Below are positions 1 through 64,000 of a stretch of 64,000 nt of DNA, in pieces. Source of the stretch: Polytrichum commune (taxonomy: Eukaryota > Streptophyta > Polytrichopsida > Polytrichales > Polytrichaceae); assembly GCA_950295325.1 (NCBI GenBank), contig OX485803.1, positions 7,626,001-7,690,000 on the forward strand. The letters run 5' to 3'. Numbering within the stretch: the first letter of the stretch is position 1; each line of letters opens with the position of its first letter. A program made the translations under genes and the position numbers. The notes beneath the pieces are model-generated. The model was not told where the DNA came from. It worked only from the letters and a program-made list of their open reading frames with translations, and ran no database searches.

Positions 1-144
1 GGAGTTGGCGTTTATACAAGCAAAGGGCACTAGCCATGGAGAATGCACAATTAGCAACAATTTCACAAGTTTTATGTGTGGGGTTAAATATCATAACCAC
101 AACCTAAGTGGAAGGTGTAGGTGAAGAACCTACACCAAAATTAA

Positions 145-366
145 CTACACCAAATATGATGTTAGTGTGACGTACTATTTGGATTTACACGTTGCTATAT
201 TTTTTCATTGTTGAAATAATAGTTTACCAAGTAAAGCTATCAATGTTTTAAAATGTCCAAACTACCAATTTAACATTTGTTAAAAAAATACAAGATGTAC
301 AGTAAATAGATATAGCATTGTGTAATTCCAAATAGAAAGTCACACTAAATACCATATTTAGTGTAG
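145..366. mobile_element. CTACAC-type MITE, copy 1
   Basis: A 222-bp non-coding element. The left end begins CTACACCAAATATGATG and the right end is its near-perfect inverted repeat (ending ATTTAGTGTAG). The inverted repeat continues inward past TTAGTGTGAC to about 50 bp, with a few mismatches. Related ends occur at 28429-28812, 38409-39597, 52384-52752 and 56064-56374, so this is a dispersed family. No clear target-site duplication is visible, so the superfamily is left open. Confidence 0.6.
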
Positions 367-1092
367 TGAGTTAATAGCTCCTTGTACTCACACACGTCCC
401 CACGCCAAATTGTATGAAGTAAACCAAACTCTATATAGTAAATCGTAGACTATGTAGTAAACCAAATTGTATGTCGTATCCCAAACTTATCTTCCATATA
501 TACTTGTGTTCCAGCTCCAAAACGTACCTGCACATGACCATGAGTAAAGTCATAACTTGTATGAAGTATCCAAAATAGAACGGAATTAAAATATTATACT
601 CTTGATTATGCGGTGTATTATGTGCTAGATCATATCATACATGTATGACTAAATCTATTGTTGTGTTGTACCAAAGTCTTCTATAGTTGTATATTCTAAG
701 AGTACACTAGTAACATTGTGAAGTGGGCAAATGGTACATCCACTTGCCCTACTTATGTACAAGAATACCCACTTAATGCTAACGAGGATATGAGGTCATC
801 AAGTGAAAAGGGTTGTGAGTTCTTATTGACTAGAAACATTCATTGACACTTGAATGTGAGAGGGTTTAATTAGGTCCTCGTCTAGAACAACATTTACCTC
901 TCTAGTTGAGAATGCGGAAGGTAATTGCACATCAAGAAGTACTACTCCACAAATCTTCCCCAAGTGCAAATGGTAAGGAGGTGTTGATGTTAATTAAGAA
1001 GGTGGACCACATCATTTCAAAGCCTTCACATCAGTCCTTCTAGAGCACACATCTCATCACAATACTTGGACCATAGACTACACGGGTTTTAT
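367..1092. other. AT-rich stretch, nothing recognised
   Basis: No reading frame, RNA gene or repeat structure that I can support. Short open stretches are interrupted by stops in all frames. Confidence 0.4.
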
Positions 1093-1287
1093 CTAATTAG
1101 TGTGAGTTTTAATTCATAGTTACACATTGCTATACATTTTCACTGAGTGTATCAATTTTCACCCAAATTATAGAAGTAGTTAGTATGCGCACCGAAGAAC
1201 ATGATACAACTTAGTTGGTAAGAAACATGAATGCCGGTAAGAGGTTATAGCAACATGTAACTCCAAATGCTAATTCATATTGATTAG
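1093..1287. mobile_element. MITE related to the CTACAC family
   Basis: About 195 bp with imperfect inverted ends: left CTAATTAGTGTGAG and, inward, AGTTACACATTGC; the right end read in reverse complement gives CTAATCAATATG and AGTTACATGTTGC. The inner half of the inverted repeat matches the inner half of the repeat at 145-366 and the ends at 43192-43389. It is non-coding. Confidence 0.4.
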
Positions 1288-1511
1288 ACAAACCAATGTA
1301 GATCTTAAGACTACACATGTAACATGGTGAAGGGGATTCGATACATACTACTACTCACTATTGCAGAATTGTAAACACTTTTTCAAAGGTAAGTGGCATG
1401 AATACGAAAATGGTTATGACCGACTACAAATCAATGTTCTTTACTCAAAAAATGAAATTTTCACTAAGAAAAGGAAATATATCTATCATTACGAAGAAAA
1501 ATAAATAAATT

Positions 1512-1990
1512 TTACACCTCGATTCTTTCAAGGACCCAAGCCTCTTTGAGATCCAAGATACAATGCAACTTGTCAGAGGAATTCTTCAATGCATTCTTGA
1601 ATTGGTACAGAGCGGACATCGTTGCACACCTCCTCACCAAGACCTTCGTGGCCAGATCATCGGGGTCATCATTTTCATTATGCCCAAGTAAACGTTCCAC
1701 ATCCTCTTCACCTTGGTTAAGGAGCGCATTATGCAATATTGCACATGTGGTAATGACATCGGGAAGGTACTTTACATTGAATTGGGTCATCTCAAGTAAC
1801 TCCCTCCAAGTTTTTCTTAACATTCCAAATACATTTCCAACCACCCCTCTATCCTTTCGAAACTTGTTTTTATAAAGGGTTTCTAAAACAGTAGGGTTTG
1901 GGGAGCATTGATTTACAACAAACCATGGCATGAGAGAGTATCCGAGTCACCCAATAGATTGGGGGGGGGGGGGAACCCATCCACGCCTTA
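1512..1990 (-). pseudogene. PIF/Harbinger transposase C-terminal fragment (DDE_Tnp_4 type)
   Basis: A 139-residue open stretch on the minus strand resembles the C-terminal third of HARBI1-like DDE nucleases. It shows R-x-x-V-x-N-V-F-G-M-L-R-x-x-W-R followed by I-T-T-C-A-I-L-H-N-A-L. In active members the catalytic Glu lies in R-x-x-V-E-x-x-F-G; here that residue is Gly (VVGNVFG). Just upstream, the expected L-G-D-S-G-Y-x-L-M-P-W segment is split by a one-base frameshift near 1945, and a 13-G run sits at about 1963-1975. Further upstream the homology fades. It is therefore a dead relic, but it belongs to the superfamily that makes TAA/TTA target duplications like those flanking several MITEs here. 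Confidence 0.7.
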
Positions 1991-1992
1991 GG

Positions 1993-3340
1993 GAGACATT
2001 GAACAAACCCTTCTTCTATGCTAAATGATAAAGGCTTGGTATATGGAGAACATAGGCATCAATTGTTAATCTGGGCATAGTCAAAACAAATCCAAGAACC
2101 TTCTACGATTGTTGACTACGGCTTAGCAATTAATTAAATAGCATTGGATCTTGAAGTAGACATAAACTTAAGGACCAACCCTTGGTTTGGCTATAGAGAT
2201 GTGGATTTTGTCAATCGACCCTACAATTGCAAGCAACCCACACAAGCGTTTGAAATCATGTTGTATTTAGACTAACCTAGTGACGATGGGCCAAGTGATT
2301 TTGTGTTTATGAACGACATTTATTGCATGACAAGTGCCGTGTATGACAATCAATAATGCAGAAGTCCCAATCACAAATGATTTGGAGCAAAGTTGCATGT
2401 TGGATCCTTGCGCAAGCTTTAAGAGAGTACTAGCCAACTTAATGAAGATTGAGATAGCAAATAGGTATAAACTTTGGTCGTATAGAAAAGAAACAATTGT
2501 CTATCATCATCATACTCCTCAAAATATAAAATGGGACAACCATATATTGAACCTAAGTGTAGCCCAACATCCTAAGTCGGGGTCAATAATTTGGATTGAG
2601 TTGCATAACTAGACAATTTGGAGTGCCATGAGCCTCTGAAAATCATGCAAGGGAACGGCCCATGTTAAAGGGCCCTACCCTAAAAATCCGGCCAATTTTA
2701 GGAGTTATTACATAAGCAGGCTAAAGTCAAGAGGGGTTGGGTCTTTACATTGTACCAACTATAACAATAGACAAATACATCAAATTGGAATTAGACGATT
2801 CCAACTACAAGATTGTGATTGAGCCAAAAGATAAGAAATGATCATGTGGTGAAATGATTTATGTATATATATAAGAAAGCTTTAGTTTACATTTAGTAAG
2901 ACTTGACACTTTTAGAAGTATCTCTTAGATACTATGGATAAAGATGGATAGGACTAGGAGTGGCCTTGGGCATAAGAGAAAGTTCGGGGGAGTAGAGAAA
3001 AACATCTTGTGGTTCGAGCTCATAGCAATTATAATGTCATGTTTAAGTTGTAAAGCTTTTGTAATGTACAAAGTTTGATAGTTCATAATACTATTGTCTC
3101 ATGTGCATTCTTGATTGTAATATTCTTGTGTAAAAGAGGAATGAGGTAAGGACTCTACATTGTTTGATGCAATCCTACCCCCATCGCATGATTTAGTGTC
3201 AGCTCCTAAGTGGATCCTTACCACATGATGCTTCGGTCGCTTTCAACAAAGAGCATGTTAAGAAGGATGCATCATTGTTGTCTAAGTTCTTATTAGACAA
3301 CTCTTTACATTTTGGTGTTAATAAAATGAGTATTGTTCTT
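1993..3340. other. Unassigned stretch upstream of pogo relic
   Basis: No supported gene. The part near 2000-2300 may be decayed sequence of the Harbinger relic. At 3250-3330 there is a short direct-sense copy of transposase-tail sequence (ending CATTTTGGTGTTAA) that is also present, inverted, at 3660-3740. This suggests rearrangement of the neighbouring pogo element. Confidence 0.3.
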
Positions 3341-4977
3341 CCTCTTTTAGTGTAGAACGCTTGGGAAACACAAAAAATGTCCTATTATCGAGGTGTCGTC
3401 TTCTCATTAATATGACAATTGGCGTAAAATTGTCGTACTATCGAGGGAATACAAAGCCATAAGCAATATGAGCTTTAAAATATATACAACGAGTTTAAGC
3501 AATATAAATTGTATGAAATAATAACTTACAACTCCAAACAAATAAAGATATTGTCAAGAACTCTTGAAATAGGAGTTCAAAAATCTTTGGTGTTGCCTAC
3601 CCAATTTAGCAACTATCATCTTATCTAAATTCCCTACTAGCTTTTGAAAATTAATCATTTCATTAACACCAAAATGTGAGGAGTTGTCTAATAAGAAATT
3701 AAGCAACAATGATGCATGACATTTAACATCACTAAGCTTTGTTGTAGGTGGAGCACCATCATCCACATCTATTCAATGTAAGTCAACATTAAGATCAAAG
3801 CTTTGTGCATAATTGATTCCCAAAGCAACATCCAGTGCTCAATTCTAGCTCATTAACCTCTTCCCCTTCCATCTGAATGTAAGTCTTAATTGATATCTCG
3901 TCATCACCGAATCACAACTATGAGATCAGAGCACAAAGTTAATTTGATTCTTCTGGCATCCTACTCTTCTCTTTTTCATCAACTAGGGCAAAATCAACAT
4001 TCCATGTTACAGGTATATATGCGCCATCCTCCAACAATTCATGACTATTTGTGCATCCAACTCACTCCATACTTCATAATTCCACACGATAGCCTTTCTA
4101 ATGTTGGGCACCACCTTCCTTAAGTCCTTCAATGTAGCATCATCATAATGTGATAAAACACACTGCAAAAGTTTCTTCTTGTACTGAATTTTGAAAGATG
4201 TTTTTATACCTTGTAACACTGGTAGGAAGGAATACCAAAGTCATGTACACAAAGATAACAAAGAGAGCACAAAGCAAGAGAGTGCACAAAGACATTGATG
4301 ATACTATATCACTTGTGTACAAGGCAACATACGAGGCAAGAGGCCACTCTAACCCTAAGCATGTCCATTCTACACTAGTAACCCTAATTATCATTAAGTT
4401 TCCCATGATAAGTGAAGTTATCAAGTAGTTCCCAAGTAAAAATGGATGTATTTTAGATGTACATTACATAGATGAAAGGAATTTTAGCATTCGTTACCTC
4501 TTTAATATGACAAAACAGAGATTCTAAATGTCGTATTATCAAGTGTCATAGTCATATAAAAGGGGGAGTTTTGAACTAAAAAGTTTGGTTGCGCAAAAAT
4601 GCGTCGTAATATCGAGGGTGTCGTACAAACGAGTGCCATACTAACGAGGTGAGATTGCAGTTTTCAAAAGCTAGTAGGGAATTTAGACAAGGTGACAATA
4701 GTTAACTTGGGTAGGCAACACCATAGGTCTTTGAACTCCTATTTCAAGATTTCTTAAGAATATTTGTACTTTGTTTGGAGTTATAAATTATTATTTCATA
4801 CAATCTATATTGCTTAACTTGATGTATATATTTTAAAGCTCATATTGCTTTTGTTTTTGTATTCCCTCGATGGTATGACAATTTTACGCCAATTATCATA
4901 TTAACGAGAAGACAACACCTTAATAATACGACATTTTTTTGTGTTTCCCAAACGTGCCATACTAAAGAGGGAGGACG
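3341..4977. mobile_element. Rearranged pogo/Tigger-like elements forming a long inverted repeat
   Basis: Sequence 3341-3672 and sequence 4657-4977 are inverted copies of each other over about 320 bp. They share the end of a transposase gene, its 3' flank and the outer terminus CCTCTTTTAGTGTAG / CCTCTTTAGTATGGC. A 5'-type terminus, CCTCTTTAATATGACA, lies at about 4497. The simplest reading is two pogo-like copies joined 3'-end outward: a minus-strand copy (3341 to about 4440) and an internally deleted plus-strand copy (about 4497-4977). Multiple short motifs of the type TATTAtCGAGG/TATTAACGAGG recur near the ends, as expected for transposase binding sites. Confidence 0.55.
3554..4240 (-). pseudogene. 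pogo/Tigger-like (DDE_1) transposase C-terminal relic
   Basis: On the minus strand, 4219-4007 encodes Y-K-K-K-L-L followed by A-I-V-W-N-Y-E-V-W-S-E-L and N-C-W-R. This matches the region after the catalytic P-L-D-Q-G motif of DDE_1 transposases and aligns block by block with the better copy at 40370-41014. Residues L-V-F-L-P-T-S-V-T appear just upstream, but in another frame and with the P-L-D-Q segment lost. The tail at 3766-3554 (K-L-S-D-V ... L-L-N-F-L) matches the tail of the same copy. Frameshifts separate the pieces, so no product is expected. Confidence 0.6.
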
Positions 4978-6126
4978 GTAGCGTAAGATGTTAGGGACAT
5001 TTAGATAGTTGTCAAAGCCATCCAGTATATGTTTGACTTGGATTGCGTATGATTGAATTGGATATTTTTTGGTTGGATGTGTGACGATGTTTGGATTGTT
5101 GTCCTCTACTTAGATTGCCACCATCAGTAGTCTATTGACTTGTGTGAACAGTTTTTTCTTTTCCTTAAACCATGTGCCCATACTACTAAAGTTTCTTCTT
5201 TGCCAAAGCATCCATCAACTCATTTCTAAAACGTATGTGAATATCTAAAATACAACATACATCATGTTCACTTCTTGCCAATTGCATGCATTTGTTGCAA
5301 GAATGGGATGTGGACTCTAGCATCAATACTAAATTTCCCAACCCAAACCCTCATACCATGCTTGCGGTTGTAGTTTTTTAAAGTAGAGTTGGGCATTCAT
5401 GGGGATAAGCACATCAACTCCCCATTCATATTGTTCATGTCAAAATACCACAAATACAAGCTCCTAGTTGGTGTATTTCCAAATACTTTTCCTCCCTTCC
5501 TATCACCGCTCACTAGTCACATGATAGCATTCCATGGGTCTAGACCAAAAATTGTGACCATGAGAGATCCAAAATCATTATATTCCCATTCCTTGGTCAC
5601 CAATGTAAATTGACCCTTCTTTCCAATAAAGCCTTCAATGCACTAGCTTACATCCGACCTTAGAAAATGTTTTACCCCTCAAACCTATAAATGTTGAGTT
5701 GTGCATCTCATCCATCCAACATAAACACTTGACCCCCTATAAGTTTGGACTCATTCATCTCCATTGACTTTGACTGTACTAATACAAGGTTTGTGAAAAC
5801 TATTTACGTTGTCAGATTAACTAAAGTTCTATATTATCCGAGTTTTGTACACATTTAGGTCTTTTATCTTGGATGAATGGGGAAGTAAACTTGTAAACGG
5901 CATTTCCTTCTTCCCCAATTTTTCTACCTCTCTAAGTTACACAATGCTCCCACGCTTACAAACATACACACTGCCACCGTCATAAATGAGATATCATTTC
6001 AATAACAACTGGGTACAAATCATTTTAAATACTACTTCAAATGTAATAAGTTTATTCAAATAGTTTTACTCTATTTTAGGCTGTAAGAACTTTCTCAAAG
6101 AGTTCCGTAAACTAACACCAAGGTTT
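4978..6126. other. Gene-free stretch
   Basis: Only short open stretches are present (for example 5389-5613), with no recognisable domain. No RNA gene or clear terminal repeats were seen. Confidence 0.35.
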
Positions 6127-6272
6127 CATAACATTATTCAGATTCATAACAATGTTTTGTGGGATTGACAATATTTCATGGAATATTCTTCATATCCATA
6201 CTGAAGATGGGAATATTATGTGGAATACTATCAATTCCACATAACATTGTTTTGGATTTGAATAATGTTATG
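6127..6272. mobile_element. 146-bp foldback element, copy A
   Basis: The whole element is a hairpin. It starts CATAACATTATTCAGATTC and ends with the inverted sequence GAATAATGTTATG, with pairing continuing nearly to the centre around a short loop near 6200. A second copy with the same layout lies at 42867-43015. It is non-coding; the size and stem are those of a foldback MITE. Confidence 0.65.
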
Positions 6273-6734
6273 TTTTGAGATTCCTCCCAACAATGAATGG
6301 GAGATGTTGCCACTAACTAAGTTACATATGAATTGCTTGAGTTCTAGAGATGATTGCTTGAAGTTCAAGACTTTGGGAAAACTACCGATCATTTGAGAAG
6401 AATCTAGGGAATATACCTCAAACGAATAAAGAAAAACCAAAAGATGTCAACATGTATCTGGTTGGACTTGGGAACACCAGGATCTCAACCGATTATGCCC
6501 AAAAATCTCCCCGGACACTCACTACTAGGAAGGAGGGTCACTTTGACATGTGTCCATGACATAAAAAACTTTCGTGTTGGAGTTTTGAGCTCCAAATTCA
6601 TTTATAGGCTAGAAGTTGCAGTCTTCACAGTCCAAATCCAATCTTTTCTCTTGTCTTTCAACTTTGAAAAACCTCAGAGGCCCATTATGGGTCTCACCAT
6701 GTTGGATGGAGGTGTTTCTCTCTTCAAGGGCTAA

Positions 6735-7234
6735 GGGTCACTTCACACACGATACTGAGAGCCCACGACCATTACACTTCAAGGACTCTAGTTGGTGGAA
6801 AAGGCGGAGCCGGTCCAAGTTCGATTCACACTACGCTCGGGGGCCAACAGAGTATGTGAATGCAAGATGGATGTAAAGTCTACATGGATTCCTACATGGC
6901 ATCGAATGGATCATGTTTCATGGTCACTTGGATTATTTCCAATGACCACCTCTTGGAGGTAGGCCTAATACAAAACCATTGGGAGACCATTATACTCCGA
7001 ATGCTCACAACCGTTGATTTATTCTATTTTATCATGTGTGAGGACCCGCATGAATAAAAATTCATTGAAATAGCATTCGGTTGAGGACCTGGTCACATAT
7101 GACTTCACACTACGCTTGAGGATCCGTGGGCACGCTACATGATTTGGAGGTGTCTTGGGGCAGCCTTTGGACACTTCCTTTTGAGCTCTCACAGTTTCAT
7201 GGTCACGGCTCTTGACTCGTGTGCGAAGTGGCCC
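6735..7234. mobile_element. PIF/Harbinger-type MITE with TAA duplication
   Basis: A 500-bp element whose left end is GGGTCACTTCACACACGA and whose right end is the inverted counterpart (GTGTGCGAAGTGGCCC). It is flanked on both sides by TAA (6732-6734 and 7235-7237). A 3-bp T-W-A target duplication is typical of the PIF/Harbinger superfamily. The interior matches, in inverted orientation, the larger element at 56718-57745. It is non-coding and shares its terminus GGGYCRCTTCACAC with 51589-52119 and 54122-54323. Confidence 0.65.
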
Positions 7235-7524
7235 TAAGTGTTCAATATATGGCCTATATACACAATTTCTACAAGTCCTGTCAACTGTTAAATATCATGT
7301 ATTTTATATTAATGGCTTTTAAATTGTTCTTTACTATTTCCCTCAATGTAAAGGACAAAACAGAATTTCGATTGTATATGACACTGGAATCTACAATACT
7401 AAGTAGGTACTGTACCCAATGGCATCCAAGATGTGTCTTTGAAGCCAGATTTTTGACAATGCACATGTATTTAACTGATTCGAAAAGTGTACATGAAAAT
7501 TGATTTAATTTTAGATAGTGTCAC

Positions 7525-7550
7525 TTTATTTATTTATTTATTTATTTATT
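7525..7550. repeat. (TTTA)n microsatellite
   Basis: About six consecutive TTTA units, 155 bp before the LINE target-site duplication. Confidence 0.9.
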
Positions 7551-7690
7551 AACAAAATTACATACATGTCTCGTGAATGATGATGCTCAAAAAATGGCCT
7601 CTCAGAGGCTTAGGGATGTAGGCTATTGCTTGTTATTTTTAGTAGGAAAAAGTCATATAATGGACCCCATCTACACTAATGCAAGCAGGT

Positions 7691-7704
7691 TGACTCTTTA
7701 TTCA
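7691..7704. repeat. 14-bp target-site duplication, 3' side of LINE copy 1
   Basis: TGACTCTTTATTCA occurs here and again at 22377-22390 with no mismatch; the bases outside differ. This brackets LINE copy 1 as a single target-primed integration event. Confidence 0.85.
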
Positions 7705-7719
7705 ATAATAATAACAACT

Positions 7720-7741
7720 TCGGTCTCCGAAAGGAGACCGA
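7720..7741 (-). promoter_or_regulatory. LINE 3' stem-loop, copy 1
   Basis: A perfect 9-bp stem, TCGGTCTCC / GGAGACCGA, encloses a 4-base loop (GAAA on the plus strand, TTTC in the RNA sense). It lies about 15 bp from the element's 3' end. The same position in copy 2 (44986-45006) forms a 9-bp stem with different bases. In stringent LINEs such a 3' hairpin is what the reverse transcriptase recognises; that role is inferred here. Confidence 0.7.
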
Positions 7742-7920
7742 CGTGAATTAAGTGTCTGTTCGATCTACCTTCAATCCCAAGCCCACAGGACAGAGGTATG
7801 AAGGAGAAGATCTACTCCCCCCTTTCGAGAGTAGACACTTTAGACACAATAAACCAATAATGTAAACTACGCCTAATATAATACCCCGTGCCCCTTACCC
7901 CTAACTTTTTAAGTTCTGAG

Positions 7921-10460
7921 TTATGGGGGGTCTGGATTTTGGGGGAGTGGTTGGTGGTTTTCAATTCTCCTCTTATGGAGGAGGATAGACATGGCATATT
8001 GTATTGCAATGGTGTTAATATTTTTGAACGTATTTTTTATGGTGGCCATGGGTATTTTGAAATTGGTCTCTAGTGCTTTCATAGATAGGATGTGGGCAAT
8101 AGCTTTAGCACCAGCTGTGATGACAATAAGTGGTTCGATTTTCCATCCTCTGGAAGCAATGCTAGCAATTAGTGGGTTGTATTTGTTATTTTTTGCTTCA
8201 ATTGCTTATGGGGAGAATATGTCATTGCAGTATGTGAATTCAATAAATTGTATGGTGAGGTTAGGGTCAATGTCGCTGGGAGGGACATTTTGATATGGTA
8301 ATTCCTTAACACAAAGGATGTCATGTCTAAATCTTGTGTTGCAGTGACATCTTTGTGTACTACATGTGCAGGGGAGTAGCCAGTTGGGGACTGTGTTTTC
8401 TTGGGGGTTGTTATTGAAGGTGCCAGCATTCATGAGAGTAAAGCATCGGGATTTTTCTGATGAGATTAGGAGTTTCCTAATTTCCCCAACTGCTTTGTTA
8501 TGTCTTTTAACTCTAAGTGAGTGTATATGTTGGTGTTTACATGTAAGTAGTACATGCAGCCATGTATCTGGTTCGTTTGAGTTGCATATGGGGCACGTAA
8601 TAGTGGGATATCTTTGGTGACCAAAGAACATTTGTTTCCTCGCATTACCCATGTAGGTTCCTGTGCGGAATTTGATGAGGCATGATTTTTGTTTGTCGGT
8701 GATAGCATGATTTGCCCAAAATTCGTTCGACAGCTCTTTGTCTATATCAACATTTTCTGTCCATTTACAAGTGTTGGGGGTTTGTGTGGCCATGATTGCT
8801 AGGTTTGTTTCCCTATCATATTTTTTAATTTGTTTTTCTAGGAATCTGACTGGGCCTTTGTCCGGAACGTCTTCCATCGAGGCCCATACGTCTTTTTGGT
8901 AGTAGTAAGGGGTGGCGTGGGCATGTTCGTATGAGTGAATGGCAATTTTGTGTTCTAATTCTAATCCTTCTTTTGCTAGTTTATCTGCTTTTTCATTGCC
9001 GTCAATGTTGACGTGTGCTCTAACTTTGTATAGTGTGATTGGTTGTGTCCGTTTTTGAAGGATTTTTACCATGGAGGCTAGTGTGGTTTGGTCTGGGTGA
9101 CTATTATGAAGTGTGGGATGTTAATTTGTGTGTTAAGTAGGTATAATACGTTTAGACTGTCTGTGAATATGAATGCGGGTTCGTTGGGATATTGTGTATT
9201 GATAATTCTTAGTGTTTCGTGTATAGCAATCATTTCTGCTCGTAATATATTTTGGTGTCCATGTAATCGATTGGCGATGTTTAGCCCTTTGGGGCTGTAG
9301 ATACCATATCCAGCTCTTTCTCTTCTCCATTCCCCGGGGGCTATTTCTTTGGGTTTCATAAACGAGCCATCAATGTAATAGCTGAATTGGGGGTGGAATT
9401 TTAGAGGTAGATTTGTCTGGTAGTTAGGGAGTTGTGGGATGGGGATGTTATTGTATAGGAGTATATTTGGGTAATTTGATTTAGACCATTTTTTACTAGA
9501 GTTCACGGTGATGTTTGAAGGGGTGGGTGGTGCAATTTGGGTGTGGCTTTGTAGTATTTGGATATTATCGGCTATGTCCTTTAGTAATTTCATTTGTTCA
9601 TAGGTGCCTATGTTACTGTTTTGGTGGTGGATACAGAATATTTGTAGGGTAGATGATTCTTTTCTTGTAATATTGAGTTCGGGGGGTATTGTGGGTTCTT
9701 CATATGTGATCGTGTCAGCGGCAAAGTGGGCAATGACGTGTGTGTCCAGGAAAGGACCTGTGTGCGGGTTAGAGTTTTTGTACCATTCGGTATCCGGGGA
9801 TATAAGTATAGTGATTGTATATGGGTCATTTTGGGCCGCCATGCGAGCCTAGTGAATGGCTTGTTGTAAGTTTGTTGCGTTGTGGGGGTGAGCGTATCCA
9901 ATTCCTTGCTATTTGTGGTCAAACGCTTTCCCTAGGGATCCAAATATTATGTCACGCGAGAATGGTGAGTAGAATTGGGTAATTGTGTGGGACATGTTAC
10001 TGGGGATGAAAAGTATGAATGGTTGATATTGAATGTTGTTATTAGGAGATCTAATATTGGGGTTGGTATTGTGTATTGGGCACGTTTGAGTGGGTCATTT
10101 TTTGGAATACGGTATTTGTATATTTGATATAACCAAACAATTTCAGTTTCGAAAAATTGGGTGGGTGGTTCTAGACTATGTGTGGTGTTTTTTGCCAATT
10201 GGTATTGTTTCCATAACCACATTAGTCTGGTTTTCGGGATGGTGATGAGGTGCCGACCATTGTCTTCGTATATGTGAGCGACATCAAATTGTATTTGGAT
10301 AGTGTCAGAGTTTGTTTCGATGTCATTTTCTGGGTTACATTCGTTACTAGAGATATGGGCTAGTGGGCTTATTGTGGTTGGTGTGACGTATCTCATGTCT
10401 CTTTGTTGTTCTGTGGAGAAGTAGGCATTAATAATGTTTGAAAAATGTTTGTGTTGTCTT
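7921..10460 (-). pseudogene. LINE copy 1 ORF2 3' part: PCIF1-like region, RNase H, CCHC, RLE-like domain
   Basis: Minus-strand pieces read, in order: 10396-9947, 9960-9850 (with two in-frame stops), 9842-9078, 9072-8206, and on past a TAA to the true end at 7921. The PCIF1-like block shows F-G-S-L-G-K-A-F-D and G-Y-A-H-P-H-N. RNase H keeps all four catalytic acids: D in Y-I-D-G-S, E in L-R-A-E-M, D in F-T-D-S, and D in G-N-E-K-A-D (after a frameshift). The CCHC knuckle (C-P-I-C ... W-L-H ... C) is intact, followed by the C-T-C-x4-C-H-C cluster. The R-P-D of copy 2 is R-H-D here. The C-terminal I-E-F-T-Y-C block is followed by a stop in place of a sense codon, then K-x-x-K-Y. Copy 2 gives the uninterrupted version of the same region. 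Confidence 0.75.
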
Positions 10461-10899
10461 TCCGTGTAGTAGTGGGTAAGTAGGTCGGTGTTCTAGTTAC
10501 ATGTGTTGGCGTCGCAGTAGGGGTATAAGTCTTTTGGAGTTCGCCATTTGTTGTATGTGTGATTATTTGTTGTAGCCCATTGACATAAGTATGACGTGAC
10601 TGTTCTTTTTATTCCGTTATGGTCGTTAGAATATTTTTGTTTGTGATCGAGTATTTTGTGTATGGAATATTATCGGGGGTCTTTAAGTATATTGTTGGGG
10701 GGAGGGGGTAGAGGGGGGATGGGAGGGTTTGGGGGTGTATGGGTGGAGTCGGTATGTGCGGTAGGATGTTGTGGTGTCTTATTATATATTTGTTTTTGAG
10801 GGATCTGGGTGGGTGGTATCGTGGGCATGGTAGGGGACATTCGTAGTTACAAGAAGGGTGGCAAAATAGTTGGTTAGCGATATTTAGTGCACTTTGGAT
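10461..10899 (-). pseudogene. LINE copy 1 ORF2, decayed RT-distal linker
   Basis: This stretch connects the RT thumb-like region to the PCIF1-like block. It keeps the A/C-rich sense composition. The lower part, up to about 10670, still aligns with the 5' end of copy 2 (47900-48187), but reading frames are short and broken. No domain is recognised. Confidence 0.45.
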
Positions 10900-12694
10900 G
10901 AATTTGGAGGGGGTGGAGTGGTAGATTTTGAATTATTCTTGGTTCATTAGTGTGGTGCCATTAGGCATGGTTATTTGGTCTAGTGTTGTTATATTATGTA
11001 TGAGAAATTTGTGTAATAATTTAAGTGATGTGTTGGGATTTAGACCTTGTAGCATTTGTGCTTCTTGCATCCACGCATTTCGAGTGGGGATGGGTGTAGT
11101 AGGAAGTTGTTAATTGTACTTTTTAGATGAACTCCGGCTTCATGCTTGAGCAAGAATAATGTTCTAGTGATAGGTGATCTAACACAGTGGTGGTATTTAA
11201 TACGGGAAATTTCTTTTAGAGCCCTCATATTTGGCAAGAATAAATTGCATTAGGCTACTATAGATTTTGCCGATTCGACCTTTATCATTAAGGGCGTTTT
11301 ATAGTTGTTCACCAATACATCTTAAGTAGGCATTTTGTAGTGAAAATGCTTCAATTCCGAATAGGTTGTATGGAAGTTGTGTAGCGATGTTAGATGTGCA
11401 TTTGGGTATTCTACAAATCGTTTTATGGAGTGCTATGATTTTTTTATCAAGTTTCTTAATAGCTGGTATGAAGTATGGTACTGCATAAAAACTATATGCT
11501 ATCCCAGTACGAATGACTGTATCTGCCATGTTGATTTTTTGTTTAATAGTAGCTGGGCATGTTACGAGGGCTTGACATTGTTTGATTACTTTAGCTGTAG
11601 TGGTATTTATTTGTGTTTTCCATTTAAGTGATGGTGCGAGGTTTATTCCTAGATATGTGTATGGTTCGTGTTGGTTTAGGGCTAGTATAGGTTGGTTTCT
11701 ATAATTTATGTTGGTGGCCTGGATTAGGCCTTGAAGGTTGTGGGGTTAAGTTTGGATTTGTTTGGGCATCCAGTCACTGCACATTTGGATATTCCGAGGT
11801 CCATTCCTGCCTATTCGCAGAATTTGTCTAGTTTATTTAGTTGTGTTTGTAGTGTCTCTAGTTTGTTGGCGATCGCGGCTAGGTCATATGCTGCTGATGA
11901 GATTTTAACTTTGGATGTACCAAAGGTATATCCATTGTTCTCATGTTGTAGTCATCTGAGGAGAGGGTTCTAAAAATATGATAAATAGATATGGGCTAAG
12001 GGTATCGCCTTGTATTGTACCTCTTTAAATGAGAATTGGTAAGGTTTTTCCAAAATGTTCTCCAGTAAATATGATTGAGGATTGTGAGTATATGTTTCCT
12101 TTGAGGTTTATGGAGTCATTAGGGTATCCTAGGTCTTTCATTATGGCTAGGAGTCGGGCGTGGTCAATGGAGCCAAAGGCGTTTTTGAAGTCAATGTAGA
12201 GAATGTATATATCTTGATTTGTGAGTCTTGCGTCTTCAAGTGCTGCGATTAGTATTTGGATTTATCTGGAAGTACTTCTTTCTGCTCTGAACCCTTCTTG
12301 GCTATCGTGTAGTATTTGGTATCTTTCGTCATACGCGGATAGGATGGAGGTTAATGTACTTGTGTAAAGTTTATATATTGTGTTAGCTAGTGCGATAGGC
12401 CTGTGATTTGTTAGTTGTGATGGGTTCCCTTTTTTATATAGTAAAACTGTTAGACTAGTTTTCCATGATGCGGGAATTTGTTTCTGTTTGTAGCAGTGTT
12501 TAAAAAATAGGAAGAGTAGTTTGTCGAAACGCGGAGGCAAATTGTTTAGGATTGAGTTGGGAATTTTGTCTGGACCTGGGGCTTTGTTATTACTTAGGTT
12601 TTTAAGACAGAGGTCGTAGGTTTCTTGGTCAAAGTACGTGTGTAAGGGGATTTGGGGTTCTCCTCGTTTGTCAATTGTGTATCCTTCTAAGTCA
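10900..12694 (-). pseudogene. LINE copy 1 reverse transcriptase, broken
   Basis: Minus-strand fragments give an RT of non-LTR type. In order: N-K-A-P-G-P-D-K-I-P (near 12580), H-R-P-I-A-L-A-N-T (near 12390), Q-E-G-F-R-A-x-R (near 12290), Y-I-D-F-K-N-A-F-G-S-I-D-H (near 12190), and a Q-G-D-x-L-S-P-Y-like segment (near 12000). The catalytic Y-A-D-D box near 11890 reads A-A-Y-D-L-A, as if two codons had been lost, and a stop lies a little further on. Beyond it, K-C-A-V-T-G-C and later K-I-I-A-L-H-K-T (11299-11529) fit the thumb region. The gene is dead. Confidence 0.75.
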
Positions 12695-14651
12695 TGCCAT
12701 GGATATCACAATCACTAAATCTAACTAATAATTCTAACCTATAGATTCAAAGCCCCAAGACTTGGAGACTCACCCCGGGATAAGTGTCGAAGTCGAAATT
12801 CCTAAATTAATTATCCATCTAAAAATTTAATGAGCTACCGATCTTCGGTTTCTTTTGATGTTCTTATCAAAACCCCAAGAAGGTGGCGAACGTACCTTCG
12901 CCGCACTCCTTCCTCAAAAATGAAATTGCATAATTGACAATGTAATTCATTCCAAGAAATTAATTGAAATACAACTACTCTAATAAAGTCAAATATAAAA
13001 CCCAAGATAGAAACTTACCGCACCTCGAGTGCTCCTTCCTCTCTCTCAAGTTCGTATCTCCACATTCTCCTACTTGCCTCTAAGTCTTCTAGTTGCCTCC
13101 AAGTCTTTTAACTACTACCCACTTCACTCCCGGCGGACGCACCATTTATGTGAGGCCAAATCCACCCCCCTTTAGCGTCCTAGTCCGGGTGATGACTTTG
13201 AGAATCACATGTGTCTATTACAACATTGAACCGTGTGCAAGGTAATTTTCATGTTCAAATGAACACATATTGTCTCATTCATTGTGTTTAATTAATGTTA
13301 GCCTCTTGGCTTGTGGTAGAGTTAGCTTTCTCAAGAGTCCAACCCGCAGCTTTAGCCACACATGTCCTTAAGGATATTCCCCTCACTCTTTTAATCTTCA
13401 CTTCTTTTTTTTCTGCCATTGCAAGAATCCTCCACATTCTCCATTGATTGTACACGTGAATTATGGTGACTTGAGAGTGTACAAGTGTTAAGAAACACTT
13501 TACTCCATAGTCAATGTTAAATACAATCACATGTGACTTCCACACACACATCGCCTATCCTATTGAGCTTAACACTTGTCTAGGAACTATTTTAATCTAC
13601 AAATGGTCTAAACCCCTCATGGCTAGTTTAGTGGCACCCCCTTCTTAATCTTAACCTTAGCTCGCTAAACCAGCCAACCGGCTAATTAACCTATCGGTCC
13701 AAATCTGGCCTATTTACCGGCAGTCCCTTGGTTAACCTGGAATCAACATCTAAGTTGGGTGCAGTTCGGCTGCCCAGCAGCAACTAAGTTGGGTGCAGTT
13801 CCAGCTGCCAGCAGCAACTAAGCTCGGTGTAGTCTCGGCTGCCCAGCAGCAACTAAGCTGGGTGCAGTTCCAGCTGCCAACAACAACGAAGCTCGGTGTA
13901 GTCTCGGCTGCCCAGCAGCAACTAAACTGGGTGCAGTTCCAGCTCCAAGCCGTGTTTAGGCAGATGTCTAATAAGTCCTAACAACTATTCTCAACCCCTA
14001 ATATTTAATCGAATATTCCTCTAGTCCCTTGACCAATGAATGAACACATCCCACTAATTTCACTAAACTAACCCCTAATCCTCCTAGGCAATCTCAAGCT
14101 CTAAGAGCTCACTCACTTGGGAGGCATTGAGAGAGAGAGAACTTAACTAATTAACTTTACGAAAAACTACTAACCCACACACGTGGCTCAAGCTCTTAAG
14201 AGCTTGCTCCCTTGAGAGCGCTTGATGGAGAGAGAGAAAAATAAGAGAGAAACCACCTTAAGTAGTAAAGAGGGAGAGAGGGAGAGAGAGGTAAGGATAG
14301 GGTGAGAAGATTAGCACCTCCAATGACAATCCCTTAACCTTCACCTCTAAAGTAGAGACTAATCCCCTTCCACCAAGCTTCCTTCTTCCTAAACTAACAA
14401 GGTGGATCCAAAAGTGGGCATTTAACCCGCGGAGCTCACCTTGCTTCACCTTACTCCATACTCACATTATCAAGGCATACTCTTATTGATTTCAACCGTA
14501 AAATAATCACACAAAACATTCTAATGCCTAAACTTAAATCCACACCACACTTCATTCTTTTTATGTTTTGTGAATAACATAACACCTCAAAGTCAAACAC
14601 GAATTGGGTTCGAAGTGTTAATCACCACATGTGGGCACCATTTTGGGTTCA
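12695..14651. mobile_element. Foreign 1.96-kb insert splitting the LINE, possibly a solo LTR
   Basis: The A/C-rich LINE sense composition and coding continuity stop abruptly at both edges and resume beyond them. Read on the minus strand the insert starts TGTGAACCCAAAATGG and ends ATATCCATGGCA, so it has TG...CA ends as LTRs do. No protein coding is seen inside. It holds a 34/35-bp tandem array (13748-13950) and GA-rich stretches. I could not find a matching 4-6-bp target duplication, and the exact ends are uncertain by a few bases. A non-autonomous element or other insert is equally possible. Confidence 0.4.
13748..13950. repeat. 34/35-bp tandem array with alternating unit types
   Basis: About six units start AACTAAGYTSGGTGYAG. 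Type A units carry GTTCCAGCTGCC and type B units carry GTCTCGGCTGCCC, and the two types alternate, giving a higher-order period near 70 bp. The array lies inside the insert that splits the LINE. Confidence 0.75.
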
Positions 14652-14653
14652 CA

Positions 14654-15370
14654 GCAGTGTAGTGGATGTGTATTTTGATGGTGGCATGTGGGGACTGTTG
14701 GGCGGTTACTGATAGATTGTTGCGCGTAAATTTCTGATGCAATGTCTTCAGGGTTAGTTAATATATAATTTTGTCTATCAATGATGGAATCAAGAGGTGA
14801 GGTTTCAGTGTTTTTGAAGACTTTACGGTTTTTTTTTTGGTTTTTTTTTCATACATTTGGCGGTATTTTGATACGGCTTTTAGAATGCAGTCTTTGGTAT
14901 ATTTTGTTGTGATTTTCTTGGCTGCTTTATTTGCAGTTTTTGCGATGGTTGCTATGGCATTAATCCATTCGGCAGAGGGTGGTATTATAGCAGGTGGATG
15001 TGGCATGTTGGTGATTTCGGATATCGTTGAGGATGGGATGTGTTAGCCAGTGTGGGTCATGTTGTGCTATGTATATGGTTTTCCTAATGAGGTGATATGT
15101 ATTGAGGTATCTTTCCCATTCTCTAGCTAGTTTGCGTGGAAGAAAACCACCTTGTTGTGATGTTCTGTTTGTAAGGCTAGGTAATGGGTCCGCTTTACAG
15201 GTTTTTTCAATTGTTTCTGAGATTTTGTTTACAATGTAATCCATTGATGTACAGGTTTCTTGTCATTGATCAGATGTTAAGTGTCGTGGGTTTTTTAGTA
15301 ATATGGTAAGTGCTTTTAATTGTGTAGAATTTTCTTCAAAGAATGTTATGTTGAATTTTTCTAGGTTTTT
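14654..15370 (-). pseudogene. LINE copy 1 ORF2, EN-RT linker
   Basis: Two overlapping minus-strand open stretches (15244-14960 and 15006-14758) sit between the endonuclease and the RT. They are basic and helical-looking, with A-R-E-W-E-R-Y-L-N-T-Y and K-K-T-K-K-K-T near their ends. They continue through N-P-E-D-I-A-S-E-I-Y-A up to the insert edge. This matches the usual linker before RT block 0 in LINEs. A frameshift near 15000 separates the pieces. Confidence 0.55.
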
Positions 15371-15400
15371 AAGTGGTATCGGGTTCAGTATTCTAGTTTG

Positions 15401-16620
15401 TTAGGTGTTTGTAGGGGGTGGGGGTCTCGCTATAAGTGTGTTGTGTAGGATGTGTAATATGACTGGGTAGTGGTCTGAATTTAGATTCATGTTTGTGTTT
15501 GTGGTAGAGATGAATTTGCTGTTGTCCGGGGAGTGAATGTAGAAGCCATCTATTAGGCTTGTTGATGTGTAATTATAGTGTGTATATGTGGTTAGGGTGT
15601 GTATTGATTTGGTGGTGATTTCGTTCTTAAGGTGTGGGATGAGACATGTGTCTTCTAAGTGTGTAGGCATATACATGTATATGATTAACCATGGTATTAG
15701 TGGATGGTTGTTTATTATTATTATTTGTAGATACGGGGAGATGTTTGCTGGCGTGGGAATTTTGGTGACATTTCCCGGGAATGCATATTTATTATGGATA
15801 AGTGTGAGTAGGCCACCTCTTCCGGGAGTATAAGGCATTCTTTGTTGAATGCACCTTGTGAGTGCGTGCGTGTTGTTAAAAATGAGTTTGAATTCTGGGA
15901 ATAGGTTTTGTATATATTTTATAGATTTGTTTGCAGTAAGTTTGGTTTCTTGGATATGTATGATTGCCGTGTTATTTAGATAATTATTTATTAGGCTTTG
16001 TAAATTTGGTAATGATATGTTGATTGATGATGCGTTCCATGTTATTATGTTAGTTTCGTGCTCGGTGTTGAAATAGATTCTTGCGATTGGTGTGGGAGCG
16101 GCTGGGAGTGGGGGTGGGTGTGAGTATTCGTCAATGTTTTCTAAACATCTAAGTACTTCGGTTATCAACTGGTTTGGGAGGAAAGGGAATTCTTTCTTGA
16201 GGGTGATTGATGTGGGTGTGGTTACTTGGTTGTGGATGAATTCGTATATTTTTGTATGTATTGAGTTATGAGGGAGTATTATATTTTTATTGTTTTCTAT
16301 AAATGTTGTGTAGGGGTGCGGTGTCAGTATGTGTCGCTCGGGGGGGTTTGCGAGGTTAGCTAGTCTAATGATTAATGTGTTGGTCCATATGTTATTAAAG
16401 TGGTAGTTTTGGGGTTGGGCTAGTATGTTATTGCATGTGTCTATTGAGGGATGGATGGTAATGATTAGGGCGTATAGCATATGGGTTGGTGGTGATTGAT
16501 TTTGTGTTTGGGTATATTGGTGTAGATGTGGGTATGTAGTGATTGCTTGGGGGTGTAGTGGGTGTGTGTGTTTTAGTATAGGGGCGAATGTATTTGCTAT
16601 GTGTTGGTATTCAGGTTGTA
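15401..16620 (-). pseudogene. LINE copy 1 APE-type endonuclease, internally deleted
   Basis: A 359-residue open stretch (first Met at 16480) whose frame is open upstream to about 16650. Endonuclease/exonuclease/phosphatase motifs: T-W-N-A (Asn149), I-Q-E-T-K (Glu178), G-R-G-G-L (about 220), I-Y-M-Y-M-P (about 267), S-L-I-D-G-F (Asp311) and L-N-S-D-H-Y-P (Asp336-His337). The G-D-F-N block expected between I-Y-M-Y-M-P and S-L-I-D-G is missing, and the spacing there is too short, so an internal deletion around residue 297 is likely. Its role in the family is to nick target DNA and prime reverse transcription. The stop at 15401 cuts it from the linker. Confidence 0.75.
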
Positions 16621-18824
16621 GTTTTATAGTATTTGGAATAAAATATGTGTTGGTTTTTTTTTTTTTTTGTAGCAGGGTGTGTACGTAGGATATTAGGCAT
16701 TGGTCCAGGGTTGAGTTCGATGTCCCCGCATTTTACCAGATCTAGTTTATTAATGAAGTAGTATCCGTAAAATTGCAATGTTTTTGGTTTTCTCATATTT
16801 ATTTTAAGGTATTTTATGTAAGTGAATTTGGTTGTAGTAAAGAGGTTAGGCATAGCGGGTATGATTTTTTCTACTAATTTGTGTGGGAAGTATGACGTTG
16901 CATTATTTGTAGGTAGCGGGTTTGTTACTGAGTTAGGCTTCCATTTGTTTATGAGGTGGTATGTGTCGTTGTTTGTGTGGCGAGGCCGGTAGATCGAGGC
17001 CGTTTTGTTTAGTGGGTAGGGTTTATATTTTGAGTAAGGGTAGTTATATTTTTGGTGAGGTTCGTATTTAGGGAGTAGGTGGTGTTTTGAGTGGGGGTAA
17101 GGTGTGGGGTTTGGATGCAAATTGTTTGTAGGGTGAAGCTTGTGAGATTTTGGGTTGGATTGGGTTTCTTGTTTTGGATGAGAACTATACACTGGTTGGT
17201 ATTTGTGTTTTGAATATATTTTGGTTTTTGGATGCATTTTGTGTTTTAGATGGATTCTATAATTTGGATGAAGCTTGTCTCGTGGATGAAGATTGTGTTT
17301 TGGATAAGGGTTATATCTTGGATGAGAATTGTATTGTGGGTGGGGCCGGGGTATTTTTTGTTTTGGGTGGGTATCATGTTGTGGGGCGGGTGTTATATTT
17401 CCTACTTGGTTGGGTAAAGGGCGTGTTTTGATTGCTTTTTGGTTTTTTATGCGTACGGTTTTAGTTGTGGTGATCGGGTAGGGTAGGGTGTGTGTATTGT
17501 TGCTTGGTTGTTTAGGTGTGAGAGGAGAGTTAGGTTTTGGTTGTGTTTTTTGTTTTGGATGTAGGCTATGCTTTGGATGTGATTTGAGTTTAGAGTGAAG
17601 TCCATTTCTTGGGAAGTACCTATATTGTGAGAGAAGCCGGTGTATTTTGAGTTTTGGATGAGTGGTAAGTTTTGGATGTGTAGTGTATTTTGTTTGGGGA
17701 TTGTATTTAGGGTGGTTGTTAGTGTAGTTTGGTTCATTTATAAGTTGTATACTTGATGTATTTGAGGTAGTAGGGGGGTATCTATATAGGTTATTTGTTT
17801 TTGGTTTTGTCGTACTTGGTTTTTGGTTTTTAATGAGTGCTAGTTTTGTTGTAGAAGAAATGTGGTGTAGGGTGGGTGTTATGTTTTGTTGTTGTTTGGG
17901 TACGGGGTGTGAGTTCGCATAGTATTTAGGCATTTGATTTGTCCTTAAGGTAGGATTCCAATTGGTGAGGTGGTTTTTGCGGTTGGTTTTGTGGCAAGGC
18001 CGGTAGGCCGAGGCCATTTTGTTTGTTGGGTATTGTTTGTATTTTGAGTGGGGGTTGGGTTGTGAGTGGGGGTAAAGTATGTGTTTTGGGCGGGGTTTGT
18101 GTTTAGGATGTAATTTATTTTTTTGGTATGTCTTTGGGTTAGGATAGGTTCCTTGTTCATGGTGTGGGTTATGTTTTGGATGGGATATGTGTTTTGAGTA
18201 AGTTATGTGCTTTGGATGAGATCCGTGTCTTGGGTGAAAGTAGTTTGTTGGATGTGATATGTGTTTTGGGTATTTTACGTATTTCGGGGTGTGTGTAGTG
18301 TTACTTGATTGTTTAGATGTGAGGGGGGGATTTAGTTTTGGGTGTGGTCTTTGTTTTGGATGTAGATTATGTTTTAGATGCGGTTTGGATATAGGATGAA
18401 GTTCGTTTCTTGGGAGGTACCTATATTGTGAGTGAAGCCGGTGTATTTTGTATTTTGGATGGGAGGTATAATTTGGATGTATGGTGTATTTTGTTCGGGG
18501 AGTATGTTTTGGGTGGTTGTTGTTGTGTGGGTGGTTAGTGTAATTTGGTTTATTTATAATTTTTTTAATTATATTTGATGTACTTGAGGTAGAGGGGTAG
18601 TGTCTTTGTAGGTTAATTGTTCTTGATTTTTGATATTTAATGAGTGTGAGTTTTGTTGTAGAAGAAGTTTGATGTAGGGTGGGTATTATGTTTTCTTTTT
18701 GTTTGGTTGAGGGGTGTGCGCTCACATAGTATTTAGATATTTGATTTGTTATTGAGGTAGGTTCCCAATTAGTGGGGTGGTATTTGCGGTTAGTTTTGTG
18801 GCGAGGCCGGTAGGCCGAGGCCAT
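16611..18824 (-). CDS. LINE ORF2 N-terminal His-Pro-Lys repeat region ending in a 2A motif
   Basis: A 737-residue open frame, extremely rich in His, Pro, Lys, Asn, Thr and Tyr and almost free of acidic residues. Short units such as H-P-K-H-N and L-H-P-K-Q recur dozens of times. On a larger scale there are three diverged units, each starting M/T-A-S-x-Y-R-P-x-H: residues 1-269, 270-607 and 608 to about 680. The same frame-like signal continues upstream to about 19200 after a stop near 18915, so the first Met used here may not be the natural start. Residues 694-708 read L-D-L-V-K-C-G-D-I-E-L-N-P-G-P, a canonical 2A. 29 residues later the frame ends just past a 15-A run; a one-base change in that run would continue into the endonuclease. 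Likely a basic nucleic-acid-binding leader, by inference from charge only. Confidence 0.7.
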   Translation of the reverse strand: MASAYRPRHKTNRKYHPTNWEPTSITNQISKYYVSAHPSTKQKENIIPTLHQTSSTTKLTLIKYQKSRTINLQRHYPSTSSTSNIIKKIINKPNYTNHPHNNNHPKHTPRTKYTIHPNYTSHPKYKIHRLHSQYRYLPRNELHPISKPHLKHNLHPKQRPHPKLNPPLTSKQSSNTTHTPKYVKYPKHISHPTNYFHPRHGSHPKHITYSKHISHPKHNPHHEQGTYPNPKTYQKNKLHPKHKPRPKHILYPHSQPNPHSKYKQYPTNKMASAYRPCHKTNRKNHLTNWNPTLRTNQMPKYYANSHPVPKQQQNITPTLHHISSTTKLALIKNQKPSTTKPKTNNLYRYPPTTSNTSSIQLINEPNYTNNHPKYNPQTKYTTHPKLTTHPKLKIHRLLSQYRYFPRNGLHSKLKSHPKHSLHPKQKTQPKPNSPLTPKQPSNNTHTLPYPITTTKTVRIKNQKAIKTRPLPNQVGNITPAPQHDTHPKQKIPRPHPQYNSHPRYNPYPKHNLHPRDKLHPNYRIHLKHKMHPKTKIYSKHKYQPVYSSHPKQETQSNPKSHKLHPTNNLHPNPTPYPHSKHHLLPKYEPHQKYNYPYSKYKPYPLNKTASIYRPRHTNNDTYHLINKWKPNSVTNPLPTNNATSYFPHKLVEKIIPAMPNLFTTTKFTYIKYLKINMRKPKTLQFYGYYFINKLDLVKCGDIELNPGPMPNILRTHPATKKKKNQHIFYSKYYKTTT
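16654..16668 (-). other. 15-A homopolymer at the 2A/endonuclease frame switch
   Basis: Fifteen consecutive T on the plus strand (A in the sense strand). The His-Pro-Lys/2A frame and the endonuclease frame differ by one here. The endonuclease frame is open from this run onward. Confidence 0.8.
16701..16745 (-). other. 2A ribosome-skipping motif
   Basis: The sense codons give L-D-L-V-K-C-G-D-I-E-L-N-P-G-P, with the final Pro at 16701-16703. This fits the 2A consensus D-[VI]-E-x-N-P-G|P with the usual upstream hydrophobic stretch and Cys-Gly. In 2A, the ribosome fails to form the Gly-Pro bond and continues, giving two proteins from one frame. The location, just before the endonuclease, is where 2A sits in some animal and trypanosome LINEs. 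Confidence 0.85.
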
Positions 18825-19468
18825 TTTGTTTGTTGAGTATTGTTTGTACTTTGAGTGGGGGTTGGGTTGTGAGTGGGGGTAAGGTATGGGTTTTGGATGG
18901 GGGTGGTGTTTAATTAGGATGTAATTTCTTTTGTTGGGATGTCTTTAGGTTAGGGTGGGTTTTTTGTTTATGGTGTGGGTTGTGTTTTGGACGAGGTGTG
19001 TGTTTTGAGTAAAGTGTGTATTTCGGGTGGAATCTATGTCTTGATTGAAAGTAGTTCGGTGGATGACGTATGTGTTTTGGATACTTTCCGTACTTCGTAT
19101 GAAGGTTGCTTGTTGGGTGGGGGTTGTGCTCTAGGTGGTAATTATATTTTGGGTGAAGATGGGGTACTTTGTACTTTGTATGTATACTGTATTTTATACT
19201 GATACTGTATTCTATATGATATTTTTGTATGGAAGGTATATGTATTCTGGTATATGTATTGGGTGAGTGGTTTGTTGGGGCATATCGTATTGGAGTAGAT
19301 GTGAGGTATGTTCATATTTTGTATAAGTTTTTTGACATCGTATGCTACTTTGTATGAAACTAAGGTATAGTATGTTTATTCTAGTATGTATTTGTATTCT
19401 ACTATATACTTCTACGTATTTAGGGTAGTATTGTAGTAAATACTTTTTTTTTGCTTGGCAGTTTGTGG
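18825..19468 (-). pseudogene. LINE copy 1 ORF2 start region, broken
   Basis: A GTGA overlap at 19469-19472 joins the end of ORF1 (TGA) to a frame that runs to 19212 with no ATG at its beginning. From about 19200 to 18915 another frame reads H-P-K-Y and H-P-H-P-T-type repeats, the same style as the large His-Pro-Lys frame. I infer that ORF2 originally began near the end of ORF1 and ran through here. The true initiation codon cannot be decided. Confidence 0.4.
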
Positions 19469-21358
19469 TCACTCCACATTTGGTTGGTCTTTAAGCATGA
19501 GGTTTGGGTTTACCAATCCCGTAATTTGTTGCATCCCGGTAAGTGCCAAGGTCAAAGTGCTTTGGATGTCCAACATTTGCTTTTTTAGTTTATCGTTTAT
19601 TTCATCCGCATAGATGTGTGCCTCTCTTACTATATCATCCTTTAAGTCCTTCATGTCTTTGTGAAATTCAATTTTAAGTTTCTTGTTGCCTTCTTCAATT
19701 GCCTCCTTCATGACGGTGAAAACGTCCTCCTTTGTTGCACTAGTCTCCTCTTGGGTTTGGTTTTGGATGGCTTCGATTGTGTTTACCAAACACGTATTAG
19801 TATCTTCAAAACCAAATTTGACTAGTAATTCTTTGGTGGGTTTGTCGATACCGTCAAGGCTTCGGAGGTGTGGGGTAATTTCCACATGATAGGCTCCAAT
19901 TTTTGCTTCTTTCCCTACAAACTTCCTATACACAAAGGGGTTAAGGCATTCCACATTAGCACTACCATTGTGTCTCAAGCCATCTTGCTTGTGGAACCAA
20001 ATGGATACAACATTTTTGGTTCCTAATACTTTGCAAATTTCAAGGGAGGTATCCTCAATATTCATCAAGATGGGGAGGTTGTAGAAGGTTAGGGTAAGAG
20101 CCTCTTTCTTTGCCTTTTGCTCCAAAGTAAGAGAGGGACCCTTTGTCACTTGACCTTCTAGTATTTGGTGATGTGTAGATACTTGGAGTTTTTGGATTTT
20201 TTGGGCTTGGTGGGGGGTAGGAGCAACAATGTAAGCATGGTTGTTAGTGGTGCTCTTTTGTACCTCTACAATCTCGAAATTATGGCCTCTCCTAAAGCTA
20301 TTCTCTAGGATATCTAGAAAAAGAGCATGAGATGATATACCAATCAATGTGTCGTTTGAGATTTTGATGGAGAGGTTGTTGCTTCTAGCAATGGAGTGAT
20401 ATGACTTACATACCTTGCCAAGACTTCCAACGTTTGAGTGGGGCTCAAGGTGGAGGATAAAGGGTCTAAGACCCGTGAGTAGTGCTACTCCATCAACTTG
20501 GGGATGGAGGAGGTGGAGTTTGACTATCCCAGCCCAAACTCCCTTAATCCCACCCCTCTTGATACTCATGCAAAGAATTGAGATGGGTTCTATAAGTTTA
20601 GTGCCTAATGAGATATGCATATCATTTAGCCTTTCCTTGACAAGCTCTTTCACATGATTATGGAAGAGGGGGTTGTTGGGGAGCTGAAAATGAATGGCTA
20701 TTTGAAAATCTAGAGACATGCATGAGATAGGGTCAATTTCTATCTCAGACGGTAGTTGAGTAAGATTAAGATGTTGCCCCGGGAATCCATCACTCCTTTT
20801 ACTAGGGTACAGTATTTGTGGCACTCTAGGGTAGGAGATGCTTACACTTTCTAGCTCTTCAGCATCTTTGCGGGGGATGCCTCTTGTAACTTTGTCATTG
20901 ATGGTTTCGTCCATGTATAACTCATCTAATCCCTGGTCCATGGCAAGTTTTTCCATAACATCAAACCCAAGCCACATTTTAAGTGGTTGTTCAGAGGTGG
21001 GTACCGTGGCTTGGACCGCTTTCGGTGGTGACGGTAGGTGTGGAGAAGCTACTGCTGGGTCCCGACTTCTCTTCCCGCTCGCTGCCCCCTTGGGTGGAAT
21101 TTTGGCCTTTTCTGCCAACAGTTTTTTGAGACTCTGGGCAGGGGAGTCTATCTCCATCACATCGTCTTCTGCACCGAAAACTTTTGCCAGGGCCATGGGG
21201 ATTAGGCTCCCGCTTGCTGTACTCTCGTTTCGGTGTAAGGTTTTCGGCATTGGTGTCAAGTTTGGGTTTCGGTGTAGACTGCTACGGGATTCGGTGTAGT
21301 GGTGTCGTCGTTGTGGATCGCTGGCACTTCTGATGTTTTTGCTTTTTTTTTTTCCCAA
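19469..21358 (-). CDS. LINE ORF1 protein, RRM-like with C-terminal coiled coil
   Basis: An intact 629-residue frame starting M-G-K-K-K-S-K. Residues 1-120 are basic, Ser/Pro-rich and probably disordered. Residues about 418-497 look like an RNA-recognition-motif fold: L-T-L-T-F-Y-N-L-P in the RNP2 position and G-S-A-N-V-E-C-L-N in the RNP1 position. An earlier block (about 265-315, around I-L-C-M-S-I-K and G-V-W-A-G-I-V-K-L) may be another domain. Residues about 540-605 are highly charged heptad-like helix (coiled coil). There is no CCHC knuckle. ORF1 proteins of LINEs bind their own RNA as multimers. The frame overlaps the ORF2 region by the tetranucleotide GTGA. Its sense strand lacks the strong A/C bias of ORF2. 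It is the only large ORF of this copy without a lesion. Confidence 0.75.
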   Translation of the reverse strand: MGKKKSKNIRSASDPQRRHHYTESRSSLHRNPNLTPMPKTLHRNESTASGSLIPMALAKVFGAEDDVMEIDSPAQSLKKLLAEKAKIPPKGAASGKRSRDPAVASPHLPSPPKAVQATVPTSEQPLKMWLGFDVMEKLAMDQGLDELYMDETINDKVTRGIPRKDAEELESVSISYPRVPQILYPSKRSDGFPGQHLNLTQLPSEIEIDPISCMSLDFQIAIHFQLPNNPLFHNHVKELVKERLNDMHISLGTKLIEPISILCMSIKRGGIKGVWAGIVKLHLLHPQVDGVALLTGLRPFILHLEPHSNVGSLGKVCKSYHSIARSNNLSIKISNDTLIGISSHALFLDILENSFRRGHNFEIVEVQKSTTNNHAYIVAPTPHQAQKIQKLQVSTHHQILEGQVTKGPSLTLEQKAKKEALTLTFYNLPILMNIEDTSLEICKVLGTKNVVSIWFHKQDGLRHNGSANVECLNPFVYRKFVGKEAKIGAYHVEITPHLRSLDGIDKPTKELLVKFGFEDTNTCLVNTIEAIQNQTQEETSATKEDVFTVMKEAIEEGNKKLKIEFHKDMKDLKDDIVREAHIYADEINDKLKKQMLDIQSTLTLALTGMQQITGLVNPNLMLKDQPNVE

Positions 21359-21424
21359 TCTCCAACTCCCGGCTCCCCTCCTTTTCGGTGTAGTCTAGTC
21401 TTGATGTAGGCTGGGGCTGGTTTC

Positions 21425-21608
21425 GAAAACAGGTCCTCGTCTTCGCCGAAAACAGATCCTCGCCTTCGCCGAAAACAGGTCCTTACCTTCGCCGAAAACA
21501 GGTCCTCCCCTTCATCGAAAACAGGTCCTCGCCATCTCCGAAAACAGGTCCTCGCCTTCGCCGAAAACAGGTCCTCGTCTTCACCGAAAACATGTCCTCG
21601 CCTTCGCC
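21425..21608 (-). repeat. 23-bp tandem array in the LINE 5' UTR
   Basis: Eight units of exactly 23 bp start GAAAACAGGTCCTCG on the plus strand (first bases at 21425, 21448, 21471, 21494, 21517, 21540, 21563 and 21586). The period is not a multiple of three, so the open frame across it (21902-21483) is incidental. The array lies 67 bp upstream of the ORF1 start codon. Repeated 5' UTR units act as promoter monomers in some mammalian L1s; a similar role here is inference. Confidence 0.85.
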
Positions 21609-22376
21609 GTGGGCTCCGAAACCAGCTCGGTGAAGATCTGTTTCGCTACCGGCTTGGTTACTTTTCTGTCGATGCAGCTGGTTCCTTTTCTTGTTGTGGG
21701 CTCGGTCTCTGTAAACTCGATCGAGTTGGTGTAGATGTCTGTACCGGGTCGCTACAGGGGGATCGGACTTGATATGTGGCCTCCGTAGGTGTGATTTTGG
21801 ATCTGCTGTCCATATACCTATACTAGATAGAGGGAGTAGAGAGAGTGATACTGCAATGTGTATGGCAAGGAGAAGGAGCCTATGGCTCCCTCTGTATGTC
21901 ATTCTATCTATTTGTCTGGAGAGTGATCCTGGATCGGTGCCGCGACTGTGAGTAACGGTGTGTTTGTGTCCTTGGTGCTACGTTTCCTCACAAAATGTGA
22001 TGCTTCGGTTACAGATCTAAAGTCTACAAGCAGGGAGATGAAGTTTTCTAACACATTGTAACCAATCAAGGCCCCAGCTCATCAGAATGCCCTAATCTTG
22101 AGATCTCGACTCTTACTCACACATACTTCAAACTTTAGATCTAGTACCAAGCATACACATGTACCCCTTCCAACACATTCAAGCACCTTTCCAAACACAC
22201 TGACCTAACTGTTACTCTGATGTGTGCGGGGTGACTGCAAGTCCAGCTCCAGGCAGCGCACACATCCTCTACAGCGGCTAACTCCTCAGTCACTCACCTC
22301 TCCAGGAAATACGGAGCTCTCAGCAGCTCTTCATCCTTTCCGCCCCTCTTCGTTGTGAAAACTACTTAACCAAACC
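21609..22376 (-). promoter_or_regulatory. LINE 5' UTR, distal part
   Basis: 768 bp from the 5' end of the element to the 23-bp array, with higher GC than the flanks. The sense strand begins GGTTTGGTTAAGTAG directly at the target-site duplication. LINE promoters are internal, so this segment plus the array should hold it. No TATA-like or other defined site is claimed. There is no supported ORF. Confidence 0.55.
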
Positions 22377-22390
22377 TGACTCTTTATTCA
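22377..22390. repeat. 14-bp target-site duplication, 5' side of LINE copy 1
   Basis: TGACTCTTTATTCA, identical to 7691-7704. Confidence 0.85.
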
Positions 22391-25300
22391 CAAAGATTAC
22401 CTTGGATGAAAACCATATCACAAGACTTAGAACTTAGTTTATCCAACCGTATACAAGGTGTTGCATAAACAAGGTCTTCATTTGTCTTGAACATATTCTC
22501 CAATGGGACCATGTAAGCGGTTCATGGCATGGTCATTGGGCTGACCAATCAATTCAAAGGTATAGATTGGCTCAACAAGACGACATGGTTTATACAGTCA
22601 CGTGTGTAATAGAGTAACTTACCATGTTTTGAGGTGTACTATGCTAGGTTACACTAATCATCAACACCTTTATTATTAGTGTCACCTTACAACACTTGGC
22701 ATTCATATGCGCTTACTACTATCTTGGCATGAGTATGTATAATAATTGTTATGAGGTGTATGTCCATGTTACACCCCAGGGTGTGCACTATTCATTAAAA
22801 CCAAGCATCACGTGCGTGCATGCCCCTTATTAAAATACCCCTGTATACATTTTATTTTTGCTAAAATCAAGCAATATACTTACAAATCTCATTGCTTCAA
22901 AATACATTTCCATACATACACAAGGGTCCAAAAACAAATACAGAAATTGTATATAACATGTGTACAAATGTTTGGAAATGCAAAAATATGGCCCTATTAT
23001 ATGTATAATATCAAATCATGGATTTTTAGTTATAAAGTCGTTACTTAGTGGATGAAAAAACACATGATTCTTGGTCCAGGTCTAACTTGAACGCGTAAAC
23101 GCGTAATGTGTACTTTACATATATTTTTCTATAGCCTCATGTATATCTACTTCTTGCTTAATAGCAATATGTCTCTTGTACGTACATTTTGTACATGCTT
23201 GTTTTAAATAATACCCCTTTTGTGCACCCACGTGTATAAATACAGTACTTGAACAGTGCACTCCCTGGGTGTTACACAATGATTTTCAAGTTGATTCAAG
23301 TGTACACAAATGACACTTGGCAAAAATATGCTCAAGAATATCTCCCCTTGCATACTAAACAAAAAACTATCATCTCAAGTACATATTTTTCACTTCAAAA
23401 AGTTACTCATAGTATGTTGACAAATAGCAACGTATTGGCAATTAGAGGATGTGACACTTTGAGACCAGGTTGCATCTAGTTTAGCCTCTTTGCAAATAAT
23501 ATATGTGACATTAAATACCATAAATGTTGCAACAGGGTGATGAAGATTGGGTACTTAAGTCGCCTCAACTATACAATTACCTTTGGACATATAGACTTTT
23601 CCAATCATGCTAGGGTTGCCAAACATGAGTGTTACAATTGCCTTTCTAGATTGTTGAAACATGTTTTTAATTTAGGAGACTGACTTTTGAATTCGTTTTC
23701 TCTCAAATTCTCATACTCTCAAACTCTTATACCTTCAAGCTTTCAATATTTGAAAGATATTTGTTAAGCTCTCAAATGTGTATATTTGTTAGGTTTGTGT
23801 GTGTTAGAAAATTGAGAGAATGTTTTGAAAAACAACTTATTTTGAGATGGGTCTCTTTTCATATATTCAATTGAAAACAACCACAAGTGTCTACAAACGC
23901 TTTGGTATGATGTCATGAGCTCCATTCATGAGCCTCTTGAACTTCTAAAGGATCTTGGCAGGTGGGGGGGTGTCCACATAGCTTGTATTGTACCAAGTAG
24001 GTGTTTAGAAACTAAGGTATACGAGGAGACTTTGTCTCACCAAACATCCATGTATGAGGGGTATTGTTTCATATGTATAATTTGAAAGAGATATATATTA
24101 CGGGAGAGAGGTAAGTTCTCACTAAGGTCCCTAAGGCTCATTGCATGGGATTTTATTTCATCCAAACATGTATTATATCCTTGTGGTGACATTGTCATCC
24201 CCCATCATGCAAAAAGAATGGAATCCAAAATGGAATACACAACCAAGGCAATTTATTGTAGAAGTTCAAAATTGTTGTATACATAAATGAGATTATGATT
24301 TGCATGCCATTCAAATATAAGTATATTTGATCAAGATAAAAACCCAAACAAGAATGACATGTCCAACATGTCATTGGACTATGTGTTCGAATTTTGTTGA
24401 CAATCATAGTTTCGATAGTTGACACAATTTGAGGGGAGCGTGAGGGGGGGGGGGGGAGGTTGTCATTTTATGGCTCCATCACTTTGAATCATAAAGTACA
24501 ACAACAACATGGGACATCATAACTTGGAAATTTCCATATATATTTGTGCCAAAAAAGAAAAATTTCATATATTGTTGCTAGTAATTCATGTCACATTCAA
24601 CAAATTCAAGCAAAATCCTAACATGCGAATTGAATTAGGGGTTCCACATACACATGGCTCATACTCTCAAGTGAAAAATGTTCATGGGCCCTCCCCCAAG
24701 AGTTTAGTGTTTAAGAGGTTTATTTGATTGCTCATGCTCGTAACCTTGAAGAACTATCCCTTATCATGTCCTCAAACTCTTTCAAATGTATACAATGCAA
24801 TAACTCTCAAAGCAAGTTTTTGAATTCGTAGTTTTAGATCTTAATTGGACAGTTTACCTTTCACATAATTTGTTGTTTTTCAAACGTGTACATTGCATTA
24901 CTTCATTTTTCATTTTTCCTATGAAATAATATTTAAAATTAAGAGTTTCCTCAAAAAAATTCAAAGATTCTTCTTGAAACACTAAAGAACCTACACACAA
25001 TAAAAAAAAATTAGAGACATCACTCACAATACATTGGATTTGTCTAAAACACACCCACAAATACACTTTGAGATATCCAAATAATCCCTACACACAAGGT
25101 TCAAGAATGACATCAATTAGAAATCAAGTGACAACATTTATATGTCAATTGTAGTGATTGTTTATAGTTTATAGCACTAAGATAGCGAATGCAAATAGCT
25201 ATTTACTATGGTGAATATTCTTGTATACCTCTAGAAATTTCTAGAGTTTCATGTATGTTAATCTTGAAAATTGAAATTGATTGTTACAATTTTGAAGGGT

Positions 25301-26332
25301 AACATTATAAAAACATTGGTGTAAAATCTAAATATAAATAAGTCAACACAATACATTTGAAGTCAATGTAATTCTAAATATAGATGTCATGTTCACGAGT
25401 ATATACATTTGGTGATGCCCATGACTATGTTTTAGTTGTCCTTGTGTCTATTGGACACAACTTTGGTTTTATGAATTAAAAAATGGCCTTTAATATGTGG
25501 AGGCTATTCCTTCCATGACATGAAATGAATCATTTAAGACATCATAAACACCACATGTCTAGAACCTACATAATTCACGGGATAGAGAAAATTTTAAGTT
25601 GGACACATTATTACACGACCATTCGGACATGGAGGTGATAATTATGGCAACCATTAAGACATGAATGTCCATCAAGACAAACATTAAGACGTGAAGGTGA
25701 CCATTAGCCATCCATCACGGAGCCCACAATAATGTATACATTCATCCACAAATATAGACATTTATTTCAACTACATTGATGCCTATTTTGTATATTCATG
25801 ATTTTATGGTAATAGGTGAGCATGGGAGGTCATATGTATGCATTTACAAATGAAAATGCCGTATTCTTTTGAGTGGGCATAGCTTTGATGTTGGTGTTAT
25901 CTTGAGGTACGGATTTTATGTAACTTAGGCAATTGGTCTTGTTCTATTGTTTTATAGTTTGAGGAGTAATTCATCGATGATAAGGAGTTTGTATATGTGG
26001 TTGGTTGTGAGGTATGCGGGATTGATGTTGCATGTGAAGGTGTACTTATTGTGGAATTTGTTTTAATTACATTCAAGCGTGGTTAGTGTGGTTACAAGTC
26101 CAACTCGTAGGACGTTCATTTGCATGGGAATCGGCTCTCGTGTGGGAATTTGTTTAGTATCATTTTGAACACCACACAAGTGTACAAATATGCTTGCTCC
26201 AAAGTTTTAATAGATACCGACGGTGGATTGTATTGACAAGGCAACGTCTTGGACTACCTATTATTATGGATTATCTTTAAAATATGTTGGGATTCCTCAA
26301 CATGGTCTTCTTTCACTTTACACTTATTGGTT
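22391..26332. other. Gene-free AT-rich stretch
   Basis: No supported coding region, RNA gene or terminal-repeat element. A G-run lies at about 24445-24457. Open stretches (for example 22812-23048, 23249-23479) show no known motif and no codon bias. Confidence 0.4.
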
Positions 26333-26932
26333 GTTTACACCATGAATCATGAAGTTGTCCCAAGTCCCTATAAAATTTGTGATTGATTGTTGAACTCGTC
26401 CCGGGACCACTCCAGTTTACACCAAGGATAAAATGTAAGAGTGATCATGAACTTTGAGGTCCCCAAAAGACATATTTCAAGACCTACATTATCCATTAAC
26501 AAGGTCGAACGGGTTTTACGGTGGGAGAGACAAAAGAGGTGCTTTAGTAGAAAAAGGCAGGGGCCCATGGTAGAAAAATGATGTTATAATATTCTTTTAA
26601 TGAAATGTACTTTGGGGAAGAGAAGACGAGGACAAGAGAAGACAAAATAAATGATCAAACATTACTTCTTTCTTCTTCTTCTTCTTCTTCTTCTTCTTCT
26701 TCTTCAAAACTGCCCTTATTGGGCATATATTCAAAAATATCCAACACTTTCACCTTTGGTGCATGTTTGTTCCCCTTGGTCCACATACAATTTACACCTA
26801 ATGTAGGGCCTGAGGTTTTATAAATTGTCATTCTTAAAGAAATCATACCATGGATGTTAGACTGTCGATCAAGTCGGACCATAGAAAAAGGCCATCTTCC
26901 ATAGTGCGATTTCATGGTCCACGGTGTAGACC
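26333..26932. mobile_element. GTTTACAC-ended dispersed element, copy A
   Basis: About 600 bp with ends GTTTACACCATGAATCATGAAG and, inverted at the right, CATGGTCCACGGTGTAGAC. Most of it matches 41566-42099 in opposite orientation (shared blocks around 26380-26570 and 26720-26930). It is non-coding and carries a (TTC)n tract at 26667-26705 that copy B lacks. Confidence 0.5.
26667..26705. repeat. (TTC)n microsatellite
   Basis: About twelve TTC units inside the GTTTACAC element; the sense and antisense Ser or Glu runs are simple consequences of the repeat. Confidence 0.95.
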
Positions 26933-27356
26933 GGCCCAAGCTTGAGGGCCCATCAATTGCAAATTTGGATTTCTATTTCCCACAATACACTCATTTGCGT
27001 GACTTTCAAGGGCACTCATATTGTCATGGTCACGGCTTTTGGTCCATGTGTAAAGTGGCCCACTATCACTACAAAACATGTACCAAATAACCTCACTTCA
27101 TTTCTCAGGTGACCTAGAGAGAAGAAACGTTGACCTTAGTGGGATCAACGTAATTGAAATGCCCGTTCAACCCATCCTTGGTATTATGTTCAATGGACAT
27201 AATATTAGTGGTCCAAGACTATTAACCCCTCTCGGGGTGGGCACTATATTAACTAGGGTGACCAAAGTCACCATGGGGGCTGAGTGACTGGATTATCTTT
27301 GTATTACTGGGGTTATTGTAGTTGTGGTGATGTAGGGGTATATGATCATTTTTCTT

Positions 27357-27530
27357 TGTGAGGTGGCCGCCGAGTCATAAGGCTTCTCAGTGGTTCATTA
27401 TAGCATCACATGTTTAGTGGTCCGGGTTCGATCCATGATGGCCTTATATGAGCACTGTATTGTGATGTGAGTGACGTGGCATTTGTTGTGTGAGTTACTT
27501 GGCAAAAAAATTGTATCCTATAGCCACCAA
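27357..27530 (+). mobile_element. tRNA-derived SINE, copy A
   Basis: Starts near GAGGTGGCCGCCGAGTCATAAGG. An A-box-like segment (27384-27393, TTCTCAGTGG) precedes a perfect B box, GGTTCGATCC, at 27425-27434, the spacing expected for an RNA polymerase III internal promoter. A second copy with the same head and B box lies at 45189-45385. The body after the promoter is only partly conserved. Weak tRNA resemblance is limited to the boxes. Confidence 0.5.
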
Positions 27531-27544
27531 CCCCTATCATAAGT

Positions 27545-27768
27545 TGTGACATTTCCTTAGCCAATGTTGGCATTCATTCTTTCGTAATCCTAATTATCTA
27601 TTGGTTGGTGGATATTTGGGGTTGCTATGGTAGTTGTGTGTCTATTGGTAGTGGTTTGTGACAGTTCCTTAGCAAGTGTTGGCATTTATTCTTTCGTAAT
27701 CCTAATTATTTATTGGTTGGTGGATATTTGGGGTCGCTATGGTAGTTGTGTGTCTATTGGTAGTGGTT
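27545..27768. repeat. 111-bp tandem duplication next to LINE scrap
   Basis: The block running from GTGACATTTCCTTAGCCA to TCTATTGGTAGTGG occurs twice in direct orientation (about 27545-27655 and 27656-27768) with few mismatches. It abuts the LINE copy 4 3' fragment and may be its duplicated 3' UTR. Confidence 0.7.
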
Positions 27769-27769
27769 C

Positions 27770-28060
27770 ATTGTTTTCTATCCTCCTTTTGTATAGAATT
27801 ATGGACATAGGATGTTGTATGATGATGACGTTGATTGCCTCAAATGTGTGTTTGATGCTTAACTTAGGGATTTTGAATGTTGTTTCAATACTTTCCATAG
27901 AAGGAATGTATGTGGCTGCCCTAGCACTTGTTGTGATTAGTAGTGGGTCTACCTTCCAACCTCTGTTGATAACATTGTTTATTAGTGGTTTGTATTTGTC
28001 TATTATTCGGATTATAGTTTCATCTGGTATTCTATCATCACATGTGACCTACATATATGC
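27770..28060 (-). pseudogene. LINE copy 4, ORF2 C-terminal fragment
   Basis: The minus strand encodes D-K-Y-K-P-L-I-N-N followed by R-G-W-K-V-D-P-L-L-I-T and, later, I-P-S-M-E-S. This matches the last about 85 residues of ORF2 in copies 1 and 2 (K-Y-K-P-L-I-D-S, R-G-W-K-I-E-P-L-I-V-I-T, I-P-S-M-K). It is more diverged than those copies are from each other and truncated upstream at about 28060. Confidence 0.65.
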
Positions 28061-28077
28061 ATAAAGCTTACACATGT

Positions 28078-28117
28078 GATTCTTCTTCTTCTTCTTCTTC
28101 TTCTTCTTCTTCTTCTG
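28078..28117. repeat. (TTC)n microsatellite
   Basis: About thirteen TTC units directly after the LINE copy 4 fragment. Confidence 0.95.
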
Positions 28118-28428
28118 TTTATGGTGTCTCTGTGCTGCCAAGCATGTTTGCGGCCGTCCAGGTCAATACAGCAATATACACACCTCATTCCAAAGGTTTT
28201 GTGAAGGGCTAAGTTAAGTGGCCCTCACCTACGAGCTATGACAGTTCAAGGGCACTTTGTGACTTAAAATTAGTTGTGGCTGCAATCAAAAAAGGAATGT
28301 GAATTAGCACACCGTGAGCATGCACTTTCATTGGTGACCTATCCTCTTATTTCAAACACTAGTTGCAATAGCCGCCGACTAATCGAGGACATGGTATGTC
28401 TAAGTTAAGTAGGTTTGTGTCACATACA

Positions 28429-28812
28429 CTACACTAAAAAGGATATTTAGTGTTTGATACACTAAATACGAACGCATACACTAAATGTCAATAGCCCTAT
28501 GAAAGTAGGTAACATTAAATGTAAAATCAAACACTAAATATCAATTATGGTAATATGCGGAGGTTACATGTTTGAATTTAGTGTTAGTAAGGATATTAAA
28601 AAAAAAGATGAGAGATTAACAAGCAAGAAGGTGGGGCTCCATCTCATGTTCAGTGTAATCCATGCTTCACAAGAAGGGAGGTGGCAATAAGGAAGGTAGC
28701 GGCACATTCATGTCTAACACGAACTATCAAGGAATTGAAAATTAATGTTGAGTAGGGTAGGGTGGTAACAACATTGAATATAATCGAACACTCAATATCA
28801 TATTTAGTGTAG
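28429..28812. mobile_element. CTACAC-type MITE, copy 2
   Basis: 384 bp, left end CTACACTAAAAAGGATATTTAGTG, right end the inverse (ATATCATATTTAGTGTAG). Several extra TTTAGTG/CACTAAA motifs lie near the left end. It is non-coding. Confidence 0.6.
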
Positions 28813-29305
28813 TTGCAAAGGATTACGCTAAGAGCAACACCATCACAATGGGCACCACTGCCGGAATGTGGAGCTAATTGCGGGTTGGAGTTGGGGTTGG
28901 TGAGAGTAGCCAAGGCCGACTATAATGATTACCCCAATTAGTGTGTGTGGTATTGATTCCGGAAACACACATTATTTGACTAAGTCTCAAAATTAATGAG
29001 ACCATATATAGTTTTTTACCGAGTGATATTAAATTTATAAATATGTGTTCATTTATCATCCATTTCAAAAAGAAAAAGAACAAAAAAGAAGTTCGTGTAA
29101 AACGTTTTAAGGTGTTTGTAGAGTGATGTAAACAATCATGTTTGTGAGTGAATATTGCCAGTACTTTTAGTGTATAGTGTCGGGATGAACAATGTTTTCA
29201 TAGATCTTTTGGTGGCACTAATTTTACAATTTTCAAATATTTAGAATCACCTTCATTATTAGCCCTCCCTCACTGATTGGAATATTCGACCTTTCACATA
29301 AGAGG
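28813..29305. other. Gene-free stretch
   Basis: At 28933 a half-site CCCCAATTAGTGTGTGTGG resembles the end of the MITE at 43192-43389, but no partner end was found. Nothing else is recognised. Confidence 0.3.
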
Positions 29306-29782
29306 CCAAAGTAAAGGTTGTCGCAATTTAAAATGCCTACATGGTAGTGCTTTTTGACCAAGGCGACATACTCTCGAAGAAAGTTTGGGTTAGACATAAA
29401 TGAAAACCCTAACTATGGTTGGGAGGTTGTTGATGTTTTTGTTGTAAAAAAAATAAAAAATAGACAAGATCTTGGCTGTTAAACTGGGAGGGGTTGTTTT
29501 AGACAAGGAATAAAGTGGGATGCTCCTTCTTCCTTTGGACTTTGGGTTTGACCTTTGGAGGCTTCACACTATGGCCGTCCAAGTCGAGAGGTTGTGGGAG
29601 TTCATGACCAAAGGTTTGGACTTTGGGCTTGGCCTTTGAAGGATTCACACTATGCCCAACCGAAAGCTCCAATTCCTATACTTTATTGGCTATTTTAAGC
29701 CAATTTATTTGGACTCTCAACAAAGTTTGGCCATTCATTCCCACGGCCTCTCGACTTGGACGGCCATAGTGTGAAGCAACCC
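29306..29782. mobile_element. GGGCCRCTTCACAC-type element, truncated copy
   Basis: Collinear with 51700-52119 (shared phrases AAAGGTTGTCGC, AAGGAATAAAGTGGGATGC, GGCTTCACACTATG). The right end GGCCATAGTGTGAAG is the same as in that copy; the left terminus is missing or diverged. It is non-coding. Confidence 0.5.
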
Positions 29783-32700
29783 TCAATGTAGGGATTCTAT
29801 GTGGGGAGTGTGCAAGCCGATAATATTAGGTGTGGCTTGTTGGAGACCTTATATTTGGGGCTCATGTGGAAGGATTTCACACGTATATTTGCAAAACCCG
29901 TTAAAAACCCATTGCCTTGCTTATATCAACAACTTGCATTCAACGCTAGGGTGAAATGCCCCATACATTGATTCCTTGAAGGCAAGGGTTTAAGCACCCA
30001 ACACATAACGAGGGTATGGGTTGGTTTGCCCAAATTTTGCATTCAAGCAACATACAATATACTTGTTGTTGTTATTTCTCCAACGTAATGTCTTCGTCCA
30101 CGTTCCTTCACAATAGGTTTAAGGTTAATTCATAATGCTACAATACGACAAATAGTATCAATAACTTGATTTACCAAAGATTTGAGACACCCTTGCCCAA
30201 GTTGATAAGATTTAGGTTTCTTAAAGCCCGTAGGATTATCCACTTCAGGCATGATCATTTTGGGTCCAATCCTGATGGTGTAAGTTATGTGAATTGGCAC
30301 ATTCAAGGTTGCATGGTCAATTACACGTTCATCGTTAGATTGGGTATGCTTATAGCCAATGTTATCCATAGGTTGGGTTTAGACTCATCCATAGCCCTAC
30401 ATGATGCATTCGATCTCCACGTACTATCACCATTTGGTTGATCATATGAATACTTTTGGGCTATAGTTCATACATTAAGGTGATAACCTTCTTGGTTTGG
30501 AGTTATGAGTTACGTTCATGATAGTATGTGGCTCTTTTTGTTTAGCTTTCCATTGACATGTGTCAAAGGTGGAAGTGGTACAATGAACAATTTAGAGAGA
30601 ATTTAGAGAACAATGACGAGGAAGATTATAAGTTACGATTGTATGTTCAAACAAATGCAATAATTTTCAAATGACAACCACCCAAATCAAGGGAGGAGGG
30701 AATAAGCTTGGTAAAAACCCAATAAGGATAGGCTAGCACTTGAACACGATGGCTATCTTTATAAGGTTACTTATTCTCTCACCCATAGGTCTAACGATAA
30801 AGAATTCCATTCCTTTGTACTTGTGATTGCACATCTTTGGTGCAATATGTGATATTTATTTTGTTCCAAAAATCAATTGTGCAGTGGCGTTGGGATAGTC
30901 ACCGTTTATATATTTCTCAATGAGGCAACGTGCATGTTAACTTTAGGTACACCCACAAGACATGTGCATAAAGGAGCGGCATCATTGTTGTTCGTCCCTT
31001 GGACAAAAGTGTATGCCCTTGCTAGGTTCCACAATTGTGACGATGCAAACATTTGGAGACCTTGACATGGTCAAAGACATTAGGAGATGGGGTGGTGATA
31101 GCAGCAAGACCATGCTATTTACTACAAATTGTGGTGGTCGGAGACATTTTCTTTGCATGCCCCACTCACACTTATGGCGAAGGTGGGTGTTGGCGGGTGA
31201 CACTAAGAGCCACTCCCGTGCTCCTCCAAACCATGGGTAACCATGCAGACCACTCATGCAACTCTAGTATGCATGCTCTAAGAGCTACTTTACATTGGAC
31301 ATTTGAAGGCTTGAGGACCAAAGAAATGCAAATGGATGAAAACTCTACATACAATCCTAAATGGCACCAAGTGGATAATATTTCATGGTCTATTGGATAT
31401 TGCACTAGGCCCCATCTAAAGGAGGTGGGCCTAACCCAAAACTAGGGACCATGGCATTCACTAAATTGCTATTGCCCCCCATGAATATCATCTTACCATG
31501 GTGGAGATTTGAACTCAAATTTGTATTGCGGTCCCTCAACATGGTCCACTTTCGCTTTACACTAAGCTTAAGCCCCCATCAATTGCAAGACTGGGTTTAT
31601 ATTTGCCATAGTACAAATTTTAAATTTTCATGCCATGTGTAAAGCGGTCCTAAATTCTCCATAAATTTATAATGCTACGCTCACTATTTGTCAACATAAT
31701 ACTACTTGTCAATCATGTACATTTTAACATTTAGTTCAAGGAATAAGAATTTTAAAGTGAATTAGATGCAACTTATAATTTAATTACATGCAAAGGATAT
31801 GAAATTAGATTAATTCATCGATCTATAAGCTACATTAACGATTTGATTTAGTGTGGTCCACACCATCTAAAAATGACCCACATCAATTGCATTCCATCAT
31901 TGGGAGTCAATAGGAGAGAGTGTCATGTGACAATCGTTGATCCATGACAAGTCACAAGAACCTCTCAAATGAGCATGACACAATGATTTTCACGCAGGAA
32001 TAAACCAATTGTTTAGTGTAGTTTATAGTATGAATATGTTTCTTTCAATATAATAGAGATTTCTTTGCTTTTCATGATACCATAATCATATGCATTAGCG
32101 GTTCCACAAATACAATATTTGATCTCATTTGTAGTTTGCTTCTACTTTGATATTTGTTTTGTTCCTAATTGAAAACATGTAACATGTACACAAGCTTCAA
32201 ATACAAGGTAAATAACACTATTGAGAATCATCCATGCAATGCTAGGAAAATTGAATTGTTTCAAATGGCCGTTGGTCAACCATCCCAATCCCTACAAATA
32301 ACATAAATTTATGTCACTCTTACTCTTGCAATGTGGTTGATGCTTACACTTTGTACTATGGGCTGAGAGTTTGTGTAGTAGAAAATAATGTGGCTCATTG
32401 TATTTTATGTGTGCGGTGGCTTATAAATTAATAAAACATTCAAATCTAAAATCTAAAATGATGTCATGTGATAAATTTATTGCTAATATCATTAGAAAAT
32501 GTATTTTTGGATTGGTATTCTATTTTCCAACCCAATTTTTCATTCTTGTTAGAAAAACATTTGTTCCATATCCTAGTTTTGGGGATATGATCATGTGCGG
32601 TAAAAAATGATGTGGGTCAAGATAAAAAAATATTGATTGAAATTACATATTTATGACAAAATTTAGGGGCCATAGCAATAGGTGTAAAAATTATGTTTGA

Positions 32701-33822
32701 AACGTAATACACTTTGTGTTGGAATGCACCCTTTACAAGTTCAATAGAGATAGGTTTTCGTTACTTATATCATGATGTAGTACCAAGGAATCACAATCTT
32801 TCATGAAATTGGACCATCAAATTGATATTAGTATGTAATTTACACATAACTTCATCATACACATTCACAATCTTGATATACTTCTAGTTCCAAAAGGCTT
32901 TTTGGCTTCCCACATTTCGTAAGCAATTTCATTGATGGCTTGGGACTTGGAGTTATATTTAAGTTACATCAATCTTAAATGGTTACTTTTACGAACTAGT
33001 CCACTTCTCCAAGGATATGAAATATGCAATTAGTACAATGTGGTTGGCATATCTGAATCAATGCTCTATCCGCTGTCCTTGTAGACTTTGGAGTGCCTAC
33101 AAATATCCTATTCATTATGAAAGTGAAAATTCTTGTGCCCATTAGGTGGACATATAGGTCTTCCCAATTATGTTGATTGTTAACCCTAGAATGGTTATCG
33201 CATCTAGATCACGTACGCCAATCTCTTTCCAAAAACATGTGTTGATGGGATCCATTCTTGAAGCTATGACACCAAACTATGCACCACTCGATACATGCAT
33301 CCCTATAAGAAATGAACCAAATAAGGGCATGTTTACACCAAAGGCGATTAGTTCATGGCTCTTAAATGACCATGTTACCCCACTTTTCGGATGAGACCAT
33401 ATAGAAGTTCATGGACTATAGCCCAAAGTCTTTAGGAGGGCACATCAAACCCTTAGTGTAAACCCAAATCCCTGCCGCAAATTCCGTTAGGTTGACCTTC
33501 GTGAGCCGTTCTGAAAAAATACCCTCCAGACCCAACCACCATTACCCGGACTTACCACGTGGGATTCCATGTACAACTTTTTTCATTGATTGAATATGTT
33601 AAGGGTTTTGGTCAAAAAAAGACCTTGATGTAAACCTAAAGCAGAGGTCCGTGACACTCTCAACCAATGAGAATTCAAGGATTCTCAAGGGCATTACCTA
33701 ACTTAACGCCTTTCAAGAAATCTCACCCTAAGTGTCGGTGAGCATACACGCACGGGGGGGGGGGGGTGATGAATATAATAAGCAATGCTTCTTCTTTTGA
33801 GTTGAACATCTTGCGAAGCCTT
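29783..33822. other. Gene-free region with decayed repeats
   Basis: No supported gene. The right end of a GGGCC-type MITE (GTGTAAAGCGGTCC followed by TAA) lies at about 31637-31653, with related sequence at 26930-27065; no left end was found. The open stretch 30166-30441 has no recognisable domain. A 13-G run is at about 33757-33769. Confidence 0.35.
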
Positions 33823-34011
33823 GGGCTAGATCACATCTTCATTCGGTTGGGCCCTGCCCCTGGCTCCCGCACCTCCTTCATTGAACGGTCTTCCTGCCCG
33901 CACTTGCGTGGAAACTCTTCCACTTTGAGAACTAATATCACAATACCATGCGGGCAGTGAAGGAGGCGTGGGAGGCGAGGGGCCCAGTTAAATGAAGATG
34001 TGATCTAGCCC
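33823..34011. mobile_element. GC-rich foldback element
   Basis: Ends GGGCTAGATCACATCTTCATT and its exact inverse, with inverted pairing continuing through TGGGCCC and the CTCCTTCA blocks to about 58 bp per arm; inner parts (CCCGCACTTGCGTGG) also pair imperfectly. It is much richer in GC than the flanks. No coding or target duplication is seen. Confidence 0.6.
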
Positions 34012-34520
34012 GGGGCCCTTGTGAAGGGCCAAAAAAAGTTTTGGCTGCATTCTTTTGTTCTTGGTGTGAATGCATATTGTAAAAAAGTGAATAGCATTGG
34101 CGGGGGGTTAAGTTCGATGCCGGGCGGGGGTTCTCGCATCGGTGGCATCAATGTAACACGAGGCCATGTCCACGTGCCTACAATACAATAAAAACCGAGG
34201 GAACCTCCGTGGCCGGGGGGCTTTATTTGGTACCTAGAACACATCATGCTTTCTTTGTCCTCCCCTTTTCAGGTGGAAGGCTTGTGAGGGGGATTAACTT
34301 TAGGCCCCGAGGAAGCCCTAAACAGACACAACTTGCAGCCGGAGGAAAACAATTAGACTTTCCGTTCAAAAATTGGCAGAGCTCCGAATATAAAAATAAG
34401 CGTCCACGAGGATTGCTTTTCCTAAGCAGGCCTCTGTGCAGAGCTGAGCCTCTTAATTAGGGCCCTCATTTGTGGGCGCTTATAGGGTCCTTTCATATTT
34501 AAAGGAACGGGAAGAAAATG
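34012..34520. other. GC-rich island of unknown origin
   Basis: About 500 bp with clearly higher GC than the surroundings. It is open on the plus strand at 34209-34460 and on the minus strand at 34005-34247. No domain is recognised in either. The composition would suit an organelle-derived insertion (NUMT/NUPT), but I cannot identify an organellar gene in it. Confidence 0.3.
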
Positions 34521-35019
34521 ACCGACGTTGTTACTTGCATATGAACCGCTTGAAGTTCAAGAGTTTGGGAAAATTACCAATCGTTTAGAGTAACCTATGG
34601 ATTACACTCTAATAAGTTAAGAAAAACAGAAAGATCGCAACATGTAACCGGTTGGATTTGGAATCAACAGGACTTTGATTGATTACTTCAAAATTCTTCT
34701 CCGACACTGAGTTCTTTCCATCTCAAGGGAGTCACGCACAATGAGCGGGGAGAATTGGGTGCAAAATTCAATGTGTTGAAGGTGGAGCATCAGATTGCTC
34801 GTAGTCATAGAAATGTAATACTATAAAGAACGAGGTTGTCATATGCCCTACAAGGTTGGTCCATAGTGCGAGAAGGGCTATCCCATATTGTTTGTGAGAA
34901 CGAAGTTGAAAATGAGCCATAAAGGACAAGGCAAGGGGTGAGGATGCCCATTTCACTCCAAGCATTGTTCATATGCTTTTGTGTATGTATTCTTGTTGGT
35001 GCAATCTCATCTCTAAAAC

Positions 35020-35400
35020 CTATTGAATCCCAATCAAATAGGCATATTAATGTGGAACATAATAATTGTCTAGGGCCCTTGTTAATTCTCTCAATGAGAA
35101 TAAGCTTGGGCCACGTTAACTTTCAGCCCATGCTAGATATCTAGTAGAAAATTATTGCGGGCTACAATAATTGTTGTTCTAGAAAATTAGTGTGGGCGGC
35201 TATTTAATTTTGTGCTACTTTTGAAGTAAGGTGTTTATTTGAATTTATGTAAGGTGTTGGTTGAAAGTCTTCATGAAGACTCGGGGTTTTGGACCCCATG
35301 GTAATTCCACCTTGACTAGAAAATTAGCATGGGCCATACTAATTTTACCCATTCTAAAATTTACACCCACACCAGTAGGGTTGTTTATTCTACTCACAAA
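35020..35400. repeat. Dispersed repeat shared with 52384-52752
   Basis: Collinear blocks include CTAGTAGAAAATTA, TAGAAAATTA, GTCTTCATGAAGAC and the segment around GACCCCATGGTAATTCCACC, in the same order as in the MITE at 52384-52752. The CTACAC termini are not preserved here. It is non-coding. Confidence 0.45.
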
Positions 35401-35969
35401 TGAACCAGTTGAGTTTGAGAAATAATCAGTTGAAGTTCAAGACTTCATGACAATTACGCATCATTTTAGAATAATCTATTGAATATCACTCCAATCTAAT
35501 AAAGAAAACCGAAAGATGTCAACATGTAACCAGTTGAACATAGACACCCTAGGATCTTGATCGATCACAATCCCACCTTGATAATATGACACCTCGATTA
35601 TACGACATATTCCCATCAACCAAACTTTATAGTCTTAGTGTACCTCAATATTACGACTATGCTGCTTGTAATACGACATTTTAAGGCCCAGTTTGTCATA
35701 TAAAAGAGGTAGTTGATGTGCATGTATGATGGGACCCATACAAAGGATATACCTTGGGATTGGGAGTTGTTCCAAGCACATAATGAACTCATCGGTCAAT
35801 TAACTTAACTTGACTCAACCTATTTGTTTCAACCCTTGGTTCCAAAACAAATGTTGCACTTTTGAATTTTTGGGGTTGGGTGGAGGTCAAAGGGTTTAGA
35901 AATTGTAGTCGTCCAAGATGGGGTGAGCATTGTAATAGATCAATATTATTGTTATGTTCTTACCACCTA

Positions 35970-36229
35970 ATGTTACATACATGGTACCAATTCGTTGGTC
36001 AAGACTAATTGCTTCATTCTAAGTTCGGTATAAAAAGAAACTTTTGGAATCAGGTCTCTCTTATTTTGATGTTCTACTACTCATCCAAGAACGAGGAAAT
36101 TATTGCCTTGTGTGAGGTATGCTATTGCATGGAGGTCTCAAGTGTGGAGAGAGATGAATCACCAAATCGCACGAAACAACTGCATGATGCCCACAATTTT
36201 ACTTGCATGTTAGAGTGACAATTTTGCCA

Positions 36230-36260
<31 letters not shown>

Positions 36261-36640
36261 AATCAAGAATGAAAGAAGCAACAAATGAATTGGCATGTAT
36301 TGTTAAATTTTTGGAAGTGAAGAAATGCCTATTAAAGAATATATATTGTTGGCATGGGAGGAGGTTGTTCACGCATAGTATGGCGTGGCTGAGTTGGTGG
36401 ATTTGGCATGGAATAGAGAAACCAATTTGCGTTTGGATTTGAATGAAGAGCCAATGGAGGGGATTGATGTGGATTACCAACCAACACCAATAGTCAAGCT
36501 CCCTCAAACCTGTGAGAATGTCCAATTATTATCAAATTTTGATGTGAAACATTCTTTGGAGTTTTCAATTGCAAATGTGATGAACATGCAATCTTTTATG
36601 AATGATGGAGCAAGGTGGTGGTTTTAAACATCAACAAATA
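35970..36640 (+). pseudogene. pogo-like (DDE_1) transposase C-terminal relic
   Basis: Frames read in order: R-Y-K-K-K-L-L-E-S-G-L-S (near 36035), A-I-A-W-R-S-Q-V-W-R-E-M then N-N-C (near 36120-36185), a (GAT)n tract giving poly-Asp, then A-W-N-R-E-T-N-L-R-L-D-L-N (near 36400). They correspond to K-R-K-L-V, A-M-L-W-x-x-A-A-W-H-E-L and L-I-A-A-L-N-L-G-L-D of the copy at 40370-41014. Stops and frameshifts break it. Confidence 0.55.
36230..36261. repeat. (GAT)n microsatellite
   Basis: About ten GAT/ATG units inside the transposase relic; in the transposase frame it encodes Asp. Confidence 0.9.
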
Positions 36641-36858
36641 TCATCATGAGCCAATAGATTCTTATTTGTGTAGCATGTGATATGATGAAGACATCATCAT
36701 GGAATTTCATATATATTACTCCTTATTACGAATGATTGAGCAAGGTGTTGGTTTTCAACATCAACAAATATCATCACGAGCCAATAGATTCTTATTTTTT
36801 GTAGTGTGTGATAAGATGAAAACATCGTCATGGAATTATATACATAGTCCTTATTGTG
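36604..36858. repeat. 128-bp tandem duplication
   Basis: The block GAT-GGAGCAAGGTG ... CATGGAATT ... CCTTATT occurs twice in direct orientation (36604-36731 and 36732-36858) at the end of the pogo-like transposase relic. Confidence 0.75.
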
Positions 36859-37076
36859 TGACGTTGTGAGCATATTTCTTCAATAAAATTGCTCTTTCAT
36901 ACTTATATATCTTCATTATGTATACACAACGACACTTTACATTGAAATAGGCCATTTTCTTGGGAAACTTTGATAGTACGACAATTGTGGCCAAAATGTC
37001 ATGTTATTGAGGATACGACACACGGATCGTATGACACTTTCTTGCGTGACCAAACGTATCATATTAAAGAGGGTAA

Positions 37077-38408
37077 ACATTATGCTAAAAAATGTCTTGG
37101 ACATTGATCACGCAACACGCTATGCTATTATTTGGGATGGATGCATGCACGCAACATTGGTAAAGGATGCTATGACCAAACGGTCAAAGTGTCATGGCAA
37201 CATGGTTCAAGGACAAAAAGTAGTATAAAATAAAATTGTTACCAGCATCAATTTCATACAAAAACACTTAATGTGACCCACACTAACTTTAAACTATAGA
37301 TTTGGCATGAGCTGAGAATCAACGGGGGTTCTAGATAATCATTGTGACTCGCATTAATAGGACAATGTAGTGTAGGGGATGTGAAATTTTGAATGTTATA
37401 GATAGTCTAGGGCAAGCCTCACAAAGAACGTACATGATTGTACAATACCACAAAAGATGCATCATAGAGGACTCTATTTGGACAAGAAATGTTCATTCTT
37501 TCCCCCTCGTGTTCTACCACTTGGTATTCTTACATTGGTTAAGACCATCATGAATCCCATATGGAAACTACGTTCCAGCCCTAGTGTATGTAAATTGGTA
37601 TGCACAATTAGGTTGCCTTCACAAATAGGTTGCCTCTTTAGCCATGCGAATTACATAGGGTTGAAACCTTATCACAAATTATAACTTTATGTATTCATTT
37701 GTATAGCAACCACGGTTTTGAAAAGTTACGTATTTTGTTATCGTGATAATAAATATTCACTATAGTGTGGAATGTTAATAAATCAACATGAGCGACCTAA
37801 TAGCACACATCAAGTGTAAGCTATATGTGTCTTATTTGGTTACTTCTATTAGTTAGACACCTATGATTGAGTGGTATGTTTGTGTTTGATTCCGATAATG
37901 GACAGGTACCAACAACACATATGATTTAAAGAGATTGGATCGCGTACTAAAAATATGGTAATTAATTTGAGTTTAATAGTCAAACATATGTGGTGATGGT
38001 GGTGGGGGGGTATATGACCATTTAGTAAACACAAGAATATTGAATTTGATAATGAATAAGATATTTCTCAATGATGCAATGCCTTTTTGATTGGCCTCTT
38101 AGCAAATTATTGAACCATCCAATCAAAGTTGGTTTTTTCTCCAGGAGAATCAAATTTAGGCCTTGGATGGGCATTCTTTTTTGAGTCCCCTTGGTTTATG
38201 CGTTAGTTCTCTTGAGGTGATTTTTTCCCCCTTGCAATTGATTTTTTTTCAATTTGTACTAGAAATAAAATAAAATACCAAATAAGGCATTCACATGAGC
38301 TCCAAAAATCACAAGGGAAGTGGCTGCACCCTTAGTCCTAGTTAATTTAGACATGCTAACAAACTTATATTGTACTACTCGCATGTTTCATATACTAGGA
38401 GGAGTGAG
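37077..38408. other. Gene-free stretch
   Basis: Short open stretches only (for example 37457-37684), none with a recognisable domain. Confidence 0.35.
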
Positions 38409-38581
38409 CTACACTAACCATGTTATTTAGTGCCACGAATTCCAATGGTCTTGCTCAATTGTAAACCTTGGTATAGTGTCACCAATACTAATGGGTGACC
38501 CAACATTACTTGTCAGTCCTTGTAATTTTTGTGGAAGATTCTAGGTTTACTACATTGCAATTGCGGTCACTCACCAAATGA

Positions 38582-38593
38582 TTTTTCATTCAA
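38582..38593. repeat. 12-bp target-site duplication of LINE copy 3
   Basis: TTTTTCATTCAA, repeated exactly at 39397-39408 on the other side of the LINE fragment. Confidence 0.8.
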
Positions 38594-39236
38594 CGACAGA
38601 GATACATGGCCCCACTTACTATCCACGCGTGAACACCCATACCTAAAAGGCTTAAGAATAGCTCGCCATAATAAAGCGGTACACCTCATCACCAAAACAC
38701 TACAAGCCAACAAACACACCTGATTCTACACACTAACAAATGCAGGAAATCTCAACAACATGAACCAAGAACAAACAATCCCATAATGGCTCATAAAATG
38801 TACATGCCCACAAACAATTTGCCAATGCCAAGCCAAATTAAGACTGGATATCCTAAGTATACTAGGCGCCCCAAACCACACACCAACACCTTTACTACCA
38901 TCCCACACACACATAATACAATTCATTGAATTCACATATTGCCATGACAAATTTCCCGAGCAAGCCCTCATGCACAAACACACCATATACGACCCATTAA
39001 TTAACAACATACAAAATCAAGGATGGAAAACGAACCCCCTCATCACTATCACAGCTGGCGTTCGAGGAGCTATACACGAACAATCCATTAACAAGCTAAC
39101 CAACCTTAAAATCCCAAAGTCCAACATCAAAACCCTCATGAAAAATATACACCAAAATGCCATTAAATATCTTACCTACCTCGTTCTCAACAAAAGAAAA
39201 CTTGAAAATAAACAAGCTACTATCACACCTCCCTAA
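38594..39236 (+). pseudogene. LINE copy 3 ORF2 C-terminus (RLE-like domain)
   Basis: Frames read D-R-D-T-W-P-H-L-L, G-L-R-I-A-R-H-N-K-A-V, then C-T-C-P-Q-T-I-C-Q-C and R-L-D-I-L, then I-I-Q-F-I-E-F-T-Y-C-H-D, Y-D-P-L-I-N-N and G-W-K-T-N-P-L-I-T-I-T-A-G. The same order occurs in copy 2, including the double C-x-C cluster. One in-frame stop and at least two frame changes (near 38720 and 38970) break it. The stop of the family ORF2 is at 39234-39236. Confidence 0.7.
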
Positions 39237-39396
39237 AACAAAGGGACTAAAACAAAACACTAGAGCCCACCTCCCAAAGAGGCATAAACCCTCATACTAC
39301 AACATGGTCCGCCGTGTTAAGTATTTGGATAACGGGCTCATATTCATGCCAGTACCGTGTATGGGCGTTATTTTTGTCTTCTTTATATTCTTTTTC
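38594..39396 (+). mobile_element. LINE copy 3, 5'-truncated, plus strand
   Basis: 803 bp between perfect 12-bp duplications. The sequence starts in the middle of the CCHC region, runs through the ORF2 C-terminus, then about 160 bp of 3' UTR ending TTCTTTATATTCTTTTTC. The sense strand shows the family's A/C bias. No stem-loop like those of copies 1 and 2 is visible near the 3' end, so this belongs to another subfamily. Confidence 0.75.
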
Positions 39397-39408
39397 TTTT
39401 TCATTCAA
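39397..39408. repeat. 12-bp target-site duplication of LINE copy 3, second copy
   Basis: TTTTTCATTCAA, identical to 38582-38593. Confidence 0.8.
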
Positions 39409-40032
39409 ATTTTAATCATCCATGTCAATATTTCATCACAAGTTGTTGACAAGAGAAGGCAGGGTTTTGGCCGATGGATGAACTCATCCATCATCCATGA
39501 GAGTATTTGTAACCTTATTCATAAGAAGTGTCCTCCAAAAAGTTAGCAAAGCGACATTAAACACCATATGACACAAAATATTGTATTTTTAGTGTAGTTG
39601 AAGAAAAAGCAACCCTTGAAGAGCCACCCACCTACCTTAAGTGAAATAAAGCGGCCTCTAGCGGTACCGCTAGTACTCTATGTACATTGGGTGATGCATG
39701 CGTGTTGTTATTGATTGATATCTACATGATCCATGCATCATGACCGATCGAGATCGAGCTTCCTTCCAATTCGGGTGAGTGATTATTTATTAGGGTTTCG
39801 TTTCGCAACTTCATTGCAAAAATGTCAACTCCGCCGTCCCAGGGGTTATTATTTAGCTTAGTTAGTGTTTGGCTTATCCTGTCTCCAAGTTTCTACCCTT
39901 CCATGCATCATCACTTCCGAGCACAACTCTTTGTCTTTGGAGAAGGAAGTTGATGCATGCATGCATGGCATGGCTGCTTGATTGGTGGTGAACACAATTG
40001 CGGCTGTTGTATTAGGAGGCACTAAATAACTA

Positions 40033-41370
40033 CACCCTAACCTTGATAATGTCACACCCTCCGTTTCACCAAAAATTGTGATATAAACAAGGTGTGACAT
40101 ACTTGATAATGTCACATTTTGTGCATAATGTGATATTATAAAAAAATATGTAGAAAATCAAAATATAATTACAATTTTTAAAAAATAACAAATACGAGAC
40201 TTCAATGTTTTTGAATGTAAAATCTAATTCAAAATTGTGAATAACAACAAGAGCACATCATAATGTGTCATTGAGATCAGGTAAAGACCTCTCACTAGAG
40301 ACAAAGAAGTTTCTAATGTCACATTGTTTTGTTGATGTTAAATGTGCAACACCAGTTCTAATGAGTTTGTCATGATTTTTTTTCCATTTCTAACAACTCA
40401 TGAGTGCTGAAAATCTGAGAACCTTGGCTAGCCATAAAATTCAAAACATCTTTAGCATTATTTTGTGCATCGCTTAGCTTCACTACTTTAGACTCATCAT
40501 CACTGCTATCAACAATCAATGGGTCCACTTCCATGGAATAAAGAACATGTTCGCCATCTTGCACTAATTGCACAAGCTCCACCTCAAAATCATCTTCACC
40601 TTCCATGTTTATGTAGTCCAAAGGACAAAGCTTTTCTACAGGCTTGCCTTCAACATCCAAACCCAAATTTAATGCGGCGATGAGTCTACCCAATTCCAAA
40701 GTTGCTTCCTCCATTTTGGACTTCATACGTTCGTCAAGATTGTTTAAATCTGCATTCCACTCTGCAGGCAATATGGCGGACTTTCTCCAACAATTTCTAA
40801 TGGTTTGATCATCTAATTCATGCCATGCCGCCACACACCATAGCATAGCTTGAAATACATGAACATTCAATTTCCCCAAATCTTCATTTGAGTTGTTATC
40901 AATTTGTTGCAAAGTCCAGGCAACAAGCTTGCGCTTATAACACATTTTGAATGCTGCAATCACTCCTTGATCCAAAGGTTGAACAACTGAAGTCACATTT
41001 GGTGGAAGGAACAAGATAGTGATATGGGAGAGTACAAAAGCATTAAACCCATCTATAACTTTCTTGACCTCACCATGAATATCATGCCGAAAGCATTGAA
41101 TGAGAGCTCATTCAATGACCCCCAATATGCTTTGCTTTAGCCCATGCTCACCCATGAACAATAATATCGAACCCATGCCCACCCATACAATCCATCCATA
41201 CTTGATATTATCACATTTACACTACGGATTTTGAAAAAAAATAGTGACATTATCAAGGGTGATAGGGATAATAACGAGGGAGTTTTACACTATGAAAATC
41301 GGTTTCAAACTTTTAGGTGACAATATCAAGGTGTTCTATTAACAAGGGTGACATTATCAAGGTTAGACTG
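40033..41370 (-). mobile_element. pogo/Tigger-type DNA transposon, internally deleted
   Basis: 1338 bp flanked by TA on both sides (40031-40032, 41371-41372), the target duplication of the Tc1/mariner-pogo superfamily. The terminal repeats are left CACCCTAACCTTGATAATG and right CAGTCTAACCTTGATAATG (reverse complement). The core TTGATAATGTCAC recurs several times near both ends, as expected for transposase binding sites. The N-terminal DNA-binding part of the transposase is missing. Confidence 0.7.
40370..41014 (-). pseudogene. pogo/Tigger (DDE_1) transposase, C-terminal part
   Basis: A 214-residue open frame. It starts F-L-P-P-N-V-T-S-V-V-Q-P-L-D-Q-G-V, the block that carries the second catalytic Asp in DDE_1 transposases (P-L-D-Q-G). 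It continues Y-K-R-K-L-V, A-M-L-W, A-W-H-E-L and N-C-W-R-K-S-A-I-L-P. The tail is acidic (E-G-E-D-D-F-E-V-E-L) as in plant pogo-like proteins. Sequence upstream of the first Met is decayed and too short for the helix-turn-helix regions, so the element is non-autonomous. It is the best-preserved of the transposase relics here. Confidence 0.7.
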
Positions 41371-41565
41371 TACTAGGAAAAGGTGGGCCAAGGGTAAATG
41401 ACACCATTCTCACCAATCTAACACGTGTCAGATTCCAGTGGGGGTAGTTTTGGCCACAAGAAAGTGGTGTCATCCTGGATGCGGTCTGCTGCTAGGGGTA
41501 GGTTGAAGGCCTCTAGGAACCAAAAGATACCGAGCTAGACGAGGTAAACATCAACATTAGTGTTG

Positions 41566-42099
41566 GTTTACACCATGGACCTTGAAGTCGGACCATGGAA
41601 GATGGCCTTTTTCCATGGTCTGATTTCTTCAAAAATCAACTTACGAAGCCTTTGGGCCCCTCGTTAGGCGTAAACCGAATGTGGACTAAGACGAATGACC
41701 ATGCACCAAAAAGTGAATGTGTTGATTTATTTTTTAAATATGTGTCCAAAAATAATAGTTTCGGCAAGATTCAAGTTTGACCATTATTTTGTCTTCTCTT
41801 CCCCCCCCCCAAAAAAAAACAATTAATTAAAAAATTATCGTAGCAATATATTCTCTACCATGAGCCCTTGCCTTTTTCTACCATAGCACCTCTTTTGCCT
41901 CTCCCACCGCAAAACCCGTTGGATAATGTTGGTGGATAATGTAGGCCTTCAAATATGTCTTTTTGGGACCTTGAACTCCATGCTCACTCTGACATTTCTT
42001 TTCCCTAGGTGTAAAGCGGAGTAGTCCTCGGATGAGTTCAACAACCAATCACAAATTTTTATAGAGCCTTGGGACAACTTCATGGTCCTTTGTGTAAAC
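41566..42099. mobile_element. GTTTACAC-ended dispersed element, copy B
   Basis: 534 bp, left end GTTTACACCATGGACCTTGAAG, right end in reverse complement GTTTACACAAAGGACCATGAAG. It matches 26333-26932 in opposite orientation. It is non-coding, with homopolymer C and A runs near 41803-41818. Confidence 0.55.
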
Positions 42100-42214
42100 A
42101 ACCTCCTTAGGCACGTGATAAGTACCATGCGAGGTGAGGTAAACCTCGTCAAGAAATAAATACATAAAGGCTAAAATTGTATGCTTAACACTAGGGGAAG
42201 GCCATCCATTCTCA

Positions 42215-42376
42215 ACTGATAACCCACCCACACTCATTGGTACGGGCCACCAGTGAACGATTCCTACCAACAAGGGCCAATGTTCGAATCGGTTTCACCA
42301 GTGAGAGTCATTGGTTCCAATCACTGTCGATACTCACTGTTCAATGGTGACCCGCACTAGTAAGTGTGGGTGGACT
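42215..42376. mobile_element. Small TIR element (CCACCCACACT ends)
   Basis: About 160 bp. The left arm CCCACCCACACTCATTGG and right arm (reverse complement CCACCCACACTTACTAG) are inverted, and the inner parts GGGCCACCAGTG / CACTGTTCAATGGTGACCC also pair. It is non-coding. Confidence 0.45.
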
Positions 42377-42866
42377 ATAAACGTCCCCGTGGAGAGGTAG
42401 AGAAATTGCAAGGCTTATTTACAAAGGTAGGATTCAAACATGGCAACTTGAGGGTGCTCACATGCATGAATACCTTATCCAAGACCCAACACCATGGCAA
42501 TTTGATTGCATTTGTTGTACTATCACATACATATCGAGACTACGTGCTTGGAGCTTTGTACATTGGGGGTCAAAATCCTAGTGTTTCCAAGCCCAACTAA
42601 TTATATGTTGTGAGCTCGGTTTTTCCTTAGTCACTCAAGGCATGTTCTATAGATTCCTCTAAAACAGTCTGCAATTCTCTTGAAGACTTGAACTTCAACT
42701 GGTTACTTCTCAAACTCAACCAGTTCATTGGTTAGTTGCAGTTGGTTCTCCATCTTCATTGCACTGGTGTGTGTAATTAGGTTGCCTTTGCGAATAGGCC
42801 ACCTCTTTACCCATCCACTTACCTCGGGCGGAAATTAGATTACAAAAATGTATAATTTTGATCAAT

Positions 42867-43015
42867 CATAACATTATTCAGATCCATAAGAGTGTTATGT
42901 GGGACTAACATTATTTTGTAGAATATTCCCCACATTCGAACTGAAAAATGTGGGGATATTCTGCAAAATACTATTAGTCGCACATAACATTATCATGGAT
43001 ATGAATAATGTTATG
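42867..43015. mobile_element. 149-bp foldback element, copy B
   Basis: Nearly perfect hairpin: starts CATAACATTATTCAGATCC, ends GAATAATGTTATG; the stem runs to AATGTGGGGA around a loop of about ten bases near 42940. Same layout as 6127-6272, but the two differ at many stem positions, often in paired fashion. Confidence 0.65.
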
Positions 43016-43191
43016 TTGATCCATACATAAACTCCAGTATAAGTTATAATAGTTATTGTATTGTTTTATTATTTTAGTAATTGTGTAAATAGTGTGGAAT
43101 GTTGATATATTAGCGCGGGGCAACCTAATCGCACATATCAATATAGTTATAGGCTTGTGGTTCACTTCTCAAATTTTCACTACACTTATTA

Positions 43192-43389
43192 CCCCAATTA
43201 GTGTGTGTTACTATTCAGAGTTACGTAGTGTAGTAGCATCTTACTCGAGAGTTCAATTTTTACTAACGAAATTCAATAGGTTGTTCGGATATTATAGAAA
43301 ATAAATGATTTCCCTCAGTAAAGTATACATTCTCATTGAACAATTGTAGCATTGGGTAACTCCAAATAGTAACACACATTGATTTGGGG
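43192..43389. mobile_element. MITE with CCCCAATTAGTG ends
   Basis: 198 bp. Left end CCCCAATTAGTGTGTGTTAC, right end in reverse complement CCCCAAATCAATGTGTGTTAC, then shared TATT-[TC]-[GA]-GAGTTAC inward. It is followed by a run of G at 43398-43413. It is non-coding. Confidence 0.55.
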
Positions 43390-44036
43390 TGTGTGTTTGG
43401 GGGGGGGGGGGGGGAGGAGGTGATAGTTGAGGTGGGGTTAAAAGTGCAACACGAGTAATTGTTTTTTTTTATTGTGCGTGCGCTCACTAGTAGGTGTGGT
43501 CACATGTCATTGTAGCTCTCGGATTAGTTAGTGACAACCACCCATCATACTTTTTTATTAAATATTTTTTTAATCAAGATTTGGTGTCATTTTCATGACA
43601 CCGTCCACAAACGCACCCTACGTAGTCATGCGTTGCGACTGTGTATGTGACATTGTCATGCACAGGTGCTCCCACTTGTGAGGGCACCAAAGCTAATACC
43701 ATGCCCACGCTAGGGCTGGTCGCTGCTCATTGGCAGTAGGAGAGTTCCTCTTGATAGGGAATGATCATGTCTTTCCAAAAAGTTTACAGTAGAATTCAAG
43801 ACCAAATAACTTCAAAATCAACGATCCTATTGACCAAGAGAAAAAATTATGAACCTAATGGATTTACACTTTGGTATGTATATAAGATATGAAAAAAATA
43901 AAGTGGCACTTATGTGGCACCGTTAAATGCCATGTGTAACCCTAGCCCTTAAGTTTAGGGTTGCTTGCCATGATATTCACTTGTTCCTTCGACTTGCTCG
44001 GAGCAAGTGTTCATTTGCGGCAACGTTTATACCTAC
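43390..44036. other. Gene-free stretch
   Basis: G-run at 43398-43413; otherwise nothing recognised up to the palindromic MITE. Confidence 0.35.
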
Positions 44037-44039
44037 TTA

Positions 44040-44556
44040 GGGCATCGCCAGTGGATCTAGGTAAAGCTCACTGCAAACCAAAACCTATCTTTTGACTGAC
44101 CTAAAATTAGAAACTGAAATTACCATCATTAGAAGCACACCTAAATAAACGTGAGATATTTCTCAAGAAAAAAGAATTGTAAAAATTTGACGTAGGTGAA
44201 ATCCCTCATTGAAAACACCACATTTTCAAAATTTAGAGGGAGTGCACCAAATCTTGCTTAAAAATGGACAAATCCTCCCACACTCCCTCTAAATGTCAAA
44301 AATTTGGAGGGAGTGTGGGAGGATCTTTCCATTTTAAAGCAAGATTTGGTGCACTCCCTCTAAATTTTGAAAATGTGGTGTTTTCAATGAGGGATTTCAC
44401 CTACGTCAAATTTTTACAATTCTTTTTTCTTGAGAAATATCTCACGTTTATTTAGGTGTGCTTCTAATGATGGTAATTTCAGTTTCTAATTTTAGGTCAG
44501 TCAAAAGATAGGTTTTGGTTTGCAGTGAGCTTTACCTAGATCCACTGGCGATGCCC
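44040..44556. mobile_element. 517-bp near-perfect palindromic MITE with TTA duplication
   Basis: Ends GGGCATCGCCAGTGGATC and its exact inverse. The two arms (44040 to about 44294 and 44302-44556) are inverted copies along their whole length, with only a few mismatches and a loop of about 7 bases at the centre (about 44298). TTA flanks both sides (44037-44039 and 44557-44559), the T-W-A duplication of PIF/Harbinger elements. It is non-coding; the open stretch 44264-44455 is incidental. An RNA across it would fold into one about 250-bp duplex. Confidence 0.8.
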
Positions 44557-44559
44557 TTA

Positions 44560-44958
44560 GTACTAGGTTCATGTTAAAAGGATGGAATATCAGAGACTCG
44601 CTAACCTAATCTGCATCTCTAAAGCTTGTCCAATACCTAAACTCAAATTCGCTTGTACTTGAGATTTGTGGCCCTATTGCAGTACAACTCCGCATACATA
44701 CTTTTGATTGTTGGATCAGCTCGAAATTGGCTTATCAGCTAGCATTCGCAAATCATTCAAATTATTGTTTTATATTTAGAGAGTGGAGCTTGTATGCACG
44801 ATGTATTGGAGGGGAAGTGTATTTTATATTTTCATTTTAAGTAGTCACACATGCCTTCATAGGCAGGTTCCATGTTGAGCCTAGAACAACGTCTCTCTAT
44901 ATATATATCGATGTAGCACTTGTCTTTTTGGTATTTATTCTAAATGCAAGCCTTGCCT
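44560..44958. other. Gene-free stretch
   Basis: Nothing recognised between the palindromic MITE and LINE copy 2. Confidence 0.35.
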
Positions 44959-44971
44959 TATATTACTCAAA
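44959..44971. repeat. 13-bp target-site duplication, 3' side of LINE copy 2
   Basis: TATATTACTCAAA here and TATATTATTCAAA at 48188-48200 (one mismatch). Confidence 0.7.
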
Positions 44972-44985
44972 GATAGATAGAAACT

Positions 44986-45006
44986 CCGGTCCCTTTTAGG
45001 GGCCGG
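44986..45006 (-). promoter_or_regulatory. LINE 3' stem-loop, copy 2
   Basis: CCGGTCCCT / AGGGGCCGG form a 9-bp stem (one T-G pair) with a 3-base loop. The position is the same as the stem of copy 1 at 7720-7741, directly before the shared CGTGAAT. Confidence 0.7.
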
Positions 45007-45188
45007 CGTGAATAGAGTGTCCGTTCGTAATGCCAACAACCCGATGCCCACAGGACATGGGGAAGTTGGGACAAAACTACTCTCCTCTTTTGAGGATGGA
45101 CACTATAGTAACCGAGAAACAAATAACGTGGGCCGATCATGGCCCACGGCGGTGCATGCCTTTTAGGTATAATTAGTGTTTTTGTTAT

Positions 45189-45385
45189 GAGAGTGAACGC
45201 CAAGTCATGATTCCTCGGTTGGTTGTGGGAGGATGTTTGAGTTAAGACGTTCCAGGTTCGATTTCAGTTGAGTCCATATGATCGTCTAAAATGTAACGCG
45301 TGACTTGGTGCTGCAAGTGAGTAAAAGGCAGGAAATTTGTACCAACCAACCGGCACCAATCCCTCATTTTGAGCTGTAAATAGAT
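45189..45385 (+). mobile_element. tRNA-derived SINE, copy B, in the LINE 3' UTR
   Basis: Head GAGAGTGAACGCCAAGTCATGA, A-box-like segment at about 45211-45222, B box GGTTCGATTT at 45255-45264, then a body ending near CACCAATCCCTCAT that resembles the end of copy A (CACCAACCCCTATCAT). It sits between the ORF2 stop (45414) and the 3' stem-loop of LINE copy 2 and accounts for most of the extra length relative to copy 1. Confidence 0.5.
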
Positions 45386-45413
45386 ACTAAATATTATATA
45401 AGTTTTTTGGGTT

Positions 45414-47711
45414 TTATGGAGGGTCTAAGTTTTGGGGGAGCGGTTGGTGGTTTTCAATTCTCCTCTTATGGAGGATGGACATGGCATATTGTATTGCAAT
45501 GGTATTAATGTTTTTAAAGGTATTTTTGATGGTAACCAGTGGTATTTTGAGATTTTCTTCTAGTATTTTCATAGATGGGATGTGGGCCGTAGCTCGGGCC
45601 CCAGCCGTGATGACAATAAGTGGTTCGATTTTCCATCCTCTGGAAGCGATACTATCAATCAAAGGTTTGTATTTGTTGTTTTTTGCTTCTATTGTTTCTG
45701 GGGAAAATCTGTCGTTACAATATGTGAATTCAATAAATTGTATGATGAGGTTAGGGCCAATGTCAATGGGAGGGTCATTTTGATATGGTAATCCTTTAAC
45801 GCAGAGTATATCAGGTCGAAATCTTGCGTTGCAATGACATCTTTGTGTGTTACATGTGCAGGGGAGTAGCCAATTGGGGACTGTATTTTCTTGGGGGTTA
45901 TTATTGAAGGTACCGGCATTCATGAGAGTAAAACATCGGGATTTTTCGGACGAGATTAGAAGCTTCCTAATTTCTCCGACTGCTTTGTTATGTCTTTTAA
46001 TTCGTAGTGAGTGTATATGTTGTTGGTTGCATTTCAGTAGAACATGTAGCCAAGTGTCTGGATCGTTTGAATTGCATGTAGGGCATGTGATAGAGGGGTG
46101 CCTCTGGTGACCGAAGAACATTTGTTTTCTAGCATTACCCATGTATGTTCCTGTGTGGAATTTAATAAGGCAAGATTTTTGTTTGTCTGTGATTAAGGGA
46201 TTTGTCCATAATTCGTTGGACAGTTCTTTGTCAATGTCTATATTTTCTGTCCATTTACACGTGTTGGGGGTTTGTGTGGCCATGATTGCTATATTGGTTT
46301 CCCTATCATATTTTTTAATTTGTTTTTCTAAGAATCTTACTGGGCCTTTGTCTGGGACGTCTGCCATCGAGGCCCAGACGTCCTTTTGGTAATAGTACGG
46401 GATAGCGTGGGCATGTTCGTATGGGTGGATGGCAATTATGTGTTCTAATTCTAACCCGTCTTTTGCTAGTTTATCCGCTTTTTCATTACCGTCAATGTTG
46501 ATGTGTGCTCTGACTTTGTATAGTGTGATTGGTTGTGTACGGTCTTGGAGGATTTTTATCATGGAGTTGAGTGTGGTTTGGTCGGGGTGACTATTATGGA
46601 GAGTGGGGTGTTTAATTTGTGTGTTGAGTAGGTATAATACGTTTAGACTGTCTGTGAATATGAATGCGGGTTCATTAGGGAATTTTGTATTGATGATTCT
46701 TAGTGTTTTATGTATAGCCATCATTTTTGCACGTAGTATGTTTTGATGGCCATGGAGTCTTTTGGCGATATTTAAGCCTTTGGGGCTATAGATACCGTAT
46801 CCAGCTTTTTCTCTTCTCCATACCCCAGGGGCAATTTCTTTGGGTTTTATAAAGGATCCGTCTGTGTAGTAGCTAAATTGGGGGTGGAATTTTAGCGGTA
46901 AGTTAGTTTGGTAGTTTGGAAGTTGTGGGGTAGGGGTATTATTGTGTGGGATTGTATTTGGGTAGTTTGATTTGACCCATTTTTTACTAGGGTTAACGGT
47001 GATGTTTGGTGGGGTGGGTGGTGCAATTTGTGTGTGACTTTGTAGTATTTGGAGGTTATTTGCTGTATCGTTTATTAATTTCATTTGTTCGTAGGTGCCT
47101 ATGTTATTGTTTTGGTGATGGATACAAAATATTTGCATGGCAGATGGTTCTTTTCCTGTGATATTGAGCTCAGGGGGTATTATGGGTTTCTCATACGTGA
47201 TCGTATCAACGGCGAAATGGGCAATGACGTGTGTGTCTGGGAATGGGCATGTGTATGGGTTGGAGTTTTGGTACCAATTAGTATCCGGAGATATAAGTAT
47301 AGTGATTGTATATGGATCATTTTGGGCCGCTATGCGCGCCCAGTGAATAGTTTGTTGTAGGTCTGTTGTATTATGAAGGTGTACGTAACCGATTCCTTGC
47401 CATTTATGGTCAAACGCTTTACCTAGGGATCCAAATATTATGTTTCGCGAGAATGGTGAGTAGAATTGGGTGAATTGTGTGGGACATGTAACTGGGGATG
47501 AAAAATATGAGTGGTTAATATTGAATGTTGTAATCAGAAGATCTAATATTTGGGTTGGTATTGTATATTGGGCTCGTTTAAGTGGGTCATTTTTTGGGAT
47601 ACGGTATTTGTACCTTTGGTATAACCAAACAATTTCAGTTTCAAACGATTGGGTAGATGGTTCTAGACCGTGTGTGTTGTTTTTGCCAATTGGTATTGTT
47701 TCCATAGCCAT
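45414..47711 (-). CDS. LINE copy 2 ORF2 C-terminal half: PCIF1-like, RNase H, CCHC, RLE-like
   Basis: A 765-residue open frame. Residues about 52-200 resemble the PCIF1/CAPAM methyltransferase core: F-S-S-P (70-73), F-G-S-x-G (93-97), P-D-T-N-W-Y (142-147) and a closing M-Q-I-F-C-I-H-H strand. Where PCIF1 has N-P-P-F this frame has H-L-H-N (111-114). RNase H spans about 278-420: Asp284, Asp354 and Asp413 are present, but the catalytic Glu is Lys329. CCHC: Cys543, Cys546, His556, Cys561. A C-x-C-x4-C-x-C cluster (618-627) precedes R-P-D (632-634); then I-E-F-T (Glu661), Lys677 and K-Y (680-681), the pattern of restriction-like endonucleases. The frame is truncated upstream, where a frameshift near 47700 joins it to a further 470 bp of ORF2. 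Confidence 0.75.
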   Translation of the reverse strand: MAMETIPIGKNNTHGLEPSTQSFETEIVWLYQRYKYRIPKNDPLKRAQYTIPTQILDLLITTFNINHSYFSSPVTCPTQFTQFYSPFSRNIIFGSLGKAFDHKWQGIGYVHLHNTTDLQQTIHWARIAAQNDPYTITILISPDTNWYQNSNPYTCPFPDTHVIAHFAVDTITYEKPIIPPELNITGKEPSAMQIFCIHHQNNNIGTYEQMKLINDTANNLQILQSHTQIAPPTPPNITVNPSKKWVKSNYPNTIPHNNTPTPQLPNYQTNLPLKFHPQFSYYTDGSFIKPKEIAPGVWRREKAGYGIYSPKGLNIAKRLHGHQNILRAKMMAIHKTLRIINTKFPNEPAFIFTDSLNVLYLLNTQIKHPTLHNSHPDQTTLNSMIKILQDRTQPITLYKVRAHINIDGNEKADKLAKDGLELEHIIAIHPYEHAHAIPYYYQKDVWASMADVPDKGPVRFLEKQIKKYDRETNIAIMATQTPNTCKWTENIDIDKELSNELWTNPLITDKQKSCLIKFHTGTYMGNARKQMFFGHQRHPSITCPTCNSNDPDTWLHVLLKCNQQHIHSLRIKRHNKAVGEIRKLLISSEKSRCFTLMNAGTFNNNPQENTVPNWLLPCTCNTQRCHCNARFRPDILCVKGLPYQNDPPIDIGPNLIIQFIEFTYCNDRFSPETIEAKNNKYKPLIDSIASRGWKIEPLIVITAGARATAHIPSMKILEENLKIPLVTIKNTFKNINTIAIQYAMSILHKRRIENHQPLPQNLDPP

Positions 47712-48187
47712 GCTACTCTAGCTTTCGGGATGGTAATGAGGTGTCGGCCATTGTCTTCGTATATGTGAGCGACATCAAATTGTGTTTGGATGGTATCAGA
47801 GTTTGTTTCGATGTCGTTTTTTGGGTTGCATTCATTAATAGATATATGTGCTAGTGGAATTATTGTGGTTGGTGTGACGTATCTTGTGTCTCTATGTTGT
47901 TTCTTGTGGAGAAGTAGGCATTAATTATGTTTAAAAATGTTTGTGTTGTCTTTCTTTGTAGTAATGGATAAGTAGGTCTGTGTTGTGATTACATGTGTTG
48001 GCTTCACAGTAGGGGTATAGGTCCCTTTGAGTTCGCCATTTGTTATATGTGTTGTTATTTGTTGTAGTCCATTGACATAAGTACGACGTGACTGTTCTTT
48101 TTATTCCGTTATGGTCATTGGATTGTTTTTGTTTATGATCGATTATTTTGTGTATGGGGAATTGTCGGGGGTCTTTAAGCATGTTGA
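47712..48187 (-). pseudogene. LINE copy 2 ORF2, upstream broken segment
   Basis: The minus strand shows R-Y-V-T-P-T-T-I-I-P-L-A-H-I-S and H-I-Y-E-D-N-G-R-H-L-I-T-I-P, matching 10396-10200 of copy 1. Frameshifts near 47690 and 47910 and stops interrupt it. Homology with copy 1 ends at about 48187, the truncation point. Confidence 0.6.
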
Positions 48188-48200
48188 TATATTATTCAAA
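48188..48200. repeat. 13-bp target-site duplication, 5' side of LINE copy 2
   Basis: TATATTATTCAAA; see 44959-44971. Confidence 0.7.
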
Positions 48201-49286
48201 TAAAGGTGTTTAATGAAGAAGAGTGATCACATGACCTCCCATACACCTTAGGTAAGCAAATGGAGGAATTGGTTGTCAGGAAACCATTTGATTGTGTAGA
48301 TTCTTAGTGCACACAAACTTGGGGTGAGAGGGAATTGTTGCATATGAGAGTACCAATCATCCATCCAACATTTAAATTTCACATAAAAACTTCACCCTCT
48401 CTAGGTTTGTGGTTGTTTCATCTCGAATAACTTTATCTAGACCAACTCGGCTATGTTGTTTTATACCATATTAGTTTGGTTTTAATTTATGGGTTTAGCT
48501 GAATTTATGCTAGATGGAATTATTTATCTATTTATGGCTCCATGAGACCAAATTGCACCAAAGATAATAAGGTGGTTTTTCTACCGCTTGAGAACCAAAA
48601 CTTGAAAAAATGGGTCAAGGAAGCCAATGAGGCAACGTGGTTTGGTGTGTCATAGCCGACTCTGTATTAATCATCATGTACGCAACCTATGCCATCACCA
48701 ACCTATCAACCATTAAATATCCCCACTTTGTGACCTTACTCCAAATTTCAGAACAAAAAAATTACATACTATCTTTAATTTTAAATGTTGGATACTACAA
48801 ACAAAAATCCAAATGGGAAATCTCATTTTGCAATGTCCAACCAACATGTAGTTACTCATTAAATCAAAGAAAGGGGGGGGGGCAAAATAAAATAAAATTG
48901 TTGGATGGATGAAAGATACATTCATATGCAATAATTCCCTCTTGCCATAAGATACCCCTGTGGCCACTTGTAGTCATATATTTCATGGCTTCTACAAACG
49001 TAATATTGTTTTGTTTGCTAATTTTGTTAAGCAATAAATGATCATTGAGGTTTGCAAAACATGAGGTATTGTAAATAAAGTAGGTTAGGTGAGATCAAGG
49101 TAGTCATAACATTAATCAACTAAAAAGTTGTGTTCAATTGCCATGAGATCATATTCAATATGAAGTAGTGGGATTCTGACATCCAAAGTCTTCATTCTCA
49201 AACATATTGTCGTGCCCATGAACACAAGTCATCAACTAAGTAATATAATGATAGCTACAATATCACTATGCCGTTTCCTTGTGGTG
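48201..49286. other. Gene-free stretch
   Basis: G-run near 48876-48883; no supported gene or repeat ends. Confidence 0.35.
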
Positions 49287-49289
49287 TAA

Positions 49290-49678
49290 GGGCCAATTCA
49301 TTTCAAACCCAAGTCACTCGAGATCAATTTATGCAATCTTGGGCATTGAGAGCATGGAAGTTGGGACTTAGATTACTACTTCACATAGGCTCTCAAATCC
49401 AAAGTCCCTAAGTATGACATGGATGCCTACATGACAACACCTTTTGGAGGTGAGGCTTGGGACTTGTGTGTTGAGAATTGGGTCAAGCAAAAATCTAGGT
49501 CAAACTTTCAACCCATGTCCCAAGATTTGTGCATAAAATAATCATAATTTGACTTCAATCATGGGTATGGACCATACTACAATAGTTTTTCAAGGCTCAA
49601 AAGTTGGCACTTTGCCTTCATGTTGGGACTAGTTGACACGAGTGAGACTCAGACTTGGGACCCCTTGTGAATTGGCCC
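49290..49678. mobile_element. PIF/Harbinger-type MITE, GGGCCAATTC ends
   Basis: 389 bp, left end GGGCCAATTCATTTC, right end GTGAATTGGCCC, flanked by TAA on both sides (49287-49289, 49679-49681). The interior (CAAGTCACTYGAG, TTGAGAGCATG, GTTGGGACT) is shared with 57749-58131. It is non-coding. Confidence 0.65.
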
Positions 49679-49681
49679 TAA

Positions 49682-51585
49682 GTGAGGGCAATGTACTACA
49701 ATTCACGGTATTACTATACACATGGTGAAATCCCTTCACTCCATGAAGGCATTCTATGTTTGAAAGCATTCTATTATAAGGTACATGAGGTGGATGTGGA
49801 CACCTCTAACTTCGTGGAACTATCCTGCCGATGGATTTGACCATTAGAATCTTGAGCATGTTAGCAATTGCGAAGCATGACCAAGGAATTTGAAATCGTT
49901 GAAATTTGAGTTGAGGAAGGGGTTCATATAGGCTCCGTAATCAAAGATTCTCTACTTCCCAAATTGGTGCTAAAGGGGGGAACTTTTTTTTATTGTTCAA
50001 TGTTATGTAAGTGGACAACATCATCGTGGGTCATTTGCCAATGAAAACCAAGTTTAATGCCAATATTGATTATGTCATGTCTCTAAAGTGGTCACATGTA
50101 AGATAAAATGTTGCCGAATTTTTTTTTCACTATAGAATACCCACAACACAAGTTAGTTTGCACCTCATAGCCACATGCCGCCTCCTAACACTAGTAGGAA
50201 AGGTAAGTGTAGTTTGACTTTAGCAAAGGCTACCGACCCAAATATCATCAAGGTGACGGCTAATTTATCATATATTACTCACCCACCGAATCAAAGTGAC
50301 TATACCGCCAATTATGAGCCAAAATTAGATGTCCAATTAAGGAAGCTAACCAAATTATCTTCAACTACGTTAATCCCAGTGGGGTTTCTATGAACCATTG
50401 TCAAATGACTTACTTTGCTTTCATGATTCCATTATAGTAAATATAATAATCATACTCTCATGTTCTCTTTACAATATTGAAGGCTTTTTTGACAAATCAA
50501 AGTTTTTTCAAGAAATTAAAGAATTTTGAATATTTTACAACAAATGTTGAAATCGTCACGGTCATGACATTCTTTAGTTGAGGGATTAGGTTTGGCACGG
50601 TCACACCCAAGCCCCCATATACTTCCACAAGACAAGCAAAATATATCCAAATGTTGACCAATTTTTATATTGAAAAATGAAATGGGGAAGAATTATAATC
50701 AATACAAATGCAAAAGACAACAAGTGAACCATACCCGAGAACAAAGAATAATATCGTGTTAGTACTTGGATAGGTTTAGAATGTGAACAAATAAAGACAA
50801 CTCTTGAATGTTACGGTACTGCAATGTTATGCACATGACCTATGTAAGTGGGCCTAGAGTTGAGCAGCATTACAATTTTAGCATGATTCGTATGATATTT
50901 TTAAAATAAAAAATATGCATTGACAATGTCGTGAAGTAATTTGAACGAAGCGGCATATCTTAAGTTAAAGGACATGTCCCCGTAGAAACACCACCCATTT
51001 AGCTAGGCTTAGGATTCATAATTGCATGCATGTTAATTAGGAAGGTCCGGTGCAAATCTACATCTTAGAAGTGTTTGACCGAGTCATCGCACCCTTGAGT
51101 AGCTAGACTACTATAACTCGAGGTGTATATGCTAATTATGGGGGTCTAATATTCTTATATAATGGGGTTCCCAATATCTCACTCTCATGTTTAATTGTGG
51201 CCTTGTGCATCTCCATGGATGACCTAAGTTGTTGGGTGGGCTTCGAATCCCAACAACAACATACAAGCAAGTACACTGAGAATGAGAAACATGCCAAATG
51301 GCGAATTGAGAGTTGCTTGAAATCACCTAAAATTAGTGATGATCTCACTTAATGATCTTATATCTCAGTGGCAAAGACCAACTTCCAAAGGACAACAACA
51401 TAGACCATTGACTTGCACATTTGCCCATGTAAATTCATGACACAACCTGACTCGCATTTCAGAGGACCCCCCCCCCCACCCAAAAAAAAAGAAAGAAAAA
51501 GAAAAAAGAAACTGCTTATAATAAAAGCAAGATGTCGGTGGAACAGTCAATAACATGAAGTTAATGTGCAGGAATGAAATATTGT
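49682..51585. other. Gene-free stretch
   Basis: Open stretches 50175-50393 and 51136-51348 have no recognisable domain. A C-run lies at about 51467-51477 followed by A-rich sequence. Confidence 0.35.
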
Positions 51586-51588
51586 TAA

Positions 51589-52119
51589 GGGGCGCTTCAC
51601 ACTATAGCTGAAGATCGAGAGGCCGTCGATTTTCACCAATCATGTTGCACGAAATCAAGATTGCAGCCTCTCGACCCTTCACACTAGAGGCCATGTCCAA
51701 AGGTTGTCGCGATTTAAAATGTTTACTTCTTGACCCAGGCGACAGACTCTCGTAGGAAGTAATTGGGCCGGACGGGAATGGAAATCTAAACTATGGTCGA
51801 GAGGCCGTTGGTTTTCTTTCAAAAAAATATCAAATGTTTCACAAGATCTTGGCCATTAGATTGGAGGGGTTGTCTTGTGCAAGGAATAAAGTGGGATGCT
51901 CCTTCTTCCTGCGGACTTTGGCTTTGGAGGCTTCACACTATGGTCGTAGGTTTGGATTATGGGTGTGGCCTTTGGAGGCTTCACACTATGCTTGGGCGAA
52001 GGCTCCAATTCCTATATTTAACTGGTTATTTTCAGCCCATTTCTTTTGGACTCTCAACAAATTTTGGCCACTCAATCCTACGGGCTCTTGACTTGGATGG
52101 CCATAGTGTGAAGTGGCCA
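51589..52119. mobile_element. GGGCCRCTTCACAC-type MITE
   Basis: About 530 bp, left end GGGGCGCTTCACACTATAG, right end CTTGACTTGGATGGCCATAG-TGTGAAGTGGCC (inverted). The left flank is TAA (51586-51588) and the right flank is TGA, so the 3-bp duplication has one mismatch at best. A truncated copy is at 29306-29782. Internal GCTTCACACTATG motifs repeat the terminus. Confidence 0.5.
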
Positions 52120-52383
52120 TGAGTTCCCTATGTGAAGTTTGTGTGCCACTTCACCACCAATGTTGAAGGCAACAACAACAATGTCCGAGGAGATGTTGGC
52201 CATAATAGGTCAAAATCCCAGTGTCTCCAAGTCCAATTGGTTACATGTTGGCATCTTTCAGACGAAGTTCCTTTACTAACTGGGGTTATATTCCATTGGT
52301 TCCTTTAAATGATTGGTAATGTTCCTAAAGTCTTGACCTTCAACCAAGTTAATTCTCAAATTGATCAAGCGGTTCATATGTAA

Positions 52384-52752
52384 CTACACTAAATAGTCCT
52401 ATTAATATGGGCCACAATAAATTTTTAGAGCCCTCGCTAATTCTCATAATGATATTTTTTTTGGGTTACGTTAGTTACCAACACAAACTAAGTGTCTAGT
52501 AGATAATTAGCGCACGTGGGCCACAATAACTGGTTTCCTAGAAAATTAAAGTGGGTGATTCTTTTATCTTGTGTTACTTTTGTCTTACAAGTTGTATCCA
52601 ATGTGATGGTTGGAAGTCTTCATGAAGACGTAGGAGAAGACCCCGGGTCTTAGACCCATGTTAATTCCACCTCAACTAGAATATTAGTGAGGCCCACACT
52701 ATTTATTTTCAAGCTAATCGTCCACCGGCACTAATAGGACTATTTAGTGTAG
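52384..52752. mobile_element. CTACAC-type MITE with long terminal inverted repeats
   Basis: 369 bp, left end CTACACTAAATAGTCCTATT and right end the exact inverse (AATAGGACTATTTAGTGTAG). The interior is shared with 35020-35400. It is non-coding. Confidence 0.65.
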
Positions 52753-54121
52753 TTGTTGGTTCTCCCCATCCATTTAACAACAAGCTTATCATCATAAGTA
52801 TGGAGGAGGTACTCACAATGGCAACAAAGTGGAATCTTGTGCGGATTTAATTATAAGGTTCAATTCAATGTTGGTCGAGCATCGTTTTTCTTCTTCCTCG
52901 TATTTCATTTTTTACTTTATTTAAGCCCATGTGGGAGTCACTGGTAGAGTTATGCGAGAACTCTCTCCAAGAGGGACAAAACTGCAAGTTTGATGAAGTT
53001 CTTCAAGATTTATTTATTCATTTATTATTACTTATTAAGAGCTCGTTAGCTTGTCATGTGTTGGAGTGGGTGAAGGCTAGGGGCACCAAATGGACATATG
53101 GTGAGCTGCACTTGGCTCCCCATATAATTCTTAAACACATCATTCTCATGGCACACAATTTTGGTTGGTGCAATTGGGTGCTTTTGCCATATTGATTTAG
53201 GTTGGTTCAATTTTTAACAAATTGTGTCCAATAATCTTCGTACCACCTCACAAGTGTATGTGGTATATTCTTTTGTGGAGAATAGATTGTGCTACAAATT
53301 ATTAATAACAACAACGTAATGTTTTTGAGGGAAAATTAGTCTTTCTATACATATTTCCACTGTTCACAATAGCAAACATTATGAGTGTAATTATGTGTTT
53401 AGAGGAGGTTCCTATCTGAAACTCAAATACGACGAACGTTTGCTTGCATTAGCACGATACCGTGAATGAAAAATTGTACACGTGGACAAGACAAAAGGGG
53501 TTTTCTACATACGAGTGTACCTCTCACCTTTTCATGTGAACATATTTACACCCTCTATGTTTGTGATTATTTCATCTCAGGTGCATCTTGCCAAGCAATT
53601 GGGATATTTGAAACACATTTTGGTGCCTATTCAAGTAATATAATAGCATCCAACGTTCTATTTTAAGACATTCGTTTGGATGAAGGAGAGGTACACTCGT
53701 ACCCGAGAATTTGGTTATCGGCCAATAACATAAACAACCAATGCTCTTCATTGATCTCTTTATGTTTGTCCTCTTTCTATCGTCCTTTGCCAACGAGGGA
53801 ATGCATGTGAGCCTTATAAAAGTGTTCATGCTGTTAATAGTCATTAGATAGTTGTTGGGGTGCGTGCCATATACTAGGACGAGCCAAAAAACGTGCTTTA
53901 TAACAATTTCCAACTCCATAGATTGGTCCAACATTTCAGAATTCATGTGGAACCACTAATACAAATGTATATCTTGGTCATAGTTATGATCGTATTGAGA
54001 TTATTATTGTGCTCGCAAATTTAAAAGTATTTTATGATACCGACTATTTTCATCACATTCATCATGAAAGAAAAACATGTGATTTCACACACAAGCTGAA
54101 GGTGTGACCGTGTACTTGTGA
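52753..54121. other. Gene-free stretch
   Basis: Open stretches 52929-53195 and 53572-53946 have no known domain and no matching copy elsewhere in the window. Confidence 0.35.
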
Positions 54122-54323
54122 GGGCCCCTTCATTCTCATCAAAGGTCGTACTATTGACATGATTTGTCATGTAGAAATCCATGTAGACTTTTCAACCACA
54201 AATTTTTTTTTGAGCTCTTAAACCTCACAACTCTAGCGTGAATTGAACTTGGCATTTTCAACGAATGAGGGATCTTAGAATGCAATGATGACTAGACTAT
54301 TAGTCTCGTGTGTGAAGTGACCC
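54122..54323. mobile_element. Small GGGCC-type MITE
   Basis: About 200 bp with left end GGGCCCCTTCATTCTC and right end GTGTGTGAAGTGACCC. Flanks are TGA and TTA, so a T-W-A-like duplication is not exact. It contains GTAGAAATCCATGTAGAC, which is also present in the 179-bp units at 57045-57735. Confidence 0.45.
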
Positions 54324-56063
54324 TTATAACCATCCTCTTCATTGCTATTATAAAAATGCCACATCATCAAGGTTCCTCCTCACACCGGTTAAGGCATTGC
54401 GGCCGTATTTCCAACTCCAAGTATAAATTTGGCGTTGTTGTCCAAAGTTAGTTCATTAGCACTAAGGTGCCCAATTTGAGGGTACTTTCAACTCCCACTA
54501 GAGATTGCACGCCCTGTATCATAATTTGGGTTCATTAGCACTGAGGCATGACATTGTGGCCCTTATTTGTGATCACTTCCAACTCCAAAGGAATTTTTGG
54601 TTGTGGATCCAATTGGGGATTGTCTTGTTTGGGTAGCAATTGTGGACAATGAAGATTGTCAAATACAATTTCCATAAGTAAAGTTGATGCACAAAAGTTG
54701 TAAGAGGTCACTCTAGTGAAGATTCTCTTCCTCAAAAAGATACCTTATAAGACCTCCCAACTTTGTTAACTATTGAACCTAGAGTGGTTAACACATTTGA
54801 GCACATATGTGAATCTTTGTGTAGGATGTGTTTGTTTGGTATCCATTTGGAACTACAAGCCTTGCCATACATAGACTCAATTATAAAGTCGAAAAGAGCA
54901 ACCAACACAAGGCCTACGTAGAATGCCATAAATACTTAGAAGAAGGGAAAGTCAAATACAAGGGATCCATTTTGCAACAAAAGCAAAGTATTAATCCAAT
55001 CACATGGCTTTGTGAAAAATTGTGGCCGCATTTGTGCAAAGGATACGTCTTCGTGAAGTAGGTTGCTCTCTATACATGTGCATGCAACCACCAAGCCATT
55101 TCTCAAGCATCTAAGTGTTGTGGTGACTAACCCTTTTATTTCCAAGCATCCAAACCTTTTGGTGACCAACCTGCTCCATATGGTGGGATGGGGATTCTTC
55201 ATATGTGGGTTGTATATGCAGAGGGAAAGAAAAGAACATTAATGTCTTAATTATTGGTCATTGATTTGTGTGAGTGTGTGGACCGCGTGGAAGAAGAGCT
55301 TGTAGGTCTTGAGGGGGGGGGGGGGTGGACTCTTCATTGTAAATCCAAATGGAATGTGTGGGTCGCTATGAAATTAAACACCCTATAGACGAGAAGTTTA
55401 AGAGAGGAAAACAAATGTATACGTACTAACAACATGCTAGAAAATGGACTCATGTATTTATACTAAGCTTTTCAATGTAATGTAATAAATGCCTTCACTA
55501 CATATACAAAATGTAAATCTTGACTTAAATAAGCATTTATAGCATATGAAACCCACTTTCACTTTCCAATAAGAAAGTCATTAAACATTTTGCCATAGCA
55601 TGTAACTTAACGCTTGCATCAAGAAAAACAAAGACAATAGCACAATAACTTAGCCACAATCCCAAGAGCAGAACTCAAGGGAGCCCACGAGGCTTCAATT
55701 TATAGAAACCTAGAACCCACATGCAAATCCCAACAAGAATGGACAAGATGGCCATTGAGGACTTTTATCATATGACAACAATGGATGAAAATGTGAATTG
55801 GATGGAACTAGCACGTTTATTGTCAATATTCCTCTAAACCCTAAGGGCCCCCTTTCGTACATCAACCTTTGCTTCAACATTCTTAATAGCCTATTTACAT
55901 GTACACAACTAGAGAAAAAAAAACCTCTTCTTTATGTATACTATGTACACTAAATTCTTAAAAGAATACCCCTGCTTACACTCACCTTAAGTTCATACGT
56001 GGTATGAAGAGTCCACCCTTGGGTTGTAGGTGAACTGCAACCCACATTTGGATAGGAGCCCCG
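54324..56063. other. Gene-free stretch
   Basis: A G-run at about 55313-55325 is the only notable feature. The open stretch 54828-55061 has no recognisable domain. Confidence 0.35.
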
Positions 56064-56374
56064 TAGTTTAGTGTCACCAACACTAAATGTTGACCCAACA
56101 TTATTTGTCATTCCGTGTAATTTTTTTTGGGATTATAGATTTACAGTGTTGCGATTATTGTGACTTACCAAGTGATTTTCTATCCAAATTCCAATCATCC
56201 ATGACAATATTGCATCCCAAGTTGCTGGCAAGAGAAGGTAGGGTTTTGGCCAATGGTTGAACTCATCCATCATCCATGACAATATTTGCTCAATTACTCA
56301 AAAGAAGTGTCTTCTGTAAAGTTACCCTAGTGACATGAAACGCCATACGACACTAAATATCATATTGAGTGTAG
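56064..56374. mobile_element. CTACAC-type MITE, 5'-truncated, LINE-free (empty-site) copy
   Basis: Collinear with 38467-39597 minus the LINE: shared TAGTGTCACCAA, GACCCAACATTA, AATCATCCATG, AAGTTG and GACAAGAGAAGG-like blocks. The right end is ATTGAGTGTAG. It provides the pre-integration state of the site into which LINE copy 3 inserted. Confidence 0.6.
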
Positions 56375-56717
56375 ATGCCTAGTTTAGTAATGGGTGCTAA
56401 TGAATCGAGTGTTGACCTAAAATCTATCACAAGACAACAACAAAAAAGAAAAAAAGAAAAGAAAACGTTTGGATGGTAGGGGACCCAAAAGGAGATGACT
56501 GCATAGTAATAGGGAGGGACCCTCTACTGGGATTGGGTGCAAAATTAACAAGGGGATAGAAAGGAGGGCGAGGCGCAGGAGACACGGACGCAACTGGAGC
56601 GCAAAAGCGGGAAAAGGAGCGAGAAAGCGGAGGCAAAAGAACAGTTTCGGCAGGAGTTCGGTTTGCAATACATGGGTTAACTTAGTGGAATCTGAGAGGC
56701 GAGAGAGCTAGAGACTA
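56375..56717. other. Stretch between MITEs
   Basis: GA/TC-biased sequence (56440-56670) with overlapping open stretches on the minus strand. It is low complexity and not supported as a gene. Confidence 0.35.
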
Positions 56718-57745
56718 GGGCCACTTGACACACAAGCCAAGAGCCGTGACCATGGGATTGTGAGAGTCCGAAAGAAAGTGCCCAAAGGCTGTCCCATGAC
56801 ACTTCCAATATCATGTACTGTGGACACGGGCTCTCAAGTGTGGCGTGAAAGTCATATGTAACCGGACCCTCAATCATACGCTATTTCAATGAATTTCTAT
56901 TCATGCGGAGGTCTTCATACATGATAAAACATATAAAAATAAACGGTTGTGAGATTTTGCAGTGCGATGTCTTCTTGGTTTTGTCTTAGACCTAGCTTCA
57001 AGAGACGGTTTTTGAAATTATTCCAAGCGATCACGAAACATGATCCATTTGATGCCATGTAGACTTTACATCCATCTTGCATTCACTTACTATGTTGGTC
57101 CCTCAAGTGTAGTGTGAAATGAACTTGGACTGGCTCCGGCCTTTCCACCAACGAGAGTGCTTGAAGTGCAACAGTCACAGGCCCTCGGTCTTGTTGCCCT
57201 TAAAAAAAGGAATGTTTGATGCCACGTAGAAATCCATGTGGGCTTTACATCCATCTTGCGTTCACTTACTCTGTTGGACCCCCAAATGTAGTGTGAAACG
57301 AACTTGGACCAACTCTGCCTTTTCCACCAATGAGAGTGCTTGAAGTGCAACGGTCACATGCCCTTGGTCTCATTGCCCTTAGAGAAAGGAATGTTTGATG
57401 CCACGTAGAAATCCATGTGGGCTTTACATCCATCTTGCGTTCACTTACTCTGTTGGACCCCCAAATGTAGTGTGAAACGAACTTGGACCAACTCTGCCTT
57501 TTCCACCAATGAGAGTGCTTGAAGTGCAACGGTCACATGCCCTTGGTCTCATTGCCCTTAGAGAAAGGAATGTTTGATGCCACGTAGAAATCCATGTGGG
57601 CTTTACATCCATCTTGCGCTCATTTACTCTGTTGGACCCCCAAGTGCAGTGTGAAGCGAACTTGGACCAACTCCGCCTTTTCCACCAATGAGAGTGCTTG
57701 AAGTGCAATGGTCATGGGCTGTCAGGCTCATGTGGGAAGTGACCC
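56718..57745. mobile_element. Expanded GGGCC-type MITE with internal tandem array
   Basis: 1028 bp, left end GGGCCACTTGACACAC, right end GTGGGAAGTGACCC. Its left half is the inverse of 7234-6890 in the MITE at 6735-7234; the right half is expanded by a tandem array (57045-57735). Flanks do not show an exact duplication. Confidence 0.6.
57045..57735. repeat. 179-bp tandem array inside a MITE
   Basis: One shorter unit (57045-57210), two full units starting GATGCCACGTAG at 57211+ and 57390+, and a final unit from 57569. The full units are almost identical (period 179 bp), so the amplification is recent compared with the age of the MITE. The overlapping minus-strand ORFs of 86-87 residues are products of the repeat. 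Confidence 0.85.
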
Positions 57746-57748
57746 TTT

Positions 57749-58131
57749 GGGCTGGTTCCCACGGGGTGCCAAGTCCCAAGTCACTTGAGGTCAATCCGTA
57801 CAATCTTAGCCATTGAGAGCATGAAAGTTGGGACTTACCACTTCACAGAGGGTCTCAAGTCCTAAGTCATGAGTACGACATGAATGCCTACATGGCAACA
57901 CTTTTTGGAGGCTCGGCTCGGGATTTGTGCTGAGAGTTGGGTCATGCAAGAAACTCGATCCGACTCTCAACACAAGTCCCTGTGAACATATTCTCATGAC
58001 ATAATCAAGCTCCGACTTCAACGATAGTTCACCATGTTTCAATGGTTTGTTGAGGCTCAAAAGTTGGGACTTTGCCTCCATGTTGGGACTTGCTAAGCTG
58101 AGTGGGACTGGGAGCCCATGTGAAGCGGCCC
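57749..58131. mobile_element. GGGCC-type MITE, second copy of the 49290 family
   Basis: 383 bp, collinear with 49290-49678 (CCAAGTCACTTGAGGTCAAT, TTGAGAGCATGAAAGTTGGG, CTCAAAAGTTGGGACTTTGCC). Left end GGGCTGGTTCCC, right end GTGAAGCGGCCC. No exact duplication. It ends directly before the host gene's leader. Confidence 0.6.
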
Positions 58132-58134
58132 TCA

Positions 58135-59936
58135 GCGAGAGAGGAGCGAGAGGCAGTCAGTTGATGAGGAAAGGAAAGGACAGGAAAGGAAAGGAAAGGC
58201 AAGGCAAAGGAGCGGGAGCGCCGAGTGTCTGACGGCAGCGGCGATGGCGGTGGTCACCACACCCGACATGCCTCCCTCCTCCAACCCTCCGCCTGACCCT
58301 TCTTTCCTTCCTTCCTTCCCGCGCTCCCACCCATGATCCGGCCGCGACCTCTTCCACTGGCCGCCCCGCCCCCTCCTGATGATGCCAATGCATGACTCGC
58401 AAGATCTTTATGGCCCTCTGCTCCCTGCCGCACCAGTTTGAGCTCACTGACTGTCTCGTGAGTCAGTCACAGTCAGTCAGTGTGTGGATCCGCCGTTATT
58501 CAGTCAACCCATCTGAGCTCCCGAGCGGCCTTGGGTACCGTACCCGGAGTGGCTGGGTTGATTGGATCCGGATTCAGTTTGAACAAAAATTACAAACATT
58601 GTAGCAGATTCATGTGCAAGTTGTAACAGTTTGTCGGCCGAATTGCCCAGGAAGGTGGGGAGTGAAGAGATCATCAGTGTGATCTTATTAGTTTCGTGGC
58701 ATTGCATTCGCGGCGGTTTGGGGAGAGTGAGATATTGGGGGAAGCGAATATCAGTGCGCCGATATGCATTGAATGTGAGATCATTCCAGTGCTGATGGTG
58801 CAACACGGGTGAAATGGATCAGTAGCTCTGCATTCGTATCTGGTGGTTTGTGTACGAGGCTTTGAATCTACTTTCGGATCTGGTGGGGCTTGCAGGAGTG
58901 GTCGTTGCCAATGCCAGACGAGACAATGCCGGTGGATTCATAGGCTTCCGCATTGGGAGGTTCAGGTAGTTGCATTTCTTCTTTCGAACTGGCGATATGA
59001 ATCTACTTCTTGAAAGAGTAGTCTGGCGAGAACAGGAACTAGTTAACCTCCCCTCGTATGAATGATGTGTGTCTTAAACACGAAATTGGAGTGTCATGTT
59101 GGGGGATGTTTTTAGAAATATGATGCTAAGCGTGGAAGTCGCTTCTGCGATTTCCCAGAGAGTGCATTGCTTCTCCTGATTACTGTGGATCTGGATGAAG
59201 TCACATTTCTTTGCGACTTGATGTCTGATGGAGCAAGTAACTCGCTCTGATCAAGTGATTTTAAAGACTATCCTTGTTCAAGCTTGATGTGAATCGGTTT
59301 TCCTTGGATCTAGCAGAATTTGTCGAAGGGATTCGCTGCAGCTGCTTTGGCATGGTACATTACAAGGCCTGGTAAAGAGGGGAGCTTCACACAAGTGTGA
59401 GGTTTATAAAAGGTTTAACGTCGAACCGTCAGGGTTTATCCAGGAGTTGAATCTCGCATAGTTATCAGTCAGTTTGGCCGACTGAAAGATATTTAGGTGC
59501 CATGGATCTGCCACCTCGCTCATCGAGGTTTGTCACGAGGCGTATTCCCAAATCTCTGTATAATGTTTTCTTCGACACGCAGTTCGTCCGTTACTAACCC
59601 TCTCTCCATGTCGAAATCAACCAAGGCCGAATTCAAGCTCCGGGAAGGAAGAAAGGGAGTGAACATTAAAAGACGGGCCAGTTGTTGAGAATGCTCACGA
59701 ATATGAGGTCATATGCCTCGAAGTGATCTAAGAGCGTATGAACATCATGCGAGATAGCTTCCCCACGAGCTCCACCTTCGAGCTGCTGGAAGTTCGTCAC
59801 CTGCTTCCATAAATTTCCAAACGACAAGTTTGTCACACTGGGCTGCAAGTTGAGAGCGCTGGAGTCCTCATCGCCTGAGAATAATTCTTCGGAGGTCTGC
59901 TCCAAGGTTTGCAAGGGGTTGCGAACTTTGGCCAGG
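58135..59936 (+). promoter_or_regulatory. Promoter/5' leader region of the DUF688-type gene
   Basis: GC rises sharply here compared with upstream DNA. The leader holds a purine tract (58167-58200, GGAAAGG units) and a complementary pyrimidine tract (58297-58320, CCTTCC units), an upstream ORF in good context (58244-58336), a good donor-like TCGTGAGT at about 58456, an acceptor-like GCTTGCAGGA at about 58894 and a donor-like TTCAGGTAGTTG at about 58963. Leader introns are therefore likely but cannot be fixed. Two further short frames start at 59502 (30 codons) and 59608 (27 codons). The main frame is open upstream to 59742 without an ATG. Confidence 0.45.
58244..58336 (+). other. Upstream ORF, 30 codons
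   Basis: ATG in strong context (GCGATGG). It starts M-A-V-V-T-T-P-D-M and is then Pro/Ser-rich, ending TGA at 58334. It lies between the complementary purine and pyrimidine tracts. It could be a translational-control uORF, or the first coding exon if spliced in frame; undecided. Confidence 0.35.
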
Positions 59937-61442
59937 ATGATCGTGACCGGGTCCGATCCGGCCCGGGACTCGGAATCATCCGAGTTTTCCGACTCCTCCG
60001 ACATTGTGGGCACCCCTGGCGTGGTCCCCTTCACATGGGAGGAGCAGCCGGGTCGCCCCAAGGGCCCAGGTGAAGCAATCTTCGAATCGGTGCTCACGAC
60101 GACATCAAACTCATCGATGTCATCGGTGCGGGAGCCCACGGTGATTTCTTCAAGGGATCATCAGCCTGGACCACCTGGAGGCATTGTTCACCAGGTGGCT
60201 CTCGAAACATCTTCCGCAAGCAGTGATGATGATGGCCCATCCGCAAGGATCATGAGCCTAAATCTCCGTGCAAGCCTGATGGGAGTGCACATCCTGGACG
60301 ACGAAACTGAGATGTTCTTCAGCCGGCAGGTTAGCAATGCGAGCAACAACACGAACACAAACACTAACCCTAACGGCACACCGTTTCGGTCTTCCACCAC
60401 GGGCGCGACGCCATTCAAGTGGGAGATGGAGCCTGGGAAGCCGTTTGATCCGGCGCCGAGGGCTGAGCCTTTGCGAGTGGGGCCTTTGATTCCACCTCCA
60501 GGGAGCCGACCGACGAGTGGGATTCTTTATCCTGGCCAATTCAATCTGGGGCCAGAGTCTGCGACGCAGCAGTACGCAAGTGCGGGGACACCGATGTCGG
60601 AGAAGATTTTCAAGAAACTCGCGGGGCAGTCGAGAATGGGGGGTAACACTACCACCACATTGCAAGTTGACGGTGTGAAGATCATGCGGAAGCGTGGGAG
60701 TAGTTCAACTGAGACTCTGGATAGGCATTTTGGTCACTATGGGTATGATCTCAAGTACGAAACGGAGTCTGTGTCACCGACAAGCACTTTAGATCACAAT
60801 GAATCGGAGTCTTCGCCTTCTTCATCCGAGAGGTACTACCCTTCGAGACACCATCGGAACTTCAAAGTTGGAGTGGGTGCCTGTAACACACCGGTGACAA
60901 CAACCCGTCCTTCTTCGCAGCTTGCGCAATGCTTGCTGTCGCTCACGGCTATGGCGGATGACACCACTGATGAAGATGACATCATTTTCGAACAGCCCAG
61001 TACGACTGCTCCAATCATGTGGCAGCCTCAAGAGAATCCTGGTGAACCATTGCATGGAGATTGGCCTATTGTGCAATACGCAAAACCGACTAAACCCACA
61101 CACCGGAGGGCCAAGAATACCAACTCCCCTACCCGAACTCACGAAAGGTGGTCGTCGAATAGCAGCTCCTGGAACCTTTCTCTGCTTCAGAAGCCCGGGA
61201 AAGTTGCAGTTACCAATGTCGTCGCTCGATCCGCCACGAAGCAACCTAAGGGTCAGTCTTCGAGGCATCACATCTACCATGGTACCATCCTTCGGGAGGT
61301 GCCGAGCACTTCTGGTGCTGCTGTCCTTACATATGATCGCAGCGGTGATGTGTATGGTCGGCACCGGTGGGAGAGGGATTCCTCCGGTTCGTTGCCGAGT
61401 GTAGATGAGCTCGGCTTCGAGGCTTATGATCGACCCGAAGAG
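59937..61442 (+). CDS. DUF688-type plant protein, exon 1
   Basis: First in-frame ATG of a 531-codon open frame; 502 residues from this start. Function unknown. Three copies of the family's motif: P-F-T-W-E-E-Q-P-G-R-P-K (residues 31-42), P-F-K-W-E-M-E-P-G-K-P-F (159-170) and a decayed P-I-M-W-Q-P-Q-E-N-P-G-E-P (359-371). The rest is Ser/Thr/Pro/Asn-rich and probably disordered. There is no signal peptide or membrane segment. The exon ends in phase 0 at GAG|GTATTT (61442). Combined with exons 2 and 3 the protein is about 734 residues. GC content and codon use differ clearly from the surrounding transposons, as for a single host gene. The natural start may lie in an upstream exon, since the frame is open back to 59742. 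Family assignment rests on motif memory. Confidence 0.65.
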
Positions 61443-61747
61443 GTATTTCTTTACATCTTCAACATCTTGCACGTCGTGTAGCACATTCGAGTGTGCAATT
61501 AGGAAACTTGGTAGTTTTTGTATTTCTGAATTGCATTGTTGACTTTCGAAAACTTCTCGTTGCTGTTCTAGTAGAGGTTATTTATGGGGTTTTACATCTT
61601 CCACCTTTTGATCCTTGTACCATATTCTTCATCTGCAATGAAGATGTGGGTAGTTTTTGAGGTGATTCTGGTTTGGATTTTGGAGGGTTTTGGAAACCCC
61701 CTGCTGCTGTTCTAATAGAGATTATTCATGCGCTTCTACTCTAGCAG

Positions 61748-62293
61748 GTGGTCCACACAGTGGACGAAGAAGATTTTCCATTCTCTCCAATTGCTTCCTC
61801 CTTTGTCTTCGGTGAACGTAACAACTCTGTCGAATTCTCTCAACGAGGTGCGAAGGGGATTCCGAAAGCCGTCGGACCCATCGTCCAAGAGTTTAACTCG
61901 CCGCTGCACTACGAAATGCACGAGTTCCGGGACTCCATGTCCAAAACGAGTGATGATTCTCTCACTTACTCTCTTGAAGGAGGCCTCCTGCAGCCCGACC
62001 AACAATGGGTCCCGGCCAGGAGTTTCCATTACATCAAAACTGGCAATGGCGTCGAAATCGTAGAGTTGGGATGCTCCAGCCGCGTCTTCAATGGCTACCT
62101 CGAGGTCAACCATTCGGGAAGGTTCAGCATCGACCTTCAAAGGGGGCCGAGGCTGGAGCGCCACCGGAATGCGAGAAACACCGGTGACAAGACCCCCGAA
62201 GTCTTGCTGAGGATCGTCAAAGAGGCCAATGACATGAACCACAAGAAGCGTACTAACGCCAAATATGGATGTTTCTCTCAATGCAAATGCCTG
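61748..62293 (+). CDS. DUF688-type plant protein, exon 2
   Basis: Acceptor CTCTAGCAG|GTGG gives phase 0 in continuity with exon 1: V-V-H-T-V-D-E-E-D-F-P-F-S-P. 182 residues, including a Cys-containing end K-Y-G-C-F-S-Q-C-K-C-L. The open frame runs on to 62392, but that extension is AT-rich and hydrophobic; a donor CTG|GTATAC at 62293 in phase 0 is preferred because it joins exon 3 in frame. Confidence 0.55.
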
Positions 62294-62872
62294 GTATACA
62301 TCTCGTATACCAGTCAACTCCTCAATATAATTTCCGTCTTAGTTCTCTTGCTCTCAGTCACATTCATTTACCTTTCTATCTTCGCCATTTAGCTCGTCTC
62401 TACATACCTCTCAAGTTCTAGCCCAACAAGTTAAACCATGCATAATGTTGATACATGGCCTTCAGGATTTTTCGTTGCTAACGCAACATTAATTAGCTAA
62501 TGATTCGTTTGATGTTATTTCAGTTCAAAATATTAGCGTATTATGTCTTGCAAGTAGAAAATCTACGAAATGAAAGATTGAAATTGCAACCTCTTTATTA
62601 ATTCAGTGTTGTAGTTTGATGTGATTGAATGAGTACTAATTTATCAGTGTTGGTGTATTGAAGTTAGAGGTTTTTGATAAGTTCACTGTTCCTGTGTATC
62701 TGGATAAGCAATTCTTGTCGGAGATCCGCATATGGCTCGTGTGCACATTAATGCAACAGTTGTACTCTGCTTCTTGCAATTTTCAGAGGGCATCTCTTGC
62801 CATGAATTCACCACAAATTCTGGTCTTCGAGTTTTACTGACACCCGAAACGTATTTGCGTGGTGTTTTGCAG

Positions 62873-63025
62873 CCGGTTCCTAAGAAGGGATTTCTAGGCA
62901 GATGCTTGACGTCAAACCAGAGGCCAAGGCTTGCTGTCGCCAACAGCTTCGAGGCGCGGTTGGGATCCCGTTCTCTGGGGTCAGTCGGCGACAAACACCC
63001 CAGAGGTCCGTTTCAGTTCTTCTGA
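62873..63025 (+). CDS. DUF688-type plant protein, exon 3 (predicted)
   Basis: Acceptor GTGTTTTGCAG|CCGG. Phase 0, 50 codons and TGA at 63023-63025, starting P-V-P-K-K-G-F-L-G-R-C-L. Cys-rich ends followed by P-V-P occur at the C-terminus of related plant proteins as far as I recall. The alternative is that the protein ends at 62392 and this is untranslated. Confidence 0.45.
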   Translation, partial: PVPKKGFLGRCLTSNQRPRLAVANSFEARLGSRSLGSVGDKHPRGPFQFF

Positions 63026-64000
63026 CTAGAATGGCTCCATCTCAACTTTGTGTATAGGTAACATATTACTTCCATCATATTATGTTTCCTCTTCTCACTT
63101 CATAGTGGTCCTAGAACTACATCATGGACACATACGGACAACTCTCCACACTTGAACCGACATGCGGTTACTTATCTGTAGGGAAAATGACTCTAAAGTA
63201 GATCAGTCACGGTAACACTTGATATTTAGATGCTTGACCCGGTTAGAAGGCTATTAACCGCGTGAACACAAACGGATCCCATATATTAGTTCCGCCTATA
63301 GGATAGCAGAAAGGAGAGTTTCTCCTTTGCACTGCCTAGGGCAATCACACATTCGCTCTTGAGCGATGTGGCCAGGGAAAACTCTTTTGTGCTAAACCTT
63401 TATGGCATTGGAGAGGCGTACTAGTGCTAATTATCGAGTTTCAATAGATAACCCAAATTTTTTTTTTACGGAGTCATTAATAACCAGCTTTTCAGATGTA
63501 GTGTGCTGACAGTCTGCGCTTTTGTTTTGGCAGATAAGGGAGTTGCGGTGGAGGTAGGACAGTGGCAGCGCATGGTTGTTAGAACCGCGGTTTAGGGTGT
63601 CAAGTGTAATTTTGTAGAACCACTGGACTTAGGATCCCGATTGTTCTTGCAAAAGCGTAGCATTGATGTGGGCAGCAATAATTTGCCCATGACAATTTTT
63701 TGGCCGATGCAAAGAGACCTGCCAAGCAGCGCACATCGCAATTAGATGAAGAACCACCCGATCGGAACGCCTATTCCACTTACATAAATTTAGCAGGTGA
63801 GGGAGTTAGGAACTCTTTGTATTTTTAAAGCCCTGTTTGGGTATTCACTTCCAGGTTTCGCAAACATTCTCATCACCACACACGACTTTTTGAAGAGTCA
63901 CACAATTTCCATTATACCATTGTAGTTTGCTCATTCCTCTAGTTTTGGAGCCGTTTAATCCCGTCCCTTGAGCCTACAAGTGGTTTGTTCATCTGTTAAT
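63026..64000. other. 3' flank, nothing recognised
   Basis: Probably 3' UTR followed by intergenic DNA. There is no second gene that I can support up to the window end. Confidence 0.35.

Follow-up and report, generated by a model that had tools for sequence, protein, structure and literature searches.

The window, by which we mean the whole 64-kb stretch of DNA analysed here, encodes a peptide that raises the question of whether a LINE in what looks like a plant genome separates its proteins by StopGo/2A ribosome skipping. This peptide, LDLVKCGDIELNPGP, is read from minus-strand codons near the end of a 777-aa open frame (Table 1) and contains an exact 2A core. A preliminary description, made from the sequence alone, had reported a 2A motif here, and its coordinates proved exact, on the minus strand. 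The DNA pattern for DxExNPGP has a single exact match in the window (16702–16724, minus) and none in any of 100 dinucleotide-preserving shuffles of it. When up to two mismatches were allowed and the second codon was held to NTN, the same site was the sole match in the window, and one match was reached in 11 of 100 shuffles. The upstream context reads LVKCG, with V instead of L at −8, and a Met codon directly follows the last Pro. We file the peptide, with high confidence, as a putative StopGo/2A. The locus as a whole is very probably a decayed copy of a dual-endonuclease LINE family that uses StopGo/2A ribosome skipping, a step that we infer from the sequences.

Table 1. Positions of the candidate 2A, the surrounding element and related copies in the window.
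Feature	Position	Strand	Basis
Putative 2A peptide LDLVKCGDIELNPGP	16701..16745	minus	translation and exact pattern match
777-aa open frame: His/Pro/Lys-rich, three SAYRPRH-type blocks, ends in 2A and a short out-of-frame tail	16611..18944	minus	translation, alignment
Two ~0.8-kb tandem units, 79.5% identical	17486..19097	minus	self-blastn
641-aa open frame just upstream of the LINE	19469..21394	minus	possibly ORF1
A15 run shifting the frame between 2A and endonuclease	16654..16668	minus	sequence; P0068 aligns in frame -3 before, -1 after
Linker and APE endonuclease, degraded	15143..16663	minus	77% identical to P0068
~1.9-kb insertion between endonuclease-RT linker and RT	12706..14623	not assigned	P0114 split match
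Reverse transcriptase and thumb, frames broken	10825..12705	minus	P0161 residues 573-1201, 51% identical
PCIF1-like, RNase H, CCHC and restriction-like endonuclease part, frames broken	7921..10694	minus	Pfam, relatives
Second copy, 5'-truncated	45414..48191	minus	86.6% identical to 7921-10694; Pfam; fold matches
Related-element remnant (RLE part)	38592..39236	plus	43-47% identical to P0001/P0002/P0004
Related-element remnant (RLE part)	27737..28048	minus	49-53% identical to P0002/P0004

The motif had been described as following a basic repeat region and preceding an endonuclease. Both neighbors are present, with His/Pro/Lys-rich repeats upstream and an APE endonuclease downstream, but in the window copy the endonuclease lies out of the 2A frame. 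The 777-aa frame is rich in His, Pro, Lys, and Asn, and the region ahead of the 2A has stretches of an 18-nt, six-codon repeat as well as two large tandem units (17486–18286 and 18287–19097). A block running from SAYRPRH to TTTK occurs three times, and the last alone continues into GYYFINKLDLVKCGDIELNPGP. Farther upstream, the 641-aa frame on the same strand had one Pfam match, below the cut-off, and its single-sequence structure model was uninformative (mean pLDDT 35). It may have a C-terminal helix, and a 23-nt tandem repeat lies beyond it at 21424–21609; possibly, the frame is an ORF1 and the repeat represents 5′ repeats of the element.

The window copy itself is dead or dying. Its reading frame shifts 33 bases after the 2A; in the endonuclease, a gap of 53 alignment columns relative to the protein P0068 removes the GDFN motif, and the aligned stretch contains two stop codons; an insertion splits the match to P0114 (residues 1–454 match 15838–14624 and residues 458–704 match 12705–11965); and the 3′ frames are broken. 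A free EN-RT polyprotein made from this copy, as proposed in the preliminary description, is thus not supported, and we regard the copy as a fossil of a mechanism still kept by its relatives. As the endonuclease is in another frame, we considered a programmed frameshift at the A15 run and rejected it: P0068 and other relatives continue in one frame across this point, and the copy carries other lesions. The run is possibly a homopolymer error of the assembly. None of the three further copies and remnants in the 64 kb includes the 2A part. The second copy retains a 767-aa open frame (45414–47717, minus) with the PCIF1-like, RNase H, CCHC, and RLE parts. The two close copies (at 7921 and 45414) are similar only up to the polyprotein stop codon, and hence seem to have hardly any 3′ untranslated part.

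Whether the 2A matters to the family was judged from relatives, which are predicted proteins from ENA or JGI contigs; all conservation tests were made at the protein level. A first search with the C-terminal 138 residues of the 777-aa frame returned 11 proteins, and all 11 have NPGP in the same place, one with Q for E. A wider search with a four-sequence profile returned 139 proteins; 120 among the matches listed, plus one earlier match, gave the 121 relatives used here (P0067–P0187). Three extra rows of proteins kept by another row were dropped before counting: one spurious row for P0080 and, for P0103 and P0105, the rows of their upstream octapeptides. Neither a viral contig collection nor a collection of bacterial and archaeal genome contigs yielded a confirmed relative.

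The place of the 2A is reached by 59 of the 121 relatives among the matches listed, and in all 59 the octapeptide is present, intact or worn. The remaining 62 start downstream, with too few residues ahead of the match, and no relative among the 121 from the matches listed spans the place without an octapeptide. One frame runs through the motif with at least 100 aa on either side in 29 of the 59. An exact fit to the core (D/G/C/N)(V/I)ExNPGP, as given by PMC12846837 (PMC numbers here and below refer to excerpts of those papers), was found in 44 relatives, and three more have H in place of E (p14=H), a variant with >95% activity in a published assay (PMC12846837). Taken together, 47 of 59 have a core of the active type. 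The other 12 carry one to three substitutions each (P17 is affected in five, G18 in three, and D, I, E, or the final P in single cases), and in eight of them the change is at P17 or G18 and would be expected to abolish skipping; we read these 12 as decayed copies. Active-type cores are spread across the family, with at least one in 25 of 32 clusters at 80% identity, 13 of 16 at 70%, seven of nine at 60%, and three of four at 50%; the two clusters lacking one at 60% are single sequences.

The preliminary description had proposed that the motif be checked for conservation against neighboring codons in other genomic copies. We ran this check on the relatives rather than on copies from one genome, and the motif held up. 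Over the 59 rows, the seven fixed 2A columns have a mean entropy of 0.30 bits, in contrast to 1.48 bits for 94 flanking columns, not counting the upstream LL and G (p = 2e-4 overall, 2e-5 for the upstream and 0.002 for the downstream columns), and the x position has 2.50 bits. The fixed columns come close to the endonuclease motifs, whose columns range over all rows from 0 to 0.2 bits for GDFN and from 0 to 0.32 bits for QETKL. For the pattern of seven fixed positions with the fourth free, the 2A takes first place among 681 alignment segments compared. A quick tree was made with columns from the endonuclease side alone, of which 54 of the 59 rows had enough; on it, parsimony counts 25 changes at x, the most of 50 columns counted, versus 2, 3, 1, 0, 5, 3, and 1 at the seven fixed positions and an average of 10.5 at the other 42. 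Fixed positions held while x is free is the signature of selection for a 2A.

In the upstream context, LL occupies −9/−8 in 53 of 59 relatives, and C or S followed by G occupies −6/−5 in 52. This resembles the L-rich (A/S/C)G upstream classes of active 2A (PMC12846837), a likeness of context rather than a scored motif match. Since −10 changed 20 times and the two Leu positions twice each, the upstream context seems constrained too. What lies farther upstream is far less uniform: in P0129 some 65 residues separate the 2A from the predicted start, and a second octapeptide lies 159, 140, and 44 residues ahead of the 2A in P0103, P0105, and P0139, respectively, so the first product appears to vary greatly while the 2A stays. 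Two octapeptides per frame suggest that each of these three frames would yield three products. We also considered a membrane-anchored upstream product and rejected it; the N-terminus in question is common to only three proteins (P0103, P0105, and P0069), and its hydrophobicity is modest.

With the octapeptide in the same place in every relative that reaches it, its functional positions held and its x free, skipping ahead of the endonuclease is the best reading. The strongest competitor, though an unlikely one, is that an ordinary protein segment, such as the start of an endonuclease linker domain, is conserved here and that no skipping occurs at the octapeptide. Three downstream positions, L at +8, H at +11, and F at +23, are as invariant as the core, and +8 and +11 never changed on the tree, so part of the conservation could belong to the protein. 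Against this reading, the positions that stay fixed are those of a 2A and x is the most changed column; the L-rich (C/S)G residues upstream match classes known to be active; among 15 changes away from ExNPGP, three replace E by H, the known active variant (PMC12846837); and three relatives have second octapeptides farther upstream.

Less probable still is that the motif is inherited but disused, with the enzyme made by internal initiation or re-initiation at the Met right after it. Such initiation is conceivable, since the window and 47 of 59 relatives have this Met, and reinitiation or coupling has been described for the LINEs SART1 and LINE-1 (PMC5972666). Against this, the Met is replaced by R, K, I, or L in 12 of 59, including the P0129 group, several of which retain the full core, and seven fixed positions should not persist in a motif out of use. 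A chance match in a low-complexity reading frame, which the repetitiveness of the region and the decay of the copy might invite, is rejected as next to impossible in view of the empty shuffles and the recurrence of the octapeptide in all 59 relatives.

The element that carries the candidate 2A is assembled from overlapping pieces, which give the order APE endonuclease, R2-like RT, PCIF1/CAPAM-like domain, RNase H, CCHC finger, and R2-type restriction-like endonuclease (RLE). P0129 and P0105 join the 2A to the APE; P0161 runs from the APE through the RT to the thumb; and P0004 runs from the thumb through the PCIF1-like domain and RNase H to the RLE. P0068, P0161, and P0004 are collinear on the minus strand of the window, and the presence of APE and RLE in one element is a composite of these pieces, with no single intact protein among them. 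Pfam matches at E ≤ 0.01 were obtained for Exo_endo_phos in six of 11 relatives of alignment A1 and for RNase H (PF00075) in 25 of 27 members of alignment A2. By sequence, the nearest structures to the RT of P0161 are R2 (E 2.7e-32 for R2 chain 9nl2), compared with E 4.8e-16 for 8c8j, presumably human LINE-1 ORF2p; these are pairwise scores against single structures. By layout the element would be Dualen-type. The label "plant LINE ORF2" in the preliminary description was too ordinary, since APE-RT-PCIF1-like-RNase H-RLE is the layout of Dualen/RandI.

The PCIF1/CAPAM-like domain lies between RT and RNase H (45414–47717, minus; alignment A2). NPPF is the catalytic motif of PCIF1/CAPAM cap methyltransferases. 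It was not found in the LINE domain, and 17 of 22 covering A2 rows have AHPH where it would be expected. Searching the PDB with the PCIF1-like part by phmmer brought up a single weak match, to Niban 2 (E 0.61), so the link to CAPAM rests on Pfam and fold. A 1174-aa protein from a 2.3-Mb contig, P0066, aligns at about 20% identity over the PCIF1-like, RNase H, CCHC, and RLE parts, and a Pfam search of it returned no family; our guess is that it belongs to an algal dual-endonuclease element.

An intact element of the preferred kind, with skipping ahead of the endonuclease, would be translated as one long frame. The nascent chain ...LLxCGDIExNPG|P would stall the ribosome via the exit tunnel, the Gly-Pro bond would not form, and the upstream His/Pro/Lys/Asn-rich low-complexity protein, ending in NPG, would be released. 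The same ribosome would then resume from Pro and make the enzyme polyprotein (APE, RT, PCIF1-like, RNase H, CCHC, and RLE). Release after NPG with continued synthesis from Pro is the StopGo mechanism (PMC12846837; PMC5972666), and 2A functions in N. benthamiana (PMC4981915). In this way the element would obtain its enzyme separately from an accessory or structural product, with no need for a protease, stop codon, or further start, and no intact member would be split otherwise; we infer both the skipping and its efficiency. Separation may serve retrotransposition, for example by freeing the enzyme from a protein that, from its composition, looks basic and RNA-binding-like. The division into a His-Pro-Lys protein and an enzyme polyprotein that had been suggested for this locus is thus supported at the level of the family (59 of 59, with 47 active-type) and not for the window copy.

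Elsewhere in the window there is one DUF688 gene (59742–61481; Pfam, E 5e-10, above the cut-off), of a family that we take to be plant-specific; on this one gene we regard the host as probably a land plant. A transposase fragment with a DDE_1 domain (PF03184, E 1.8e-17) lies at 40370–41107 on the minus strand. A near-perfect hairpin at 44034–44562 (261-nt arms, 98% complementary, 7-nt loop) is either a foldback element or an assembly palindrome. A 179-nt tandem repeat is present in three copies at 57055–57712, with a related stretch at 6733–7236 and diverged relatives elsewhere in the window.

On balance, we lean toward the view that land plants host a diverse and old Dualen-type LINE lineage that natively uses 2A, in some members twice, to obtain two or three proteins per frame. 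In plant biotechnology, 2A is a foreign viral tool. If our reading is true, a native retrotransposon 2A means that StopGo has been encountered by plant ribosomes over a long time, and native 2As become candidate plant-tuned 2A sequences. It would also be a natural use of 2A in plants, in contrast to plant viruses, for which excerpts of PMC12846837 give no evidence of StopGo and judge six matches to be likely host misclassifications. The dual-endonuclease group would, moreover, reach outside the algae, and its polyprotein here would include a PCIF1/CAPAM-like domain that has been captured and catalytically altered. In the part of the literature searched, we found neither a land-plant LINE with a 2A nor a land-plant Dualen; plant cases may be covered by Rao 2025 in particular, on 2A in cellular and viral proteomes, or by Odon 2013, Luke 2014, or Kojima and Fujiwara 2005.

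Among known systems, the place of the putative 2A is most readily compared with that in L1Tc of Trypanosoma cruzi and in animal APE-type LINEs, whose StopGo/2A sequences were reportedly described by Heras in 2006 and Odon in 2013 (cited in PMC5972666, PMC4981915, and PMC12846837). In L1Tc the 2A is ahead of the APE endonuclease. The likeness is an in-frame 2A near the N-terminus of the enzyme polyprotein, ahead of APE; the differences are that the element here has two endonucleases and an R2-like RT, that its host looks like a land plant, and that two octapeptides occur in each of three relatives. The element described here also differs from R2-type retrotransposons, which lack an APE, an RNase H, and a PCIF1-like domain.

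Dualen/RandI LINEs, said to have been described by Kojima and Fujiwara in 2005, share with our element the combination of APE and RLE, plus RNase H. In excerpts of PMC4640811, Dualen encodes both APE and RLE, and RNase H is given for Dualen/RandI; the 2A and the PCIF1-like domain found here go unmentioned for Dualen in that text. The host also appears to differ, lying outside the green algae and cryptophytes of the literature: RandI is placed under green algae (PMC3747384), Dualen/RandI is said in one excerpt to be found only in green algae (PMC4438587), Dualen is reported in cryptophytes in another (PMC12747079), and plant LINEs are said to fall into L1 and RTE (PMC11288735). Dualen has been taken as a link between RLE and APE LINEs (PMC4640811, excerpt), and with a putative 2A in this layout, whether the 2A of LINEs is ancestral or was gained repeatedly becomes testable.
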